Positions 1 to 64,000 are shown, counted from the first letter of the stretch. The stretch is 64,000 bases of DNA from Anaerobaca lacustris (GCF_030012215.1 NZ_JASCXX010000001.1:62001-126000); one strand, 5' to 3'. Numbers and translations are program-made. Notes: a model not told the origin generated them from the letters alone.

Positions 1-1336
1 ATTCGTTCGGGAATACGTGAATCCACTCCGAGAGCATGAACGGCCGGTCGATGGCCTGTTGCAGGCCCACGCTCAGCGTGCCGGAGCCGGCCATACTCAG
101 CATGGTTCCGTTCTGGAATTTCTCACCGGGCCTGGCGCTGCCTCCCCCGAAGTAGTTGTGTCGGTCGATGGTCCCCACGCGCCAGTCGGAGTGCAGATTG
201 AGCAGGTGGCTGATTGCCCGGCCCGCCTGCCAGTTCGATCCGACAATCTCGCCGCTGTAGCCGGCCTCGCGTACGGCCTGGACGTAGCGGTCGTAGAAAT
301 CGTTCTGCAGCGAGCAGAGGAAGGCCAGCGTATCGAGCAGACGTTGCCGTCGGAAGGCCTGCGACCCATTCAGTTGGGCGGGGTCCCAATACCACGGATT
401 GCCCAGCGGCAGGATGTTACGTCGGTCGAGGTGCTCGGCGACGGCCGGAAAGCCGTCGCCTTCGAAACCGTCGAAGGCCTTGGGGCCCCAGGCAGCGACG
501 AGTCCGTCATGGCTTGCGTATTTCGCGCGCAGCCAGTCGCAGAATCGCTCGGCCGTTCGTTGCCGCAACGTCGGACTGGTCTTCAGCGGGTTCATTGAGG
601 TGTAGAAGAGAATGCTCTGCTCGTTGACGATCTCGACAAAGGCGATGGCCGGGTCCTCAGCGTAGGTCCGTTCGGTGTACGGATTGCGATGCTCGAGCAG
701 GGTGACCATCTGGCGAATCTGAAGGTCCTGCAATTCCCGCGAGTAACCGATCGCGCTGTGCGGGGCCGTGATGCGATCTCTGTCGCCCTCGAACGTGCCG
801 AACTCCTCCAGGTAGGGGACGTACTGGCGTTCGGCCGGTCCCAGCTTGAGCGTGCCGAAGTTGGCCGAGAGCTTCACGTAGATGCCCGCCTCCTTGAATC
901 GGGCGACTTGGTAGTCCATCCGGTCCAGGCCCGCCGGATCGAACTGGACACAACTGTCGGCCGACTGGATACCCGCCCAGCCGGAGCCGTCCATGTACTT
1001 GTGCAGACGGACCGAATTGATGCCGTACTTGGGGTAGAACGCCGCACGCTTGTCGGCCAGTTCGCGGTCCGGCGCGCACGCGGCAAAGCACAGATTGATG
1101 CCCCAGAGCTTGACCGGTTTGCCGTTGTAGTAGAGTTTGTCTTGCTGGCGCAGGATACGGCCATGCCTGCCGGCCGGTCGTTCGAGCCAGTCCTGCATCC
1201 CGATCTGGCCGGCTTGGGATGTGTTCGTCGGCGCAAACCGATACCAGGACGATGGATCGGCTGCGTCGGCTGCCGTCGTCAGGACGGCCAGGAACATCAG
1301 TGCACGGCAGAATCGAACCGGTTTGCGGTGCCCCAT
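1..1336 (-). CDS. Secreted GH5-like (cellulase superfamily) glycoside hydrolase, 3' part outside the window
   Basis: This frame stays open from an ATG at 1336 to the window edge (445 residues seen), so the C-terminus is missing. A GAGGAG ribosome site lies 6 bases upstream. The first 26 residues look like a signal peptide. The chain fits the cellulase-type TIM barrel. An N-terminal strand carries NGKPVKLWGIN. The segment YGINSVRLH follows near residue 105. The motif EIVNEQS places the likely acid/base Glu at 239 after the family-typical Asn. MLSEW near 433-438 offers the nucleophile Glu at 437. The role inferred is extracellular or periplasmic cleavage of a plant-type polysaccharide. Substrate cannot be told from sequence. 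It is divergent from the citrate synthase gene, and a GH127 arabinofuranosidase lies 2 kb away. The family call is good; the exact family (GH5, GH39 or an uncharacterised group) is open. Confidence 0.75.
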   Translation of the reverse strand, partial: MGHRKPVRFCRALMFLAVLTTAADAADPSSWYRFAPTNTSQAGQIGMQDWLERPAGRHGRILRQQDKLYYNGKPVKLWGINLCFAACAPDRELADKRAAFYPKYGINSVRLHKYMDGSGWAGIQSADSCVQFDPAGLDRMDYQVARFKEAGIYVKLSANFGTLKLGPAERQYVPYLEEFGTFEGDRDRITAPHSAIGYSRELQDLQIRQMVTLLEHRNPYTERTYAEDPAIAFVEIVNEQSILFYTSMNPLKTSPTLRQRTAERFCDWLRAKYASHDGLVAAWGPKAFDGFEGDGFPAVAEHLDRRNILPLGNPWYWDPAQLNGSQAFRRQRLLDTLAFLCSLQNDFYDRYVQAVREAGYSGEIVGSNWQAGRAISHLLNLHSDWRVGTIDRHNYFGGGSARPGEKFQNGTMLSMAGSGTLSVGLQQAIDRPFMLSEWIHVFPNE

Positions 1337-1386
1337 GACGAACTCCTCAGCTTGGACCTTTCTGTCGCCTGTCTAACCCGGACTGC

Positions 1387-1415
1387 ACGGTAGAAGATGG
1401 GTGCGATGCTGTCAA
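1387..1415 (-). promoter_or_regulatory. Predicted sigma-70 type promoter of the GH5-like gene
   Basis: On the minus strand TTGACA (1415-1410) and TACCGT (1392-1387) are separated by 17 bases. They lie about 50 bases upstream of the ATG at 1336. The -35 box is perfect and the -10 box is weak. Confidence 0.5.
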
Positions 1416-1441
1416 GTGAGCCGGCAGGGGGCAGACGGCTA

Positions 1442-1470
1442 TTGCAGGAACGCATCGGATGACCTATAAT
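1442..1470 (+). promoter_or_regulatory. Predicted sigma-70 type promoter of citrate synthase
   Basis: TTGCAG (1442-1447) and a perfect TATAAT (1465-1470) are spaced by 17 bases. Transcription would start near 1477 and give a leader of about 115 bases before the citrate synthase ATG. Confidence 0.6.
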
Positions 1471-1591
1471 CCCGCCCATACGGCTTGACCGCAGCGCCTG
1501 CGGCGGCGTTGCAGCCGCGTCACATCCGGGCCGGGGCCCTCTGCGGTGACGGCGCCGAGCATGATAAGATATCTTTCTGAAAGAGGTGTAA

Positions 1592-2887
1592 ATGGCCAAG
1601 AAGCAGAAAGCCAAGCTGATCATCGACGGTCGTGAGTTGGAACTCGACATCATTGAAGGGACCGAGGGCGAGCGCGCCATCGATATCACAAAGCTGCGGG
1701 CGGAGACCGGGTACATCACGATGGACCAGGGATACGCCAACACCGGCAGTTGTGTCAGCAATATCACGTTCATCGACGGCGAAGAGGGCGTTCTGCGATA
1801 CCGTGGCTACAACATCGAGGACCTCTGCGAGCATTCGACGTTCACCGAGGTGTCCTATCTGCTGCTACACAACCGCTTGCCGACGTTGGAACAACGGGAG
1901 AACTTCTCACTTCTGCTCAACCAGCACTCCCTGTTGCACGAGGACATGCGCCACCTGTACAACTTTTTCCCGCGCGACGCGCATCCGATGAACATCCTCG
2001 GCACGATGGTCAATGCGATGAGCAGCTTCTATACAAACGTCGACCTGCTGTCGATGCGGGAACATATCGACATGACGGCGACGCGTCTGATCAGCAAGAT
2101 CCGCACCACGGCCTGCTATGCCTACAAGAAGAGCATCGGCCATCCGGTTGTTTATCCGAAGAAGGACCTGAAGTACTGCGAGAACTTCCTGCGGATGATG
2201 TTCTGGTCGCCCGTGAACAACTACGAGCTGCGGGATGACCACGTTCGAGCGCTGAGTGTCCTTTTGATCCTCCACGCCGATCACGAGCAGAACTGCTCGA
2301 CCTCCACGGTTCGCCTGGTGGGTAGCGCGCACGCGAATCTGTATGCGTCGATCTCGGCAGGCATTTCCGCCCTGTGGGGTCCGCTGCACGGCGGGGCCAA
2401 CCAGGCCGTGATGGACATGCTCGCCAAGATCGAGCGTCACGGCGGCAAGATCCAGAAGTACATCGACATGGCCAAGGACAAGGATTCGAGCTTCCGTCTG
2501 TCCGGATTTGGCCATCGCGTCTACAAGAACTACGACCCTCGCGCCAAGATCATCAAGAAGATCTGCATGAAGATGCTCGAAGAGGAAGCGGCCCACCAGC
2601 CGCTGCTGGACATTGCGTTACGGCTGGAAGAGGCGGTCCTCAAGGACGACTACTTCCTTAGCCGCAAGCTCTATCCCAACGTCGATTTCTACAGCGGACT
2701 GGTCTACACCGCTCTCGGGTTTCCGACGAACATGTTCACCGTGCTCTTCGCCATCGGACGGATGCCGGGGTGGATCGCCCACTGGAAGGAGATGGTGCGC
2801 GACCCCAAGGCCCGGATCGGCCGGCCGCGACAGATCTACACCGGAATGCGCGAGCGGCAATACCTGCCCATCGAACAGCGCACGTGA
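1592..2887 (+). CDS. gltA: Citrate synthase (type II)
   Basis: Condenses oxaloacetate and acetyl-CoA to citrate in the cytoplasm, the entry step of the TCA cycle. At 431 residues it has the length of the type II bacterial enzymes, including the short N-terminal beta domain (residues 1-60) that allosteric type II enzymes carry. The catalytic landmarks are all visible. The segment HADHEQNCST lies near residue 230, GPLHGGAN with the second active-site His near 267, GFGHRVYKNYDPRA near 305, and the catalytic Asp in NVDFYSG near 364. The start is fixed by AGAGGTG just upstream of the ATG. A nitroreductase follows 29 bases downstream and is probably co-transcribed. The window also encodes PFOR, which supplies acetyl-CoA from pyruvate. 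Confidence 0.97.
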   Translation: MAKKQKAKLIIDGRELELDIIEGTEGERAIDITKLRAETGYITMDQGYANTGSCVSNITFIDGEEGVLRYRGYNIEDLCEHSTFTEVSYLLLHNRLPTLEQRENFSLLLNQHSLLHEDMRHLYNFFPRDAHPMNILGTMVNAMSSFYTNVDLLSMREHIDMTATRLISKIRTTACYAYKKSIGHPVVYPKKDLKYCENFLRMMFWSPVNNYELRDDHVRALSVLLILHADHEQNCSTSTVRLVGSAHANLYASISAGISALWGPLHGGANQAVMDMLAKIERHGGKIQKYIDMAKDKDSSFRLSGFGHRVYKNYDPRAKIIKKICMKMLEEEAAHQPLLDIALRLEEAVLKDDYFLSRKLYPNVDFYSGLVYTALGFPTNMFTVLFAIGRMPGWIAHWKEMVRDPKARIGRPRQIYTGMRERQYLPIEQRT

Positions 2888-2916
2888 GTGCGTGGTGACG
2901 CCAAGCGGAGACAGAC

Positions 2917-3435
2917 GTGATCGACCTGCTCAGGGATCGGCGGAGCATTCGACGGTATCTGGATCGACAGATCGAGGCCGAGAAGATCGAACTGCTCAGG
3001 GAAGCCGCATTGCGCGCCCCGTCGTCACGGAAGATCGATCCTTGCGAGTTCATCTTCGTCGACGATCGCGCGACGCTGGAGAAGCTCGCGGCGTGCAAAC
3101 CTCATGGCGCCGCCTTCCTCAACGGCGCGGCGCTCGGGATTGTCATCTGCGGCGACGACACCCGGAGCGACGTCTGTGTCGAGGACTGTTCCATCGCCTC
3201 GATCCTCATACAGATGGCGGCGCAGTCGGTAGGTCTGGGCAGTTGCTGGATTCAGGTGCGCAAACGGATGCACGACGATCATCTCAGCGCCGAACAGTAC
3301 ATGCAGACCCTCCTGGGCATCCCAGACCATGTCCGGGTCGAGTCCATCGTCGCGGTCGGCTATCCGGCCGAGCATCGAACGCCGCTGCCGGCTGAGGAAC
3401 TCAAGACTTCAAAGGTGCATCTCAATCGTTTCTGA
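2917..3435 (+). CDS. Nitroreductase-family FMN oxidoreductase
   Basis: A 172-residue protein of the nitroreductase fold, which uses FMN and NAD(P)H to reduce small organic substrates. The N-terminus RDRRSIRRYLDR is the usual FMN-phosphate binding signature. APSSRKIDPCEFI (33-45) matches the A-P-S-x-x-x-x-x-P-W-x-F segment, with Cys where many members have Trp. GLGSCWIQV (107-115) is the conserved flavin-facing loop. It is short compared with classic NfsB (about 215 residues) but normal for the small ferredoxin-linked group. The start is a GTG with GGAG seven bases upstream. It follows citrate synthase closely and has no obvious functional tie to it. The natural substrate is unknown. Confidence 0.88.
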   Translation: MIDLLRDRRSIRRYLDRQIEAEKIELLREAALRAPSSRKIDPCEFIFVDDRATLEKLAACKPHGAAFLNGAALGIVICGDDTRSDVCVEDCSIASILIQMAAQSVGLGSCWIQVRKRMHDDHLSAEQYMQTLLGIPDHVRVESIVAVGYPAEHRTPLPAEELKTSKVHLNRF

Positions 3436-3450
3436 GACTGACGGGTGGGG

Positions 3451-5883
3451 TCAGTCGATTACGACCTCCTGGACGCCGGCCGACCAGTCCTTGTCCAGGA
3501 CGATGTCGATCTTGATTGCATCCGTCTCGACGGTCTCGAAGGCGACCTCGTTGAACTGGTCCTTTTCGGTGCCGTAGGCGTCTGAGGTGCGAACCGGTTG
3601 GAGCCGGCCGGCGCGGTCACGGTATAGCACGCGCCACGACTGGGGCACGCGGCACCCGCCGTGATTGCTGTCGTCGAACCAGTAGACCTTGACGTGGGAG
3701 ACCGGGTGCTTGCGGTCCCACTCGAATTGGAGCCATTCGGTGGTGCCCTTGCGCGGCCAGAAATCCAGTTGGCCACCTGATGCGTCGGCCGAGTTGGCCG
3801 GCAAGACCTGATCGGTGACGGCCGGAAGCGATTTGTGGACGAATGAAGCGGTCGTCTTGCTGAGGTAGGCCAGCGTATCGGCCGGCTCGGCGCGGGCGGC
3901 CTCCGGCACGCGGGCGGGCCAAACCGTCATCGGACTGCGTCCCCGATGGGCCCAGGCGTAGTACGGGATTGCGGTGAAGGGCTGTTCGCGCGTCAGGACG
4001 ACGTCCTCGGCGACAGTGCGCTTGGCGGCACGGGCCCGGCCCGTTACCACCGTGACGCCTCCGAGCAGGTCGCGGCGGTGTTGGGCCTTGAATCGGGCGT
4101 CGTCGGAGATGACCAGGCTCAGGACCTGGCCGTCATTGTCGTGCCCTTCGAGGCAATAGACCAGCGGACCCCGCTGGAGGGCCAGCCGGCCTCGCGCGGC
4201 TTTGACGGCTTCGTGGGCGACGATCCGGCGGACCGGCATGGGCAGGCGCAACTCGATGGTGTCGCCGGAGTCCCATTGCCGCTCGATGCGGGCGTACCCT
4301 TTCTCGACCGGCGGCGCGACACGCCTGCCATTGACTCTCACCACGGCCTCGTCCTTCACGGCGTCCTCGAACCGGTACAGGTCGCTGGGGACCGCCTCGT
4401 TCCGCGCCCAGCCCGGGATGCGGACACAAACCGAGAACGTCTCGCTCTTCTGCGGCTCGACGCGGATCGTCACCCTGCCGTCCCACGGGTATTCGGTCTG
4501 CTGCGTCAGCGTCACGGTGTTGTCGGCGGTCTGGATTGTGGCATCGCCGCCGACGAACAGGTTCACGTAGACGTCGCGATCCTTGTGGGCGTAGACGTAT
4601 CCGGGCATCGACGGGATGAAGCGGGCGACGTTCGACGGGCAACACGCGCAGGCGAACCAGGGGCTGCGTTCGTGCCCGCTGACCGATTCCAGTACGTTCG
4701 GGTAGAAGAAGCGATCTCCGTCCATCGAGACGCCCGACAGGGCGGCGTTGTACAGCGTTCGTTCGAGGACGTCGATGTACCTGGCGTCGCCGTGCATGAG
4801 GAACATGCGGTGGTTCCAGTAGATGTTGGCAATTGAGGCGCAGGTTTCGCAGTAGGCGGTCTGGTTGGGCAGTTCGTACGGCTCGCTGAACCCCTCGTTG
4901 CCGCCGCTGGCTCCGATCCCGCCGGTGACGTAGAGTTTGGTGCCCACGGTGTCGTCCCAGATCGCGTCGATGGCGCGAATGTAGTCCATGTTGCCGGTCA
5001 GCGCCGCCACGTCGGCCATGCCGGTGTAGAGATAGGCGGCGCGCACGGAATGGCCGACCGCCGTGGCCTGCTCGATCACAGGTTTGTGGTCCTGGGCGTA
5101 TTCGCCGTAGAGCCCGCCGTTGCCGTCTGGGCCTCGACGGCCCTTGCGCCCTCGCTGGTCAAGGAGGAACCTGGCCTGCTCGAGATACTTCTCGTCGCCG
5201 GTCGCTCGATAGAGCTTGCAGAGCCCGATCTTGATTTCCTGGTGGCCCGATGGATCGGTGCGTTTGTCCGGGGCAAACGTCTCGCACAACAGGTCGGCGT
5301 TGTCGATGGCGATCTTCAGAAAGGACGAATCTCCCGTGACCTGGTAGTGGGCAACGGCCGCCTCGTACATGTGCCCGGCGCAGTACTGCTCGTGCATGAC
5401 CTGGATGTTCGTCCATCGCTTCTCAGGCTGCTTTGCAGGAATGGAATAGAAGGTGTACAGATAGTCGTCGTCCCATCGGGCCTTGTCCATGATGGTGATC
5501 AGTTTGTCGAGGTAGAGTCGCATCATGGTGTCGGGATTGACCTGGAGCGAATAGGCCGCTCCCTCCATGACTTTGTAGACGTCGGAGTCGTCGAAATAGA
5601 TCCCTTCGTGCTCGCCCGTTCGCAGGCCGGCGGCCTTCTCAAAGTTGCGGATACGGCCGGTCTCCTCGCATTTGCCGAAGGCGTAGGGAATCGTGACCGT
5701 GCGATTGGTTTCCAGGCGGGGCGTCCAGAAGCCGTCTTCGACGTGGACGTGGTTGAACGGAACGGGCTTGACGTTATAGTCCCGTTGAAGTCCCGCCTGG
5801 TCTGCGCCGGCGTACGACGACGACCAGAGTCCCAGTATGACGATGATTGCCACAAGGCCAGTGGTGCTCTTCGCTTGATGTGA
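3451..5883 (-). CDS. Secreted GH127-family beta-L-arabinofuranosidase-like protein with C-terminal discoidin-like domain
   Basis: An 810-residue exported protein. The ATG at 5883 is chosen because AAAGGA lies at good distance, whereas an in-frame ATG nine bases earlier would touch it. A signal peptide covers about the first 27 residues. The (alpha/alpha)6 barrel of GH127 (DUF1680) follows. The zinc/cysteine active site is visible as YCETCA (Glu and Cys, near residue 347) and the CC pair in ACACCPSN (near 411). In the Bifidobacterium enzyme the corresponding Cys is the nucleophile and Glu plus three Cys hold zinc. Residues from about 690 resemble a discoidin/F5-8 carbohydrate-binding domain (WLQFEWD, VSHVKVYWFDD). 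Likely role: removal of beta-L-arabinofuranose from plant glycoproteins or arabinan. It is transcribed convergently towards the nitroreductase. Confidence 0.9.
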   Translation of the reverse strand, partial: SHQAKSTTGLVAIIVILGLWSSSYAGADQAGLQRDYNVKPVPFNHVHVEDGFWTPRLETNRTVTIPYAFGKCEETGRIRNFEKAAGLRTGEHEGIYFDDSDVYKVMEGAAYSLQVNPDTMMRLYLDKLITIMDKARWDDDYLYTFYSIPAKQPEKRWTNIQVMHEQYCAGHMYEAAVAHYQVTGDSSFLKIAIDNADLLCETFAPDKRTDPSGHQEIKIGLCKLYRATGDEKYLEQARFLLDQRGRKGRRGPDGNGGLYGEYAQDHKPVIEQATAVGHSVRAAYLYTGMADVAALTGNMDYIRAIDAIWDDTVGTKLYVTGGIGASGGNEGFSEPYELPNQTAYCETCASIANIYWNHRMFLMHGDARYIDVLERTLYNAALSGVSMDGDRFFYPNVLESVSGHERSPWFACACCPSNVARFIPSMPGYVYAHKDRDVYVNLFVGGDATIQTADNTVTLTQQTEYPWDGRVTIRVEPQKSETFSVCVRIPGWARNEAVPSDLYRFEDAVKDEAVVRVNGRRVAPPVEKGYARIERQWDSGDTIELRLPMPVRRIVAHEAVKAARGRLALQRGPLVYCLEGHDNDGQVLSLVISDDARFKAQHRRDLLGGVTVVTGRARAAKRTVAEDVVLTREQPFTAIPYYAWAHRGRSPMTVWPARVPEAARAEPADTLAYLSKTTASFVHKSLPAVTDQVLPANSADASGGQLDFWPRKGTTEWLQFEWDRKHPVSHVKVYWFDDSNHGGCRVPQSWRVLYRDRAGRLQPVRTSDAYGTEKDQFNEVAFETVETDAIKIDIVLDKDWSAGVQEVVID

Positions 5884-6092
5884 CATTTCGATCATCCTTT
5901 GCCATGAACGTAAGTAGAAGAAACCCAGACACCGTATCATACCCTTTGTCGGAATTCGTGCAACCTTCTGCTGTGTCGATGTCGGTGCGGGCCGGGCGGC
6001 CGCGCGTGACAGATGCAGATGAGAAGGATGGATGCGGGTGAGAGAGAATGCAGCTCGATGCGGTTTGCAGAGTCTACAACAGGGGGACGGAG

Positions 6093-6117
6093 AACCCTCT
6101 TATGGGACGAGAGGGTT
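6093..6117. terminator. Inverted repeat downstream of csrA
   Basis: AACCCTCT (6093-6100) and AGAGGGTT (6110-6117) form a perfect 8-bp stem with a 9-base loop, about 65 bases past the csrA stop. There is no T-run, so factor-independent termination is uncertain. The rest of 5884-6181 shows no gene or recognisable element. Confidence 0.4.
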
Positions 6118-6181
6118 GTGGAAGATCAACGGGGGGGCGTGGCAGAAGCAATGCGGTGAGCGAATTCAGAGTGACAGCGTC

Positions 6182-6415
6182 TTAGGATTCCTTCGGAGAG
6201 ACATTCTTCTCGGCCTCTTTGACCTCGGTCCCGCCTTGGGCCTTCTCCGCCTTCTCTTTCTGGATCGCGTCGTAGATTTCCCTGCGATGAACGGGGATAT
6301 GCTTGGGCGCGTTGATGCCCAATCGGACCTTGTCCCCGCGAACGTCGACGATGGTGATCTCGACGTCATCGCCGATCATAATGGATTCATCTCTCTGTCT
6401 GCTCAGAACCAACAT
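6182..6415 (-). CDS. csrA: Carbon storage regulator CsrA
   Basis: A 77-residue post-transcriptional regulator. CsrA dimers bind GGA motifs in leaders of mRNAs and alter translation or stability. The sequence opens with [17 protein letters not shown] and contains [19 protein letters not shown], covering the conserved RNA-binding strands (L4, R6, and the V-H-R-x-E-I patch near 42-47). A charged, Lys/Glu-rich tail of about 20 residues follows. The start is secured by AAAAGGAG. In many bacteria csrA sits with fliW in flagellar operons. Here it stands alone between a glycosidase and a membrane protein, so what controls CsrA activity is not evident locally. Confidence 0.96.
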
Positions 6416-6693
6416 CGTTAACTCCTTTTGGCGGCTGGTTTTACAGTACTCCCTACGTCAAGGGGCGTTTCTGTGTTCGCCTTGTCGGCGTTGTGCGTTT
6501 TCAAAGGGCCTTGGCCGCACGGCCATGCGCCCGTCCCGTGTCCTCCCAACAGGGGGTAAGGACATCTATATGTCGGTCAATTGAGCGGGCGAAACCAGAG
6601 AATTCTGTTTTTCTTTGATCGGGAGGGGATGGCTATGGGGCCATATGAGTGTAAAATGCTGTAATATAAAGGCTTGCAGATGTTCTGTGCGGC
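6416..6693. other. Intergenic region between csrA and a membrane protein gene
   Basis: About 280 bases without a supportable gene. It should contain the csrA promoter on the minus strand. I could not find a well-spaced -35/-10 pair. The small open frames here have no ribosome sites or recognisable products. Confidence 0.5.
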
Positions 6694-6727
6694 AAAAAAA
6701 GGGGAATTCGCCGCTGGTTATGCGGCG
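6694..6727 (-). terminator. Intrinsic terminator overlapping the stop codon of the membrane protein gene
   Basis: On the minus strand CGCCGC, a 7-base loop containing the stop codon, and GCGGCG are followed by AATTCCCC and seven T residues. The layout is that of a rho-independent terminator. It places the stem over the last codons of the upstream gene. Confidence 0.65.
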
Positions 6728-7617
6728 CTTTCGTGTTGCCTCCAGTGCTCGTATTGGAGGGCCATCCAGTAGCCGATGACCGAGCCAATGGCGCCAAAGG
6801 CAACGAGTTGCACGGGCAACACGGCGAAGATCGCGTGCGGAAAAAACGTTGCCGGCTGGGTTTCCGCGAATTTCTCGATCATGTCAGATCGGTAGTAAGC
6901 TATTTTTGCAAAAGGGATTACAAGTGCCCCAGCCAGGGCGGTCCAGGCGTAACTCAGATCGAAGAGCTTCTTGACAAGGAACCCGGCGACGGCAAAAGCC
7001 CCAATGCCTGCGAAGACGATTTGGCCCCGATGAGGCTGGGCGGCTGCCGACTTGCCCAAGGTGGGCAGGTCTTGTGCGAAGGCTCCGATAAAGAAACCGC
7101 AGACCAAGACAGCGATCAGCAGTGCAAAAAGACCGATAACGACGGCGTTCGGCTTGAGGCAGCTCTGGAGGCTGGCGATGCGAGCCTTGGATGATTGCTT
7201 TGAGCAGATGCACTGGGCCACGAGGACACCGATGAAGCCCGCCGCGACGATTAGCAGCCAGTAGACCGGCTCGAACAACAAGGAGCGGACGATCTCTTGT
7301 CTCACCTGTGCGGTGGCATGCGTTTGGGTCAGAGACTGCATGGGGCCGCTACGAACGGCCCAGGTGGCCAGGCCGAATGGCACGGCGAGAATCCCGATTT
7401 CGCGGCCGTGTGGCCAGGCGACGAAGAAGCTCACGACGCCGACGGCGAAAGCCAAGACGAGGAGGCCCAGCGTTCCAACGAAGCCGACATCACTCGATCG
7501 GACCGGAGACATCGGGTCGTTGGGAGCAGCCAAAGGCCAGGCGAGGACGCCGATGACAACGACGCCCAGTGCGATCACGGCGCCGATGCGGACCTTGTTA
7601 ATCCATGACAGTTCCAT
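6718..7617 (-). CDS. Polytopic membrane protein of unknown function
   Basis: A 299-residue protein with about eight hydrophobic segments, for example near residues 9-31, 46-70, 73-95, 118-138, 155-178, 205-225 and 255-285. I do not recognise the family. The ATG at 7617 is preferred over one 54 bases upstream because AGGAG sits eight bases before it. Two cysteines (C-I-C) lie after the fourth membrane segment. No enzymatic motif is visible. It is transcribed alone with its own terminator, and upstream on the same strand is a pseudopilin gene. Nothing in the neighbourhood suggests a substrate. Confidence 0.7.
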   Translation of the reverse strand: MELSWINKVRIGAVIALGVVVIGVLAWPLAAPNDPMSPVRSSDVGFVGTLGLLVLAFAVGVVSFFVAWPHGREIGILAVPFGLATWAVRSGPMQSLTQTHATAQVRQEIVRSLLFEPVYWLLIVAAGFIGVLVAQCICSKQSSKARIASLQSCLKPNAVVIGLFALLIAVLVCGFFIGAFAQDLPTLGKSAAAQPHRGQIVFAGIGAFAVAGFLVKKLFDLSYAWTALAGALVIPFAKIAYYRSDMIEKFAETQPATFFPHAIFAVLPVQLVAFGAIGSVIGYWMALQYEHWRQHESAA

Positions 7618-7766
7618 CGTTACATCTCCTAATGCGGCGCCCAGAGTATCGACGGTGTGCTGCGGCGTCAACCTTCCTGTATCGCGAGCCCGTTACGAAC
7701 GTGCGTCGGCGGAGAGTGGCTGGGCAAGCGGCAAGGGGCGTGGTCCGCGAACAGCCTGTTCGGCGA

Positions 7767-8588
7767 TCAGAACTCGTCCTTAAAGCCGGCCATCCATTGG
7801 GGCCAGTCGGTTGGCTGGACGCCACCGGCCCTGGTCCACACGCCGGATGTATCGAACGACTTGTGCCACTTCAGGGTCCAGAGTTGCTTGAGGGCCACCT
7901 TGCGGACCGACCAGTCGGCGAACAGGACGAACTGGGCTCCGCCGTGCCGGTTGACGCAGAGCCGCTGCATCTCATGTCCGCTCATGATCGGCGTTTCATG
8001 GCCCCAGGGAGGCGGCTCGTCGGTGTCTCGCGGCCAGCCGTCCACCCACCAGCCTTCGGTGAAAACCGGGACGTTGTAAGCCCCTTTCACCTGATAGGTC
8101 CGCCAGTAGTCGCTGCCCGGCCCCCGTCCCCACAGACTGTCCATGCCGGCGGGAGGATTGCACATCCACCCGTTGGGAGCATAGCTGCCTTCGTCGCTGC
8201 CGTGGGAGGCGGGAACCCGCCAGGCGTCGAAGGGGGTCGTCGCAATCGCCATCGCATCCGCAGACGCGCCGGATCGGTGCTTGACGGCGGTGGGGCACAG
8301 CCACATCCGCTTGTCCTTCGACAGGGGACGCATGCACTCACGCCACCAATCCCCGTGGGCGACGTCCGCCCCGAAGCTTTGGAGCAGCCCGCTGTAGAAG
8401 TAGCCGTTGTTGTCATCGCAATACATGGCGAAGACCAAGCCCCATTGGCTCAGATTGGATTTGCAGACAACCCCTCGCGCCTGGCGACGTACCCGCTCCA
8501 GGGCCGGCATCAACACGGCCATCAGCACGGCGATGATCGCAATGACAACCAGAAGCTCGATGAGCGTGAAACCGCGTCGTTTCGGCAT
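7767..8588 (-). CDS. Type II-secretion/type IV-pilus-like pseudopilin (prepilin N-terminal methylation domain)
   Basis: A 273-residue protein that starts with [19 protein letters not shown], a class III prepilin signal cut between Gly6 and Phe7 by a prepilin peptidase, with the conserved Glu5 of the mature chain. The remaining residues form a globular periplasmic or surface domain rich in Trp and Gly. Its end [18 protein letters not shown] resembles the closing motif of the many Planctomycetes pseudopilins that occur in large paralogous families. Ribosome site GAGGAG precedes the ATG. No assembly ATPase or secretin gene is near. It is therefore one of the dispersed paralogues, and its cargo or partner is unknown. 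Confidence 0.88.
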
Positions 8589-8721
8589 GCCTCAGACTCC
8601 TCGTGTGGGATGTCGTTCGTACCGCCTTATCTCAACTATACACCAGCCGACGGGCGAAGCCAAGTAGAAACCGTCTCGCCGTCCGTTCCGAAGACCTGCG
8701 CTGGGCTTCGGTGTGTTGCGG

Positions 8722-8750
8722 TTGACAGGGTCCGGTCCTGGCACTATAGG
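8722..8750 (+). promoter_or_regulatory. Predicted promoter of the oligoendopeptidase gene
   Basis: TTGACA (8722-8727) and TATAGG (8745-8750) are separated by 17 bases. They lie about 45 bases before the ATG at 8797. Confidence 0.6.
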
Positions 8751-8796
8751 ATAGGCCGTCCCGCACGCAAGGAAAACAGCAACCGAAGGAGATGTC

Positions 8797-10680
8797 ATGA
8801 GCAAGCTCGATACCGTCGCGATGTTGTCACCCGTTCTCGTGTTCTGCTTTTCGGAGGCCGCTCCGGGGCAAATGCGGGAGCGTTCGGAGATCGCGCCGGC
8901 GTACCAATGGCGACTGGAAGACCTGTATCCTTCGGATGAGGCTTGGGAGCAGGCGAAGGAGGCCCTGGCCGGCCGGTTGGAGGGGATCGAGCGGTATCGC
9001 GGCAGGTTGGACGATGCCGCGACGCTGTTGACCTGCCTCGAACTGGACAGCGATATTTCCAAGGCGTTCGGCCGGTTGTACAGCTACGCCTCGATGAAGT
9101 CCGACCAGGACACGCGGGTCTCGAAGTACCTGGCGATGCGGCAGGCGGTCGAGCAGGTCATGACGGAGTACGGCAGCCGGGCGTCGTATATCGAGCCGGA
9201 GATCGTCAGGCTCGACGCCGAGACCATCGAGCGGTTCATTGCCGCCGAGCCGGGGCTGGAAGTCTACCGGATGGGTCTCATGGATATCCTGCGCCGCAAG
9301 GCGCACAATCTCTCCGAGAAGGAAGAGAAAATCCTCGCGGAGGCCGCCTTGATGGCTGGCGGCCCCGGCTCGATCTACTCAGTCTTCAGCAATGCTGAGA
9401 TGCCCTATCCTGAGATCGCGCTCAGCGATGGGACGCGGGCCGTGCTCAATCAGGCCGGCTACGCTCGCCATCGCAGCTCGACCGTCCGCGCCGATCGCGA
9501 GGCCGTCTTCGAGGCCTTCTGGACCGCGATCAACCAGTTCCGGCAGACCTTCGGCGTCCAGTTGTATTCCCATTTGCAGGCCCATGCGTTCACCATGCGG
9601 ACGCGGAACTACGAGAGCTGTCTGCATCAGGCGCTGGATCGCAACAACATCCCAACCGAGGTTTATCACAGTCTCATCGACAACGTGCGAGCCAACCTGG
9701 ACACCTTCCACCGTTACCTGCATCTCAAGAAGCGGATGCTGGGCGTCGAGACGCTGAAGTATTCCGATCTGTACGCGCCCGTCGTCAAGGACGTGGATCT
9801 GAAGTACAGCTTCGATGAGGCCAAGGTCCTGGTCCTCGACGCCGTCAGGCCGCTGGGGCCCGACTACGCCGGGGTTGTCGAGAAGGCCTTCAGCGAGCGA
9901 TGGATCGACGTCTATCCCACGCCGGGCAAGCGGTCCGGCGCCTACTCCAGCGGCAACGCCTACGACGTGCATCCCTACATCCTTCTGAACTACAACGGCC
10001 GGTTCGACGACGTCAGCACGCTGGCCCACGAACTGGGTCACACGATGCACAGTTACTACAGCAACAAGCACCAGCCGTTTCCGCTGGCGGACTACTCGAT
10101 CTTCGTCGCCGAAGTGGCCTCGACGTTCAACGAGGCGCTGCTGGTCCACAAGATGCTCAACGATATGAAGGACGACGACGTGCGTCTGTCGTTGTTGATG
10201 AACTACCTCGACGCGATCAAGGGGACGGTGTTCCGCCAGACGCAGTTCGCCGAGTTCGAGCTGCGCATGCACGAGCGAGTCGAGCGCCGCGAGCCGGTGA
10301 CGGGCGACGCACTGACGGAACTCTATGGGCGTATTCTGAAGGACTACTACGGCCACGAGAAGGGCGTCTGTTACATCGACGATCTGTACGCCGTCGAGTG
10401 GGCCTACATCCCGCACTTCTATTACAACTTCTACGTATACCAGTACTCGACTTCGTTCACCGCGGCGACGGCCCTGGCCGAAGAGGTCTTCAGCGGCGTC
10501 GATGGGGCAGTCGAACGCTATCTCGACTTCATCTCAGCCGGCGGTTCCGACTATCCAGTCGAGATTCTCAAGAAAGCCGGCCTCGATATGACCACTTCCG
10601 GTCCCTTCGAAAAGACCATGCTCGCCATGAACCGGACGATGGACGAGATCGAAGCCATCCTCGCCCGCCAAGTCAAGTGA
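8797..10680 (+). CDS. pepF: Oligoendopeptidase F (M3 family metallopeptidase)
   Basis: A zinc endopeptidase of 627 residues that cleaves oligopeptides. The zinc motif HELGHTMH has the ligands His411 and His415, with catalytic Glu412. The third ligand should be the Glu in FVAEVASTFNEAL, about 25 residues later. The signature near the C-terminus, HFYYNFYVYQYSTS, is typical of PepF and forms the substrate tunnel. Length matches the family (about 600). The start follows AAGGAG. The first 25 residues are somewhat hydrophobic and could be a weak export signal, which would be unusual because most PepF enzymes are cytoplasmic. A small membrane protein follows 34 bases later. Confidence 0.95.
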   Translation: MSKLDTVAMLSPVLVFCFSEAAPGQMRERSEIAPAYQWRLEDLYPSDEAWEQAKEALAGRLEGIERYRGRLDDAATLLTCLELDSDISKAFGRLYSYASMKSDQDTRVSKYLAMRQAVEQVMTEYGSRASYIEPEIVRLDAETIERFIAAEPGLEVYRMGLMDILRRKAHNLSEKEEKILAEAALMAGGPGSIYSVFSNAEMPYPEIALSDGTRAVLNQAGYARHRSSTVRADREAVFEAFWTAINQFRQTFGVQLYSHLQAHAFTMRTRNYESCLHQALDRNNIPTEVYHSLIDNVRANLDTFHRYLHLKKRMLGVETLKYSDLYAPVVKDVDLKYSFDEAKVLVLDAVRPLGPDYAGVVEKAFSERWIDVYPTPGKRSGAYSSGNAYDVHPYILLNYNGRFDDVSTLAHELGHTMHSYYSNKHQPFPLADYSIFVAEVASTFNEALLVHKMLNDMKDDDVRLSLLMNYLDAIKGTVFRQTQFAEFELRMHERVERREPVTGDALTELYGRILKDYYGHEKGVCYIDDLYAVEWAYIPHFYYNFYVYQYSTSFTAATALAEEVFSGVDGAVERYLDFISAGGSDYPVEILKKAGLDMTTSGPFEKTMLAMNRTMDEIEAILARQVK

Positions 10681-10714
10681 TGGCCTGTAGGACAATTCGA
10701 TTTGGACGGTTCCC

Positions 10715-10984
10715 ATGAGACGGATCAGCAGGCAAGTGGTTGGAGCCATCCTGATTGTTCTGGGGTTCCTCGCCCTGATCACGCCGGCCACGCCCGGCTC
10801 GTGGCTGATCCTCGTCGGCCTGGAGCTTCTGGGCTTGCGCCTGCTTCTGAGCGACCGACTGCTGACCTGGGCCGACGCCCATCCGGGCACGCTCCCGGAG
10901 AGGGTCATCCGCGCGATCCTTCGGACCGAGCGCCGCCTCTTCGGTGCTCGCAAGCGTCGCGTCTCGCCGCGGACGAAGCCCTGA
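10715..10984 (+). CDS. Small two-helix membrane protein (PGPGW-like)
   Basis: An 89-residue protein with two hydrophobic segments (about 7-24 and 28-46) joined by a short turn reading TPATPGSW. This resembles the P-G-P-G-W turn of a widespread family of small inner-membrane proteins of unknown function. The tail is strongly basic. It lies 34 bases after pepF in the same direction and could be co-transcribed. The ribosome site is weak. I judge it real because of the membrane pattern and codon use, but no function is assigned. Confidence 0.65.
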   Translation: MRRISRQVVGAILIVLGFLALITPATPGSWLILVGLELLGLRLLLSDRLLTWADAHPGTLPERVIRAILRTERRLFGARKRRVSPRTKP

Positions 10985-11150
10985 GGCCCTGACGTCCCAA
11001 GTCGCAAGGGAGTTTCATCTTGATTTTTCCCGCCACAGCCGCCATATAGGAGGGCGACGAGCGGCAGCCTCGATCATAGCGCGGGGATGGTCGCCATGAA
11101 AAGGTGTTGTCGCTGAAACGGATTGGCTACGAATTAGTGAGGGCAGAACG

Positions 11151-11831
11151 ATGCAACGGACTGTGGGCAGGATAGCACTGTGGACGATCGTGGCAATGAT
11201 GGTCGTTGGGCTGGTGGGCTGCAAGGGGGCTCTGGAATCGGGCTCGACCGGGAAGAAGGTGATGTTGTGGAACGGCCAGGATTTTGCGGGCTGGCAGCGC
11301 GTTCTGGCCGATCCGGCAGTGGATGTCGACGACGTCTGGTGGGTCCGGGGCGATGCGATCCACTGCAAGGGAGAGCCGTTCGGCTATCTGCGCACGGAGC
11401 AGCGATACAGCGACTACCACCTCCATCTGGAGTGGCGATGGCCTGAAACGCCGACCAACAGCGGCGTGTTGCTCCATATGAACGGTCCCGACAAGATCTG
11501 GCCCGAGTGCATCGAAGTTCAGCTCAAAGCGGGCAACGCCGGCGATTTCGTGCTGATGAACGGGACCGGCCTGACCGTCGACGGGACCGACCGCAGGGAC
11601 ACGTCCAAGCGGTTCGTGGTGATCCCCAAGAAGGCGGCCACCAGCGAAAAGCCCGCCGGCCAGTGGAACAGCTACGACATCCACTGCAAAGGCGGCTCCA
11701 TCCGCGTCTACGTCAACGGCGTTCTCCAGAACGAGGGCACGAATGCCTCCCCGATGGCCGGATTTATCGGTCTCCAGAGCGAAGGCAGCCCCATCGAGTT
11801 CCGGAATATCTATATCCTTCCGCTCAACTGA
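11151..11831 (+). CDS. DUF1080 (3-keto-disaccharide hydrolase/GH16-like fold) lipoprotein
   Basis: A 226-residue secreted protein with a lipobox-like VGLVGC ending at Cys24. The rest is one DUF1080 domain: LWNGQDFAGW (38-47), DYHLHLEWRWPETPTNSGVLLH (about 86-107), an NGTGLTVDGTDRR loop, and the final FIGLQSEGSPIEFRNIYI. The family is a concanavalin-like jelly roll that is greatly expanded in Planctomycetes and in some cases acts on 3-keto-glycosides. Which sugar is bound here is unknown. The start follows GAGGG. It probably sits at the outer membrane facing out. Confidence 0.88.
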   Translation: MQRTVGRIALWTIVAMMVVGLVGCKGALESGSTGKKVMLWNGQDFAGWQRVLADPAVDVDDVWWVRGDAIHCKGEPFGYLRTEQRYSDYHLHLEWRWPETPTNSGVLLHMNGPDKIWPECIEVQLKAGNAGDFVLMNGTGLTVDGTDRRDTSKRFVVIPKKAATSEKPAGQWNSYDIHCKGGSIRVYVNGVLQNEGTNASPMAGFIGLQSEGSPIEFRNIYILPLN

Positions 11832-12337
11832 CCCAGGACCCTCGGGTCTCTGGAGCAGCGGACGGGCCGGCTTGTCTCGTGGGCGTTTCCTAACATGGCC
11901 GTTGACAGGCTCAGAAGCGGCAGTCCCGATCCCGATGCAGGTCGAGATCGGGATGTCCGAGAATCCCCTTGCCCGCTCGGGGGCGATCTGGTATAAATGT
12001 AGGGTGGCTGCGAGGGCCCGTGATGGGCCGGTGCAGCCGGCGGATTGCAGGGTTCTGTATGGAGCGGACCGTCAAGTGCGGTTGTAGTGCCGGTCGGAAT
12101 CGAGCGTCCTGACGAAGGACGTCCGCAGATTGGAGGCTGGCGGGGGGTTTTCGCACTTTCGGTGCCGTCTATCCGTGGTTTGTTGCTGTCGGGCAATTCA
12201 TCCGCGTATCGGGAAGGAGGTGTCTTCGGCCGGAGAACAGGGCACAGCCATCGTACGTCGTTTGGCTTGGGGTCGGTCCTTTCTTCCAGACACCACCCCC
12301 AAGAGCATATTGTGTTGATTGTGAGGAGATTGGCATC
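11832..12337. other. Long intergenic/leader region before the LamG protein
   Basis: About 500 bases without a gene. It contains an 8-bp inverted repeat (ATCCCGAT at 11929-11936 and ATCGGGAT at 11947-11954), a well-formed promoter at 11969-11997, and a leader of roughly 330 bases. The leader is GC-rich and may fold, but I recognise no riboswitch class in it. Confidence 0.45.
11969..11997 (+). promoter_or_regulatory. Predicted promoter of the LamG/FN3 surface protein gene
   Basis: TTGCCC (11969-11974) and TATAAA (11992-11997) with exactly 17 bases between. Start of transcription would be near 12004, leaving a long leader. Confidence 0.5.
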
Positions 12338-15136
12338 ATGAAAAGACTATCGTTGTGGATTGTGGCGGCGGTCCTGCTGATCGGTGGGGCGGCGCAGGGG
12401 CAGATGTTCGATATCACCAACCCAGGCGACCCCATCTTGGGCGTTCCTGACGACGGGAACTGGCCGGGGGCGGAGACTCCGCCGAATGCGATCATCGACA
12501 ATATCGCGCAGAAGTACTTGTGCTTCGAGACGTCGTTCGTGGACATCGACGGCAACCCTGACGCGGCCAACGGCGGCGCCGGCTTCCGCGTGACTCCTTC
12601 GGGTCCCAGGGTGGTGGTCAAGGCCCTGAATTTCGCCAGCGCCAACGATTCCGCCGAGCGCGACCCGGTGGCCTTCCGGTTCTCCGGCTCCAGCGACAGC
12701 ATCGACGGTCCCTACACGCTGATTGCCGAGGGAACGATCGACGACTTCGCTCAGACAACGGCGTGGCCTCGGAATAGCTGGATTTCGGCCCCCATTCCGA
12801 TCAACAACAGAAGAGCCTACAATCACTACGAGGTGTTCTTCACGAACATTCGCGATCGGGGTCCGGCCAACAGCATGCAGATCGGCGAGGTGGAGTTGCT
12901 CTCTGACGGCAGTCTGCCTGGTTCTGCCGGTGGGCCCGCTCCTGAAGACGGCGCGATCGATATTCCTCGCGACGTGGTTCTTGGCTGGGTGCCGGGTGAG
13001 ATGGCCGCAACGCACGATGTGTACTTCGGTACGGTTTTCGACGACGTCAACAACGCCAGCCGAAGCAATCCGATGGGTGTCCTCGTCAGCCAGGGCCAGA
13101 CGGCGCTGACTTACGATCCGGTCGGGCTGCTCGAATTCGGCCAGACCTATTACTGGCGCATCGACGAAGTGAATTCCGCCCCCGATTTCACCATCTTCAA
13201 GGGCGACGTCTGGACGTTTACCGCCGAGCCGTTCGCCTATCCCATCGAGAGCATCCTTGCGACGACCAACGCCCTCTCTGATGCAGGCGCCGATATTGCC
13301 AGGACGATCGACGGCTCCGGCCTCAACGACGCCGACCAGCACTCGACGAACAGCGCTCACATGTGGCTGGGCAGGCCCGACGATGGGCCCATCTGGATCG
13401 AATACGAGTTCGATCGCGTCTACAAACTCCACCAGTTGCTGGTCTGGAACTACAATGTCGAGTTTGAGATCATCCTCGGTTTCGGGCTCAAAGACGTGAC
13501 GGTGGAATACTCCGTGGATGGCGTGGACTGGACGGTTCTGGGCGATGTTGAGTTCGCCAAGGCGGCGGCCAGGAGCACCTACACGGCCAATACGGCCGTG
13601 GATTTCGACGGTGTGCCCGCCAAGTATGTCCGGCTGACCGTCAACAGCGGCTGGGGCATGATGGGGCAGTACGGCCTCAGCGAGGTCCGCTTCCTGTTCG
13701 TTCCAGCGCAGGCCCGCGAGCCGCAACCGGCCGACGAGGCGACCGGCGTGGCAGTGAATTCGGCGCTGGCATGGCGGGCAGGACGCGAGGCTGTCTCACA
13801 CGACGTGTACTTCGGAACCGATCCGGAGGCATTGGAGTTGGTGGCTTCGACGGGCGCTGCGACGTATGCACCAGGGGCGATGAACCTGGGGACGACTTAC
13901 TACTGGAAGGTCGACGAGGTCAATGACGCCGATGCGACGGCGGTGTGGGAAGGCGACGTCTGGAGTTTCACGGCCCAGGAGTTCATCGTCGTCGAGGATT
14001 TCGAGAGCTACACCGACGACATTGACGCCGGCGAGGCCATCTTCGACACCTGGCTCGACGGCTGGGTTAACGACACCGGCTCGACGGTGGGGCACCTCGA
14101 GACCCCGTTTGCCGAGCAGACGATTGTCAAGAGCGGCCGGCAGTCGATGCCGCTGTTTTATGACAACGCGGGCGTGTCGGTTGCCGAAGCCGAGTACACG
14201 CTGTCGCAGAACTGGACGACCAACGGCATCAGGAGCCTGTCGATCAGCTTCTACGGCGCTCCGGACAACGGCGGACAGTTGTACGTCAAGATCAACAACA
14301 CCAAGGTGGTCTACGACGGCGCTGCCGCGGATATCAAAAGACCCGCATGGCAGGTGTGGAACATCGACCTGTCGGCCGTGGGCGGCAGCCTGAGCAACGT
14401 CACCAAGCTGACGATCGGCGTCGAGGGCGCCGGGGCCTCGGGCGTCGTGTACATCGACGATATCCGACTCTACCCTGGGAGTCCCGAATACATCACGCCG
14501 GTCGAGCCGGACAGCGCGGGCCTGGTGGCCTATTACAGCTTCGACGGCAATGCCAACGACGGTTCCGGCAACGGCCATCATGGCACGCTCAACGGCGGGC
14601 CGACGTACGTGGCCGGGGTTCAGGGCAACGCCCTGGATTTCGACGGCGTCGATGACTACGTCTCGACGGGCAAGAACGCCTCCGCCCTCGGGATCGGCGG
14701 CAACAACGCGAGGACCGTCACCGTCTGGGTCTACACGCGCGGTTTCGCCAACGGTGGCATCTACGACGTCGGCGCCCGCACGGCGGGGCAGGATTTCTGT
14801 CTGCGAACGCTGGACAGTACCCTGAATCGCTGGCGGATCCAGTACTGGGGTGGCGACTTCGACTTCACGTACGACACCGCCAACCGGTGGGTCCACTTCG
14901 CTCACGTTCACGACGGCACGCATACCAAGATCTACGCGGACGGCGTGCTCATCGTGGACTGGGAGATGACCATCAATACGACAGATACGAACCCGTTCCA
15001 GATCGGCCGCTATGGCTGGCCGGATGCCTATTTCAATGGGCTGATCGACGAGCTGCGCCTCTACAATCGGGCGCTGTCGGCCGAGGAGGTTCTCGGTGCG
15101 TTCGGTCAAACGGCGCCGGCGCACAAATCCTTCTGA
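12338..15136 (+). CDS. Large secreted multidomain surface protein (discoidin-like, FN3-like repeats, LamG)
   Basis: A 932-residue exported protein with a signal peptide ending at about residue 21. Domains in order: an N-terminal jelly-roll region (about 22-190), a first FN3-like unit with HDVYFGT and TYYWRIDEVN, a discoidin-like carbohydrate-binding region (about 300-455, with WIEYEFD and KYVRLTVN), a second FN3-like unit (YFGTDPEAL, TYYWKVDEVN), another jelly-roll module (about 550-720, ending VVYIDDIRLYPG), and a C-terminal LamG-like domain (about 730-925: LVAYYSFDGN, LDFDGVDDYV, GLIDELRLYNRALS). This architecture is common in Planctomycetes and suggests binding of polysaccharide or another surface polymer. 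No catalytic domain or sorting signal is apparent. Start supported by GAGGAG. Confidence 0.88.
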   Translation: MKRLSLWIVAAVLLIGGAAQGQMFDITNPGDPILGVPDDGNWPGAETPPNAIIDNIAQKYLCFETSFVDIDGNPDAANGGAGFRVTPSGPRVVVKALNFASANDSAERDPVAFRFSGSSDSIDGPYTLIAEGTIDDFAQTTAWPRNSWISAPIPINNRRAYNHYEVFFTNIRDRGPANSMQIGEVELLSDGSLPGSAGGPAPEDGAIDIPRDVVLGWVPGEMAATHDVYFGTVFDDVNNASRSNPMGVLVSQGQTALTYDPVGLLEFGQTYYWRIDEVNSAPDFTIFKGDVWTFTAEPFAYPIESILATTNALSDAGADIARTIDGSGLNDADQHSTNSAHMWLGRPDDGPIWIEYEFDRVYKLHQLLVWNYNVEFEIILGFGLKDVTVEYSVDGVDWTVLGDVEFAKAAARSTYTANTAVDFDGVPAKYVRLTVNSGWGMMGQYGLSEVRFLFVPAQAREPQPADEATGVAVNSALAWRAGREAVSHDVYFGTDPEALELVASTGAATYAPGAMNLGTTYYWKVDEVNDADATAVWEGDVWSFTAQEFIVVEDFESYTDDIDAGEAIFDTWLDGWVNDTGSTVGHLETPFAEQTIVKSGRQSMPLFYDNAGVSVAEAEYTLSQNWTTNGIRSLSISFYGAPDNGGQLYVKINNTKVVYDGAAADIKRPAWQVWNIDLSAVGGSLSNVTKLTIGVEGAGASGVVYIDDIRLYPGSPEYITPVEPDSAGLVAYYSFDGNANDGSGNGHHGTLNGGPTYVAGVQGNALDFDGVDDYVSTGKNASALGIGGNNARTVTVWVYTRGFANGGIYDVGARTAGQDFCLRTLDSTLNRWRIQYWGGDFDFTYDTANRWVHFAHVHDGTHTKIYADGVLIVDWEMTINTTDTNPFQIGRYGWPDAYFNGLIDELRLYNRALSAEEVLGAFGQTAPAHKSF

Positions 15137-15199
15137 GGCTGTGCAGGCTATCCTGAGGCCGCGCCGTGATGGGCGTGGCCTCTCCAGTGGGGCAATTGA

Positions 15200-15243
15200 C
15201 GTGGCTCCGGGGGATGTGTCCCCCGGAGCCACGCTGCTTTTTG
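15200..15243 (+). terminator. Strong intrinsic terminator
   Basis: A perfect 15-bp stem (15200-15214 with 15219-15233) closes on a 4-base loop TGTG and is followed by CTGCTTTTT. It lies 63 bases after the LamG gene stop and should end that transcript. Confidence 0.85.
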
Positions 15244-15398
15244 AGACCATTCTGTTGGTGGCCGATGCAGGCCCGGCTTTCGTATGCAGAGGGGACGTCC
15301 ACGCTTGTCCTGGACATATTACCGGTCGCGAGCGGGTACGCCATAACTCTCGTAGAGACCTCCAACCGCTCGGAGAACCGTTTGGCACGCCAATTCGG

Positions 15399-15427
15399 TT
15401 GACTTTGGGGGGTTGAGGCGGTATACT
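15399..15427 (+). promoter_or_regulatory. Predicted promoter of the parA transcript
   Basis: TTGACT (15399-15404) and TATACT (15422-15427), 17 bases apart; an overlapping TATAAT begins at 15427. Transcription would start near 15434 and leave a leader of about 200 bases. Confidence 0.6.
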
Positions 15428-15469
15428 ATAATGGAAGGGATTCCGGCGCAGCAGCGTTTCGGGTGGCGT

Positions 15470-15555
15470 TGCATCCAACGGGATTCCACACGGGGGTGAA
15501 TGTGTGCTTCCGACGCGGGCTCGTGCCAGATCCTGCCAATGTGGAATCGGATGCA
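15470..15555 (+). ncRNA. Structured 5' leader of parA, class unknown
   Basis: TGCATCC (15470-15476) pairs with GGATGCA (15549-15555), and GATTCCACA (15482-15490) pairs with TGTGGAATC (15540-15548). The two helices stack with a 5-base bulge on one side only and enclose a 49-base inner region. No known riboswitch consensus is recognised. The rest of 15244-15632 shows no gene. Confidence 0.5.
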
Positions 15556-15632
15556 TTCTCGGGTGAGTGAAGGGCCGCCTGGGTCTTCGATTTGGCATGG
15601 AGGCCAAGGCAGGCGCGGGGAGGTGGTGATTC

Positions 15633-16529
15633 ATGCGGACCATTGCGGTGGTCAATCAGAAGGGTGGGTGCGGTAAGACGACCACGGCGATCAACACCGC
15701 CGCGGCGTTCGCGATGCAGGGGCAGCGAGTTCTCCTGGTCGATCTGGACCCTCAGGCCCATGCCACCATCGGTCTTGGCCACGATCCCGATGCGTTCGAC
15801 TGCACGGTCTATGACCTTCTCATTCGGTCGCAGGACGGCCTGGACGACGTGGTCGTGCACACGCGCACCAACGGTCTGCACCTGGTGCCCTGCAACGTGC
15901 TGCTGGCGAGCGCCGATCTGGAGCTTGGGGCCATTCCCGGCAAGGAACTGTTGCTCGGCAGGAGCATGAGGGACGCACGCCAGGATTATGACTTCTGCGT
16001 GATCGACTGTCCGCCCTCGCTCGGCGTCCTGACGCTCAACGCGCTGGTCGCCAGCACGGACATCATCGTCCCGGTTCAGGTGCACTACTACGCCCTGGAG
16101 GGTCTCAAGAGACTACTCGAAACCATCCACGTCATTCGCGATCGCTTCCATCCGGACGCGATGGAGAAGATCAGTCTGCTGCTGACGTTCGTGGAGGAGC
16201 GCCGGACGTTCAGCCGGCAAATCCAACAGCAGATGCGCGACATCTTCGGCGACCTTGTGTTCGACACGGTCGTACATCGGGACGTCCGGCTGACAGAGTC
16301 GCCGAGTGCGGGCGAATCGATCCTGACGTATGCCCCCCGGAGCCGAGGCGCCGTCGATTATCGGGCGCTGGCCTGCGAGATCATGACCGGCACGGCCAGG
16401 GATCACGAGCACTACGCCGAGGCCAGTGCGCGGCGCGGCATCCAGAAGCGCCTCGTCAATCTCTTCGAAGGCGTCTGGATACCCAAGGGAACGCGTTCCT
16501 ACCAGCCGGGAGTCATCGAGTCGACCTGA
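15633..16529 (+). CDS. ParA/Soj-family ATPase without a ParB neighbour
   Basis: A 298-residue P-loop ATPase. The deviant Walker A KGGCGKTTT (10-18) with the signature Lys at position 10, the LLVDLDPQAH segment (34-43) and the DFCVIDCPPSLG Walker B (about 118-129) identify the ParA/MinD group. Such proteins form ATP-dependent dimers on DNA or membrane and position chromosomes, plasmids or protein complexes. There is no membrane-binding amphipathic helix like that of MinD, and no parB gene or canonical parS next to it, so the cargo is unknown. The tail after about residue 250 (charged, ending in YQPGVIEST) is not part of the usual core. Start defined by GGGGAGGTGG. Downstream, a TGCATCC-type repeat recurs. 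Confidence 0.88.
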   Translation: MRTIAVVNQKGGCGKTTTAINTAAAFAMQGQRVLLVDLDPQAHATIGLGHDPDAFDCTVYDLLIRSQDGLDDVVVHTRTNGLHLVPCNVLLASADLELGAIPGKELLLGRSMRDARQDYDFCVIDCPPSLGVLTLNALVASTDIIVPVQVHYYALEGLKRLLETIHVIRDRFHPDAMEKISLLLTFVEERRTFSRQIQQQMRDIFGDLVFDTVVHRDVRLTESPSAGESILTYAPRSRGAVDYRALACEIMTGTARDHEHYAEASARRGIQKRLVNLFEGVWIPKGTRSYQPGVIEST

Positions 16530-17038
16530 GCCGGAGAGGTGCAGCGACGTTTTCTATCCAGCGTGTCCGATAATCATCGGCTCGGCGGCACCGGTCCGCA
16601 CAGCGACCGGGTTCCCATCCAGGCCTCACCACTGGGGCGAGGGTCCATCCGAACAAACCTCTGTCAACAGACGTAATATGGGTATGTCATTCGTGAAGTG
16701 TTCGATCACTCTCGTGTGCGTCGTGGCATTCGGTCCTGCTGAAACGGAGTTCGGTCGCGTGGTTCCTGGGGGGCAGGACGGCGCGGTCTCATGGAGCGGC
16801 GGGGAGGGTTGGACCCAAGGAAACACCGACGTGAAATGTCTCGCCGAGGTTCGGTGGAACGGGTAGTCGCTGTGGAGGATGCAGGTTGCATCCGTGTTCC
16901 TGCATCCTTAACGCGACCCTTGCTTTGGACCATATCAGAGAGATCAGTCAGTCTTCAGGTAAGTCCTCGACAACTGTCTTGTTTTCAACGCCGTCTCATC
17001 TCCGATCCAAGATTGACTTCTTCTGCCACTCACCAGGA
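16530..17038. other. Intergenic region downstream of parA
   Basis: About 510 bases between two convergent genes. A 62-codon frame (16681-16866) opens with ATG but lacks a ribosome site and any family resemblance. GGATGCA (16877-16883) and TGCATCC (16887-16893) form a small hairpin, and another TGCATCC follows at 16901-16907. No other element is recognised. Confidence 0.45.
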
Positions 17039-17575
17039 TCACGCCTTTTCCAGCATGGCTCGCCAGCGGTGGATGTGGCCGTCCTCGTCGGCCTGGTCCT
17101 TCTCGATGACCCTGCGGGTCTCGTCGTCCCAGTCGATGGTCTCCAGCAACTCGGCGTAGTGGTGAACCGCCTTTGATTCGACCCAGATCCCGGTCTTGAA
17201 CATCGCCTTCTTGCCCAGCAGGCGGGAGCCGAAACCGAACGCGAAGCCGACCATCCAGAAGGCCGCACGGAAGATGCTGGGGCGGAAGCCGAACTCGTAG
17301 AGCTTGACCTGGAAGTCCTGGTAGTGGCCCATCTCGTTGCACATCGCCGCGACGAGCTGCCGGTTGATCTCGTTACGCTCTTTGGTGAGCTGGAATTTGT
17401 AGATGGTCTGGGCCATCAGCTCCAGCGTGTGGAGCGTACGCAGGCCTTTCCGGATGGCGGCGAGCCGCTCGGGTGCGAAACCCTCTCCACGCATCTTGAA
17501 GTCATCGCTGCGCATCTGCGGGCGGATGATGGAGATGTCGTACTTCGTCTTCGTTTCGGCCTGCGATTCGGTCAT
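17039..17575 (-). CDS. COQ7-like ferritin-fold di-iron protein
   Basis: A 178-residue protein with the full di-iron ligand set of the demethoxyubiquinone-hydroxylase (COQ7/CLK-1) group: Glu52, Glu81-x-x-His84, Glu133 and Glu164-x-x-His167. Between the two pairs lie hydrophobic stretches (about 100-118) that in COQ7 dip into the membrane. COQ7 itself hydroxylates a quinone precursor with oxygen. Here no quinone-biosynthesis gene is adjacent, so hydroxylation of an isoprenoid quinone is only one possibility and an oxygen- or peroxide-scavenging rubrerythrin-like role is another. Start ATG preceded by AAGGA. The TIM-barrel-like gene lies upstream on the same strand. Confidence 0.8.
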   Translation of the reverse strand: MTESQAETKTKYDISIIRPQMRSDDFKMRGEGFAPERLAAIRKGLRTLHTLELMAQTIYKFQLTKERNEINRQLVAAMCNEMGHYQDFQVKLYEFGFRPSIFRAAFWMVGFAFGFGSRLLGKKAMFKTGIWVESKAVHHYAELLETIDWDDETRRVIEKDQADEDGHIHRWRAMLEKA

Positions 17576-17679
17576 GGCAGTTGTCCTTTCCTTCGTGCGC
17601 GATCAGGGTTCCGGTCCGTTGCCCGGGCGGTATCGTATACGCCGGACCTGTTCGCCGGTTCAAAACCCGGACCCGCACG

Positions 17680-18528
17680 CTATGCCCGCCAGGGGCGGGG
17701 CCTGTTCTGCTGGGCGGCAACGGCATTCTTCGCGATAATCACGTTCTCGCGGACCTGGAAGTCGAACATGCCGACACAGACGAAGTCGGCCCCGTTTTCA
17801 AAGGCGTATTTGAACCCTTCGCTCGGATGGATGGCCCCGGCGGCCAGGACTTTGAAGGCGATCCAGGGTCGCAGGACGCTTCTCATGAATTCGATCGTCC
17901 TCTCCGGCGCGATCGACCAGATGTTGTCGTGGTCGACGTTGCTGCCGCTGTCGACGTTGAACTCGACCCGGTCCTGAGGCGGCGTGGCCGACCAGTAGCT
18001 GCCGTGGTGCAGGGTCTTCATGTAGAAATCGGGCTCGATTCCGGCTTTCTCGACGGCGATGGGCACCTCGATGGAATGGCCGCCGATGCCTGCGAGGACG
18101 CCCTGGCTGCGGGCGAAGGCGACGGCCTCGCCGAGCAGATCGACCCGGCCGCCCTTGACGAAGCTGTCGCCGACGCCGCCCTGCACGTAGGCCCCGATGG
18201 CCCCGTTGTCGACGGCCCGCTTGATGTCGCTGGTCACGTCGGTCGTCTTGGGATGGACTTGGGCGATCCACTGCATCTGCCCGCCTCGCTCTTTCCAGTA
18301 CCGGCGCAGGTACTCGGCCGAGGATGTGATGATCGTGTTGACCCCGTTCTCCTCCGCCAGTTGGAGCGTCTGCATGATCTTCACCGGCGTGCCGTACGCC
18401 CGGAACAGGTCTCGCAGGTACTTCAGGTCCCGGCTGTGCGACCAGCCGCTGAACTGGTTCTCGCCAATGATCAGACGACCGATCGTGACGTTGCCGATTC
18501 TGCCCGTGGGCATGTCTGCTGCCGGCAT
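17680..18528 (-). CDS. TIM-barrel-like protein of unknown function
   Basis: A 282-residue protein. The ATG at 18528 follows GGAGAG at good spacing and is preferred to an ATG 120 bases further up. The opening IGNVTIGRLIIGENQFSGWSH resembles the first strand of aldo/keto reductase-like barrels. Alternating strand and helix segments follow with conserved-looking clusters GVNTIITSS, MQWIAQVHP, GAIGAYVQGG, VLAGIGGHS, DFYMKTLHHGSYW, IAFKVLAAGAIHP and GADFVCVGMFDF. The sequence pattern suits an (alpha/beta)8 barrel, but the catalytic tetrad of aldo/keto reductases is not evident. Planctomycetes carry related uncharacterised proteins. Function unassigned. Confidence 0.7.
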   Translation of the reverse strand: MPAADMPTGRIGNVTIGRLIIGENQFSGWSHSRDLKYLRDLFRAYGTPVKIMQTLQLAEENGVNTIITSSAEYLRRYWKERGGQMQWIAQVHPKTTDVTSDIKRAVDNGAIGAYVQGGVGDSFVKGGRVDLLGEAVAFARSQGVLAGIGGHSIEVPIAVEKAGIEPDFYMKTLHHGSYWSATPPQDRVEFNVDSGSNVDHDNIWSIAPERTIEFMRSVLRPWIAFKVLAAGAIHPSEGFKYAFENGADFVCVGMFDFQVRENVIIAKNAVAAQQNRPRPWRA

Positions 18529-18725
18529 GGTATCTCTCCGATCACGCGATTGCACGTTGCCTTGTCGATCGAGCACCCCCATCTGCGATGCCGACCTCGC
18601 CCATCTTACCCCTGGGCGACCGGTATGTCCCACCCAAAACCGCGTCATTTTCCCTTGCGTTCGACACCGCGTTGCTTAGCATATCGTCGACAAAGATCGA
18701 CATGTGACTTTGGAGGTACGATGCG

Positions 18726-20015
18726 ATGACGAATTCGAGAGGGGTACGGTTGTGCGTCCTTGCGGTCCTGTTGATGCTGGCTCCTTTGGTGTCGGCGCAG
18801 GGGCTGTCGAAGGCGTCGCCCGAGTCGGTTGGCCTGTCGCAGGAACGGCTGGATCGGATCACCGCCGCGATGCAGGGGCATGTGGATGACGGCCGTCTGG
18901 CCGGCGCTGTGGCGTTGGTGGCGCGAAAGGGCAGGGTCGCGTACCTCCGGAGCGTGGGCATGCAGGACCGCGAGAAGGGCGTCGCGATGGAGCCCGATAC
19001 GATCTTCCGCATCGCCTCAATGTCCAAGGCGATTACGAGCGTTGCGGCGATGATGCTCTATGAGGAGGGGCGTTTCGAGCTTAAGGACCCCGTCTCGAAG
19101 TTCATTCCGGAGTTCGGGGATGTGAAGGTCCTCGCGTCCGCCGGCGACGGTTCGGCCCGGGATGGCGTGGTTGCGGCAAAGCGTCCGATCACGATTCGCC
19201 ATCTGCTGACGCACACCTCGGGCCTGACGTACCATTGGGATGCCCGCGTCGGCGCGCTGTATGCCGAGGCGGGGATTACGCACGGGCTGATCCAGGACGA
19301 GACCCCGCTGGCCGAGGCCATGAAGAAGCTGGCCCGGATTCCCTTGGTGCACCAGCCGGGAGAGGCCTACACCTACAGCCTTTCGACCGATGTGCTCGGC
19401 CGCGTGGTCGAGGTGGCCGGAGGCATACCGTTCGACGAGTTCCTGCAGAAGCGGATCTTCGAACCCCTGCGGATGAACGACACCGCTTTTCGCCTGCCTG
19501 CGGGCAAGGGGTCGCGCTTGGCGGCTGTCTACGGGGCCGACCCGGACGGCGAGCTGCCCCGGTTGCCTGACGGGGCCATTGGCGACGGCGACATGCGCAT
19601 CTCCGTGACCTATCCCCACGCGGGCACACATCGCTACTGGTCCGGCGGCGGGGGCCTGTGCTCGACGGTCCCGGACTACGCCCGATTCATCCAGATGTTG
19701 CTCAATGGCGGCGAGTTGGACGGCGTTCGCCTTCTGAGTCGCAAGACGGTGGAGCTGATGACGGCCGACCACGTGGGCGAACTGAACCGCGATTCCGGAT
19801 TCGGCCTGGGCTTCGGCATCACGAGGAGTCTGCGCGAGGCCGGCGAATCGACCAGTGTCGGCGCTTACCGCTGGGGTGGTTTCTGGTATACGACCTTCTT
19901 TATCGACCCGGCAGAGCAGATGATCGGCGTCTGTATGGCCCAGGTCTATCCGGCCGGCAACGCCACGCTCAACAGCCAGTTTGAGGCTCTGGCCCACCAG
20001 GCGATCATCGACTGA
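18726..20015 (+). CDS. Exported serine hydrolase of the beta-lactamase/penicillin-binding fold (class C type)
   Basis: A 429-residue protein with a signal peptide of about 25 residues ending AQ. The nucleophile motif is SMSK (Ser98, Lys101). The second motif appears as Tyr-Ser-Leu within YTYSLSTD (near 219), where Tyr is the usual general base and the third position normally is Asn or Ser. The HAGTHRYWSGGG stretch near 299 may supply the third motif region. These enzymes (EstB, AmpC-like, D-aminopeptidase-like) hydrolyse esters or peptides. True beta-lactamase action cannot be inferred. It would act in the periplasm. GGAGG lies nine bases before the ATG. It is divergent from the TIM-barrel-like gene. 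Confidence 0.9.
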   Translation: MTNSRGVRLCVLAVLLMLAPLVSAQGLSKASPESVGLSQERLDRITAAMQGHVDDGRLAGAVALVARKGRVAYLRSVGMQDREKGVAMEPDTIFRIASMSKAITSVAAMMLYEEGRFELKDPVSKFIPEFGDVKVLASAGDGSARDGVVAAKRPITIRHLLTHTSGLTYHWDARVGALYAEAGITHGLIQDETPLAEAMKKLARIPLVHQPGEAYTYSLSTDVLGRVVEVAGGIPFDEFLQKRIFEPLRMNDTAFRLPAGKGSRLAAVYGADPDGELPRLPDGAIGDGDMRISVTYPHAGTHRYWSGGGGLCSTVPDYARFIQMLLNGGELDGVRLLSRKTVELMTADHVGELNRDSGFGLGFGITRSLREAGESTSVGAYRWGGFWYTTFFIDPAEQMIGVCMAQVYPAGNATLNSQFEALAHQAIID

Positions 20016-20335
20016 AGCCATGGACGGGCGGCCCGGCCATTGCCGTCTGGGTGTTTCTCCGGGGTTGTCGGGCCCAATCGAGAGGCGGTTGAGATGCCAT
20101 CCTGGGCGGCGGCGGTCCCTTGATGCGGCCTGCCTCGAATTTTGTGTTGCCGGGTGCAAAAAAAAGCGGTATAAACGTCTGCCTTTGGTGTGCCCGGGGC
20201 TGCATGGGAGGAGAGGGGCCCCCTCGCTTGTCGGGCTTGCCTTCGGCGAGTGGGCAGGGCAGGAGTCAAGGGCCGCCTTCACGGGGGTTTGTGAACCGAG
20301 TTGTATTGTTCATCCTTACCGAAAATGGAGAAGCT
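20016..20335. other. Intergenic and leader region of the PFOR gene
   Basis: 320 bases without a gene. It holds the promoter at 20147-20175 and a GC-rich leader of about 150 bases with a short palindrome around 20212-20224 (GAGGGGCCCCCTC). The coding frame of nifJ is open upstream of its start here but lacks ribosome sites. Confidence 0.5.
20147..20175 (+). promoter_or_regulatory. Predicted promoter of the PFOR gene
   Basis: TTGCCG (20147-20152) and TATAAA (20170-20175) are 17 bases apart. An A-tract of eight lies in the spacer. Confidence 0.55.
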
Positions 20336-23300
20336 ATGAAGCGCAGAATGGTCACGATTGACGGAAACACGGCTGCCGCACACGTCGCCCACGCGACGAA
20401 TGAGGTAATTGCCATCTATCCGATTACGCCAAGTTCGCCGATGGGCGAGATGTCCGACGACAAGACCGCACGAAACACGCCGAACATCTGGGGAAGCGTG
20501 CCTTCGGTGACGGAGATGCAGTCCGAAGGCGGGGCGTCCGGGGCGGTGCACGGGGCGCTGGCCGCCGGGGCCTTGACGACGACCTTTACCGCCTCTCAGG
20601 GCCTGCTGCTGATGATTCCGAACATGTACAAGATCGCCGGTGAGTTGCTGCCGACCGTCTTCCATGTCTCTGCCCGCTCTCTGGCGTGCCAGGCCTTGTC
20701 TATTTTCGGCGATCATTCCGACGTGACCACCTGTCGCGAGACGGGCTTTGCACTTCTGGCATCGGCCAACGTCCAGGAGGTGATGGATCTTGCTCTGATC
20801 GCGCAGCAGGCGACACTGGCCTCACGCGTGCCGTTCGTGCACTTCTTCGATGGTTTTCGGACGAGCCACGAGATTCAGAAGGTCGAGGAACTGACCTTCG
20901 ACGACATGCGGGCGATAATCGATGACGCGCTGGTCGCCGCCCACAAGGCGCGGGCTCTTTCGCCGGATCGCCCACAGATCGGCGGCACCGCTCAGAATCC
21001 CGATGTGTACTTCCAGGGCCGCGAAACCGTCAACAAATTCTACCTGGCGGCGCCGGGGATCGTCCAGGAGACGATGGACAAGTTCGCCAAGATCGTCGGC
21101 CGCCAGTACAAGCTGTTCGACTACGTCGGCGCGCCGGATGCCGAGAAGATCATCATCGTTATGGGCAGCGGTGCCGATACCGTCGATGAAACGGTGGAGT
21201 ACCTGACCGGCAAGGGCGAGAAAGTCGGCGTTGTGAAGGTCAGGCTGTATCGACCGTTCAGCGTGGAGCACTTCATCGCGGCCCTGCCCAAGACGGTCAA
21301 GAAGATCGCCGTGCTGGATCGGACCAAGGAGCCCGGCGCGATCGGTGAACCGCTGTATCTGGACATTCGCACGGCCGTTGGCGAGGCCATGTTGGACGGG
21401 ATTGCCCCGTTCGAGAAGTATCCGGTGGTGGTCGGCGGCCGCTACGGCTTGGGTTCGAAGGAGTTCACTCCGGCGATGATCAAAGCGGTCTACGACAATC
21501 TGGATGCCGCCAAGCCCAAACGCAGTTTCACGGTCGGCATCGTCGACGATGTGACCGGCAGCAGCCTGGACGTGGACCCGGCTTTCGAAGTGCCCGCCGG
21601 CGGACTCTACGCCGCCATGTTCTACGGGCTCGGCGCGGACGGCACCGTCGGGGCCAACCACAACTCGATCAAGATCATCGGCGAAAACACCGACAACTAC
21701 GCCCAGGGCTATTTCGTCTATGACTCCAAGAAGGCCGGCGCCGTGACGATCTCGCACCTGCGGTTCGGGAAGAAGCGGATTCGTCGGCCGTATCTGATCG
21801 ACAAGGCCGATTTCATCGCATGCCACAATCCCAGCTTCCTCGAAAAGTATGACCTGTTGGCCTCGGCCAAGGACGGTGCGACGTTCCTGCTGACCACCAG
21901 CTACGGGCCCGACAAGGTCTGGGACACGCTGCCGAAGGAGATGCAGCAGCAGATGATCGACAAGAAGATGAAGTTCTTCGTCATCGATGCGATCTCGCTG
22001 GCCGAGGAGCTGGGTCTCGGCGCTCGGATCAACGTGATCATGCAGACGGCCTTCTTCAAGATCAGCAACATCATCCCGCTCGACCAGGCCGTCAAAGCCA
22101 TCAAGGACGCCATCTATCACAGCTATGGCAAGAAGGGCGAGAAGATCGTCCAGATGAACAACGCTGCTGTGGATCAGTCCCTGGACCGTGTCAACGAGGT
22201 GAAGGTGCCGGGCAAGGTCAGCAGCACGTGGAGTCGTCCCCCGGTCGTGCCGGCCGACGCTCCCGCGTTCATCCGTTCCGTCACCGCCGAGATCATGGCG
22301 ATGCGAGGTGATGCGATTCCCGTCAGCAAGATGCCGGTCGACGGCAAGTACCCTCTGGGCACCACCAAGTACGAGAAGCGCAACATTGCGGTGCACATCC
22401 CGGTCTGGGAGCCGGAGCTTTGCCTCCAGTGCGGCATGTGCTCGCTGATCTGCCCGCACGCGACCATCCGCGTCAAGGCCTACGACGCCAAGTACGCCAA
22501 CGGCAAAGCCCCGCAGGGCTTCAAGAGCATCGACGCCAAGAGCAAGGAATTCGCGGGCATGAAGTTCACCGTGCAGGTGGCGCCGGAGGACTGCACCGGC
22601 TGCGGCGCTTGCGTCCAGACCTGCCCCGGGCAGGAGCGGGATGCGAACAAGAAGCCGACGGGACGCAAGGCGATCAACATGGCCCTGCAGGCGCCGATTC
22701 GCGATGCCGAGCGGGCCAACTACGATCACTTCCTGTCGATTCCGTTGACGGACCGCTCGTTGTTCAAGCCCAATACCGTCAAGGGCAGCCAGTTGCTGGA
22801 ACCGCTGTTCGAGTACTCAGGCGCCTGCGCCGGTTGCGGCGAGACAGCTTACGTCAAACTGCTGACGCAGCTCTTCGGCGACCGAACGATGATCGGCAAC
22901 GCGACGGGCTGCTCGTCGATCTACGGCGGCAACCTGCCCACGACGCCCTACACGACCCGGGCCGACGGCCGCGGTCCGACCTGGAGCAACAGTTTGTTCG
23001 AGGACAACGCCGAGTTTGCGATGGGCATGCGGCTGGCAGTCGATAAGTTCCGCCAGTTGGCCCTGGAACTGCTGGAGACGACCGCCCAGAAGGGCTGCAT
23101 CGACAAGGCGCTGGCCGCCGAGATTCGCGATGCAGCGCGGGCTGCCGATCCCGAACAGGACGCGATCGAGCAACAGCGGGCTCGCGTCGAGCAGCTCAGA
23201 ACTCAGGCGGCCAAGAGCGATTGCCCTGAGTGCAAGCGGCTGCTCACCGTGGCGGATTACCTGGTTCGCAAGAGCGTCTGGGCGCTGGGCGGCGACGGTT

Positions 23301-23938
23301 GGGCCTACGATATCGGCTACGGCGGACTGGACCACGTCCTGGCCAGCGGCGCCGACGTCAACGTGCTCGTGCTCGACACCGAAGTCTATTCGAACACCGG
23401 CGGTCAGATGTCCAAGTCGACGCCGAGAGCGGCCGTCGCCAAGTTCGCCGCCGGAGGCAAGCCTGCACCGAAGAAGGACATGGGCCTGTTGGCCATGACC
23501 TACGGCAATATCTACGTCGCCAAGGTGGCCCTCGGCGCCAATCCGGCCCAGACGGTCAAGGCCTTCGTCGAGGCCGAGGCCTATCCGGGACCGTCGCTGA
23601 TCCTGGCCTACGCCCACTGCATCGCGCACGGCATCAACATGACGACCGGGACGGAGGAGCAGAAGAAGGCCGTCGCGTGCGGGCACTGGCCGCTCTATCG
23701 TTTTGATCCGCGTCTGAAAGAAGCCGGCAAGAACCCTCTTCAGCTCGACTCGAAGACGCCGACGATGGCCTTCGATGAGTACGCTTACGGCGAGAACCGC
23801 TATCGGTCGCTGAAGCAGTCTCAGCCGGAAGCGGCCGCCAAGCTGATGAAGCTGGCCAACCGTGACGCGGCTGACCGATATGCGTTGATGGAGCAACTCG
23901 CAAATCTGAAGTGTGAGCAGGGTCAGGCGGGGGCTTGA
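20336..23938 (+). CDS. nifJ: Pyruvate:ferredoxin (flavodoxin) oxidoreductase, single-chain
   Basis: A 1200-residue homodimer-type PFOR that oxidises pyruvate with CoA to acetyl-CoA and CO2 and reduces ferredoxin. Domain I starts at MKRRMVTIDGNTAAAHVAHA and contains YPITPSSPM. The two [4Fe-4S] clusters are at CLQCGMCSLICPH (near 697) and CTGCGACVQTCPG (near 753). The TPP domain has CAGCGETAYVK (near 831) with NATGCSSIYGGN, and the fourth-cluster Cys that pairs with it should lie in the C-terminal region (IAYAHCIAHG-like). The ATG at 20336 follows GGAG. The central enzyme of anaerobic pyruvate metabolism, it supplies reduced ferredoxin that the NuoEF/GltD-like proteins elsewhere in the window could use. 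A lipoprotein gene follows. Confidence 0.97.
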   Translation: MKRRMVTIDGNTAAAHVAHATNEVIAIYPITPSSPMGEMSDDKTARNTPNIWGSVPSVTEMQSEGGASGAVHGALAAGALTTTFTASQGLLLMIPNMYKIAGELLPTVFHVSARSLACQALSIFGDHSDVTTCRETGFALLASANVQEVMDLALIAQQATLASRVPFVHFFDGFRTSHEIQKVEELTFDDMRAIIDDALVAAHKARALSPDRPQIGGTAQNPDVYFQGRETVNKFYLAAPGIVQETMDKFAKIVGRQYKLFDYVGAPDAEKIIIVMGSGADTVDETVEYLTGKGEKVGVVKVRLYRPFSVEHFIAALPKTVKKIAVLDRTKEPGAIGEPLYLDIRTAVGEAMLDGIAPFEKYPVVVGGRYGLGSKEFTPAMIKAVYDNLDAAKPKRSFTVGIVDDVTGSSLDVDPAFEVPAGGLYAAMFYGLGADGTVGANHNSIKIIGENTDNYAQGYFVYDSKKAGAVTISHLRFGKKRIRRPYLIDKADFIACHNPSFLEKYDLLASAKDGATFLLTTSYGPDKVWDTLPKEMQQQMIDKKMKFFVIDAISLAEELGLGARINVIMQTAFFKISNIIPLDQAVKAIKDAIYHSYGKKGEKIVQMNNAAVDQSLDRVNEVKVPGKVSSTWSRPPVVPADAPAFIRSVTAEIMAMRGDAIPVSKMPVDGKYPLGTTKYEKRNIAVHIPVWEPELCLQCGMCSLICPHATIRVKAYDAKYANGKAPQGFKSIDAKSKEFAGMKFTVQVAPEDCTGCGACVQTCPGQERDANKKPTGRKAINMALQAPIRDAERANYDHFLSIPLTDRSLFKPNTVKGSQLLEPLFEYSGACAGCGETAYVKLLTQLFGDRTMIGNATGCSSIYGGNLPTTPYTTRADGRGPTWSNSLFEDNAEFAMGMRLAVDKFRQLALELLETTAQKGCIDKALAAEIRDAARAADPEQDAIEQQRARVEQLRTQAAKSDCPECKRLLTVADYLVRKSVWALGGDGWAYDIGYGGLDHVLASGADVNVLVLDTEVYSNTGGQMSKSTPRAAVAKFAAGGKPAPKKDMGLLAMTYGNIYVAKVALGANPAQTVKAFVEAEAYPGPSLILAYAHCIAHGINMTTGTEEQKKAVACGHWPLYRFDPRLKEAGKNPLQLDSKTPTMAFDEYAYGENRYRSLKQSQPEAAAKLMKLANRDAADRYALMEQLANLKCEQGQAGA

Positions 23939-23982
23939 TGCCCTCTGCCTCGAACGCCCGGCTCAAGCGGTGGGGACGTGTT

Positions 23983-24837
23983 ATGTTCAGGACGGTACAA
24001 GGACGTGCAGTGCTCGTTGGGTTGACGGTATTGACGCTGATCGGATGCGGTCGGCAGGTTGCGCGGGATCCCCAAACGGACCGCGGCGCCGAGACGCTGG
24101 CGGTCGGCCCGGATCGCGAGGCGTTGGCGAGGTCGGTGCCGCCGGATTACGTCGTGGGGATCTTGGACGGCTCCGGCGGAATCTCGGCCTGGGTCCAGAA
24201 CAAGAGGCTGCATGCCGTCGGTGTGGTGAAACTGTATCGGCCCGACGACAGTTTCTATCTGACGCAGCATGACTTCGAGGTGTATCCGTGGTCGAACGCC
24301 ATCCGTATTTCGGCCAACGAGCCTCGCGGCAAGTTGGTCTGGGAGATGGTGGCCGGACAGTTCGAGATCCTGGAGGGCTCGCCGGCGATGGACGTTTCGC
24401 CGCTGTACGGCGCGTACGCCGGGTATGCCGACGCCTTCCTGCAGATTGTCACCGCGCCGGTGCGGCTGCTGGATTCGGGCAATCAGTTGTATCGCCAGCC
24501 GGCGCCGTTCCGCATGGGCGGCCCGTGGTATGAACGGATCGAGGTGAAGTTCGCCCCTGGGACAGTGGCCGTCGAGGGGGCCGGCGGGGGCGATCGCCGG
24601 ATGTCACAGCCGTACTGGACGGACGGCGTCTTCTACTTGAATCGCACCAGCGCTCTGGTCGATCTGATCTGGCTGGGCAACGCGGCGACCCAGGAATACC
24701 TGGCTGTGCGCGGGTACGACTATTCGGATGCCAAGACAGCGGGCGTTCGCGTTCCCTCGAAGGTTGAGATCTTCCGCGCCGGGTCGGACGGCACGATTCG
24801 CGATCGGCTGGCACAGATCGACATCAAAGGACGATAG
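23983..24837 (+). CDS. Lipoprotein of unknown function
   Basis: A 284-residue exported protein. From the ATG at 23983 the N-terminus is a classic lipoprotein signal with LTLIGC, Cys22 being the lipidated residue. An ATG 43 bases upstream, which overlaps the end of the PFOR gene, would add an untypical N-terminus. The mature chain is soluble, probably beta-rich, with no cysteines after the lipobox and no catalytic motif I recognise. Segments such as VVKLYRPDDSFYLTQHDFEVYP and WYERIEVKFAPGT look like an outer-membrane-associated beta domain. It lies 44 bases after nifJ but has no evident functional link. Function unknown. Confidence 0.75.
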   Translation: MFRTVQGRAVLVGLTVLTLIGCGRQVARDPQTDRGAETLAVGPDREALARSVPPDYVVGILDGSGGISAWVQNKRLHAVGVVKLYRPDDSFYLTQHDFEVYPWSNAIRISANEPRGKLVWEMVAGQFEILEGSPAMDVSPLYGAYAGYADAFLQIVTAPVRLLDSGNQLYRQPAPFRMGGPWYERIEVKFAPGTVAVEGAGGGDRRMSQPYWTDGVFYLNRTSALVDLIWLGNAATQEYLAVRGYDYSDAKTAGVRVPSKVEIFRAGSDGTIRDRLAQIDIKGR

Positions 24838-24848
24838 ACGACAGACAG

Positions 24849-24885
24849 GCCGTTGGCCCATCGATTCTGTCGGTGGGCCAACGGC
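24849..24885 (+). terminator. Hairpin after the lipoprotein gene
   Basis: A perfect 12-bp stem (24849-24860 with 24874-24885) with a 13-base loop starts 12 bases after the stop codon. Only a CT-rich tail follows, so it may be an RNA end or a stabilising structure. The remaining 24886-25153 contains the promoter below and otherwise nothing recognisable. Confidence 0.6.
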
Positions 24886-25035
24886 GGTCTCCTTAGCCTA
24901 TGCGCGAGCGTGGCCCGCGCCGAGGCAGATGCTGACGTCCCGGTTCTCACGTTCATCCTCCTATTTTCTCGGGTTCTCTTCGGCTCTTCGGCCGGTCGCT
25001 ATCGTCGCCGATGGACGCCCGACGGAAAACGCGCA

Positions 25036-25064
25036 TTGCCTGGCAGTCCCACGTGAACTATCAT
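25036..25064 (+). promoter_or_regulatory. Predicted promoter at the head of a 12-gene run
   Basis: TTGCCT (25036-25041) and TATCAT (25059-25064) are 17 bases apart. It lies 90 bases before the first gene of a gene string that reaches 42054. Confidence 0.5.
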
Positions 25065-25153
25065 CAAGCCGACACCGTAGGCTACTGTGTCTTGTGGGTG
25101 GTCTCGGAGATGGTGTGCGCGGCGCACCGTGCGGGGCCTGACGGCGGATATGA

Positions 25154-26395
25154 ATGGTGCTGATGGCGAAGAGAACGGCAATCTGGCTTGTTTTCGTGGG
25201 TGTCCTGGTCGTCGCGGTGGCGGTCTTCTTCGCTCTGCGGGCGCGTGACCATCGCGTCGGCGGACCGCTGCCGTCCGAGTCGGCGGTGGAGGCATTCCGT
25301 GCGGTTGTCCGCGACGACGGCACCGCCTGGGCGATGTTCGGGGGTGGCCAGGGACTTCTGGGGCGGGCCGCCACGCAATTGCCCGACTCGCTGATGCTGC
25401 TTTGGAGGTTCAAGACGGGCGGCGAGGTCAAGTCATCGGCGGCCATCGTTGAGGGCCGCACGTTCATCGGCTCCTCCGACGGCAATGTCTATGCGCTCGA
25501 TCTGCATACGGGCGACAAGCTGTGGTCGTTTGCGACGGGCGACGCCGTGGAATCGTCCCCATTATGGATTGATGGCGTGGTATTCGTTGGCTCCTCCGAC
25601 GGTTTCCTCTATGCGTTGGAGGCCGAGACGGGGCTGCTCAAATGGAAGTATGAAACCAGGGGAGACATCCTCAGTGCCCCGAATTGGACCCGCTCTCCCG
25701 ACGGGCAGGACATCTGGATCCTCGTCGGCAGTTACGACAACCGGCTCCACTGCGTCGACGCCGAGAGCGGGCAGGCTGTCTGGACGTACGAAACGGACAA
25801 TTACGTGAATGGCTCGCCCGCCGTGGCGGACGGCAAGGCGGTCTTCGGCGGCTGTGACGCGATGATCCACGCTGTTTCGCTGGCGGACGGAACGAGACTG
25901 GCGGGGATCGACAGCGGTTCGTATATCGCCGGCTCGGCCGCCTTCCTGGATGGTCAGGTGTACGTGGGCAACTACAAGAACGTCTTCCTGCGGGCTGACG
26001 TGGATCAAGGCGAGATCGCATGGACGCACACCGAGAGCAAAGCGCCCATTTTTTCGTCGCCGGCGATCACGGAGGACAAGGTGATCTTCGGAAGTCGCGA
26101 CGATCTCGTCTACGCCCTGCGGCGTGACAACGGGCAGCAACTCTGGACGTTCAAGACGCTCGGCGAAGTGGACAGTTCGCCGGCGGTCAGCGGCGACAAG
26201 GTGATCGTTGGCTCGGGCGACGGCCGCCTTTACATGCTACGCCTGGCCGACGGCAAAGAGGTCTGGGCGTATGAGATCGGTCACCCGATCGCCTCTTCGC
26301 CGGCTGTGGCACAGGGTGTGGTGGTGATCGGCTGTGACGACGGGACCGTCTACGCGTTCGGCGGCCGGACGCCGGTCGGGGAGATCGAACCATGA
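25154..26395 (+). CDS. Membrane-anchored PQQ-like beta-propeller protein
   Basis: A 413-residue protein with an N-terminal membrane anchor (about residues 7-27) and at least seven propeller blades of the PQQ/BamB type. Repeated cores read VFVGSSDGFLYALEAETG, VIVGSGDGRLYMLRLADG and similar, each ending in a Trp-x-(Phe/Tyr) strand such as LLWRFKTG, LWSFATG, LKWKYETR, VWTYETD, LWTFKTL and VWAYEIG. The residues that bind PQQ in alcohol dehydrogenases are not visible, so it is more likely a scaffold or binding protein, as BamB is, than an enzyme. It overlaps the next gene by 4 bases (ATGA), which implies translational coupling to the glycosyltransferase. Confidence 0.85.
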   Translation: MVLMAKRTAIWLVFVGVLVVAVAVFFALRARDHRVGGPLPSESAVEAFRAVVRDDGTAWAMFGGGQGLLGRAATQLPDSLMLLWRFKTGGEVKSSAAIVEGRTFIGSSDGNVYALDLHTGDKLWSFATGDAVESSPLWIDGVVFVGSSDGFLYALEAETGLLKWKYETRGDILSAPNWTRSPDGQDIWILVGSYDNRLHCVDAESGQAVWTYETDNYVNGSPAVADGKAVFGGCDAMIHAVSLADGTRLAGIDSGSYIAGSAAFLDGQVYVGNYKNVFLRADVDQGEIAWTHTESKAPIFSSPAITEDKVIFGSRDDLVYALRRDNGQQLWTFKTLGEVDSSPAVSGDKVIVGSGDGRLYMLRLADGKEVWAYEIGHPIASSPAVAQGVVVIGCDDGTVYAFGGRTPVGEIEP

Positions 26396-27693
26396 GAATC
26401 GTTCAAATCAGCCCCGGCTCCGGGGACAACTTCTATTGCGAGAACTGTCTGCGTGATGCGGCGCTGGTCAGGGCGATGCGAAGGCTCGACCACGACGTGC
26501 TCATGGTCCCATTGTACCTGCCCTTGCAGGCCGATAAGACCGAGCCGGTGAGCAATGCGCCGATCTTCTTCGGCGGGGTCAACGTGTTCCTTCAGCAGAA
26601 GTGCGCCCTGTTCCGCAAGACCCCGCGATGGATTGACAAGCTGTTCGACTCGCGCCGGCTCCTGGAGTGGGCGGCCCGCAAGGCGGGGATGACCAGTGCC
26701 CGCGATCTGGGCGAAACGACGATCTCCATGCTCGAAGGAGAGAACGGCCGGCAGGTCAAGGAGTTGGATCGCTTCGTGGATTGGCTCGCGGAGACCCAGC
26801 AGCGGCCCGACGTGGTTTGCCTTTCCAACGTCCTGCTCGGGGGGCTGACCCGCCGGATCAAGGACAAGCTCGGTGTCCCCGTCGTCTGTCTGTTGCAGGA
26901 CGAGGACGGATTTCTCGATGGGCTCACCAGCCCCTATGCCGAGCGGGCCTGGGAGATCGTCCGCCGGCTGGCACGTGACATCGATGGCTTCATCGCGGTC
27001 AGCACATACTTTGCCCGCACGATGCAGAAGCGGCTCGACGTCGAGGACAAGCGGATGCACGTCGTGCATATGGGGATTGACCTGAAGGACTACGTGCCTT
27101 CGCCGAGTCACCCGCCCGTCCCCACGATTGGGTTCCTGTCGCGGATGTGCCCGGAGCGGGGGCTCGACGTGCTCGTCGACGCTTTCATTCTTCTCAAGAG
27201 CCGCGATGGACTCAGGGAGACGAAGCTGCAGATCTCGGGCGGGCGCAGCGCCGCCGACGAACCCTTCATCAAGCGGTTGCAGGACAAGTTGGAAGCAGCC
27301 GGTGTTCTTAGCGATGTCGATTTCCAGGAGACGTTCGATCGCGATGCGAAGCTGGATTTCCTGCGAGCTCTTTCGGTTCTCTGCGTCCCGGAACGGGGTC
27401 CCGTCGCGTATGGTCTGTACGTGCTGGAGGCCCTGGCGATGGGCGTGCCCGTCGTCGAGCCTGCGATCGGTTGTTTTCCCGACACGATCGAGATGACCGG
27501 GGGGGGCGTATTGTATGCGCCCGGTCCGGCCGAGACGGTGGCCGAGGCGCTGGCGCCGCTGCTGCTGGACGACGAGGCGGCAAAGAAGCTCGGCGCCCAG
27601 GGCCGGGACGGCGTGCGTCGCGCGTTCGACATCGAGCAGACCGCACGGAAGATGGTCGAGACGTGCGAACGAATCGCTCAACGAGCCAAGTGA
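26392..27693 (+). CDS. GT4-type glycosyltransferase
   Basis: A 433-residue GT-B glycosyltransferase. The acceptor half begins MRIVQISPGSGDNFY. The C-terminal donor half has the GT4 pattern: FLSRMCPERGLDVLVDAF (near 243-260), then a nucleotide-sugar pocket with EALAMGVPVVEPAIG (near 347) and GGGVLYAPGP (near 368). CENCLRD near residue 18 is conserved-looking and unusual for GT4 enzymes in general. It would transfer a sugar from a nucleotide donor at the cytoplasmic face of the membrane. Position between a propeller protein and an ABC exporter suggests a role in making or exporting a surface glycan or glycolipid. Acceptor and donor are unknown. Confidence 0.88.
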   Translation: MRIVQISPGSGDNFYCENCLRDAALVRAMRRLDHDVLMVPLYLPLQADKTEPVSNAPIFFGGVNVFLQQKCALFRKTPRWIDKLFDSRRLLEWAARKAGMTSARDLGETTISMLEGENGRQVKELDRFVDWLAETQQRPDVVCLSNVLLGGLTRRIKDKLGVPVVCLLQDEDGFLDGLTSPYAERAWEIVRRLARDIDGFIAVSTYFARTMQKRLDVEDKRMHVVHMGIDLKDYVPSPSHPPVPTIGFLSRMCPERGLDVLVDAFILLKSRDGLRETKLQISGGRSAADEPFIKRLQDKLEAAGVLSDVDFQETFDRDAKLDFLRALSVLCVPERGPVAYGLYVLEALAMGVPVVEPAIGCFPDTIEMTGGGVLYAPGPAETVAEALAPLLLDDEAAKKLGAQGRDGVRRAFDIEQTARKMVETCERIAQRAK

Positions 27694-27701
27694 GGGAAAC
27701 G

Positions 27702-28391
27702 ATGGTCGAGCTGGTCGATGTGACGAAGGAGTATGGACAGTCGGACCCGATGACTGCCGTCCACGTGCTGAAAGGCATCCGGCTGAAGATCGACCGGGGC
27801 CGTGCGGTGGTCATCGTCGGGCCTTCGGGCAGCGGCAAGAGCACGCTGCTCAACATCGTCGGGGGGCTGGACCATCCGACGAGCGGCCGCGTGATCTTCG
27901 ATGGGCGGGACCTGGCCGGACTGGCGGACCACGAACTGGCGCAGATACGCAGCCGCGAGATTGGTTTCGTCTTCCAATTGCACCACCTGCTGCCCCAGTG
28001 CACCGTTTTGGAGAACGTGCTGATTCCGACTCTGGCCGGCAACGACGGCACGGCGCCGAAGGCCCTGCGGCAGCGGGCGGAATCTTTGCTCGACCGCGTC
28101 GGCCTGAAGGACCGTATGGGGCACCGCCCCGGTGAGCTTTCCGGGGGCCAGCGGCAGCGCGTCGCCGTGGCCCGGGCGCTGATCAACCAACCCAAGCTGC
28201 TGCTCGCCGATGAGCCGACCGGCTCGCTGGATGAAGCGACATCCGAAGACGTCGCCGGACTGCTGGTTCAACTCAATCGCGACGAAGGAGTGACCCTGAT
28301 CGCCGTGACGCACTCGCAGAAGCTGGCGTCGCGCATTGGAGACGTCATGGAGCTGCGCGGGGGCCTGCTGACCGACAGAGGCCGGCCATGA
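27702..28391 (+). CDS. ABC transporter ATP-binding protein of the LolD/MacB type
   Basis: A 229-residue ATPase. Walker A GPSGSGKS (40-47), Q-loop Gln92, signature LSGGQ (146-150), Walker B LLLADE (166-171) and the switch His204 are intact. The spacing and FVFQLHHLLPQCTVLENV segment are those of the LolD/MacB/FtsE subfamily, which drives mechanotransmission across the envelope rather than transport through the membrane. Start ATG at 27702 with GAGGG upstream, 8 bases after the glycosyltransferase. It overlaps the permease gene by 4 bases, so the two form one exporter. Possible cargo: lipoprotein or another envelope-associated substrate. Confidence 0.94.
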   Translation: MVELVDVTKEYGQSDPMTAVHVLKGIRLKIDRGRAVVIVGPSGSGKSTLLNIVGGLDHPTSGRVIFDGRDLAGLADHELAQIRSREIGFVFQLHHLLPQCTVLENVLIPTLAGNDGTAPKALRQRAESLLDRVGLKDRMGHRPGELSGGQRQRVAVARALINQPKLLLADEPTGSLDEATSEDVAGLLVQLNRDEGVTLIAVTHSQKLASRIGDVMELRGGLLTDRGRP

Positions 28392-31300
28392 GCCTGTGGC
28401 GGCTGGTGGCGCGGAGTCTGCACTTCTACTGGCGGACCAATGTGGCCGTCCTGATGGCCGTCGTGGTTGCCACCGGGGCACTGACAGGCGCACTGGCGGT
28501 CGGCGATTCGGTCCGTTACACGCTGCGCCGAACGCAGGAGGCCCGCCTCGGTCGGACGGAGTTCGCCGTTGTCCCGCAGGGCCGCTACTTTCGGGCGGCG
28601 CTGGCCGACGATTTGACAGAGACGCTCGACTCGCCCGTTGCGCCGGTTCTCCAGGTTTCCGGCCTCGCGACGAACGACGATGGCTCGCGTCGGCTGAATC
28701 GCGTTGAGGTCCTTGGCGTGGACGACCGATTCTACGCGATCGGGGCGGCGGAAAACCCGTTGGATGGCGATGGGAGCGAGGCGGTCGTCGTCAGCGAGTC
28801 CGTCGCCGAGAGGCTGGGCGTTTCGGTCGGCGACGAGGTCGTGCTTCGCATCGAAAAGCCCGGCCTGATGCCGCGCGACGTTCCGCTGGCGTCCGATGTG
28901 GATCGGACGGCCGCCTTCCGCTTGCGAGTTGCGCGGATTGCGGGCGACGCACTCTTCGGTCGGTTCGACCTCAAGGCCAATCAGGTCGCTCCGCTGAACG
29001 TCTTCGTGCCTCTGGGGTGGCTGGGCGAGCAGATTGAACAGCCCGGACGGGCCAATGCTCTGCTGGCGGCCGACCTCGGCGAGTCCTTTGCGGCTGAACA
29101 ACTCAACGATGCGGTTCAAAGCGGCTGGAAACTTGCGGACGCGGACATCGAGCTTCGTAAGCTGGAGGGATCGAATGCGCTGGAACTGCGCAGCCGGCGC
29201 ATTTTCGTCGAGAATGATATCAGCTCTGAGGCTCTGAAGGCCGAGAGCGAGGCGGTGGGGATCCTGACGTATTTCGTCAACTCGATCCGGCTGGGCGAGA
29301 GAAGCACGCCGTATTCGATGGTTGCGGCCGTCGGTTCGGGGTCCGGCGTCGGTGCGCTGGTCCCATCCGCGATGAACTCCAGCGAGATCGCCATCAACCA
29401 GTGGCTTGCCGACGATCTCGCCGCCGCCGTAGGCGACTCCGTCGAACTGAGCTACTACCTCGTGGGGCCGATGCGGCAGTTGTACGAACGTACGATCTCG
29501 CTCCGAGTTGCTGCGATCGTTCCCATGGAAGGCGCGGCGCTCGATCCCCATCTGATGCCCGATTTCCCGGGCCTGGTCGATGTCGACAACTGCCGCGACT
29601 GGGAGGCGGGAATCCCGATCGACCTGGACAGGATCAGGCCCAAGGACGAGGCCTATTGGGACGACTATCGCGGGACGCCCAAGGCCTTCATTACGCTCGA
29701 TGCCGGCCGCTCGGAGTGGTCCAATCGCTACGGCAACCTCACGGCGGTGCGCTATCCGTGGCGCGCCGGTCTCGAAGAGAAAATCGAGGCCGATCTGACA
29801 AGCCAGGTCGATCCGGCGACGGCGGGCCTGTTCTTCCAGCCGGTCCGCCAGCGCGGGCTTCGGGCGCAGCGCGAAGGGACGGACTTCGGGCAGCTCTTCC
29901 TCGGCCTGAGCATGTTCCTGATCGCCTCGGCGGTCATCCTGACGGGCCTGCTCTTCGTCTTCGGCGTCGAGGCCCGCAGCGAACAAGTGGGCCTGCTGCT
30001 GGCGGTCGGATTGTCTGCGGCCCGCGTGAAGCGGTTGCTCGTCGGCGAAGGGGCCCTCGTGGCCCTCGTCGGTGCGGTCGTCGGTGTCGGTGCCGGGCTG
30101 CTCTATACGCGGCTGCTGGTCTATGGTCTCTCGACCTCGTGGAGTGGTGCGGTCGCGGGGACGAGGATTCACTTCCAGGCCGAACCGGCCACGCTCCTGC
30201 TCGGTGCTCTGGGCGGTCTGCTGGCGGCTTTGCTGGCGATGTGGATCACGCTTGCCAGGCACGTCTCTCAGTCTCCGCACCGTCTGATGAGCGGGAGCCT
30301 CGAAGCGTCGTATTCCCGTGGCGCTGCGCGGTCGCGCGGACGGTGGGGTCTGGTCCTGGCGGTGGTTTCGTTTGTCAGCGTGGGGGTCTTTCTGGCCGTC
30401 ATGCGCGCCGGCGACAGCCAGGCGGTTGCAGGGTTGTTCTTCGGGGCCGGCGTGCTGCTGCTGCTCGGCGGCCTGGGCCTGTGCCAGGCCCTGCTTCGGA
30501 TCGTTGGAGGCGGCTGGACCCGGCCGATGGTGTCTCTGGGGGGCCTGGGTTTCCGCAATACGACCCGGCGCGGCGGTCGGAGCCTGGCGATTGTTGGGCT
30601 TCTGGCGTGCGGCGTCTTCATGGTCATTGCGGTGGGGGCCAATCGCCGCGATCCTATGGCGCAGCCGCAAAGCCGGGGATCGGGCACCGGCGGGTTCGCT
30701 TTCTATGGCGAGAGTTCCGTTCCCATCCTTCACGATCTCAATACGGAGGAAGGCCGCGAAGCCCTGGGTCTGGGCCATGACGACCTGGAAGCGGTTGAGT
30801 TCGTCCAGTTCCGCGTCCACGATGGAGATGACGCCAGTTGCCTGAACCTCAATCGGGCCCAGCGGCCACGACTGCTTGGTGTTTCGTCGCAGGAATTGAC
30901 CCGTCGCAGTGCATTCACGTTTTCCCACGTTCACGACGAGGAGCGAAAAGAGGAAGGATGGGGTCTCTTGCGGACCGATCTGCCTGGCGGCTCCGTACCG
31001 GCGGTTGGGGACTATCCAACCGTTTTCTGGGGTCTGGGCAAGAACATCGGCGACGAGTTGGAGTATAGTGACGAAAGAGGTCGGGTGCTTCGGGTTCGCA
31101 TCGTCGGCATGCTGGAAAGCTCCATCCTCCAGGGCAGTCTCGTAATAGCCGAAAACGAGTTCATGGCGCGGTTTCCGTCGGAGTCGGGGTATCGCGCGTT
31201 TCTGATCGATGCCCCGGCCGAACGGGGTGTTGCCGTGGAGCAGATTCTGACCTCCAGACTGCGGGATTTCGGTCTGGTTCTGACGCCGGCGGCTGAGCGG

Positions 31301-31708
31301 CTGGCCGCCTTCAGCGCCGTGGAAAACACGTATCTGTCGATCTTTACGGCCCTGGGTGGCCTGGGGCTGATTCTCGGCAGTGTGGGGCTGGGTCTTGTTG
31401 TGCTGAGAAACATGCTGGAACGCCGAGGCGAGCTGGCCATGCTCCGGGCGGTGGGTTTTGATCGCAAAACCCTGCAGCGTATGATATTCTACGAGCATTG
31501 GGGTTTGGTGCTCTCAGGCTTGTGTTGCGGCGTGGTGGCGGCACTGGTCGCCGTGGTTCCGGCACTGCAATCGTCGCCCGGGCAGCTTCCCTATGGCTCC
31601 TTGGCCCTGACCGTGGCGGCCATTGGCGCCCTCAGCGGTCTGTGGGTATGGATCGCCGGGGCCTTGACCCTGCGCGGGGCACTGCTCGACGCGTTGAGGA
31701 CAGAGTAG
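28388..31708 (+). CDS. Large FtsX/MacB-type ABC transporter permease
   Basis: An 1106-residue permease with the topology of the large fused FtsX proteins. One helix near 18-40 is followed by a long extracytoplasmic domain (about 45-495). Then comes a first FtsX core of several helices (about 500-700), a helix at about 730-750, a second extracytoplasmic domain (about 755-975), and a terminal FtsX core (about 980-1100). LolC/LolE and MacB are about 400-650 residues and have four helices, so this is a double-size version with about ten. Such large permeases function as a single chain, so no second permease gene is expected, and none is present. Coupled to the ATPase by an ATGA overlap. Substrate unknown. 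Confidence 0.88.
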   Translation: MSLWRLVARSLHFYWRTNVAVLMAVVVATGALTGALAVGDSVRYTLRRTQEARLGRTEFAVVPQGRYFRAALADDLTETLDSPVAPVLQVSGLATNDDGSRRLNRVEVLGVDDRFYAIGAAENPLDGDGSEAVVVSESVAERLGVSVGDEVVLRIEKPGLMPRDVPLASDVDRTAAFRLRVARIAGDALFGRFDLKANQVAPLNVFVPLGWLGEQIEQPGRANALLAADLGESFAAEQLNDAVQSGWKLADADIELRKLEGSNALELRSRRIFVENDISSEALKAESEAVGILTYFVNSIRLGERSTPYSMVAAVGSGSGVGALVPSAMNSSEIAINQWLADDLAAAVGDSVELSYYLVGPMRQLYERTISLRVAAIVPMEGAALDPHLMPDFPGLVDVDNCRDWEAGIPIDLDRIRPKDEAYWDDYRGTPKAFITLDAGRSEWSNRYGNLTAVRYPWRAGLEEKIEADLTSQVDPATAGLFFQPVRQRGLRAQREGTDFGQLFLGLSMFLIASAVILTGLLFVFGVEARSEQVGLLLAVGLSAARVKRLLVGEGALVALVGAVVGVGAGLLYTRLLVYGLSTSWSGAVAGTRIHFQAEPATLLLGALGGLLAALLAMWITLARHVSQSPHRLMSGSLEASYSRGAARSRGRWGLVLAVVSFVSVGVFLAVMRAGDSQAVAGLFFGAGVLLLLGGLGLCQALLRIVGGGWTRPMVSLGGLGFRNTTRRGGRSLAIVGLLACGVFMVIAVGANRRDPMAQPQSRGSGTGGFAFYGESSVPILHDLNTEEGREALGLGHDDLEAVEFVQFRVHDGDDASCLNLNRAQRPRLLGVSSQELTRRSAFTFSHVHDEERKEEGWGLLRTDLPGGSVPAVGDYPTVFWGLGKNIGDELEYSDERGRVLRVRIVGMLESSILQGSLVIAENEFMARFPSESGYRAFLIDAPAERGVAVEQILTSRLRDFGLVLTPAAERLAAFSAVENTYLSIFTALGGLGLILGSVGLGLVVLRNMLERRGELAMLRAVGFDRKTLQRMIFYEHWGLVLSGLCCGVVAALVAVVPALQSSPGQLPYGSLALTVAAIGALSGLWVWIAGALTLRGALLDALRTE

Positions 31709-31732
31709 CCGCGAACCATTGACGGGTTGTGT

Positions 31733-33130
31733 ATGAGCAAATCCGCTATCGCCGACATTGTGCCGATGGGTTTCGCCGTCGCGGGAGCGGTCTGTCTTGT
31801 GTACCTCTGGATCAGCGCCGATGCATCACCGCAGTTCGAGCCGCGCATCCCCATTGAGTCGAATGTCGTCGTCCAATCGGTCGCCCGGGGCGACGTGCTG
31901 GCCCGCGCGGAACTGACGACGTATGAGGGGCAGCCGGCCGATCTGCCCGGCGAGTGGCCGCAGTTTCGAGGTCCGGCTCTCGATGCCGTTGGCCGGGTGG
32001 ATGTGACGCTGGCCCGTCAGTGGCCTGACGGGGGCCCGCGCGTCTTATGGTCCGTCGATCTGGGGGAAGGGTACGCCGGGGCCGCCGTTCGCGACGGCAG
32101 GGTCTTCGTGGCCGACTACGACCAGCAGAAGCACGGCGATGCGATTCGGTGTTTTTCTCTGGCCGACGGGCAGGAGATTTGGCGGTATTTCTACCCCGTC
32201 CGGATCAAACGCAATCACGGCATGAGCCGAACCGTCCCAACCGTGACCGATGAGCACGTCGTGACGATGGGACCGATGTGTCATGTTTCGTCTCTGGATG
32301 TCGCGACGGGCGAGCTTCGCTGGTTCATCGATCTGGTCCAGGACTACGGGACCAAGGTGCCGGCCTGGTACGCCGGGCAGTGCCCGCTGGTCGAGGACGG
32401 CAAGGTCATCCTCGGCGTCGGTGGTACATCGCTGATCATGGCGGTCGATGTTGCGACAGGTGACGTTCTTTGGGAGACCCCGAACCCGAAGAAATGGGGT
32501 ATGACGCATTCGTCCCTCGTGCCGCTGGACTTTGCGGGCGAGCGGATGTACGTCTGGTGTGCCAGCGGCGGCGTGGTTGCTGTCGCAGCCCGCGATGGGA
32601 CTGTCCTATGGGAGATGCCTGACTGGCAGATTCGCATCGCCAATGTCCCCACGCCGGTTCCGGTCGGCGAGGGTCGTCTGTTTCTTTCCGGCGGGTACAA
32701 CGCCGGCGTGATGATGCTGAAGCTGGTTGAGCAGGACGGGCGGATCGTGCCGGAGATTGAGTTTCGCCTCCCGCCGCACGTCTTCGGCTCACCGCAGCAC
32801 ACGCCGATCTTCTATGAAGGGCACATCTACGGGGTCCGTCCCGACGAGCAGCTTGTCTGCCTGGATCTTGAGGGCAACGTGGTCTGGACCAGCGGCAGTA
32901 CGAACAAATTCGGGCTGGGGCCTTACACGATTGTTAATGGACTGCTCTACGTCATGGACGACCACGGTCTGCTGACGCTCGTCGAGGCGACGCCTGCCGG
33001 GTACGTGCAGTTGGCCCAGGCGAACGTGCTCGACGGGATCGACTCGTGGGGGCCGATGGCGGTCGCGTCCAATCGGCTGATCGTGCGCGATCTGACGCGG
33101 ATGGTCTGCCTGGACATCGGCGTGCCGTAA
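31733..33130 (+). CDS. Secreted or membrane-anchored PQQ-like beta-propeller protein
   Basis: A 465-residue protein with one N-terminal hydrophobic segment (about 8-28). The propeller begins at the motif WPQFRGP (near 78) that marks this large Planctomycetes group. Several blades carry the PQQ-like core, for example VLWSVDLGEGY, IWRYFYPVRI, GELRWFIDL, VLWETPNPKKW and TVLWEMPDWQ. ATG at 31733 is used; a TTG two codons earlier is also possible. As in its relatives no PQQ-contact signature is evident. The gene is 24 bases after the permease and 79 bases before an NHL protein. The propeller, NHL and Fe-S genes that follow form one group. Confidence 0.83.
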   Translation: MSKSAIADIVPMGFAVAGAVCLVYLWISADASPQFEPRIPIESNVVVQSVARGDVLARAELTTYEGQPADLPGEWPQFRGPALDAVGRVDVTLARQWPDGGPRVLWSVDLGEGYAGAAVRDGRVFVADYDQQKHGDAIRCFSLADGQEIWRYFYPVRIKRNHGMSRTVPTVTDEHVVTMGPMCHVSSLDVATGELRWFIDLVQDYGTKVPAWYAGQCPLVEDGKVILGVGGTSLIMAVDVATGDVLWETPNPKKWGMTHSSLVPLDFAGERMYVWCASGGVVAVAARDGTVLWEMPDWQIRIANVPTPVPVGEGRLFLSGGYNAGVMMLKLVEQDGRIVPEIEFRLPPHVFGSPQHTPIFYEGHIYGVRPDEQLVCLDLEGNVVWTSGSTNKFGLGPYTIVNGLLYVMDDHGLLTLVEATPAGYVQLAQANVLDGIDSWGPMAVASNRLIVRDLTRMVCLDIGVP

Positions 33131-33209
33131 GGCCGCATTGAGCGCCTGGCGCGTCTTCGCTACAATCACTACGCCTCTAACAACGGACGGACAACGAGTA
33201 GGAACGGCA

Positions 33210-34250
33210 ATGAACCAGCGGCAAGGCAAGATGGATTCCAGGGTCGTCATCGGCACGCTGATCGGCACGGCGCTGCTGGTGGCCATCGGCGCCGTCCTGC
33301 TGATCGATGTGACGGGGGAGAAGGGCAGCGGGTTGAGCCGGGCATACGAGTTGGACGCGGCCGCTCTGGCGCAGTTCGATCCGAACCTGATTCTCTACGA
33401 GGAAGTCACGCCGGCCATCGCGACGGGGTTGACCCGGTCGCGCGCCTTGGCGTTGGGACCCGATGGCCGGTTGTACGTTGCCGGCGATGAAGTGATCCGG
33501 GTGTTTGCGGAGAAGGGGACCCTGGAACGTGTCATCGGGCTCTCGGGTGCGCCTCTGTGCGTGGCCGTTTCGGCCGATGGTCGGATGTATGTTGGTATGC
33601 GAGCGCACGTCGAGGTCTTCGACGGACAGGGTCGGCGTCTGGCGGTCTGGGAGTCGTTGGGCGACGGGTCGTATCTGACGAGCATCGCCGTATCGAACGA
33701 CAATGTGTTTGTGGCCGACGCCGGACGCGCGGTGGTGCTGTATTACGATACCACGGGCAAGCTGATCCGTCGCATCGGTGAGAAGGACCCCGACAGGAAT
33801 ATCCCGGGTTTCATCGTGCCGAGTCCCTACTTCGATCTGGCCGTGGCGCCGGATGGATTGCTCCGCGTCGTCAATCCCGGACGGATGCGGATCGAGGCAT
33901 ACACGTTCCGAGGGGACCTGGAATTCTTCTGGGGCCGGAACAGCATACGTATCGAAGGCTTCTGCGGCTGCTGCAACCCGGCGAATTTCGCCATATTGCC
34001 CGACGGACGTTACGTGACGGTCGAGAAGGGCCTGATTCGTGCGAAGATCTACGATGTCGACGGCGTCTTTCAGTCTGTCGTGGCCGGCCCCGACCAGTTG
34101 GTTGAGGGCGGGGCCTCTCGTGTGTTTCTCAGTGCCCAGGACGCCGAGGCCAGCGGGTTCGACGTAGCGGTCGATTCAGCCGGCCGCATCTTCGTGCTCG
34201 ATACGATCGAGAACACCGTGCGCATCTTCGTGGAAAAGGAGAAAGGATGA
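33210..34250 (+). CDS. Membrane-anchored NHL-repeat beta-propeller protein with a CGCC motif
   Basis: A 346-residue protein with an anchor at about 12-32 and roughly six NHL-type blades, for example ALGPDGRLYVAGDEVIRVF, VAVSADGRMYVGMRAHVEVF and VAVDSAGRIFVLDTIENTVRIF. ATG at 33210 with AGGAACGG upstream is preferred over a non-ATG start 72 bases earlier. A cysteine cluster FCGCCNPANF lies in one blade loop near residue 252 and could bind metal or form a disulfide, which is unusual for plain NHL proteins. It overlaps the next gene by 4 bases. Function in an extracytoplasmic redox chain is inferred from the downstream NapGH-like genes. Confidence 0.8.
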   Translation: MNQRQGKMDSRVVIGTLIGTALLVAIGAVLLIDVTGEKGSGLSRAYELDAAALAQFDPNLILYEEVTPAIATGLTRSRALALGPDGRLYVAGDEVIRVFAEKGTLERVIGLSGAPLCVAVSADGRMYVGMRAHVEVFDGQGRRLAVWESLGDGSYLTSIAVSNDNVFVADAGRAVVLYYDTTGKLIRRIGEKDPDRNIPGFIVPSPYFDLAVAPDGLLRVVNPGRMRIEAYTFRGDLEFFWGRNSIRIEGFCGCCNPANFAILPDGRYVTVEKGLIRAKIYDVDGVFQSVVAGPDQLVEGGASRVFLSAQDAEASGFDVAVDSAGRIFVLDTIENTVRIFVEKEKG

Positions 34251-34504
34251 TCCGGGAGAATTCTGGACCGCCAAACCGAAGCCGACGAGAATTCGTTGCC
34301 GGCGCTCTGCGATATGGCGCGCTGGGGACCTTGGCCGCAAGCGGGGCTTTGGCCGTCGCCAAGAGGCGGCGCCTGGTGCGAGAGGGGGTGTGCATCAACG
34401 ATGGACTGTGCCTGGGCTGCGCCGCCTATCGCGGCTGCGATTTGCCTGCGGCACTGTATGCAAGACAGTCTTCGGAGCGAAACGATCATGCCGCAACGAA
34501 ATGA
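34247..34504 (+). CDS. Small Tat-type Cys4 protein
   Basis: An 85-residue protein starting in an ATGA overlap with the NHL gene. Arg13-Arg14 in SRREFVAGALRYG followed by a hydrophobic stretch (about 20-38) look like a twin-arginine signal, which exports folded, cofactor-loaded proteins. After it come Cys49, Cys55, Cys58 and Cys64, spaced C-x5-C-x2-C-x5-C, enough ligands for one Fe-S cluster or another metal. I know no family for it. It overlaps the next gene by 17 bases. Its place directly ahead of two Fe-S protein genes suggests an electron-transfer or assembly role. Confidence 0.65.
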   Translation: MIRENSGPPNRSRREFVAGALRYGALGTLAASGALAVAKRRRLVREGVCINDGLCLGCAAYRGCDLPAALYARQSSERNDHAATK

Positions 34505-35054
34505 CGATGTCACGCGTCGGCGATTCCTGAGAGACGGCCTTTGGGGGGCGTGCCTGGCGGGAATCGGCGGAGTGGCGGGGTTCGCCGCCCACAAGGGTCA
34601 GAAGGTCGATTGGCTCTGGCAGATCGATCCGTACAAGTGCACTGCCTGTGGCAACTGCGCGACGCACTGTGTCCTGGAGGAATCCGCCGTCAAGTGCACG
34701 CACGTGTACGGGATCTGCGGCTACTGCGAGATCTGCTTCGGCTTCTTCGATCCGGAGCCGTTCGATATCCACGAGGGCGCCGAGAACCAGATGTGCCCGA
34801 CGGGCGCCATCCTCCGCAAGTTCGTGGAGGAGCCGTATTACGAATACACCATCGACCGGCCCCTGTGCAACGGATGCGGCAAGTGTGTCAAGGGATGCAA
34901 TGCCTTTGGCAACGGGTCGCTGTTCTTGCAGGTGCACCATGACCGCTGCGAGAACTGCAACCAGTGTGCGATTGCCGCCGCCTGTCCGGCCCAGGCGTTC
35001 CGACGCGTCCCGGCCGACCAGCCCTATCTTCTCAAAAGTGTGGATCACGTTTGA
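34488..35054 (+). CDS. Tat-exported 4x[4Fe-4S]-type ferredoxin (NapG/MauM-like)
   Basis: A 188-residue protein. The N-terminus TRRRFLRDGLWGACLAG is a twin-arginine signal. Cysteine groups are CTACGNCATHC (near 45-55), CGYCEICFGF with MCPTGAI (near 77-106), CNGCGKCVKGCNAFG (near 127-141), and CENCNQCAIAAACPAQAF (near 150-167). These form about four Fe-S sites in the arrangement of periplasmic NapG/MauM ferredoxins. Its partner is the NapH-like membrane protein that follows with a 1-base overlap. NapGH pass electrons from quinol to a periplasmic acceptor. The acceptor here would be something other than NapA or MauA, which are absent. Start ATG preceded by GGAG. Confidence 0.85.
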   Translation: MPQRNDDVTRRRFLRDGLWGACLAGIGGVAGFAAHKGQKVDWLWQIDPYKCTACGNCATHCVLEESAVKCTHVYGICGYCEICFGFFDPEPFDIHEGAENQMCPTGAILRKFVEEPYYEYTIDRPLCNGCGKCVKGCNAFGNGSLFLQVHHDRCENCNQCAIAAACPAQAFRRVPADQPYLLKSVDHV

Positions 35055-36355
35055 TGGTACGTCCCCGTCCTATTCTCGTCGCGCTGGCTGCACTGCTCGT
35101 CGTGGGCGTGGCGGCACTTGGGCTGGAGCGGTTCCCTCCGCCCGAATTCGAGACGGACTACGTCCGACCGACCACGACGGCCCCGAACCCGCCCCAGGGT
35201 GTCTGGGAGTACGTCGATGCCGGTGTCCTGGCGGTCACGCTGGTCCTGGCGACGGTCCTGGTTCTGCGTACGCGCAATCGCAAGCTGATTTTTACGCTGA
35301 TGCTCTTCTGTCTGGCGTATTTCGGGTTCTTCCGCGACGGTTGCGTTTGCCCGATCGGCGCCATCCAGAACGTTACGCTGACGGCCTTCGATCCGGGCTA
35401 TGCAATTCCTCTGGCGGTGCTGATCTTCTTCGCTCTGCCTCTGGTGTTCACGCTGTTCTTCGGGCGGGTGTTCTGCGGCGCGGTCTGCCCGCTCGGGGCG
35501 ATTCAGGACGCCGTGCTGATCCATCCCGTTCGGGTCCCTCGATGGCTGGAGAGCGGGCTTCGCCTGATCGCCTACCTCTATCTCGGCGCCGGCGTGCTGT
35601 TTGCGGCGATGGGGGCGATGTTCATCATCTGCCGCTACGACCCGTTCGTGGGTTTCTTCCGTCTGTCGGGCAACTGGGAGATTCTCGTCTTCGGCGGGTG
35701 CCTGCTCTTGATCGGCATGTTCGTCGGTCGGCCGTATTGCCGTTTCCTCTGTCCCTACGGCGTCATCCTCCGGCAGCTCTCCCGGCTCAGCCGATGGCGT
35801 GTCACGATCACGCCGACCGATTGTATCCAGTGCCGTCTCTGTGAAGACGCCTGTCCGTTCGGTGCGATCCGCAAACCCACCGAGCCGTGGCCGGACAAGG
35901 AGTACAAGGTCGCCAGGCGACGGCTGGCCTTTCTGCTGGTGCTGCTGCCCGTTCTGATCGGCGCCGGCGGCTGGGGGGGATATGAGTTGCGGCAGTGGCT
36001 GGCGCTGGTCCATCCGGAGGTGCGACTGGCGCAGCGTATCTATCTGGAAGAGAACGCGCTGGTCGAAGGAACGACGGACGCCAGCGACGCGTTCCGCGCC
36101 CTGGGCAGGTCGAGCGACGAGCTTTACGCCGCGGCCACACAGCTTCGCGACCGGTTCGGGCTTGGCGGCACTTTGCTCGGCGCGTTCGTCGGATGTGTGA
36201 TCGGGGGCAAGCTGCTGACGCTGTCGGTCAAACGCAGACGCGCCGACTACGAGCCCGACCCGGCAAGCTGTCTGGCCTGTGGTCGATGCTACGCATACTG
36301 TCCGAAGGAACACGAACGGCTGAAACGTGGCAGAGAGGGGTTGATCAGACACTGA
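35054..36355 (+). CDS. NapH/NosR-like polyferredoxin membrane protein
   Basis: A 433-residue integral membrane protein with about six to seven helices. It has two membrane-edge motifs CGAVCPLGAIQD and CRFLCPYGVILR, the C-x3-C-P pair of NapH, NosR and CcoG. It also has a cytoplasmic [4Fe-4S] ferredoxin segment CIQCRLCEDACPFGAI (near 258-273) and a C-terminal cluster CLACGRCYAYCPKE (near 410). An extra RDGCVCPIGAIQN (near 96) gives a third, shorter Cys-Pro motif that NapH does not usually carry. It likely moves electrons across the membrane between quinol or cytosolic ferredoxin and periplasmic Fe-S proteins. It overlaps both neighbours by 1 base. Confidence 0.85.
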   Translation: MVRPRPILVALAALLVVGVAALGLERFPPPEFETDYVRPTTTAPNPPQGVWEYVDAGVLAVTLVLATVLVLRTRNRKLIFTLMLFCLAYFGFFRDGCVCPIGAIQNVTLTAFDPGYAIPLAVLIFFALPLVFTLFFGRVFCGAVCPLGAIQDAVLIHPVRVPRWLESGLRLIAYLYLGAGVLFAAMGAMFIICRYDPFVGFFRLSGNWEILVFGGCLLLIGMFVGRPYCRFLCPYGVILRQLSRLSRWRVTITPTDCIQCRLCEDACPFGAIRKPTEPWPDKEYKVARRRLAFLLVLLPVLIGAGGWGGYELRQWLALVHPEVRLAQRIYLEENALVEGTTDASDAFRALGRSSDELYAAATQLRDRFGLGGTLLGAFVGCVIGGKLLTLSVKRRRADYEPDPASCLACGRCYAYCPKEHERLKRGREGLIRH

Positions 36356-38103
36356 TGACGGATTCGTCGAAACAGACTTCTGTGAACGAGCCGAGTGTTG
36401 CATACCGGACGGTTCGTACGACGGCCAAGGTCGCCGGAACGTTCACCGTTCTTTTCCTGGTGCTGCTCGTGGGCAATCTCATCGGCACGACCGTGATCGG
36501 GCCGCTTCGGGAGGACCGGCTGGCGGCGATGAAGGTGGCGCTTCGCGGGGGCGATCCGACCGACGAGCAGTTGGCGGAGATACGGCAATTGGACCTTCAG
36601 ATTCGGCGCAACCGGGTCTGGCGACTGGATTTCGCACACAAGACCGGCCATGCACTTCTGGCCAGCGTGGTGGTGCTGCTGGTCGCGGGCAGGCTGATGC
36701 GTGTCTTGAACCGGCGGCCGCCCCAGCCGCAGAACGCCTTGGACGTTGGCGCCGAACAGCTTCGCGAGGCCCGAGTCAGTCGCTGGGCGGTGACAGCCGG
36801 ACTGGTGGTTCTGGGCGGCGGTGCGGCGATGCTCGTTATGGTGGGCGCGCCGCTGGCGTTCGTTGCGGCCGAGGAAACGGGCCCGGCCTATGCGTCGCGG
36901 GAGGACAAGCGCCTTCAGTGGCATCGCTTCCGCGGGCCCGACGGGGCCGGCGTGAGCATTTTCACCAATATCCCGACCGAGTGGGATGGCGCCACGGGAA
37001 AGGGCATCCTGTGGAAGGCGGCGGTGCCGCTGCCGGGGAATAACTCACCCATCATCTGGAACGATCGGGTCTTCCTTTCCGGTGCGACCGAACAAAAGCA
37101 AGAGGTCTACTGTTACGACGCGGACTTGGGCCGACTGCTCTGGACCGGTGACGTGCCCATCTCTCCGGCGGCCGCCCAAGCGAGAATCGATCCGATGGAG
37201 GACACCGGGTATGCCGCCTCGACGATGGCCACCGACGGTAAACGGGTCTATGCGATTTTCGTGACGGGTGACATCGCGGCCTTCGATTTCAACGGTCGCA
37301 GGCTCTGGTACAAGAGTCTGGGCGTGCCGGACAATGCATACGGCTATGCTTCTTCGCTGGAGACCCATCAGGATCGTGTGATTGTTCAGTACGACCAGGG
37401 TCATGGCGATGAAGATGTCTCTCGCCTCTACGCCCTGGACGGCGCATCGGGACGGGTCGTGTGGGAGGTCAAGCGCGACGTCCCGAATTCGTGGACCTCG
37501 CCGGTGGTGGTGGAGATCGAGGGTCGGCTTCAGTTGCTCACTCTGACCGATCCCTGGGCGCTGGCCAACGACCCGGCCGACGGCGCCGAGATCTGGCGGG
37601 CCGACTGCCTCGGTGGCGACGTGGCGCCTTCGGCGATCTACGCGGGCGGACTGGTGCTGGCCATCGAGCCTTACAGCCACATGGTGGCGATCAAACCTAC
37701 GGGCCAGGGCGACGTCACGAAGACCCACATTGCCTGGACCATGGACGAAGGCGGGCCCGACGTCTGCTGTCCCGTTTCCGATGGGCAGTATGCGTATCTG
37801 CTGGAGAGTCACGGCCTGATCATGTGTTGCCGCCTGGCGGACGGCGAAAAGGTCTACGAGCACGACCTTCGCGACAATTTCACCGCCTCGCCCAGCCTGG
37901 CGGGGGGGCGGCTCTACTTTCTGGGCATGGACGGCGTGATGACGATCGCCGAGGCGGGCCCCGAATACAAGGAGTTGGGCAAGAACGAATTGGGCGAGAA
38001 GTGTCACGCCTCGCCGGCTTTTGTGGACGGGCGTATTTACATTCGGGGATTGGAGAACCTGTACTGCATCGGAGGGGCCGTTGCCGGCGACCGTGCGGAC
38101 TGA
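36355..38103 (+). CDS. Membrane protein with three N-terminal helices and an extracytoplasmic PQQ-like propeller
   Basis: A 582-residue protein. Three hydrophobic helices (about 22-47, 97-118, 141-165) are followed by a PQQ-like propeller beginning at WHRFRGP (near 187). Blades read ILWKAAVPLPG, LLWTGDVPIS, LWYKSLGVP and VVWEVKRDVP. It ends with CIGGAVAG. The start ATG overlaps the stop of the NapH-like gene by one base. The fusion of a helical domain with a propeller is unlike the other propellers in the window and may tie the propeller to the NapGH-like proteins in the membrane. There is a CC pair (VCCPVS) and another (MCCRL), which could bind a metal or be a disulfide. Function unknown. 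Confidence 0.78.
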   Translation: MTDSSKQTSVNEPSVAYRTVRTTAKVAGTFTVLFLVLLVGNLIGTTVIGPLREDRLAAMKVALRGGDPTDEQLAEIRQLDLQIRRNRVWRLDFAHKTGHALLASVVVLLVAGRLMRVLNRRPPQPQNALDVGAEQLREARVSRWAVTAGLVVLGGGAAMLVMVGAPLAFVAAEETGPAYASREDKRLQWHRFRGPDGAGVSIFTNIPTEWDGATGKGILWKAAVPLPGNNSPIIWNDRVFLSGATEQKQEVYCYDADLGRLLWTGDVPISPAAAQARIDPMEDTGYAASTMATDGKRVYAIFVTGDIAAFDFNGRRLWYKSLGVPDNAYGYASSLETHQDRVIVQYDQGHGDEDVSRLYALDGASGRVVWEVKRDVPNSWTSPVVVEIEGRLQLLTLTDPWALANDPADGAEIWRADCLGGDVAPSAIYAGGLVLAIEPYSHMVAIKPTGQGDVTKTHIAWTMDEGGPDVCCPVSDGQYAYLLESHGLIMCCRLADGEKVYEHDLRDNFTASPSLAGGRLYFLGMDGVMTIAEAGPEYKELGKNELGEKCHASPAFVDGRIYIRGLENLYCIGGAVAGDRAD

Positions 38104-38113
38104 TCGAGTTTCT

Positions 38114-40465
38114 ATGGAAGAGCTGGACCTGACATTTGTGGATCGGACCGTCGAGCGTCTCGGTACGGGCGCCGACAAGGTGCTGGAGATCCTCCAATCG
38201 CTTCAGACCCACTATGGATATCTCCCGACCGAGGCGCTGCAACGGGTTTGCGAGCGGACGGAAATCACACCGGCCGCCATCACCGGCGTCTCGACGTTCT
38301 ACGACCAGTTTCGACACCGGCCGGCGGGCAAGCACACGATCCGTGTCTGCATCGGCACCGCCTGTCACGTCAAGGGCGGACAGCAGGTCTTCGACGCCTT
38401 CAAACGGTATCTGCACATCCCCGATGACGACGACACCGACGCCGAGAAGCTGTTCACCGTCGAGAAGGTCGCCTGCATCGGCTGCTGCATGCTCGCCCCG
38501 GCCATTCAGATCGACGACATCGTCTACGGGCATCTGAACGATCATCGCGTGCCGATCGTCCTGAAAGACTTTCTGGAGCAGGAGAAGGCTGCCGGACGCA
38601 GAAAACGCAAAGAGCGAGTCAGCCGCGCCGGCACGGGGCTGGGAGAGCTGCGAATCTGTCTCGATTCGAGCTGCCGGGCCAGCGGCAGCGAGAAGGTCTA
38701 CGAGAGTCTCAAGACGGCGGTGCACCAGACGCGGGCGCGGGCCGTGGTCAAGAGCGTCAGTTGCTCGGGCATGTCGTACCTGACGCCGCTGGTCGAAGTG
38801 GTCCTGCCCGACGGCACATCGTTTCGCTATGGCAATGTGGAACCCCAGGACGCCAAGGCGATCGTGCTTCGGCACTTCAAGCCGAGGCGAATCGGCGGCC
38901 ACACAGCCAGTGCCGTTTCGAATCTGCTGGACCGGGTCTTGACAGATGAGAATCGAGAGCCTGTGACGCGATATTCGGTCAACGTGCGTGACCATGCGGT
39001 CTCGGAATACCTCGGCCGCCAGGTCCATATCGCCACCGAGCACTGCGGGTGCATCGACCCGACCGATCTCGACGAGTATCTGGCCAACGGAGGGTTCCAG
39101 TCCCTCCAGAAGAGCCTTTGTGAACTCGATCCGCAGGGCGTGATCGACCAGATCGAGAGAAGCGGTCTGCGAGGCCGGGGCGGCGCCGGTTTTCCCACGC
39201 ATCGGAAGTGGGCGACCGTGCGGGCCCAGGACGCCGAGAAGAAATACGTCGTCTGCAACGGCGACGAGGGGGACCCCGGCGCGTTCATGGATCGCATGTT
39301 GATGGAGTCGTATCCCTATCGGGTCCTCGAAGGCATGGCCGTCGCCGCCCGCTGTATCGGGGCGAAGGAAGGATATCTCTACATCCGCGCCGAATACCCC
39401 CTGGCCATCAAGCGGATTGGCGAGGCGATCGAGAAATGCGTCGAGCGCGGGTATCTCGGTGACGGTATTCTGGGCAGTGACTTCTCGCTGCATCTGAAGA
39501 TCGTCGCCGGGGCCGGGGCGTTCGTCTGCGGCGAGGAGACCGCGTTGATCGCGAGCATCGAGGGCCGCCGGGGCATGCCGAAGCTGCGCCCGCCGTACCC
39601 GGCGATCAAGGGGCTCTGGTCCAGTCCCACGCTGATCAACAACGTCGAGACCTACGCCGCTGTGCCGTGGATACTGCGAAACGGCGCCGAGGCCTATGCG
39701 TCGATCGGTACGGACGGCAGCAAAGGCACGAAGGTCTTCGCGCTGGCGGGCAAGGTGGCCCGCGGCGGTCTGATCGAAGTGCCGATGGGCATCTCGATCC
39801 GGCAGGTCGTCGATGAGATCGGCGGCGGCGTTGCGGGCGGGCTGAACCTCAAGGCCGTGCAGGTGGGCGGGCCTTCCGGCGGCTGCGTTCCGGCTGACCT
39901 CGATCATCTACCCGTGGATTACGAGTCGCTGACCGGCGCCGGTGCGATGATGGGTTCCGGCGGTCTCGTCGTGCTGGACGAGACGGACTGCATGGTGGAC
40001 ATCGCGCGGTATTTCCTGGAGTTCACACAGAACCAGTCGTGCGGCAAGTGCACCTTCTGTCGCATCGGCACCCGCCGGATGCTCGACATTCTCGACCGGC
40101 TGTGCACCGGACACGGCCGGGCCGGCGATCTGGACGAGCTCGAGCATCTGGCCGAGATGGTCCAGAAAGGCAGTCTTTGCGGGCTCGGCAAGACGGCGCC
40201 GAATCCAGTGCTCTCGACCCTGAAGTACTTCCACAAGGAATACGAGGCCCACATTCAGAAGCGCTGTCCTGCCGGCAAGTGCAAGGCCCTCATCACCTAC
40301 TCGATCACCGACGACTGCATCGGCTGCACGATCTGCGCTCAGCACTGTCCAACCGATGCGATTGCCATGAAGCCTTATGAGAAACACGAAATCGATCCCG
40401 ACAAATGCGTTCGGTGCGGCACGTGCAAAAGCGTCTGCCCGGCCGACGCCGTGCGAGTTGAGTAG
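38114..40465 (+). CDS. NuoE-NuoF fusion diaphorase subunit with C-terminal ferredoxin domain
   Basis: A 783-residue soluble protein combining several redox modules found as separate subunits elsewhere. Residues 1-150 are a NuoE-type [2Fe-2S] thioredoxin-like domain with ligands Cys79, Cys84, Cys121 and Cys125. Residues about 177-255 are a second thioredoxin-like domain with only Cys182, Cys187 and Cys217, the fourth position being Ser221. Residues about 290-700 are NuoF: FMN loop GLRGRGGAGFP, NADH segment NGDEGDPGAF, and the N3 cluster SCGKCTFCRIGTRR. Two [4Fe-4S] clusters end the chain: CIGCTICAQHCPTDAI and CVRCGTCKSVCPADAV. This is the HydB-type diaphorase of bifurcating hydrogenases and NAD-linked formate dehydrogenases with the NuoE/HydC subunit fused on. 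It would exchange electrons between NAD(H) and Fe-S partners. The next gene starts 2 bases later. Confidence 0.92.
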   Translation: MEELDLTFVDRTVERLGTGADKVLEILQSLQTHYGYLPTEALQRVCERTEITPAAITGVSTFYDQFRHRPAGKHTIRVCIGTACHVKGGQQVFDAFKRYLHIPDDDDTDAEKLFTVEKVACIGCCMLAPAIQIDDIVYGHLNDHRVPIVLKDFLEQEKAAGRRKRKERVSRAGTGLGELRICLDSSCRASGSEKVYESLKTAVHQTRARAVVKSVSCSGMSYLTPLVEVVLPDGTSFRYGNVEPQDAKAIVLRHFKPRRIGGHTASAVSNLLDRVLTDENREPVTRYSVNVRDHAVSEYLGRQVHIATEHCGCIDPTDLDEYLANGGFQSLQKSLCELDPQGVIDQIERSGLRGRGGAGFPTHRKWATVRAQDAEKKYVVCNGDEGDPGAFMDRMLMESYPYRVLEGMAVAARCIGAKEGYLYIRAEYPLAIKRIGEAIEKCVERGYLGDGILGSDFSLHLKIVAGAGAFVCGEETALIASIEGRRGMPKLRPPYPAIKGLWSSPTLINNVETYAAVPWILRNGAEAYASIGTDGSKGTKVFALAGKVARGGLIEVPMGISIRQVVDEIGGGVAGGLNLKAVQVGGPSGGCVPADLDHLPVDYESLTGAGAMMGSGGLVVLDETDCMVDIARYFLEFTQNQSCGKCTFCRIGTRRMLDILDRLCTGHGRAGDLDELEHLAEMVQKGSLCGLGKTAPNPVLSTLKYFHKEYEAHIQKRCPAGKCKALITYSITDDCIGCTICAQHCPTDAIAMKPYEKHEIDPDKCVRCGTCKSVCPADAVRVE

Positions 40466-40467
40466 CC

Positions 40468-42054
40468 ATGCCCAAGCTTACGATAGACGGTCGTGAAGTT
40501 GAGGTGGACCCCGGCGCGACGATTCTCGATGCGGCCGAGAAGCTCGGGATTGAGATTCCCACCATGTGTTACCTGCGAGGCCATGAGGCGACGACCAGTT
40601 GTATGGTCTGCGTGGTGAAGGTGGTCGGCTCGCGTGGCCTCGTGCCTTCCTGCGGTACGCCTGCCTGCGATGGGATGCAGGTCGAGAGCGCCACCGAGGA
40701 GGTCCGCGACGCGCGGCGGTCGGCGCTGGAACTGCTGCTCAGCGACCACGTGGGCGACTGCGTCGGGCCCTGCGTGATGGGGTGCCCCGCCCACATGGAC
40801 ATCCCGCAGATGATCCGGCAGATCGCTGTGGGCCAGTTGGCCGATGCCATCGCAACGGTCAAGCGGGACATCGCATTGCCGGCGGTGCTGGGACGCATCT
40901 GTCCGGCGCCGTGCGAGAACGTCTGCCGGCGGGCCCAGCACGACCAGGCCGTTTCGATCTGCCTGCTCAAGCGTCACGTCGCCGATGTGGATCTCAGCAG
41001 CGACGAGCCCTATACACCCCAGTGCGCCGAAGCCAACGGCAAGCGCGTGGCGATCATCGGGGCCGGGCCGGCCGGTCTGGCGGCGGCCTATTACCTCCAG
41101 CAGGAGGGCTTCGAGTGCGTCGTGGTGGACGAGCACGATGAGCCGGGCGGGATGCTGCGCTACGGTGTGCCCGATGGCAAACTGCCGCACGATGTCCTGG
41201 CGCGCGAGATCGCGCAGATCGAGAAGCTCGGCGTGCGGTTCCGGCTCGGGATCCGTGTTGGCAAGGCCATCTCGATGGACGAGGTCCGCAAACAGTTCGA
41301 TGCTGTGTTTGTGGCCGTCGGCGAGATGAATGAAGGCGACGCCGAATCGCTCCATCTCGATCCATCCGACAAGATCGAAGTGGACGGCGCAACCTATGTG
41401 ACCCATGTCCCGGGCGTGTTCGCCGGGGGCGATGCGGTCCGCAGGCGACGGATGGCGGTGCGGGCGGTGGCCGATGGGAAAGAGGCGGCCCGGTCGATCG
41501 CGCAGTACCTTGCAGATCAGGAAGTGATTGGCCCCGAACGGCGGTTCAACAGCCGCATGGGCAAGGTCTCCGAATCGGAGATGGCGATCTTCCTACAGTC
41601 GGGCAGCCCGAAGCCGCGCACCAAACCATTTGGAGTCGCTGAGGCGTTCAGCATCGCCGAGGCGCGGACCGAATCGCTCCGCTGCCTGCACTGCGATTGC
41701 CGCAAGCCCGACGCCTGCCTCTTGCGGCAGCACGCCCAAACCTACGGCGCCAGGCAGAGCCGGTACAAAGCCGACCGTCGGTCCTTCGTTCAGCAGACAC
41801 AACACCCCGACGTGATCTACGAGCCGGGCAAGTGCATCGACTGTGGCATTTGTATCCAGATCGCCTCCGAAGCCGGCGAGAAGCTGGGCCTGACGTTCGT
41901 CGGTCGCGGCTTCGACGTCCGCGTCGCCGTACCGTTCGGGGAGACGCTGGCCGAGGGACTGTGCGTGGCCGCCGAACGATGCGTCGCCGCCTGTCCCACC
42001 GGTGCGCTGGCCTTTAGGGACGACAGAAAGCCGCCGCCGGGAACGACTCAATGA
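40468..42054 (+). CDS. NuoG-like/GltD-like Fe-S flavoprotein subunit lacking the NAD(P)H-binding domain
   Basis: A 528-residue protein. Residues 1-75 are a plant-type [2Fe-2S] domain as in NuoG, with Cys34, Cys45, Cys48 and Cys62. Residues 80-190 are the GltD-type helical domain with clusters CVGPCVMGC and CPAPCENVC. Residues 193-350 carry an FAD fold: GAGPAG (198-203), GGMLRYGVP (228-236) and FAGGD (318-322). The part where GltD, NfnB and relatives have the second Rossmann domain is missing: FDAVFVAVG runs almost directly to VDGATYVTHVPGVFAGGD. From 405 come CLHCDC with Cys417, CIDCGIC (456-462) and CVAACPTGAL, resembling the NuoG [4Fe-4S] region. It ends the 12-gene run. It would shuttle electrons between the NuoEF fusion and an unknown partner. 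Confidence 0.87.
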   Translation: MPKLTIDGREVEVDPGATILDAAEKLGIEIPTMCYLRGHEATTSCMVCVVKVVGSRGLVPSCGTPACDGMQVESATEEVRDARRSALELLLSDHVGDCVGPCVMGCPAHMDIPQMIRQIAVGQLADAIATVKRDIALPAVLGRICPAPCENVCRRAQHDQAVSICLLKRHVADVDLSSDEPYTPQCAEANGKRVAIIGAGPAGLAAAYYLQQEGFECVVVDEHDEPGGMLRYGVPDGKLPHDVLAREIAQIEKLGVRFRLGIRVGKAISMDEVRKQFDAVFVAVGEMNEGDAESLHLDPSDKIEVDGATYVTHVPGVFAGGDAVRRRRMAVRAVADGKEAARSIAQYLADQEVIGPERRFNSRMGKVSESEMAIFLQSGSPKPRTKPFGVAEAFSIAEARTESLRCLHCDCRKPDACLLRQHAQTYGARQSRYKADRRSFVQQTQHPDVIYEPGKCIDCGICIQIASEAGEKLGLTFVGRGFDVRVAVPFGETLAEGLCVAAERCVAACPTGALAFRDDRKPPPGTTQ

Positions 42055-42091
42055 ACCCGCGTGGTGCAGGGTGGTTTTGATGTCCACCGTT

Positions 42092-42793
42092 TCAAGACGG
42101 CAGCCGAAGGGCCGTTTCGGCCACGCGGTGGCCGAGGTTCCGGGCGGTCGTCATGCCGAACTCGTCCTTTGTCACGCCTCCCTCGATGCCGCTCCATAGC
42201 GTGGCCCCGAAGCGGGAATGCGGCCGACCGTTGCCGACCACGATCATCTCCTGGCAGAACAGCGAAACCTGGACCGACTGGATCGTTGCTTCCTGTCCGC
42301 CATTGCGGGTGCCGCCGACGGCCAGGACGCCGCCGACCTTGTCGGCCAGAGCCAGGTTGTCGCGATAGAACGCCATCCACCGGTCGAGGAAGGCCTTGCA
42401 CAGCGAACTCATGTTGCCGAAGTAGACCGGCGTGCCGATGATGATGCCTCGGACCTTCGGGTCGGTGAGCTTGGGGATCAGGGCGGGAAAATCGTCCTTC
42501 TGGCCCGGTTCGAGCGGGATGCCGGCCGCCAGGTCGCCGTTGATCTTCCGTCCCGCCAGTTCGATCAATTCCGTTTTGATCCGCGGGCTGACCAGGGCGG
42601 CCGCGTCGAGGCAGGCCCGCAACGATGTGGCGGTTGCCTGACCCTGTCTGGGACTGCACGAAACTGCAACGATCTTGACGGCTTCATTGCGCAACGGCGC
42701 GTCGGCCCCGTGGGAAGCCGAAGTGACGCCGGTGGCCACGACGCCTGCGGCGATGGAATCTCTCACGAAGTTTCGACGGGTGATCGTCTTCAT
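42092..42793 (-). CDS. Tat-exported flavodoxin-like NAD(P)H-dependent FMN reductase family protein
   Basis: A 233-residue protein that begins with a twin-arginine signal (ITRRNFVRDSIAAGV). The core is the flavodoxin-like fold of the iron-sulfur-flavoprotein/NADPH-FMN-reductase family: the phosphate loop after beta1 is SCSPRQGQATATSLRA (45-60), and GTPVYFGNMSSLCKAFLDRW (near 119-138) is the FMN-ring-binding segment. The Cys spacing that holds a cluster in true iron-sulfur flavoproteins is not present. Export of a pre-folded flavoprotein is notable, because most members are cytoplasmic. AAGGAG lies seven bases upstream. It is convergent with the operon ending at 42054 and divergent from the next propeller gene. 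Confidence 0.85.
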   Translation of the reverse strand: MKTITRRNFVRDSIAAGVVATGVTSASHGADAPLRNEAVKIVAVSCSPRQGQATATSLRACLDAAALVSPRIKTELIELAGRKINGDLAAGIPLEPGQKDDFPALIPKLTDPKVRGIIIGTPVYFGNMSSLCKAFLDRWMAFYRDNLALADKVGGVLAVGGTRNGGQEATIQSVQVSLFCQEMIVVGNGRPHSRFGATLWSGIEGGVTKDEFGMTTARNLGHRVAETALRLPS

Positions 42794-42953
42794 CCATTGT
42801 CTCCTTCTGTGGTCTGTGCTCCGATCGTTCGCCGGCCGTACACCTGTTGTGGCCCGGCGTACGCATACAAATCAGAATCACACGAACCGAACCGTTCTCT
42901 GTCGTGTAGTACAACCGTCCTAGTGCATTTTTCGTCCATGTAGGAGGTTCATT

Positions 42954-44201
42954 ATGAGGTCATCGAGTCGCCGTGCACACCAAAATCCGTCGTTCGGAGG
43001 TTTCTTCGTTCTCTTGGCAGCCATATTCGCTGTCCCCGGCCTGCTCGTTGCGGCCGACTGGCCCGCTTATCGAGGGCCCAACCACGATGGCATCTCCAAC
43101 GAGACCGGCTGGCGGGCGGTCCTGCCGGAAAGTGGGGCGGTCGAATGGCGGACGTCCCTGGGCTGGGGATTCGCTTCGATGGCCGTCAGCAATGGATGGG
43201 TCTACGCCACCGGCAACGTCGATGACCGGGACATCGTCTACTGTCTCGATGCCGCCACGGGCAAGGAGCGGTGGAGGCAATCGTATCCGTGTCCTCGGCT
43301 CGCCAAACAGCATGAGGGCGGACCGGCGGCCACGCCTACGGTTGAGGGTGACGCGGTTTACGTCTTCAGCAAGAACGGCGACGTCCTGCGCCTGAACGCC
43401 GAGACCGGCAAGGTTGTTTGGCACAAGAACATCCGAACGGAACTCGGACTGAAGGAGTTGACGTGGTATTTCTCGGGCTCGCCGGTGATCGTGGACGATC
43501 TGGTGATCCTCAACGCCGGCACCGCGGGCGTGGCGCTGAACAAGGCCGACGGCCGCGTCATCTGGCAGAACGGCAAAGGCGCCGGCGGCTATGCGACGCC
43601 CGTGCCGTATACCTATGGGGGCCGGAAGTGCATTGCGATGTTTGGGGCCAGCGATGTGTTTGGCATCGAAGCCGCCACCGGGAAGATTCTGTGGCGTCAC
43701 GAGTGGAAGACCAGCTATGACATCAACTCAGCCGACCCGATCGTGGTCGGCGACCGCATCTTCATCTCATCGGGCTACAACAAGGGCTGCGCCCTGTTGA
43801 AGCTCGGCAACGACAGGGTCACCGAAATCTACAGCAACAGGAACATGCGGAACCAGTGCAACAGCTCAGTCTTGTGGAAGGGCCATGTCTACGGCTTCGA
43901 CGGCCAGGTGGGAGGCAGCGGCAGCCTGGCGTGTCTCGAACTCGAAACCGGCCAGGTCAAATGGGCCCAGCGCGGGCTCGGGACCGGTTCGCTCATGCTG
44001 GCCGACGGCAAGCTGATCGTCCTTGGCGAGAAGGGCAAGCTTGCCATCGTCGAAGCGACACCCGATGGGTACAAGGAACTGGCCTCGGCCCAGATTCTCG
44101 ACGGCAAGTGCTGGACCATGCCGGTGCTGGCCAACGGACGGATCTATGCCCGTAACGCGGCCGGTGATCTGGTCTGCGTCAACGTCGGCGGCGCGAAGTG
44201 A
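42954..44201 (+). CDS. Secreted PQQ-like beta-propeller protein
   Basis: A 415-residue exported protein with a signal peptide to about residue 34 (LLVAA-DW). The propeller starts with WPAYRGPNHDG and contains blades with VEWRTSLGWG, ERWRQSYPCP, VVWHKNIRTE, VIWQNGKGAG, ILWRHEWKTS and VKWAQRGLG. The family is typical for Planctomycetes and is usually annotated as PQQ-binding-like. No quinoprotein active-site residues are obvious. Strong ribosome site AGGAGG. It precedes an alcohol-dehydrogenase-like gene by 40 bases, so the two may be co-transcribed. Function unknown. Confidence 0.82.
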   Translation: MRSSSRRAHQNPSFGGFFVLLAAIFAVPGLLVAADWPAYRGPNHDGISNETGWRAVLPESGAVEWRTSLGWGFASMAVSNGWVYATGNVDDRDIVYCLDAATGKERWRQSYPCPRLAKQHEGGPAATPTVEGDAVYVFSKNGDVLRLNAETGKVVWHKNIRTELGLKELTWYFSGSPVIVDDLVILNAGTAGVALNKADGRVIWQNGKGAGGYATPVPYTYGGRKCIAMFGASDVFGIEAATGKILWRHEWKTSYDINSADPIVVGDRIFISSGYNKGCALLKLGNDRVTEIYSNRNMRNQCNSSVLWKGHVYGFDGQVGGSGSLACLELETGQVKWAQRGLGTGSLMLADGKLIVLGEKGKLAIVEATPDGYKELASAQILDGKCWTMPVLANGRIYARNAAGDLVCVNVGGAK

Positions 44202-44241
44202 TGAAGGGAAGGCGATCAGGCGTGTCCTGGGGGATTTTCCT

Positions 44242-45273
44242 ATGAGAGCAGCGGTCATTCACGAGAACGGTGATCTGGATGTGGTGCGTGTGGAAGATGT
44301 CCCGGAGCCGAAGCCGGGCCCGGGGGAGGCTGTTCTGAAGGTCACGTGCGCCGGTCTGAACCATCTGGACATTTGGGTCCGCAAGGGCCGGCCCGGCGTC
44401 ACGCTGAGCGGCGCGCACGTGCTGGGGTCGGATGCCGTGGGCGTCGTGGATGAGCTTGGCGAGGGCGTCGAGAACGTCAAAGTCGGCGACGAAGTCATTG
44501 TCAATCCGGGCCTGAGCTGTGGTCGTTGTGAGTTCTGCGCCCGCGGCCAGCAGAGCGAGTGCCCATCGTTTGGGATCATGGGCCTGAGTCGTCCGGGGAC
44601 GTTTGCCGAGCGTGTCGCGGTGCCGGCCCGGAATCTGTGGCCCAAACCGACGCATCTGGCCCTCGACGAGGCCGGAGCGCTGTCGCTCGCATCCGTCACG
44701 GCGTGGCGCATGCTCATGACGCGGGCGCAAGTCAAGCCGGGCGAGACCGTCCTGATTCACGGCATCGGTGGCGGGGCGGCCCTCTGCGCGCTGCAATTCG
44801 TCAAGCTGGTAGGCGCCGAGGTGATCGTAACGTCGTCGTCCGACGAGAAGCTCGCCGGCGCTCAACGGCTCGGCGCCGATCATGCGATCAACTATCGGCG
44901 CCAGGATGTCGTCGAGTGCGTCAAAGAGATCACGGGCGGGCGAGGCGTCGATGTGGCTGTCGACAGCGTCGGGGCCTCCACGTGGCCGCTCGATTTCGCC
45001 TGTGTCCGGCGGGCCGGACGCATCGTCACCTGCGGCGTCACGACGGGGCCGAAGGCCGAGACGAATCTACAGGCCCTCTATTGGAATCAACTGACGATCC
45101 TCGGCTCGACGATGGGCTCGGACGAGGATTTCCGGCAGATGCTTCGGGCCGTGGCCGTCAGCCGGCTCAGACCCGTCCTGGATGAGGTCTTTCCCCTGGA
45201 CGAGGTGCGTCAGGCAATGGCGAAGATGGAAGCGGGCAGGCAGTTTGGGAAGATTGCGTTGCGCCTCTTGTAG
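44242..45273 (+). CDS. MDR-family zinc-binding alcohol dehydrogenase-like oxidoreductase
   Basis: A 343-residue NAD(P)-dependent oxidoreductase of the medium-chain family. The lobe zinc site is intact: Cys93, Cys96, Cys99 and Cys107 in CGRCEFCARGQQSEC. The catalytic-zinc site is not. The usual Cys-x-x-(Asp/Ser) and GHE motifs appear as GLNHLD (38-43) and VLGSDAVG (60-67), so classical zinc-alcohol chemistry is unlikely. This combination is known for a subgroup related to quinone reductases. The nucleotide site is IHGIGGGAALCALQF (near 173). ATG at 44242 is chosen because it starts a complete family N-terminus (MRAAVIHENG). Substrate unknown. Confidence 0.9.
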   Translation: MRAAVIHENGDLDVVRVEDVPEPKPGPGEAVLKVTCAGLNHLDIWVRKGRPGVTLSGAHVLGSDAVGVVDELGEGVENVKVGDEVIVNPGLSCGRCEFCARGQQSECPSFGIMGLSRPGTFAERVAVPARNLWPKPTHLALDEAGALSLASVTAWRMLMTRAQVKPGETVLIHGIGGGAALCALQFVKLVGAEVIVTSSSDEKLAGAQRLGADHAINYRRQDVVECVKEITGGRGVDVAVDSVGASTWPLDFACVRRAGRIVTCGVTTGPKAETNLQALYWNQLTILGSTMGSDEDFRQMLRAVAVSRLRPVLDEVFPLDEVRQAMAKMEAGRQFGKIALRLL

Positions 45274-45367
45274 CAGAAGACCGATCCCAAAAGGGCCGAA
45301 CAATCATCTGGCGACGGCCTATAGATATGGAGAGTCGGCCGTTGATCTATTGCATAGGAGGCTTGCT

Positions 45368-45943
45368 ATGTCTGCAACTGCTTCTACCATGTTGCCGTTG
45401 GGTACGAAGGCGATGGATTTCAGCCTCCCCGATATCGAGGGCAGGATCGTTTCTCTCTCTGATTTCAGCGAGGGCCAGGCAATGGTCGTGGTATTCATGT
45501 GCAACCACTGCCCGTTCGTCAAGCATGTGATCGACGGCCTCGTCGATCTAGTGGGGGACTATCAGGGCAAGGGGGTCGCTTTCATTGCGATCAACGCCAA
45601 TGACGTCGAGACCTATCCCGACGACCGGCCGGAAAAGATGGCCGAGTTCGCCCGGCAGAAGGGGTTCACGTTCCCGTATCTGTACGACCAGACGCAGGAG
45701 GTCGCCAAGGCCTATCATGCCGCGTGCACGCCGGATTTCTTCGTCTTCGACGGCGACCGCGACCTCGTCTATCGCGGGCAGATGGATGACAGCCGGCCGG
45801 GCAACAACGAACCGGTCACCGGCGCCGACTTGCGGACGGCTTTGGATGCGGTCCTCGAAGGCCGGCCCGCCCCCGATGAGCAGAGGCCCAGCATGGGCTG
45901 CAACATCAAGTGGCAGCCCGGCAACGAGCCGGACTACGCCTGA
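45368..45943 (+). CDS. AhpC/TSA-type thioredoxin-fold protein
   Basis: A 191-residue thioredoxin-like protein. The ATG at 45368 follows AGGAGG. The N-terminal LGTKAMDFSLPDIEG resembles peroxiredoxin strands. The redox motif is CNHCPFVKH (Cys45, Cys48), characteristic of a subfamily annotated thioredoxin-family or peroxiredoxin-like with C-x-x-C rather than the peroxiredoxin Thr-x-x-Cys. PGNNEPV and a C-terminal Cys in MGCNIKW (near 178) are also conserved in that group. No signal peptide, so cytoplasmic. It likely reduces disulfides or peroxides. It is separated by 30 bases from the start of the metal efflux operon, and coregulation is possible but not shown. Confidence 0.88.
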   Translation: MSATASTMLPLGTKAMDFSLPDIEGRIVSLSDFSEGQAMVVVFMCNHCPFVKHVIDGLVDLVGDYQGKGVAFIAINANDVETYPDDRPEKMAEFARQKGFTFPYLYDQTQEVAKAYHAACTPDFFVFDGDRDLVYRGQMDDSRPGNNEPVTGADLRTALDAVLEGRPAPDEQRPSMGCNIKWQPGNEPDYA

Positions 45944-45973
45944 TCGCCGCTGCGGAGTGAAAGTGAGGCTTAC

Positions 45974-47260
45974 GTGAGACTGGAGCCGACAGGAATGGTG
46001 GCGGCTGTTCTTATCCTCGCGACGGTCGCCTTGGGATCGGTGGCCGATGTGCCTGACAATCTCGATTCGCCACGGACCCTACAGGAGTATCTCAGGCACG
46101 CGGCGCTGAACAACGCGGGCCTGAAGGCGGCGTTCGAGGAGTGGAAAGCCGCGCTGGAAGCGGTGCCCCAGGCGAAGGCACTGCCCGACCCCCGATTTAC
46201 CTATGGCTACTTCATCGATGAGGTCGAGACACGGGTCGGTCCGCAGAAGCATCGGCTGAGCATCATGCAGGTCTTCCCTTGGTTCGGCACGATTCAGACG
46301 CGCACCGATGCGGCTTCCGCCGTCGCCAAGGCGGCCCACAAGCGCTACGAGGCGAAGAAGCTCCAGTTGTTCTACGAGGTCAAGGAGGCGTTCCACGAGT
46401 ACGTCTATCTGCAACGTGCCATCGCGATCGCGCGAGACAATCTCGACTTGGTGAGGCATTTCGAAGAGGTGGCCCGCACCCGATACATCACCGCTGCGGC
46501 CGGCCACCCCGACATCATCCGTGCCCAGGTCGAGGTCGCGACGCTGGAAGACCGGCTCGTCGCCCTCCAGGAATTGCGAGAGCCCATTGTTGCCCGGCTC
46601 AACGCCGCTCTGAACCAGCCTGTCTCCGAGCGGCTTCCTTGGCCGGAACTCGAAGCACGTCCGCCAGTTCAAGTCAATCGAGTCGAGGTCCTGGCCCTGC
46701 TGCGAGAGCAGAATCCTCAATTGCAGGCCCTGGACTTCGACGCAGAAGTGGCGCGGAACCAGATCGAACTGGCGAAGAAGAAGTTCTACCCCGATCTCGG
46801 TGTGGGTGTGGACTGGATTGTCACGGATAATGCGGCTATGCCGGGCGTTCGCGACAGCGGCAAGGACCCCGTGATCCTGATGTTCAGCCTGAATTTGCCG
46901 ATCTGGCGCAAAAGCTATGGTGCGGCGGAGTTGCAGGCGATGGCGCAGTCACGTCGAACGATGCATCGGAAACGGGACGTCGAGAACACTCTCCTGGCTC
47001 GCGCGCAGCACGTTCTGTACGATCTCGAGGATAGCGGACGAAAGCTGCGGCTATATGACGAGGTCCTGGTCCCCAAGGCACAGGAACTGGTGGGGGCCTC
47101 CGAGACGGCGTATTCAGCCGGGACGGTCGATTTTCTCAGCCTGATCGACGCGGAGCGAACGCTGCTGAGGTTTCGCCTCGAACGCGAGCGGGCCCGTGCG
47201 AACCAGCAGCAACGCTTGGCCGAACTGGAGATGCTGGTCGGGGCGGAGTTGTCTGACTGA
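45974..47260 (+). CDS. TolC-family outer-membrane efflux protein (CusC-like)
   Basis: A 428-residue outer-membrane channel subunit. It uses a GTG start behind AGTGAGG and has a signal peptide of about 25 residues. The chain is long alpha-helical repeats with the TolC internal symmetry. LQEYLRHAALNNAGLKAAFEEW (about 36-57) and QNPQLQALDFDAEVARNQIELAKKKFYPDL (near 246-274) are the first helices of the two repeats. It has no lipobox, unlike CusC. It forms the outer exit of the tripartite pump with the adaptor and RND protein downstream. The adaptor gene begins 91 bases after it. Confidence 0.9.
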   Translation: MRLEPTGMVAAVLILATVALGSVADVPDNLDSPRTLQEYLRHAALNNAGLKAAFEEWKAALEAVPQAKALPDPRFTYGYFIDEVETRVGPQKHRLSIMQVFPWFGTIQTRTDAASAVAKAAHKRYEAKKLQLFYEVKEAFHEYVYLQRAIAIARDNLDLVRHFEEVARTRYITAAAGHPDIIRAQVEVATLEDRLVALQELREPIVARLNAALNQPVSERLPWPELEARPPVQVNRVEVLALLREQNPQLQALDFDAEVARNQIELAKKKFYPDLGVGVDWIVTDNAAMPGVRDSGKDPVILMFSLNLPIWRKSYGAAELQAMAQSRRTMHRKRDVENTLLARAQHVLYDLEDSGRKLRLYDEVLVPKAQELVGASETAYSAGTVDFLSLIDAERTLLRFRLERERARANQQQRLAELEMLVGAELSD

Positions 47261-47351
47261 GCAGACTTGCCGTGTCCGGCGAGGGAAATGCTGCGAACAC
47301 AAATCCCACTATGGCGGTATATATTAGCTGTGATTTGGAAAGGGCGAACGA

Positions 47352-49079
47352 ATGTCCTCGTTGCAGCAGACAATCCGGCTGAGCAAGCGGCTGATTGGGG
47401 CGGCGTTCCTGATCGCAGCGGGCTTCTTCGCGGGATATCTGGTTTCGCCGCATATGCGGACCGAAGCGGCCACGCAGGGTGCGCATGCGGACCAGGGCCC
47501 CGAGAAGTGGTACTGTTCGATGCACCCCCAGATTATTCGGGATCGGCCGGGTCTGTGCCCGATCTGTGAGATGGACCTGATCCCGATGCCCACCAGCCTC
47601 GTGGCCGACGCCGCTCCGCGAGAGTTGGCCGTCTCCGAGACCGCAGCTAAGCTGATGGACATCCAGACGTCCCCCGTCGAGCGGAGACCGGCAGTCGTGG
47701 AAGTGCGCATGGTGGGCAAGGTCGATTACGACGAGACCCGCGTCAAGTCGATCGCCGCCTGGTCGCCCGGCCGCATCGACCGGCTCTATGTCGATTTCAC
47801 CGGCACACGCGTCAGGCAGGGCGATCACTTGGTTGAGCTCTACAGCCCCGAACTGATCAGCGCGCAAGCGGAACTGTTACAGGCAGTCCGAGCGGCCGCC
47901 AGGGCTTCGACCGAGACATCGGAGTATTTGAAGGACTCCGCCCGGACGACCCTTGACGCCGCGCGTCAGAAGCTGCATCTGCTGGGTCTCACGAGCGAGC
48001 AGATCGAGAAGATAGAGACATCGGGCGAGTTGCTGACGCACGTGACGATCTACTCGCCCATCAGCGGGGTGGTCATCGGGAAGATGGCCACCGAAGGCAT
48101 GTACGTCGGCACCGGCAGCCATATTTATACCGTGGCCGATCTGTCTGAGGTCTGGGTCAAGCTCGATGCCTACGAGTCCGACCTGCCCTGGATTCGGTAT
48201 GGCCAGCAGGTCACGTTCGCCGCCGAAGCCCATCCGGGCCAAGTCTTCAAGGGTTGGATCAGCTTCATCGCTCCGACGCTGGATGCCAGGACGCGAACGG
48301 TCAAGGTTCGCGTCAACGTGCCCAACGCGGACGAGCGGATCAAGCCCGAGATGTTCGTCCGGGCCGTGGTCCAGTCGCGCGTGGCGCAGGAGGGCAAGGT
48401 GATGCACGTGGACATGGCCGGCAAATGGACTTGCCCGATGCACCCCTCAATCGTTAGAGACCAGGCGGGCAGTTGCGACATCTGCCAGATGGATCTCGTG
48501 ACCACCGAATCGCTGGGCTACGTGGCCGCCGAGGAGGACGAGCATCTGCCGCTGGTGATTCCCGCGTCGGCCCCCCTGATTACGGGCAAGCGAGCCGTCG
48601 TTTATGTGAAGAAGCCCGACACGGAACATCCGACGTTCGAGGGGCGTCAGATCGTTCTGGGCCCTCGAGCGGGGGACTTTTACATCGTTAAGGAAGGGCT
48701 CGCCGAGGGCGAACAGGTGGTGACCAACGGCGGCTTCAAGATCGATTCGGCCCTTCAGATCCAGGCCAAACCGAGCATGATGAATCCGGAAGGCGAAGCG
48801 ATGCCCGCCGGGCATCAGCATGGAGGACACGCGGCGGTTCAGGACGCGCCGGCGCCCGGAACGCCGGCGGCGATTCAGCCGCTGTGCCCGGTGATGGATG
48901 CGCCTATCGATCCGTCCGTGTACGTCGAGTACGAGGGCCGGCGGGTGTATTTCTGCTGCTCCGGTTGCGATAAAAAGTTCCTGGCCGATCCCGAGCGGTA
49001 TCTCCACAAGTTGCCGCAGTTCCAGCGGCCCCGCGACGAGTCGAGCGCTGATACGGATCACAGCCATCACAATCATTGA
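47352..49079 (+). CDS. RND efflux adaptor (CusB-like) with two heavy-metal-binding domains and a YHS domain
   Basis: A 575-residue periplasmic adaptor. A signal anchor covers residues 11-31. A heavy-metal-binding motif WYCSMHPQI...GLCPICEMDL (Cys55, His58, Cys69, Cys72) follows. A barrel-sandwich hybrid and helical hairpin (about 95-350, VKSIAAWSPGRIDRLYVDF, LYSPELISAQAELL) come next. A second copy of the metal motif, WTCPMHPSI...GSCDICQMDL, lies near 357. The chain closes with a YHS domain (CPVMDAPIDPSVYVEYEGR, then FCCSGCDKKFLADPERY, about 513-555). The adaptor links the RND pump and TolC and hands metal to the pump. Adaptors with one such motif are common. Two plus a YHS domain are unusual. 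Likely ligands: Cu(I) or Ag(I), inferred. Confidence 0.93.
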   Translation: MSSLQQTIRLSKRLIGAAFLIAAGFFAGYLVSPHMRTEAATQGAHADQGPEKWYCSMHPQIIRDRPGLCPICEMDLIPMPTSLVADAAPRELAVSETAAKLMDIQTSPVERRPAVVEVRMVGKVDYDETRVKSIAAWSPGRIDRLYVDFTGTRVRQGDHLVELYSPELISAQAELLQAVRAAARASTETSEYLKDSARTTLDAARQKLHLLGLTSEQIEKIETSGELLTHVTIYSPISGVVIGKMATEGMYVGTGSHIYTVADLSEVWVKLDAYESDLPWIRYGQQVTFAAEAHPGQVFKGWISFIAPTLDARTRTVKVRVNVPNADERIKPEMFVRAVVQSRVAQEGKVMHVDMAGKWTCPMHPSIVRDQAGSCDICQMDLVTTESLGYVAAEEDEHLPLVIPASAPLITGKRAVVYVKKPDTEHPTFEGRQIVLGPRAGDFYIVKEGLAEGEQVVTNGGFKIDSALQIQAKPSMMNPEGEAMPAGHQHGGHAAVQDAPAPGTPAAIQPLCPVMDAPIDPSVYVEYEGRRVYFCCSGCDKKFLADPERYLHKLPQFQRPRDESSADTDHSHHNH

Positions 49080-49111
49080 GATTCCACGGTCAACTTTGAA
49101 AGGAAACTGCC

Positions 49112-49432
49112 ATGAATGACAGCATGAAATCTTCAGCAAGAGCCCTGATGATCGCGGCCGTTGCACTGGCCGCCGTGGTCTTCCTCTCCGGCTGCCGGAA
49201 GGATCACGACGACCACGCCGGCCACGACCACGCCTCGATGGATCAGCCGGCTGCCGAGGCAGTCGCCATCGCGCAGACGACCTGTCCCGTCATGGAAGGC
49301 AAACCGATCAACAAGGACATCTTCGTCGAATATGAGGGCAAGAAGGTCTATTTCTGTTGTGCAGGCTGCCCCGAGATGTTCCTGGCCGACCCGGAGAAGT
49401 ACATCGCCAAGCTACCGCAGTTCAACGAGTAA
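49112..49432 (+). CDS. YHS-domain lipoprotein
   Basis: A 106-residue lipoprotein with lipobox FLSGC (Cys28). A His/Asp-rich linker (DHDDHAGHDHASMD) follows, then one YHS domain: CPVMEGKPINKDIFVEYEGK, then FCCAGCPEMFLADPEKYIAKLPQF. The four YHS cysteines (CPV, CC, C) are intact. The YHS part is nearly the same as the C-terminal domain of the preceding adaptor. The His-rich linker looks like a second metal-binding site. It lies 33 bases after the adaptor gene and 20 bases before the pump gene, so it is part of the efflux operon, probably a periplasmic metal chaperone. Confidence 0.88.
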   Translation: MNDSMKSSARALMIAAVALAAVVFLSGCRKDHDDHAGHDHASMDQPAAEAVAIAQTTCPVMEGKPINKDIFVEYEGKKVYFCCAGCPEMFLADPEKYIAKLPQFNE

Positions 49433-49451
49433 CCCGTAGGGACACTTCTCC

Positions 49452-53237
<3,786 letters not shown>

Positions 53238-53279
53238 TCGCGCAAAGACACCATGAGGCGAGAGCACAACAGCGGAAAA

Positions 53280-53354
53280 TCGGGGCGACAGGACTTGAAC
53301 CTGCGACCTCTTGACCCCCAGTCAAGCGCGCTAGCCAAACTGCGCCACGCCCCG
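53280..53354 (-). tRNA. tRNA-Pro (anticodon GGG)
   Basis: The minus strand gives a 75-base cloverleaf without encoded CCA. The acceptor stem is CGGGGCG/CGCCCCG, the D arm is TGGCGCAGTTTGGCTAGCGC, and the anticodon stem CTTGA/TCAAG surrounds loop CTGGGGG, placing GGG at 34-36. The T arm with GTTCAAGTC is next. TTTT follows the discriminator base A. It reads CCC (and by wobble CCU) proline codons. It lies antisense in the gap between the RND pump and the iron island. Confidence 0.95.
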
Positions 53355-53467
53355 ATGCGTTGCGCTCATTGTAGTGTGGCTCTCGGCGGCCAACAAGCGT
53401 TTTTTTGCCAATGTGTCGTTGGGGAAGGGATTTGGGCCGGGACGGCAAAAAAACCGGGAAGAGTTGC

Positions 53468-53497
53468 TTGACAAAGTTAGGGCTTCCTAACTATTCT
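53468..53497 (+). promoter_or_regulatory. Promoter with DtxR-type operator upstream of the first DtxR gene
   Basis: TTGACA (53468-53473) and TATTCT (53492-53497) are 18 bases apart. Between them lies a perfect inverted repeat, GTTAGG (53476-53481), GCTT, CCTAAC (53486-53491). The palindrome fills the spacer and would block RNA polymerase if bound. A tract of A residues lies upstream of the -35 box, near 53446. The same palindrome occurs at three other promoters in the island. Confidence 0.75.
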
Positions 53498-53518
53498 AAG
53501 GCTTTCGGCTGTGGTGCA

Positions 53519-54010
53519 ATGGACGAAACGACGAAAACCGAGCCTGTGCAAGAACTCAGCGCGTCGCTGGAAGACTACTTGGAGGCCATTTTCAATTTGG
53601 CCGACGAGTCGGAAGGGGCGCGCAGCAAGGATATTGCCAAGGCGCTCAGCGTCGCCCGGTCTTCGGTGACCGGAGCGCTGCAGGTGCTTCGTGAAAAGGG
53701 GCTGGCGAACTACCGGCCCTATGGCTGCATCACGCTGACCGAGTCGGGCCAGGCGCGGGCGGCCGAGGTGGTGCGAAAGCACAACATCCTCAAGTCGTTC
53801 TTCGTCAACGTGCTTGGGGTGGATGCCGACGTCGCCCAGCAGGCGGCCTGCAAGGCCGAGCATGCCCTGGGCCCGGAGATCATCAGCCGGCTGCTGAGTT
53901 TCATCAAGTACGTGACGGAGAGCCACAGGCACGGCCGGGATGTGGCCGAGGAGTTTCGCCAGTTTCATAAGAGCAGATCGGGCGGAAAGGCCCGTACGGT
54001 AGAACCATGA
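53519..54010 (+). CDS. DtxR/MntR-family metal-dependent regulator
   Basis: A 163-residue regulator. An N-terminal winged helix-turn-helix (about 13-75: LEDYLEAIFNLADE, ARSKDIAKALSVARSSVTGALQVL) is followed by the metal-binding dimer domain with His88 in RKHNIL and the Cys111-x-x-Glu114-His115 cluster. These match the primary/ancillary site residues of DtxR (Cys102, Glu105, His106). There is no C-terminal SH3-like domain, so it is the two-domain MntR-like type. With Fe(II) or Mn(II) it should bind the palindrome in its own promoter. ATG at 53519 with weak ribosome site. Overlaps FeoA by 4 bases. Confidence 0.9.
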   Translation: MDETTKTEPVQELSASLEDYLEAIFNLADESEGARSKDIAKALSVARSSVTGALQVLREKGLANYRPYGCITLTESGQARAAEVVRKHNILKSFFVNVLGVDADVAQQAACKAEHALGPEIISRLLSFIKYVTESHRHGRDVAEEFRQFHKSRSGGKARTVEP

Positions 54011-54258
54011 GTGAGGCTGTCAGAGTGCAGGAGAAGCCGCCACAGCCTTTGTCGACCGCCAAGGCCGGCCAGACGGTCCGAGTCGTGCGAATCGACGCCG
54101 GACGCGGGCTCAACAGCCGCCTGGCCTCCATGGGGCTGGTGGCCAGCGCCGAATTGAAGGTCGTCAGCAACGGCCATCCGGGACCCTTCGTACTGATCGT
54201 CAAGGACGCCAAGGTCGTGCTCGGCAGGGGGGTCGCGCAGAAGATCCTTGTCAGATAG
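54007..54258 (+). CDS. feoA: FeoA-family ferrous iron transport protein
   Basis: An 83-residue SH3-like protein. The family core is PLSTAKAGQTVRVVRIDAG and LNSRLASMGLVASAELKVV, then FVLIVKDAKVVLGRGVAQKILV. FeoA binds FeoB and modulates GTPase or transport activity in the cytoplasm. Compared with E. coli FeoA (75 residues), it has a small N-terminal extension of about 12 residues. The start codon overlaps the stop of the DtxR gene (ATGA), so the two are translationally coupled, and feoB has its own operator-bearing promoter downstream. Confidence 0.95.
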   Translation: MSEAVRVQEKPPQPLSTAKAGQTVRVVRIDAGRGLNSRLASMGLVASAELKVVSNGHPGPFVLIVKDAKVVLGRGVAQKILVR

Positions 54259-54283
54259 GACCGGCAGGGTAGTTCTCTTTTTT

Positions 54284-54312
54284 TTGCCTTTATAGTTCGT
54301 TTGGCCTAACTT
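54284..54312 (+). promoter_or_regulatory. feoB promoter with imperfect DtxR-type operator
   Basis: TTGCCT (54284-54289) and TAACTT (54307-54312), 17 bases apart. GTTCGT-TTGG-CCTAAC (54295-54310) matches the island's operator with an intact right half and four of six in the left half. A T-tract precedes the -35 box. The -10 box begins inside the operator's right arm, the same geometry as at hemP. Confidence 0.55.
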
Positions 54313-54340
54313 TCTGGGGCCCCGTTTCGATGGATAGGCG

Positions 54341-56407
54341 ATGTCTATGAAGTCAATCACAGTGGCGCTGGCGGGCAATCCGAACAGCGGCAAGACCAGC
54401 GTCTTCAACATGCTCACGGGAGCCCGCCAGCACGTGGGCAACTATCCCGGCGTGACCGTCGAGAAGAAGGAGGGGCAGTGCACCCATCGCGACTGGCGGA
54501 TCACATTCGTCGATCTGCCCGGCACGTACAGCCTGACAGCGTATTCGACGGAGGAACTAATCGCCCGCAACTACATCCAGGAAGACAGGCCCGATGTCGT
54601 GGTGGACGTCGTCGATGCCTCCAACCTGGAGCGCAATCTGTACCTGGCCACGCAGATCATGGAGATGGACGCACCCATGGTGCTGGCCTTCAACATGAGC
54701 GACCTGGCCAAGCGACGCGGCCTGGAATTCGATTTGGACCAGTTGTCGCAGCTCCTGCAGATGCCCATTGTCCCGACGGTCGGCAACAAGGGCCAGGGGC
54801 GATCGGAGCTGCTGGACGCCATCGTCGAGACGGCCGGCGCCGAGCGCAAGGAACGGACCCATCGAGTCACCTACGGCGGCGAGATCGAGGACGAACTGCT
54901 TCGGATCGAAGAGACGCTCGGCAAGACCGACGGCGGGGTGGTCGCCAGGTACGGCCGGCGATGGCTGGCGATCAAGCTGCTCGAACAGGACGAAGACGTT
55001 ACGTCGAAGATTCGGGACCGGGAGGTCCTGGAGGCCGTCGGTCGAAGTGTGGAGCATCTGCGGGACATCCTGGGCGATGAGCCGGAGATCGTCATGGCCG
55101 ACCGCCGCTATGGATTCATCTCCGGCGCCTGTCAGGAGACGATCCAGAGTTCCGTCGAGCGGCGACATGACGTCAGCGACACGATCGATGCGGTGGTGAC
55201 CAACCGGATTCTCGGCCTGCCGATCTTCCTGCTGCTGATGTACATGGTCTTCTTCCTGACATTCAAGGTCGGCAGCTATCCGATGGAATGGCTGGAGACT
55301 TTTTTCGGCGCGCTGGCCGACGGGATCACGCGCTATTGGCCGGAGGGGCACGCCGAATGGCTGCAATCTCTGCTGGTTGACGGTGTCATTGGCGGGGTCG
55401 GCGGCGTGCTGGTGTTTCTGCCGAATATCCTGCTGCTATTCATGGCCATCGCGTTGCTGGAAGACTCGGGCTACATGGCCCGTGCGGCGTTCGTGATGGA
55501 CCGGATCATGCACAAGATCGGCCTGCACGGCAAGAGCTTCATCCCGATGCTGATCGGGTTCGGCTGTTCGGTGCCCGCGATCATGGCGACGCGAATCTTG
55601 GAGAATCGCCGCAGTCGCCTGACGACGATCATGGTGATCCCCTTGATGAGCTGCGGCGCCCGGCTGACGATCTACGCACTGTTCATCCCGGCGTTCTTTC
55701 CGCAGCATTGGCAGGGGCCGATGCTCTGGCTGGTCTATCTGATCGGCATCGTGCTGGGAATCGTCGCGGCCAAGGTGCTTCGTCTGACCGTCTTCCGGGG
55801 CGAGACGACGCCCTTTGTGATGGAGCTGCCGCCGTATCGGATGCCCACGAGCAAGGGCGTGCTCGTCCACACCTGGCAGCGGGGATGGCTCTACATCCGC
55901 AAGGCCGGCACCGTGATCCTCGCGTTGTCGATCGTGCTGTGGTTCGCGATGAACTTCCCCAAGCCGCCGGCCGATCGGCTCAGTGGTCTGGATGCCCAGG
56001 AGGCGCGCCAGGAAGGTCTGCGGTATTCGACGGTCGGCCGGGTGGGGCTGGCCGTGGAGCCGGTCCTGCAACCGCTTGGCTTCGACTGGAAGATCGGCAC
56101 GGCCCTGATCGGATCGGTGGCGGCCAAGGAGTTGTTCGTCTCGCAGTTGGGGATCATTTACTCCGTCGAGAGCCCCGATGAGGATTCCCCGAGCCTGCGC
56201 GAGCAGCTTCGGGCTAACTATACGCCTCTGGTGGGCTTTTGCGTGATGCTGTTCTGCCTGATCAGCGCTCCGTGCGTGGCCACCGTGGCCATGACCCGAC
56301 AGGAAACGCAATCCTGGCGCTGGGCCCTGTTTCAGTTCTTCGGCCTGACCGTCCTGGCCTACACCGTGACTCTGGTGGTCTATCAGGTCGGCCGGATCTG
56401 GTTGTAG
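54341..56407 (+). CDS. feoB: Ferrous iron transporter FeoB
   Basis: A 688-residue inner-membrane Fe(II) transporter with an N-terminal GTPase. G1 is GNPNSGKTS (12-20), G2 GVTV region near 37, G3 DLPG (58-61), G4 NMSD (118-121), all intact. A helical spacer (about 165-285) leads to a polytopic domain with the two Gate motifs: GFGCSVPAIMATR (near 407) and the similar MLFCLISAPCVATVAMT (near 632-648) segment. It is shorter than E. coli FeoB (773), mainly at the C-terminus. Uptake of ferrous iron fits an anaerobic or microaerophilic habitat. The ATG at 54341 has GGATAGG upstream. Downstream, the second DtxR gene has its own promoter. Confidence 0.97.
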   Translation: MSMKSITVALAGNPNSGKTSVFNMLTGARQHVGNYPGVTVEKKEGQCTHRDWRITFVDLPGTYSLTAYSTEELIARNYIQEDRPDVVVDVVDASNLERNLYLATQIMEMDAPMVLAFNMSDLAKRRGLEFDLDQLSQLLQMPIVPTVGNKGQGRSELLDAIVETAGAERKERTHRVTYGGEIEDELLRIEETLGKTDGGVVARYGRRWLAIKLLEQDEDVTSKIRDREVLEAVGRSVEHLRDILGDEPEIVMADRRYGFISGACQETIQSSVERRHDVSDTIDAVVTNRILGLPIFLLLMYMVFFLTFKVGSYPMEWLETFFGALADGITRYWPEGHAEWLQSLLVDGVIGGVGGVLVFLPNILLLFMAIALLEDSGYMARAAFVMDRIMHKIGLHGKSFIPMLIGFGCSVPAIMATRILENRRSRLTTIMVIPLMSCGARLTIYALFIPAFFPQHWQGPMLWLVYLIGIVLGIVAAKVLRLTVFRGETTPFVMELPPYRMPTSKGVLVHTWQRGWLYIRKAGTVILALSIVLWFAMNFPKPPADRLSGLDAQEARQEGLRYSTVGRVGLAVEPVLQPLGFDWKIGTALIGSVAAKELFVSQLGIIYSVESPDEDSPSLREQLRANYTPLVGFCVMLFCLISAPCVATVAMTRQETQSWRWALFQFFGLTVLAYTVTLVVYQVGRIWL

Positions 56408-56446
56408 AGACGCGAAAAAAAAGTGCACTCACCACTCAAATTCCTC

Positions 56447-56489
56447 TTGAAGAAGTTAGTCATGCCTAATAATATTAGGCCAACCTATG
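56447..56489 (+). promoter_or_regulatory. Promoter with two tandem DtxR-type operators, one across the start codon
   Basis: TTGAAG (56447-56452) and TAATAT (56470-56475), 17 bases apart. Operator 1 is GTTAGT-CATG-CCTAAT (56455-56470), in the spacer. Operator 2 is ATTAGG-CCAA-CCTATG (56474-56489), across the -10, expected start site (about 56482) and the ATG at 56487. Predicted mRNA leader is only about 5 bases. Confidence 0.65.
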
Positions 56490-57188
56490 GTTTTTGAATC
56501 CACCAAAACGTTGAGTGCGAGCCTGGAAGACTACTTGCAGGCGATCTTCTGGACGGCGGCCGCCAAGGGGGCGGCCCGGGCCAAGGACATCGCCAGGCAA
56601 CTGGGGGTCAAGGCTTCTTCGGTTACGGGCGCGCTGCAGACGCTGGCAGAGAAGAAGTTCGTTCACTACCAGCCGTATGAGGCGATCACTCTGACGGCTG
56701 AAGGTTTCGACGAGGCGGCGCGAGTCGCTCAGCGGCACTTCGTCGTTCGCGAGTTCTTCGTCACGGTGCTTGGGCTCGATGAAGCGGTTGCCGAAGAAGA
56801 GGCCTGCCGGATGGAACATTGCCTTGGCGACGATATCGCCGAGCGGCTGGCGACGTTGATGGAGTTCGTTAAGGCTCATCCGGACATGGAGAGCGGGGTC
56901 TCGCAACTTCTCGCGGAGCGGTATCGCAGTGCTGAGATACCGGCCCAGGTGCGGAGAGGGCCGGTTACGGTGGCGGATCTGCGATCCGGCCAGAAGGCGG
57001 TAATCGTTGCCGTACGCTCCGGCGGTGCGCTGGCCAGGCGGCTGGTCGATATGGGACTGGGTCGCGGGGCCCTGGTCGAGGTCGAAGGGGCTGCGCCGAC
57101 GGGAGACCCGATTCGAGTCAAGATCCGCGGCTACCAACTGGCCCTGCGCAGAACGGAAGCGGCGGCGATCTCGGTGGTGGGAAAGTGA
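56487..57188 (+). CDS. DtxR-family regulator fused to a FeoA/SH3 domain
   Basis: A 233-residue, three-domain regulator. The winged helix spans about 8-73 (LEDYLQAIFWTAAAKGAARAKDIA, VKASSVTGALQTLAEK). The dimer/metal domain has His84 and Cys107-x-x-Glu110-His111. A full FeoA-like domain (about 160-232: VTVADLRSGQKAVIVAV, LARRLVDMGLGRGALVEV, YQLALRRTEAAAISVVG) replaces the SH3 domain of DtxR. This is the DtxR/IdeR type, in which the SH3 domain can bind the effector or the partner. The gene is flanked by operators and lies between feoB and hemP. The two DtxR paralogues share the SASLEDYL(E/Q)AIF opening. Confidence 0.9.
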   Translation: MVFESTKTLSASLEDYLQAIFWTAAAKGAARAKDIARQLGVKASSVTGALQTLAEKKFVHYQPYEAITLTAEGFDEAARVAQRHFVVREFFVTVLGLDEAVAEEEACRMEHCLGDDIAERLATLMEFVKAHPDMESGVSQLLAERYRSAEIPAQVRRGPVTVADLRSGQKAVIVAVRSGGALARRLVDMGLGRGALVEVEGAAPTGDPIRVKIRGYQLALRRTEAAAISVVGK

Positions 57189-57197
57189 ATCTTTTTT

Positions 57198-57226
57198 TTG
57201 ACCTCATAGTTAGGCATGCCTAACTG
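57198..57226 (+). promoter_or_regulatory. hemP promoter with a perfect DtxR-type palindrome
   Basis: TTGACC (57198-57203) and TAACTG (57221-57226), 17 bases apart. The operator GTTAGGCATGCCTAAC (57209-57224) is a perfect 16-bp palindrome and overlaps the -10 box. A run of T residues is immediately upstream of the -35 box. Confidence 0.75.
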
Positions 57227-57251
57227 TAAGGCGGCAGGCGACGGGAACGAT

Positions 57252-57443
57252 ATGGAACGATCCGACTTCGACACGACAACAGAACGAGCCGGTCTCCCGG
57301 AGGCCGGCGATGATGGCCGACGGGCCGGATGCATCGATTCGCAGGCGATCCTTGGCGAACGAGACGAGGTGTTCATCCGACACGGGGACCAGATGTATCG
57401 ATTGAGGAAGACGCGGCATGGGAAACTGATACTGAACAAGTAG
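57252..57443 (+). CDS. hemP: HemP-family haem uptake protein
   Basis: A 63-residue protein. The conserved half runs from IDSQAILGERDEVFIRHG to YRLRKTRHGKLILNK, which matches the HemP family (E(V/I)xIxHxGxxYxLRxTRxGKLILTK). Family members are encoded with haem-uptake genes under iron control in proteobacteria and other groups. In some bacteria HemP (HmuP) acts as an activator of haem receptor genes, and its exact role is unsettled. The ATG at 57252 is used instead of one at 57216 that lies inside the operator. Position after a DtxR-type operator and before the ExbB/CobN-like genes suggests the same regulon. Confidence 0.88.
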   Translation: MERSDFDTTTERAGLPEAGDDGRRAGCIDSQAILGERDEVFIRHGDQMYRLRKTRHGKLILNK

Positions 57444-57496
57444 GACGTCAGAACGACTCGTAAGAATCGCGACCGAGCCAGCCTTACGCCAGCCAG

Positions 57497-57545
57497 GGAG
57501 CAGACGAGACCTTCGCACAGCGAGGTTTTGCCTGCTCCTTTTCTT
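57497..57545 (+). terminator. Hairpin with T-rich tail after hemP (possible attenuator)
   Basis: GGAGCAG (57497-57503) pairs with CTGCTCC (57532-57538). The inner part has the further pairing ACCTTCGC/GCGAGGT with one bulge. TTTTCTTCT follows. It lies between hemP and the next gene and is similar to a second hairpin at 63839-63894. Confidence 0.55.
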
Positions 57546-57575
57546 CTAATGTGAGCAAGGAACTGCTGTTTTGCC

Positions 57576-58271
57576 ATGTGGATCTTCATCTTCCTTTTAT
57601 GTCTGATCGGAACGGTCCTTACGCTCGTCAGGACCAGTTTGCTGGAACGCAAGGGGATGGTCCTCTTGCCCGCGGCGGCAATCGCCCTGGCGAGTCTTGG
57701 CGCCATCCCCTGGGCCGTGCGGATCAACACCCAGGAGCTCTCCCATCACCTCGGTCGCATCGACGTTCTCAACGGCCTGTGCACCCTTCTTGTGATCGAA
57801 TCTCTTGCCACGTTACTGTTGTCGGCTCGACTGATGAAACAGCACGCAATGCATAGGCCGATGGGCCTGACCACCTTGGCGGCGCTATGCCCTTCCTCTG
57901 CGTCTCTGGCGGGGATCTTCGTCTTGATGGTGCTGCTCTTCAATGGAATTACCGGTCGCTCCTACATGGTCATCGGGGGGCTGTACAGCGTCGGGGTGTG
58001 TCTCGCGTTGGCGGCCGGCGCGTTCCTGGTTCGTTGCCTCGTGGCCTTCTGGCATGTCCGTCTCGAAATGATTCTCGTCTTGTCGTTTGTGCAACTGGTC
58101 TTCGCCATGTTTCTGCCCCTTGTCGCGCGAGGCTTCGCCGTCCCCCCACATGTGACGCGCAATCATGCCGTTGCCCTGCTCGTAAGTGCAGGGCTATCCA
58201 TGTTGTCTGCGGCGCTGGCCTTCTTGATTCGCATGCTCTACAACGTGTTTCTGGGAGATGAGGCACAATGA
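57576..58271 (+). CDS. Polytopic membrane protein, HmuV-like candidate
   Basis: A 231-residue protein with about six hydrophobic segments (near 1-19, 29-48, 63-82, 95-122, 132-160, 165-185 and 195-220). It has little sequence signature. ARLMKQHAMHRP is a His/Lys-rich loop. The ATG has only a distant ribosome site (AAGGA, about 15 bases upstream), but no alternative in-frame start exists because a stop lies at 57552. It overlaps the ExbB-like gene by 4 bases. By position it corresponds to the small integral membrane component of the hmu operon of Bacteroidetes. That homology is inferred and not shown here. Confidence 0.65.
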   Translation: MWIFIFLLCLIGTVLTLVRTSLLERKGMVLLPAAAIALASLGAIPWAVRINTQELSHHLGRIDVLNGLCTLLVIESLATLLLSARLMKQHAMHRPMGLTTLAALCPSSASLAGIFVLMVLLFNGITGRSYMVIGGLYSVGVCLALAAGAFLVRCLVAFWHVRLEMILVLSFVQLVFAMFLPLVARGFAVPPHVTRNHAVALLVSAGLSMLSAALAFLIRMLYNVFLGDEAQ

Positions 58272-58867
58272 ATCTGCTCACCAGCGTATTGTACTGGCTT
58301 TCGACCGGAATGATGATCCCGGTGGTGGTTCTGCTGTTGATTGCCTTCGGCTGGTCGCTGATGCTGCTGGGCGACTTGTACGGCCAGTATGGCTGGCGAC
58401 TGCGTCATCGGTCAACGATCCAGCAGATGCTGACGAAGGCGGAACGCGATGGGATCGGGGGGCTCGCTCTCAAATCGCTGAGCAAAGGAAAGAAGAGCCG
58501 TTTCGTGTGTTCCCTCCAGACGCTGATGCAGCAGTCGGGACGCCATTGCCAGGAGGAAAAGGCACTCACCGATTTCGAATTGGCCTGTCGGTGCGACCTC
58601 GACGCCTCCCTGACCTTGATGCGTGTCGGTCCCATGCTGGGGTTGATGGGTACGCTCATTCCGATGGGACCGGCGCTGGCCGGACTGGCCTCCGGGGACA
58701 TCGCCTCGATGGCATCCAATATGCAGGTCGCTTTTTCCACCACGGTGGTGGGCATCTTCGTCGGGGCGATGGGGTTCATTGTGCAACTGATCAAGAAGCG
58801 GTGGCATCAATCCGACCACGCCTTGCTGGTCTATCTCCTGGAACTATCGCAGGAAGAGAAGGAGTAA
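58268..58867 (+). CDS. ExbB/TolQ/MotA-family proton-channel-like protein (HmuU-like)
   Basis: A 199-residue inner-membrane protein with three hydrophobic helices: about 13-33, 112-134 (RVGPMLGLMGTLIPMGPALAGL) and 148-171 (NMQVAFSTTVVGIFVGAMGFIVQLI). The sequence GPMLGLMGTLIPMGPALAGL is the TolQ/ExbB signature of helix 2, and the Thr in helix 3 (FSTTVVG) is also conserved. These proteins use the proton gradient with a small partner such as ExbD to energise an outer-membrane or periplasmic process. The DUF2149 protein next door could be that partner. Coupled by ATGA overlap to the previous gene. Ribosome site GAGG. Confidence 0.88.
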   Translation: MNLLTSVLYWLSTGMMIPVVVLLLIAFGWSLMLLGDLYGQYGWRLRHRSTIQQMLTKAERDGIGGLALKSLSKGKKSRFVCSLQTLMQQSGRHCQEEKALTDFELACRCDLDASLTLMRVGPMLGLMGTLIPMGPALAGLASGDIASMASNMQVAFSTTVVGIFVGAMGFIVQLIKKRWHQSDHALLVYLLELSQEEKE

Positions 58868-58869
58868 AC

Positions 58870-59199
58870 ATGAAACGGGCCAAACGGCATACCCTGGATC
58901 TGGAGGGTGTGGACACCGATCCCCTTTCCGGAATGGCCAACCTCTTCGACGTCGCCATGGTCTTTGCGGTGGCCTTGATGGTCGCCATGGTCATCAACTT
59001 CCGCATGACGGACATGCTGACAGAGGATGAAGTGACGATCGTGAAGAATCCTGGGCGTCAGGACATGGAAATCGTGGTCAAGAAGGGGCGTGAAATCACG
59101 CAGTACAAAGGCTCGGAGGATGCGGGACAGGGCAAGGGCCGCCGCATCGGTGTGGCGTACGAACTGGAAGATGGCCGGATCATCTACGTCCCGGAGTAG
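58870..59199 (+). CDS. DUF2149 membrane protein (ExbD-like partner candidate)
   Basis: A 109-residue protein with one hydrophobic helix near 24-43 (LFDVAMVFAVALMVAMVINF) and a conserved N-terminal segment DTDPLSGMANLFD. The short extracytoplasmic part contains GREITQYKGSEDAGQGKGRRIGVAYELEDGRIIYV. The architecture of one N-terminal helix and a small periplasmic domain is that of ExbD/TolR, and DUF2149 genes are regularly found next to an ExbB-like gene and a CobN-like gene in archaea and bacteria. AAGGAG is in place before the ATG. It follows the ExbB-like gene by two bases and precedes the giant CobN-like gene by 13 bases. Confidence 0.85.
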   Translation: MKRAKRHTLDLEGVDTDPLSGMANLFDVAMVFAVALMVAMVINFRMTDMLTEDEVTIVKNPGRQDMEIVVKKGREITQYKGSEDAGQGKGRRIGVAYELEDGRIIYVPE

Positions 59200-59212
59200 A
59201 AAGGACCTTTTT

Positions 59213-62200
59213 GTGATAACGGTGAACAAGCGGCGCGTCGGTGTCCTCGCTGCCATTGTCATACTGTTGATTGCCGGCGCCATGCTGTGGCATCGCTTTG
59301 GCAGTCGTACCCGTATCGCCGTGATCAACTTCCCGGACGCGCAGTACGGCCAACTGTTGGACGCCGCGGAGGGCAGCCACATTCGTCTGGATCGTATCAA
59401 AGCCGCAGACCTGCCGGACGCGAAACTGTCCAGCTATGCCCTGACCCTGATCTTTGGCATGGGACTGCGACTGGATGATGCCCAGGCTGAGAAAGTGCGT
59501 CAGAGCATGGCACGTGGCGCCGCCGTTTACGTACACGCCTCCACCAGCGCAGACAATGAATTCAGCAACGTGATGGGAAAGGATCTGGAACACATCGAGG
59601 CCTATCTGGAGAATGGGGGCCCTAAGAACCTCCGGCATCTGTTCGCCTATGTCCGGCGCGCGATGGACGGAAAGTCCTTGTTCGCCGGTCCGATCGAGGA
59701 GGCCCAGGAGATCCCCATGGACACGCTCTTTCACCTGGGCCAGGACGACTACTTCACCGATGTGAACGCTTATCAGGACTACTACCAGACGACCGGTCGC
59801 TATCGGGAAGGTCGCCCTCACATCTGTCTGCTGACGGCGCTCATCGGCCCTCGCACATCGCGGCGGGGACTGTTGGACGTTCTTATCCGGCGTCTCGAGG
59901 CCCTCGACCTGAACGTCTATCCGATCGCCGGCTTCCGCAATCGCCTGTCCTATATGAGAGAAATCGCCCCGGACCTCGTGGTGTATTTCCCTCACGGGCG
60001 CGTCCAGATGATGGGGCAGGCCGATGCGGTTGTCGCCTGGCTCCGAGAACGCAATATCCCCTTGCTGTGTCCGATCAACGTGATGGAACCCTACGACGAG
60101 TGGTTGAACGGTCAACAGGGCATGGTGGGCGGCCTGCTCAGCCAGAGCGTTGTGATGCCGGAGCTTGACGGGGGTGTCGAACCGTTTGTCGTCTCGGCAC
60201 AGTTCCCCGATGAGCGGGGCCTGCTTGCGTCCAGGCCCATCCCCGAGCGCATGAACACCTTTGTCAGACGCATTCAGAAGTGGCTGGCCTTGCGCAGCAA
60301 ACCCAATGCGGAGAAGCGCGTGGCCATCGTCTACTTCAAGGGTCCGGGCCGCAACGCCATGGTCGCCAGCGGCATGGAGGTGCCCGCTTCACTGCTCAAC
60401 GTCCTGCGACATCTGCGGGACAACGGTTACGCCACCGGCCTGCTGCCGGAGACGGTGGCCGAATTTGAAGCGATGATCCAACGCCAGGGACCCGTTCTCG
60501 GGCCTTATGCGCAGGGGGCATTCGACGATTTCGTTCGTGAAGGGGATCCCGAACTGATCCGGACCGAGGACTACCTGGCTTGGGTCCAGGAGCAGTTGCC
60601 CTCCGAGTTATACACGCAAGTGGAGGCAAGCTACGGCGCGGCGCCGGGACAGTATCTCTCGCTGAGTCAGGATGGACAGACCTACCTGGCGCTTCCGCGC
60701 GTGCGATTCGGGAACATCGTGATCCTGCCCCAGCTCATGCCGGGGATTGGCGACGACACCAACAAGCTTGTCCACGGTGTCAAGGCGGCCCCGCCCCATC
60801 CGTACATCGCCACCTATCTTTGGGCTCGGCACGGCTTCGGCGCAGACGCCCTGGTTCACTTCGGCACACATGGCAGCCTTGAGTTCACGCCCTGGAAGCA
60901 ATCGGCCTTGTCGCAGATGGACTGGTCCGACGCTCTCACGGGCGATCTGCCGCACCCCTACATCTACACCATCAACAACATCGGCGAGGCCGTCGTCGCC
61001 AAACGGCGCTCGTACGCCACGTTGGTTTCGCATCTGACCCCGCCCTTCATGGCGTCGGACCTGTACGGTCCCCTGGCGGCTTTGGCGGACGCCGTGCACG
61101 GTTATCTGAACACGCCCGACGACGCCTTGCGCGCCGAATATGCCCAGGACATCCGAGCCGGCGTCAAGGAACTCGATCTGGACAAGGACCTCGAGTTCGA
61201 GGATTTCGTCGATCGCCCCCTCGATCGGGCCGAGATCGATGCACTGCATCACTATCTGCGCAGTCTGGCCATCGAGAAAGTCACACGGGGCAACTACGTC
61301 TTGGGTCGCCCGTATGAAGAGGCATTCGCGCGGGAGACCGCCGGGCTCATGGCCCTGGAGCCGGTTACGTACGCGCTGGTTCGCCTGGATGAAGCGCGCG
61401 GCGGGGCACACGCGGATCGCGGGGACCACGTCGCTGCGACAGATCAGGAGGCACAGACCCATCCGCATGCCCATCACGCTGTGGACGAGGTGCTTCGGCC
61501 CTACGCCGCACAGATCATCGAGGAGATCCTGTCGGGTCAGGCTTCTTGGCAGGATTACGTTTCCGACGCCGACCTCGCCCGTTTGACCGCCTGGGACGAG
61601 GCCCGCCAGATGAAGTCATCGGGTCCGCCTCACAGTAGAGACTGTGGCTGTCCGGCCTGCCGGGCCTGGGTGGCGGCTCACGCCCAGCAAGAGAAGGGCC
61701 AGCCTTCAGAGACGGTCGAGGACGCGGACGAGGCAGCCGTGCAGCGTCGTCTTTGGGTGGCCCGGGCGTGCCGGCCACCCCATCGGGAGGTCCTCTTTCA
61801 GACCGCAGATATGGAGTCCTTCCGCGCGGCGGTCGAAACCTGGGAGTTGGATCGGACCCTGGAGGTCAAATCTATGCTGAGTTTCTATGCGGAACACACC
61901 GACCTGGCCGAAGAAGTCGGCGAGCAGCCGGGCAAGGACAACATCGCTCTGGCCGCCTTGTTGCGCCTGGGGCGTGCACCGATTGAACGCGCCCTCAAGG
62001 TGGTCGATGGACATCGGGCCGACCTGCAGGAGAATGAACGGACCTATGTCCAGGCCGTGCGAACGCTGCGAGACGCGCTGCAGGAAGTCAATCATTACCA
62101 GGCGTCGTTGTTGGCCTCTACCGACGCGGAACTGGACAGCCTGGTACGCGTCCTGGCAGGTGGTTACGTGGCCCCCTCCCCAGGCGGCGACGCCTTACGC

Positions 62201-63715
62201 AGTCCCAAGGCGATTCCGACCGGGCGCAACCTTACGGCGATCGATATGGACAAGACACCCACGCCTCAATCCTGGCGGGTGGGGGTGCAACTGGCGGAAT
62301 CTACCCTGCAGAAGAGGCTTGATGAGACGGGGCAGTACCCCAAGAAGGTGGCTGTGACGCTCTGGGGCGGCGAACTCATTCGCACGGAAGGCGCGCAGAT
62401 TGCCATGATCTTTCACTTTTTGGGGGTCGAGCCCGTGCGCAATGCGCGCGGGACCGTGCACGCCGTCCAACTGGTGCCCATGGAGAAGTTGCAGCGGCCC
62501 CGTATCGACGTGGTGGTCCAGACCTCGGGCCAGGCCCGCGACATCGCGGTCTCTCGCCTGTTCCTGATCGAGGAAGCGGTCAAGCTGGCCTCCAATGCCG
62601 ACGATCCGCAGGAGTTCCCCAACCGCGTCAAGGAAGGGACTCTGGCCGCCGAGGCTGTGATGAAGGACAAGGGCCTCTCGCCCCTGGATGCCCGCACCTT
62701 TGCCACGGCGCGCGTGTTCGGCGGAGTCAACGGCAATTATGGCACCGGTATTATGGGGCTGGTCGAATCCGGTGACCGCTGGGAAGAGGATACCGAACTG
62801 ACCGATCAGTACCTCAAGAATATGGGAGCGATGTACACGAAGGACCATTGGGGGCACTACCAGCCGGGTGTCTTCACCGCGGCCCTGCAAAATACGGATA
62901 CGGTGGTCCAAAGCCGCTCTTCCAATCAATCGGGACCGCTCTCGCTCGATCACGTGTACGAGTTCATGGGCGGCATCAACGCCGTGATTCGCAATGTCAC
63001 AGGCGAAGAGCCGGACGCGATGTTCAGTGACTTGAGAAATCCGAACAACCCGAAAGTGCAGGGGGCCAAAGAGGCCATCTGGACCGAGTCGCGCACCACG
63101 CTGATGAATCCGAAGTACATCAAGGCCATGCAGGCCGAAGGCAGTTCCGCTGCGGAGTCGTTCGCGGAGACCTTCCGCAACACCTACGCGTGGAATGTCC
63201 TGAAGCCCGTGGCCATCGACAATGAGTTGTGGGAAGGGCTCTACGACGTGTATGTCCGGGACAGCCTGGGGTTGGATATGAAGGCTTACTTCAAGGAGAA
63301 GAACCCGTACGCCCTCCAGGAGATGAGTGCCGTGATGCTGGAGACGATCCGCAAGGGGTACTGGCCGGCCGACGCGGAGGTCGTCAAAACCCTGGCGGAA
63401 CTGCATGTGGAGCTGGTCAAGGACCATGAACCGGGTTGCAGCACCTTCGTCTGCGACAACGCGAAGCTTCGGGATGTGATCGCCCAGAACGTCGCGGCGG
63501 AGGTCGCCCAGACCTATCGTCAGCAGATCGAGCAGGTTCGTGTCGGTCGCAGCGCACAGGCCGTCGATGGAATGACGCTTACACAACAGACGATGACACT
63601 CGACGCGATCAAGAACGCTGTTTCGCAGAGTCTACCGACGATTCTGATGCTGCTGGCCTTGGTCGGCCTCTTCATCGCAGCGGTCTTCCTGGGGGTGCGC
63701 CGTCATGGCAATTGA
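59213..63715 (+). CDS. Membrane-anchored CobN-like chelatase subunit (HmuS-like)
   Basis: A 1500-residue protein of the CobN/BchH family. A GTG start follows AAAGGA at good spacing. An N-terminal helix (about 9-25) and a C-terminal helix (about 1472-1492) put the large middle portion outside the cytoplasm. The core has HFGTHGSLEFTPWKQ (near 549-563), the signature region of cobaltochelatase and Mg-chelatase H subunits, and EYLAWVQEQLPSELY. CobN proper is soluble, about 1250 residues, and needs CobS/CobT, not present here. With HemP, ExbB and DUF2149 it resembles HmuS of Bacteroidetes haem operons, reported to act on haem iron. Additional Cys-rich DCGCPACRAW near 808 and a His-rich HPHAHHAVDE near 750 could bind haem or metal. 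The haem-iron role is inferred. Confidence 0.85.
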   Translation: MITVNKRRVGVLAAIVILLIAGAMLWHRFGSRTRIAVINFPDAQYGQLLDAAEGSHIRLDRIKAADLPDAKLSSYALTLIFGMGLRLDDAQAEKVRQSMARGAAVYVHASTSADNEFSNVMGKDLEHIEAYLENGGPKNLRHLFAYVRRAMDGKSLFAGPIEEAQEIPMDTLFHLGQDDYFTDVNAYQDYYQTTGRYREGRPHICLLTALIGPRTSRRGLLDVLIRRLEALDLNVYPIAGFRNRLSYMREIAPDLVVYFPHGRVQMMGQADAVVAWLRERNIPLLCPINVMEPYDEWLNGQQGMVGGLLSQSVVMPELDGGVEPFVVSAQFPDERGLLASRPIPERMNTFVRRIQKWLALRSKPNAEKRVAIVYFKGPGRNAMVASGMEVPASLLNVLRHLRDNGYATGLLPETVAEFEAMIQRQGPVLGPYAQGAFDDFVREGDPELIRTEDYLAWVQEQLPSELYTQVEASYGAAPGQYLSLSQDGQTYLALPRVRFGNIVILPQLMPGIGDDTNKLVHGVKAAPPHPYIATYLWARHGFGADALVHFGTHGSLEFTPWKQSALSQMDWSDALTGDLPHPYIYTINNIGEAVVAKRRSYATLVSHLTPPFMASDLYGPLAALADAVHGYLNTPDDALRAEYAQDIRAGVKELDLDKDLEFEDFVDRPLDRAEIDALHHYLRSLAIEKVTRGNYVLGRPYEEAFARETAGLMALEPVTYALVRLDEARGGAHADRGDHVAATDQEAQTHPHAHHAVDEVLRPYAAQIIEEILSGQASWQDYVSDADLARLTAWDEARQMKSSGPPHSRDCGCPACRAWVAAHAQQEKGQPSETVEDADEAAVQRRLWVARACRPPHREVLFQTADMESFRAAVETWELDRTLEVKSMLSFYAEHTDLAEEVGEQPGKDNIALAALLRLGRAPIERALKVVDGHRADLQENERTYVQAVRTLRDALQEVNHYQASLLASTDAELDSLVRVLAGGYVAPSPGGDALRSPKAIPTGRNLTAIDMDKTPTPQSWRVGVQLAESTLQKRLDETGQYPKKVAVTLWGGELIRTEGAQIAMIFHFLGVEPVRNARGTVHAVQLVPMEKLQRPRIDVVVQTSGQARDIAVSRLFLIEEAVKLASNADDPQEFPNRVKEGTLAAEAVMKDKGLSPLDARTFATARVFGGVNGNYGTGIMGLVESGDRWEEDTELTDQYLKNMGAMYTKDHWGHYQPGVFTAALQNTDTVVQSRSSNQSGPLSLDHVYEFMGGINAVIRNVTGEEPDAMFSDLRNPNNPKVQGAKEAIWTESRTTLMNPKYIKAMQAEGSSAAESFAETFRNTYAWNVLKPVAIDNELWEGLYDVYVRDSLGLDMKAYFKEKNPYALQEMSAVMLETIRKGYWPADAEVVKTLAELHVELVKDHEPGCSTFVCDNAKLRDVIAQNVAAEVAQTYRQQIEQVRVGRSAQAVDGMTLTQQTMTLDAIKNAVSQSLPTILMLLALVGLFIAAVFLGVRRHGN

Positions 63716-63838
63716 GAGGCAATCACGTGTGGCGAGGCAACGGTGGTGGGTTGAGTCAGAGAGGAGTGGCCAAAGGAGCGGATCATGAACGCATGACAAG
63801 AACGACCGCGTGACATTGCCTACGACCCAGCCAGCGCC

Positions 63839-63894
63839 GAGCAAGCCAGGGAGCAGGCGGAACGCCCTGTGTGGTTCCGCATGCTCCCTTGCTC
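63839..63894 (+). other. Large imperfect hairpin before the last gene
   Basis: GAGCAA (63839-63844) pairs with TTGCTC (63889-63894), GGGAGCA (63849-63855) with TGCTCCC (63882-63888), and GCGGAAC (63857-63863) with GTTCCGC (63874-63880). A G-A mismatch and a 3-5-base bulge interrupt it. It lies between the CobN-like gene and the next gene and may be an attenuator or processing site. The sequence CCAGGGAGCAG is shared with the hairpin at 57497. No further gene is seen in 63716-63965. Confidence 0.55.
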
Positions 63895-63965
63895 TTTGGG
63901 CCTTGGTCTTTGGGGATCGCGATCCTACGCGGAAAACAAAGTGCAACGCATCGTAAGGAGTCTCG

Positions 63966-64000
63966 ATGAAACAGAACGAAAGCGCAAAGAGAAGCGGATC
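63966..64000 (+). CDS. Start of a gene of unknown product, cut by the window end
   Basis: ATG at 63966 is preceded by TAAGGAG at correct spacing. Eleven complete codons are seen, beginning MKQNESAKRSG. Nothing can be said of its family. In Bacteroidetes hmu operons a receptor or secreted haem-binding protein sits in the cluster, so a haem-receptor-type protein is one possibility. Confidence 0.6.
   Translation, partial: MKQNESAKRSG

Follow-up and report, generated by a model that had tools for sequence, protein, structure and literature searches.

NapGH and NosR/NosH systems deliver electrons from quinol to a periplasmic site by means of a Tat-exported ferredoxin with four clusters and a membrane protein carrying two CX3CP and two cytoplasmic [4Fe-4S] motifs. 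In nos gene clusters, NapGH-like proteins, the NosDFY transporter, and the NosZ propeller are encoded in one locus. In Rnf and Nqr, Fe-S centers and flavin connect the membrane with the chemistry of NADH and ferredoxin. PQQ-like propellers are found in PQQ-dependent dehydrogenases and in proteins without PQQ: tetrathionate hydrolase, YxaL, and BamB. Enzymes of the Stn (StnABC) and HydBC types link an NADH-oxidizing core to NADPH or hydrogenase; in Stn, NADPH feeds FAD via a nucleotide domain, and electrons then pass through Fe-S clusters to FMN (PMC10482914).

The stretch of DNA analyzed here (64,000 nucleotides; hereafter the window) encodes a cassette, P1-NHL-C4-G-H-P6-EF-GD, whose modules are of known kinds, while their assembly appears new; no description of it was found in the literature searched (open-licence papers). 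It resembles NapGH/NosR/NosH in its Tat-exported four-cluster protein G and in the two pairs of motifs of its membrane protein H, with electrons directed to a periplasmic site. However, its donor is an NADH module; NapA, NosZ, or an FMN-binding domain were not encoded in the cassette, and no PF00384 partner of the NapA kind was present in the window's genome. EF corresponds to StnA and StnB (HydC and HydB), and GD to those parts of StnC that resemble NuoG and GltD, but a membrane Fe-S chain takes the place of NADPH or hydrogenase as their partner. As in nos clusters, an ABC transporter and a periplasmic propeller accompany the NapGH-like proteins; however, the transporter is of the FtsX/MacB type, and the PQQ-like propeller bears a His2/Cys2/Met set rather than the His7 CuZ site. 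The cassette shares with Rnf/Nqr a flavin and Fe-S link between the membrane and NADH/ferredoxin chemistry, but its proteins include no Rnf-Nqr membrane subunit, and separate Rnf/Nqr genes were found on other contigs of the genome. We give an even chance to the reading of the cassette as a quinone-independent transmembrane NADH:periplasmic-acceptor oxidoreductase with an outward flow of electrons.

Gene content and layout

The ORF check of the window confirmed the six plus-strand ORFs at 31733–38103, for which the earlier note gave overlaps of 1–17 bases in the last five: the overlaps across NHL-C4-G-H-P6 were 4, 17, 1, and 1 bases, and P1 was separated from NHL by a 79-bp gap (Table 1). Contrary to the earlier description, the chain continues beyond 38103: EF starts 10 bp after the stop codon of P6, and GD starts 2 bp after EF on the same strand, both being conserved with the rest. 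The cassette consists of eight genes, and the six-gene version is too short. Upstream of P1, on the same strand, lie genes for a propeller, a glycosyltransferase (GT), an ABC ATPase, and a permease (PERM), which accompany P1 in Planctomycetota. Pfam assigned PQQ_2, NHL, Fer4, and Fer4_5 families to the proteins, and the proposal of an extracytoplasmic redox cluster with NapGH-like proteins was supported.

Table 1. Features of the cassette and its upstream neighbors (positions in the window)
Feature	Position	Strand	Evidence and remarks
PQQ-like propeller, head of sub-operon A (Planctomycetota)	25154..26395	+	Pfam PQQ_2, 152 bits; recurrent upstream of GT in Planctomycetota loci
GT, glycosyltransferase family 4, sub-operon A	26392..27693	+	Glycos_transf_1; 36 loci; remains beside P1 in split cassettes
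ABC transporter ATPase, sub-operon A	27702..28391 (start approximate)	+	ABC_tran, 131 bits; recurrent
PERM, FtsX/MacB-type permease, sub-operon A	28388..31708	+	FtsX, MacB_PCD; recurrent
P1, N-terminally anchored PQQ-like beta-propeller	31733..33130	+	Pfam PQQ_2; cassette-specific H162, C183, Q216, C217, N251, M257, H259
Codons of the putative P1 site	32216..32509	+	H162 32216, C183 32279, C217 32381, M257 32501, H259 32507; kept in orthologs, not in same-locus paralogs
NHL propeller, N-terminal anchor, GCCNP (C254, C255)	33210..34250	+	Pfam NHL; homolog alignment
C4, small Tat-type protein, C-x5-C-x2-C-x5-C	34247..34504	+	Motif and RR in homologs
G, NapG-like Tat ferredoxin	34488..35054	+	16 Cys in four [4Fe-4S] motifs; Fer4 families
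H, NapH/NosR-like membrane polyferredoxin	35054..36355	+	Fer4_5/Fer4; two CX3CP, two separated [4Fe-4S] motifs, extra C97, C99, C193
P6, three hydrophobic segments and PQQ-like propeller	36355..38103	+	Pfam PQQ_2
EF, NuoE fused to HydB/StnB-type NuoF	38114..40465	+	FMN, NADH, [4Fe-4S], C-terminal 2[4Fe-4S]
GD, NuoG N-terminal Fe-S domain, GltD-like FAD half, C-terminal Fe-S motifs	40468..42054	+	No NAD(P)H domain

Conservation and co-occurrence

GTDB species were scanned with the NapG-like alignment, which yielded at least 544 relatives; the 80 of these most similar to the window were examined. The cassette is not confined to Phycisphaerae, for which a neighborhood survey had been suggested: these 80 relatives, out of at least 544, comprised Planctomycetota, Verrucomicrobiota (also Akkermansiaceae, Opitutaceae, and Limisphaerales), Bacteroidota, and MAGs labelled Omnitrophota, Poribacteria, Armatimonadetes, Firestonebacteria, and Deltaproteobacteria. 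These phylum names are labels of MAG records and can err; one clear relative was labelled Actinomycetes. The order P1-NHL-C4-G-H-P6-EF-GD was nearly constant in these best 80; in Verrucomicrobiota, C4 preceded NHL, and C4 was missing from some families. Regions of up to 20 kb had the order GT-ABC-PERM-P1-NHL-C4-G-H-P6-EF-GD. At loci with enough flanking DNA, H was found in 76/76, P6 and EF in 70/76 each, GD in 66/76, NHL in 89/92, and P1 in 79/92. EF/GD were not seen at six loci (L117, L130, L146, L162, L163, and L076) despite enough DNA; loci of this kind may use another donor. Since the genes are conserved in dozens of homologous loci, a chance arrangement is ruled out. Lineage-specific insertions within some cassettes resembled, by eye, genes of DUF1593-type proteins, L-fucose isomerase, C69 peptidase, or NifSU.

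Orthologs of NHL, one per genome, were encoded in about 50 of the 198 genomes of the class and were present in other classes of the phylum, while the cassette was absent from many nearly complete relatives of the same order. P1 and H orthologs were found in 9/9 cassette genomes and in 0/34 cassette-free genomes of the same class, with scores of >590 bits for P1, whose paralogs reach at most about 340 bits, and >400 bits for H. The cassette-free set was chosen by the absence of a close NHL match; a tenth cassette genome (G191), 69% complete and with only a paralog-level P1, was excluded from the nine. Scattering of the propellers without NapGH, which the earlier note had named as adverse to its proposal, was therefore not seen for P1 in this class. 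The association of P1 with H is a co-occurrence in one class and does not prove interaction.

P1 was displaced in four cassette genomes, yet was found elsewhere in each. In three of them, it lay beside the permease and, where contig and gene calls permitted, the ABC gene, GT, and the upstream propeller; in the fourth (G039), it was nearby on the opposite strand. Two sub-operons can thus be separated: A (propeller-GT-ABC-PERM-P1) and B (NHL-C4-G-H-P6-EF-GD).

Clustering of all neighboring ORFs revealed no terminal reductase recurrent beside the cassette, in line with the previously noted absence of a NapA-like acceptor; the other adverse outcome named in the earlier note, a standard terminal reductase beside the homologous cluster, thus did not emerge as a recurrent feature. 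Nor did a hidden terminal enzyme come to light: with ABC and PERM counted as core, the clustering gave just GT and shadow ORFs.

Protein features and cell context

The closest solved relatives of EF were B subunits of HydBC/Stn-type enzymes (PDB 9bov, 8oh5, and 9n5u). Its FMN and NADH motifs and clusters were conserved among homologs, including the C-terminal 2[4Fe-4S] ferredoxin-like domain (C735–C745 and C765–C775). At the second thioredoxin-like [2Fe-2S] site of EF, which is N-terminal in the B subunits, four Cys were present in about three quarters of the homologs; the window's protein has an incomplete set, C182, C187, C217, and S221. By its relatives and motifs, EF can be classed as a HydBC/Stn-type NADH dehydrogenase core. 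GD aligned to StnC and NfnL with about 110–130 residues skipped around residue 287, corresponding to the NAD(P)H-binding domain. This domain was missing in nearly all GD homologs, being kept among those examined only at loci L142, L073, L080, and L081; the FdhF-like C-terminal domain of StnC was also absent from GD. By sequence, EF and GD thus fall within the HydBC/Stn superfamily, but GD is without two features that define Stn. Because the NAD(P)H domain is lacking, the FAD of GD should exchange electrons by protein contact.

In H, the CX3CP motifs (C141/C145 and C229/C233) were present in 100% of 122 sequences. The [4Fe-4S] motifs C257–C267 and C406–C416 were also conserved, but differ from the NapGH/NosR/NosH arrangement in flanking two extra hydrophobic helices. 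A third Cys-Pro motif had been reported for this protein: its cysteines, C97-x-C99, were invariant in homologs, but the Pro occurred in only 53% of them, and C193 was invariant as well. NapH itself is not known to have equivalents of C97, C99, and C193. According to AlphaFold helices (pLDDT 83) and flanking charges, the CX3CP and [4Fe-4S] motifs are predicted to lie inside, and C97, C99, and C193 outside. H was far below the NapH/MauN models (TIGR02163, 32.7 bits against a cut-off of 213; PRK09477, 34 against 234), and the fold search with H gave Foldseek E>0.8 and a best VIA Z of 6.4 that covered one helical hairpin only.

Protein G contained 16 Cys forming four [4Fe-4S] motifs in the alignment, with an RR signal ahead of them. 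The C4 motif, with minor length variants, was found in 99/100 homologs and RR in 98/100; C4 had no Pfam, NCBIfam, or PHROG match. Of the CGCC sequence pointed out earlier in NHL, the last two Cys were invariant as part of GCCNP, together with E272 and K273, but the first Cys was not.

P1 was modelled by AlphaFold as a confident propeller (pLDDT 95.6). Its fold matches were generic PQQ-like propellers with Z from 35.4 to 29 and 14–23% identity, tetrathionate hydrolase, YxaL, and BamB being among those of the same fold; the top rows were tied at about 35, and tetrathionate hydrolysis was not inferred for P1. In contrast to PQQ-dependent dehydrogenases, with which the fold is shared, P1 scored below PQQ enzyme models (TIGR03075, 30 bits against a cut-off of 480). 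H162, R166, C183, Q216, C217, N251, M257, and H259 were kept in orthologs at 50–60% overall identity, whereas PQQ-like paralogs from the same loci mostly had G183, S217, and Y259 and no prevalent His at 162; structural residues G80, W150, and R452 were common to both. By secondary structure, the site residues map to D-A loops, B-C loops, and strand-A starts on one face. P1, unlike its paralogs, thereby keeps a His2/Cys2/Met set on what is presumed to be its top face, a possible metal site. The propellers had been proposed to bind a cofactor or substrate that accepts electrons; they are indeed likely to be the site of chemistry. BamB-like propellers can serve purely as scaffolds, which counts against an active site in P1.

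The window's genome (98% complete) encoded [FeFe]-hydrogenase in addition to Rnf/Nqr, while haem-copper oxidase, PF00384 proteins, MqnA/MqnD, and true MenD were not found in it. Searches for these two menaquinone markers, MqnA/MqnD and true MenD, were negative in 13 cassette-bearing genomes, the window's included; MenD matches of 43–76 bits were taken to be other ThDP enzymes (cut-off of 244 bits). A quinol donor of the NapGH/NosR kind is therefore unlikely in the window's genome, given that menaquinone markers, haem-copper oxidase, and PF00384 are all missing there. Menaquinone genes or oxidases were present in some other cassette-bearing genomes; the case for quinone independence is therefore made for the window's lineage, and elsewhere it is no more than a suggestion. 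The donor, previously undefined, is represented in the unit by the NADH-oxidizing EF/GD pair, and the analogy with quinol-fed NapGH is doubtful in this lineage. The window's genome probably belongs to the order Sedimentisphaerales, as its close relatives are so labelled; the order is described as strictly fermentative, with the respiratory chain missing (PMC11266412).

An exclusively anaerobic system was not supported, haem-copper oxidase being present in 11/34 cassette genomes, nor was a role of the cassette in place of hydrogenase as an electron sink, because [FeFe]-hydrogenase occurs with and without it. Matches to PF01578 cannot tell cytochrome c assembly from HemX-like proteins.

Proposed function and alternatives

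The sequence itself shows which genes are present and in what order, their co-occurrence and cofactor motifs, the missing NAD(P)H domain of GD, and the absence of quinone-pathway markers, whereas the electron path, topology, cluster occupancy, P1 metal, and outward direction of the oxidoreductase are inferred. Hydride from NADH would be transferred to the FMN of EF; by analogy with HydBC/Stn enzymes, the C-terminal 2[4Fe-4S] domain of EF could in addition trade electrons with ferredoxin. The next carriers would be the Fe-S clusters of GD and its FAD, which is blind to NAD(P)H. From there, electrons would enter the cytoplasmic clusters of H and cross the membrane through this protein, from its two CX3CP motifs on the cytoplasmic side to C97, C99, and C193 on the periplasmic side. 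Beyond H, the four clusters of Tat-exported G and the Cys4 of C4 would carry them on to the anchored propellers, where the His2/Cys2/Met set of P1 is the likeliest end point and the vicinal Cys pair of NHL would be a relay or second site; P6 is the presumed anchor of the assembly. In Planctomycetota, the ABC/FtsX transporter beside P1 probably supplies or matures a periplasmic component. Points against this reading are the loci that lack EF/GD, the families without C4, the incomplete second [2Fe-2S] site of EF in the window, and the menaquinone genes of some cassette-bearing genomes.

Such an arrangement would show an NADH/ferredoxin-type module feeding a NapGH-like wire without quinone. The occurrence of the cassette at about 50–60% P1 identity across phyla, and in lineages called strictly fermentative, suggests a missed electron route in common anaerobic polysaccharide degraders (PMC11266412); the P1 residue set is a specific candidate for a new propeller metal site. 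It is possible, though on balance doubtful, that the cassette is a new quinone-free and cytochrome-free respiratory complex, in which NADH (with ferredoxin) would reduce a metal center on the top face of the PQQ-like propeller through a purely Fe-S/flavin chain; bacteria now regarded as strict fermenters would then have an unrecognized anaerobic respiration.

Outward flow is more likely than inward, although the sequence leaves the direction unfixed and low-potential Fe-S chains could equally run inward. We consider it unlikely that P1 oxidizes a periplasmic substrate, such as a sugar aldehyde or another low-potential compound, and sends electrons via G, H, GD, and EF to NAD+ and ferredoxin. 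This would suit the fold of P1, that of the PQQ dehydrogenase/BamB group, as well as the description of the class as polysaccharide degraders (PMC11266412) and the assays of Stn in both directions (PMC10482914). However, P1 is under the NCBIfam cut-offs for PQQ enzymes, and described members ferment, so that an electron sink is more often needed than a source. The sugar-gene context, a cassette among L-fucose isomerase-like and DUF1593-type hydrolase-like genes (by eye) in one lineage, is limited to three related loci. Instead of serving respiration, the exported electrons might reduce a metal site or disulfides of exported proteins, a role proposed for MauMN and DsbD-like systems. The vicinal Cys of NHL and the Cys4 of C4 fit thiol chemistry, P1 is accompanied by the ABC/FtsX transporter and glycosyltransferase, and no dedicated substrate enzyme is nearby; yet we find such reductive maturation or repair decidedly unlikely, because a multi-cluster machine linked to NADH, and perhaps to ferredoxin, is sizeable for a housekeeping role, many nearly complete relatives of the same order do without the cassette, and P1 bears its cassette-specific residue set.

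As compared to the outward NADH-fed chain, it is very improbable that H is a classical NapH/NosR quinol dehydrogenase, with EF/GD co-transcribed for a separate cytoplasmic reaction. H does retain the two CX3CP and two [4Fe-4S] motifs of NapH/NosR, some loci have no EF/GD, and menaquinone genes occur in other cassette-bearing genomes. However, neither menaquinone pathway was found in 13 cassette-bearing genomes, most loci from the different phyla retain EF/GD, and GD no longer has an NAD(P)H site of its own.

Genes flanking the cassette

The same-strand run stops after GD, the terminal NuoG/GltD-like Fe-S flavoprotein gene, because the next gene lies on the opposite strand. PQQ-like propeller copies of the kind that follows were repeatedly found downstream of GD in Planctomycetota. 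Besides an outer-membrane efflux protein and an RND ORF resembling CusA/CzcA, the metal efflux set contained a CusB/HlyD-type protein that carries heavy-metal and YHS domains; the set did not recur at related loci. The large pyruvate:ferredoxin oxidoreductase-like ORF, putatively identified from its sequence, would be consistent with anaerobic metabolism based on ferredoxin.

Features of the window outside the cassette genes
Feature	Position	Strand	Remark
Pyruvate:ferredoxin oxidoreductase-like ORF	20120-23938		
Sigma-70-like match	33138-33166		weak; match count at chance level
NADPH-dependent FMN reductase-like gene	42092-42793	-	immediately past GD
PQQ-like propeller	42954-44201		P1 paralog without the H162/C217/H259 set
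Metal efflux set	45974-53237		4 kb past cassette

Cassette variation in relatives

Some relatives have the cassette split at the gap between P1 (anchored propeller) and the NHL propeller gene, which here spans 79 bp and contains the sigma-70-like match. The record of L137 (DAOVKO010000010.1) is labeled Actinomycetes, yet its cassette is typical of Planctomycetota; the label is probably wrong.

By eye, one Sedimentisphaerales group (L143:4263-9863, L141:1285-3830, L151:5351-9833) had DUF1593-type hydrolase-like genes inserted within the cassette and an L-fucose isomerase-like gene preceding it, possibly hinting at a sugar-linked function. At L162:5161-7540, the membrane-anchored propeller gene P6 was followed, also by eye, by NifU-like and NifS-like genes, with EF (NuoE-NuoF fusion) and GD missing.
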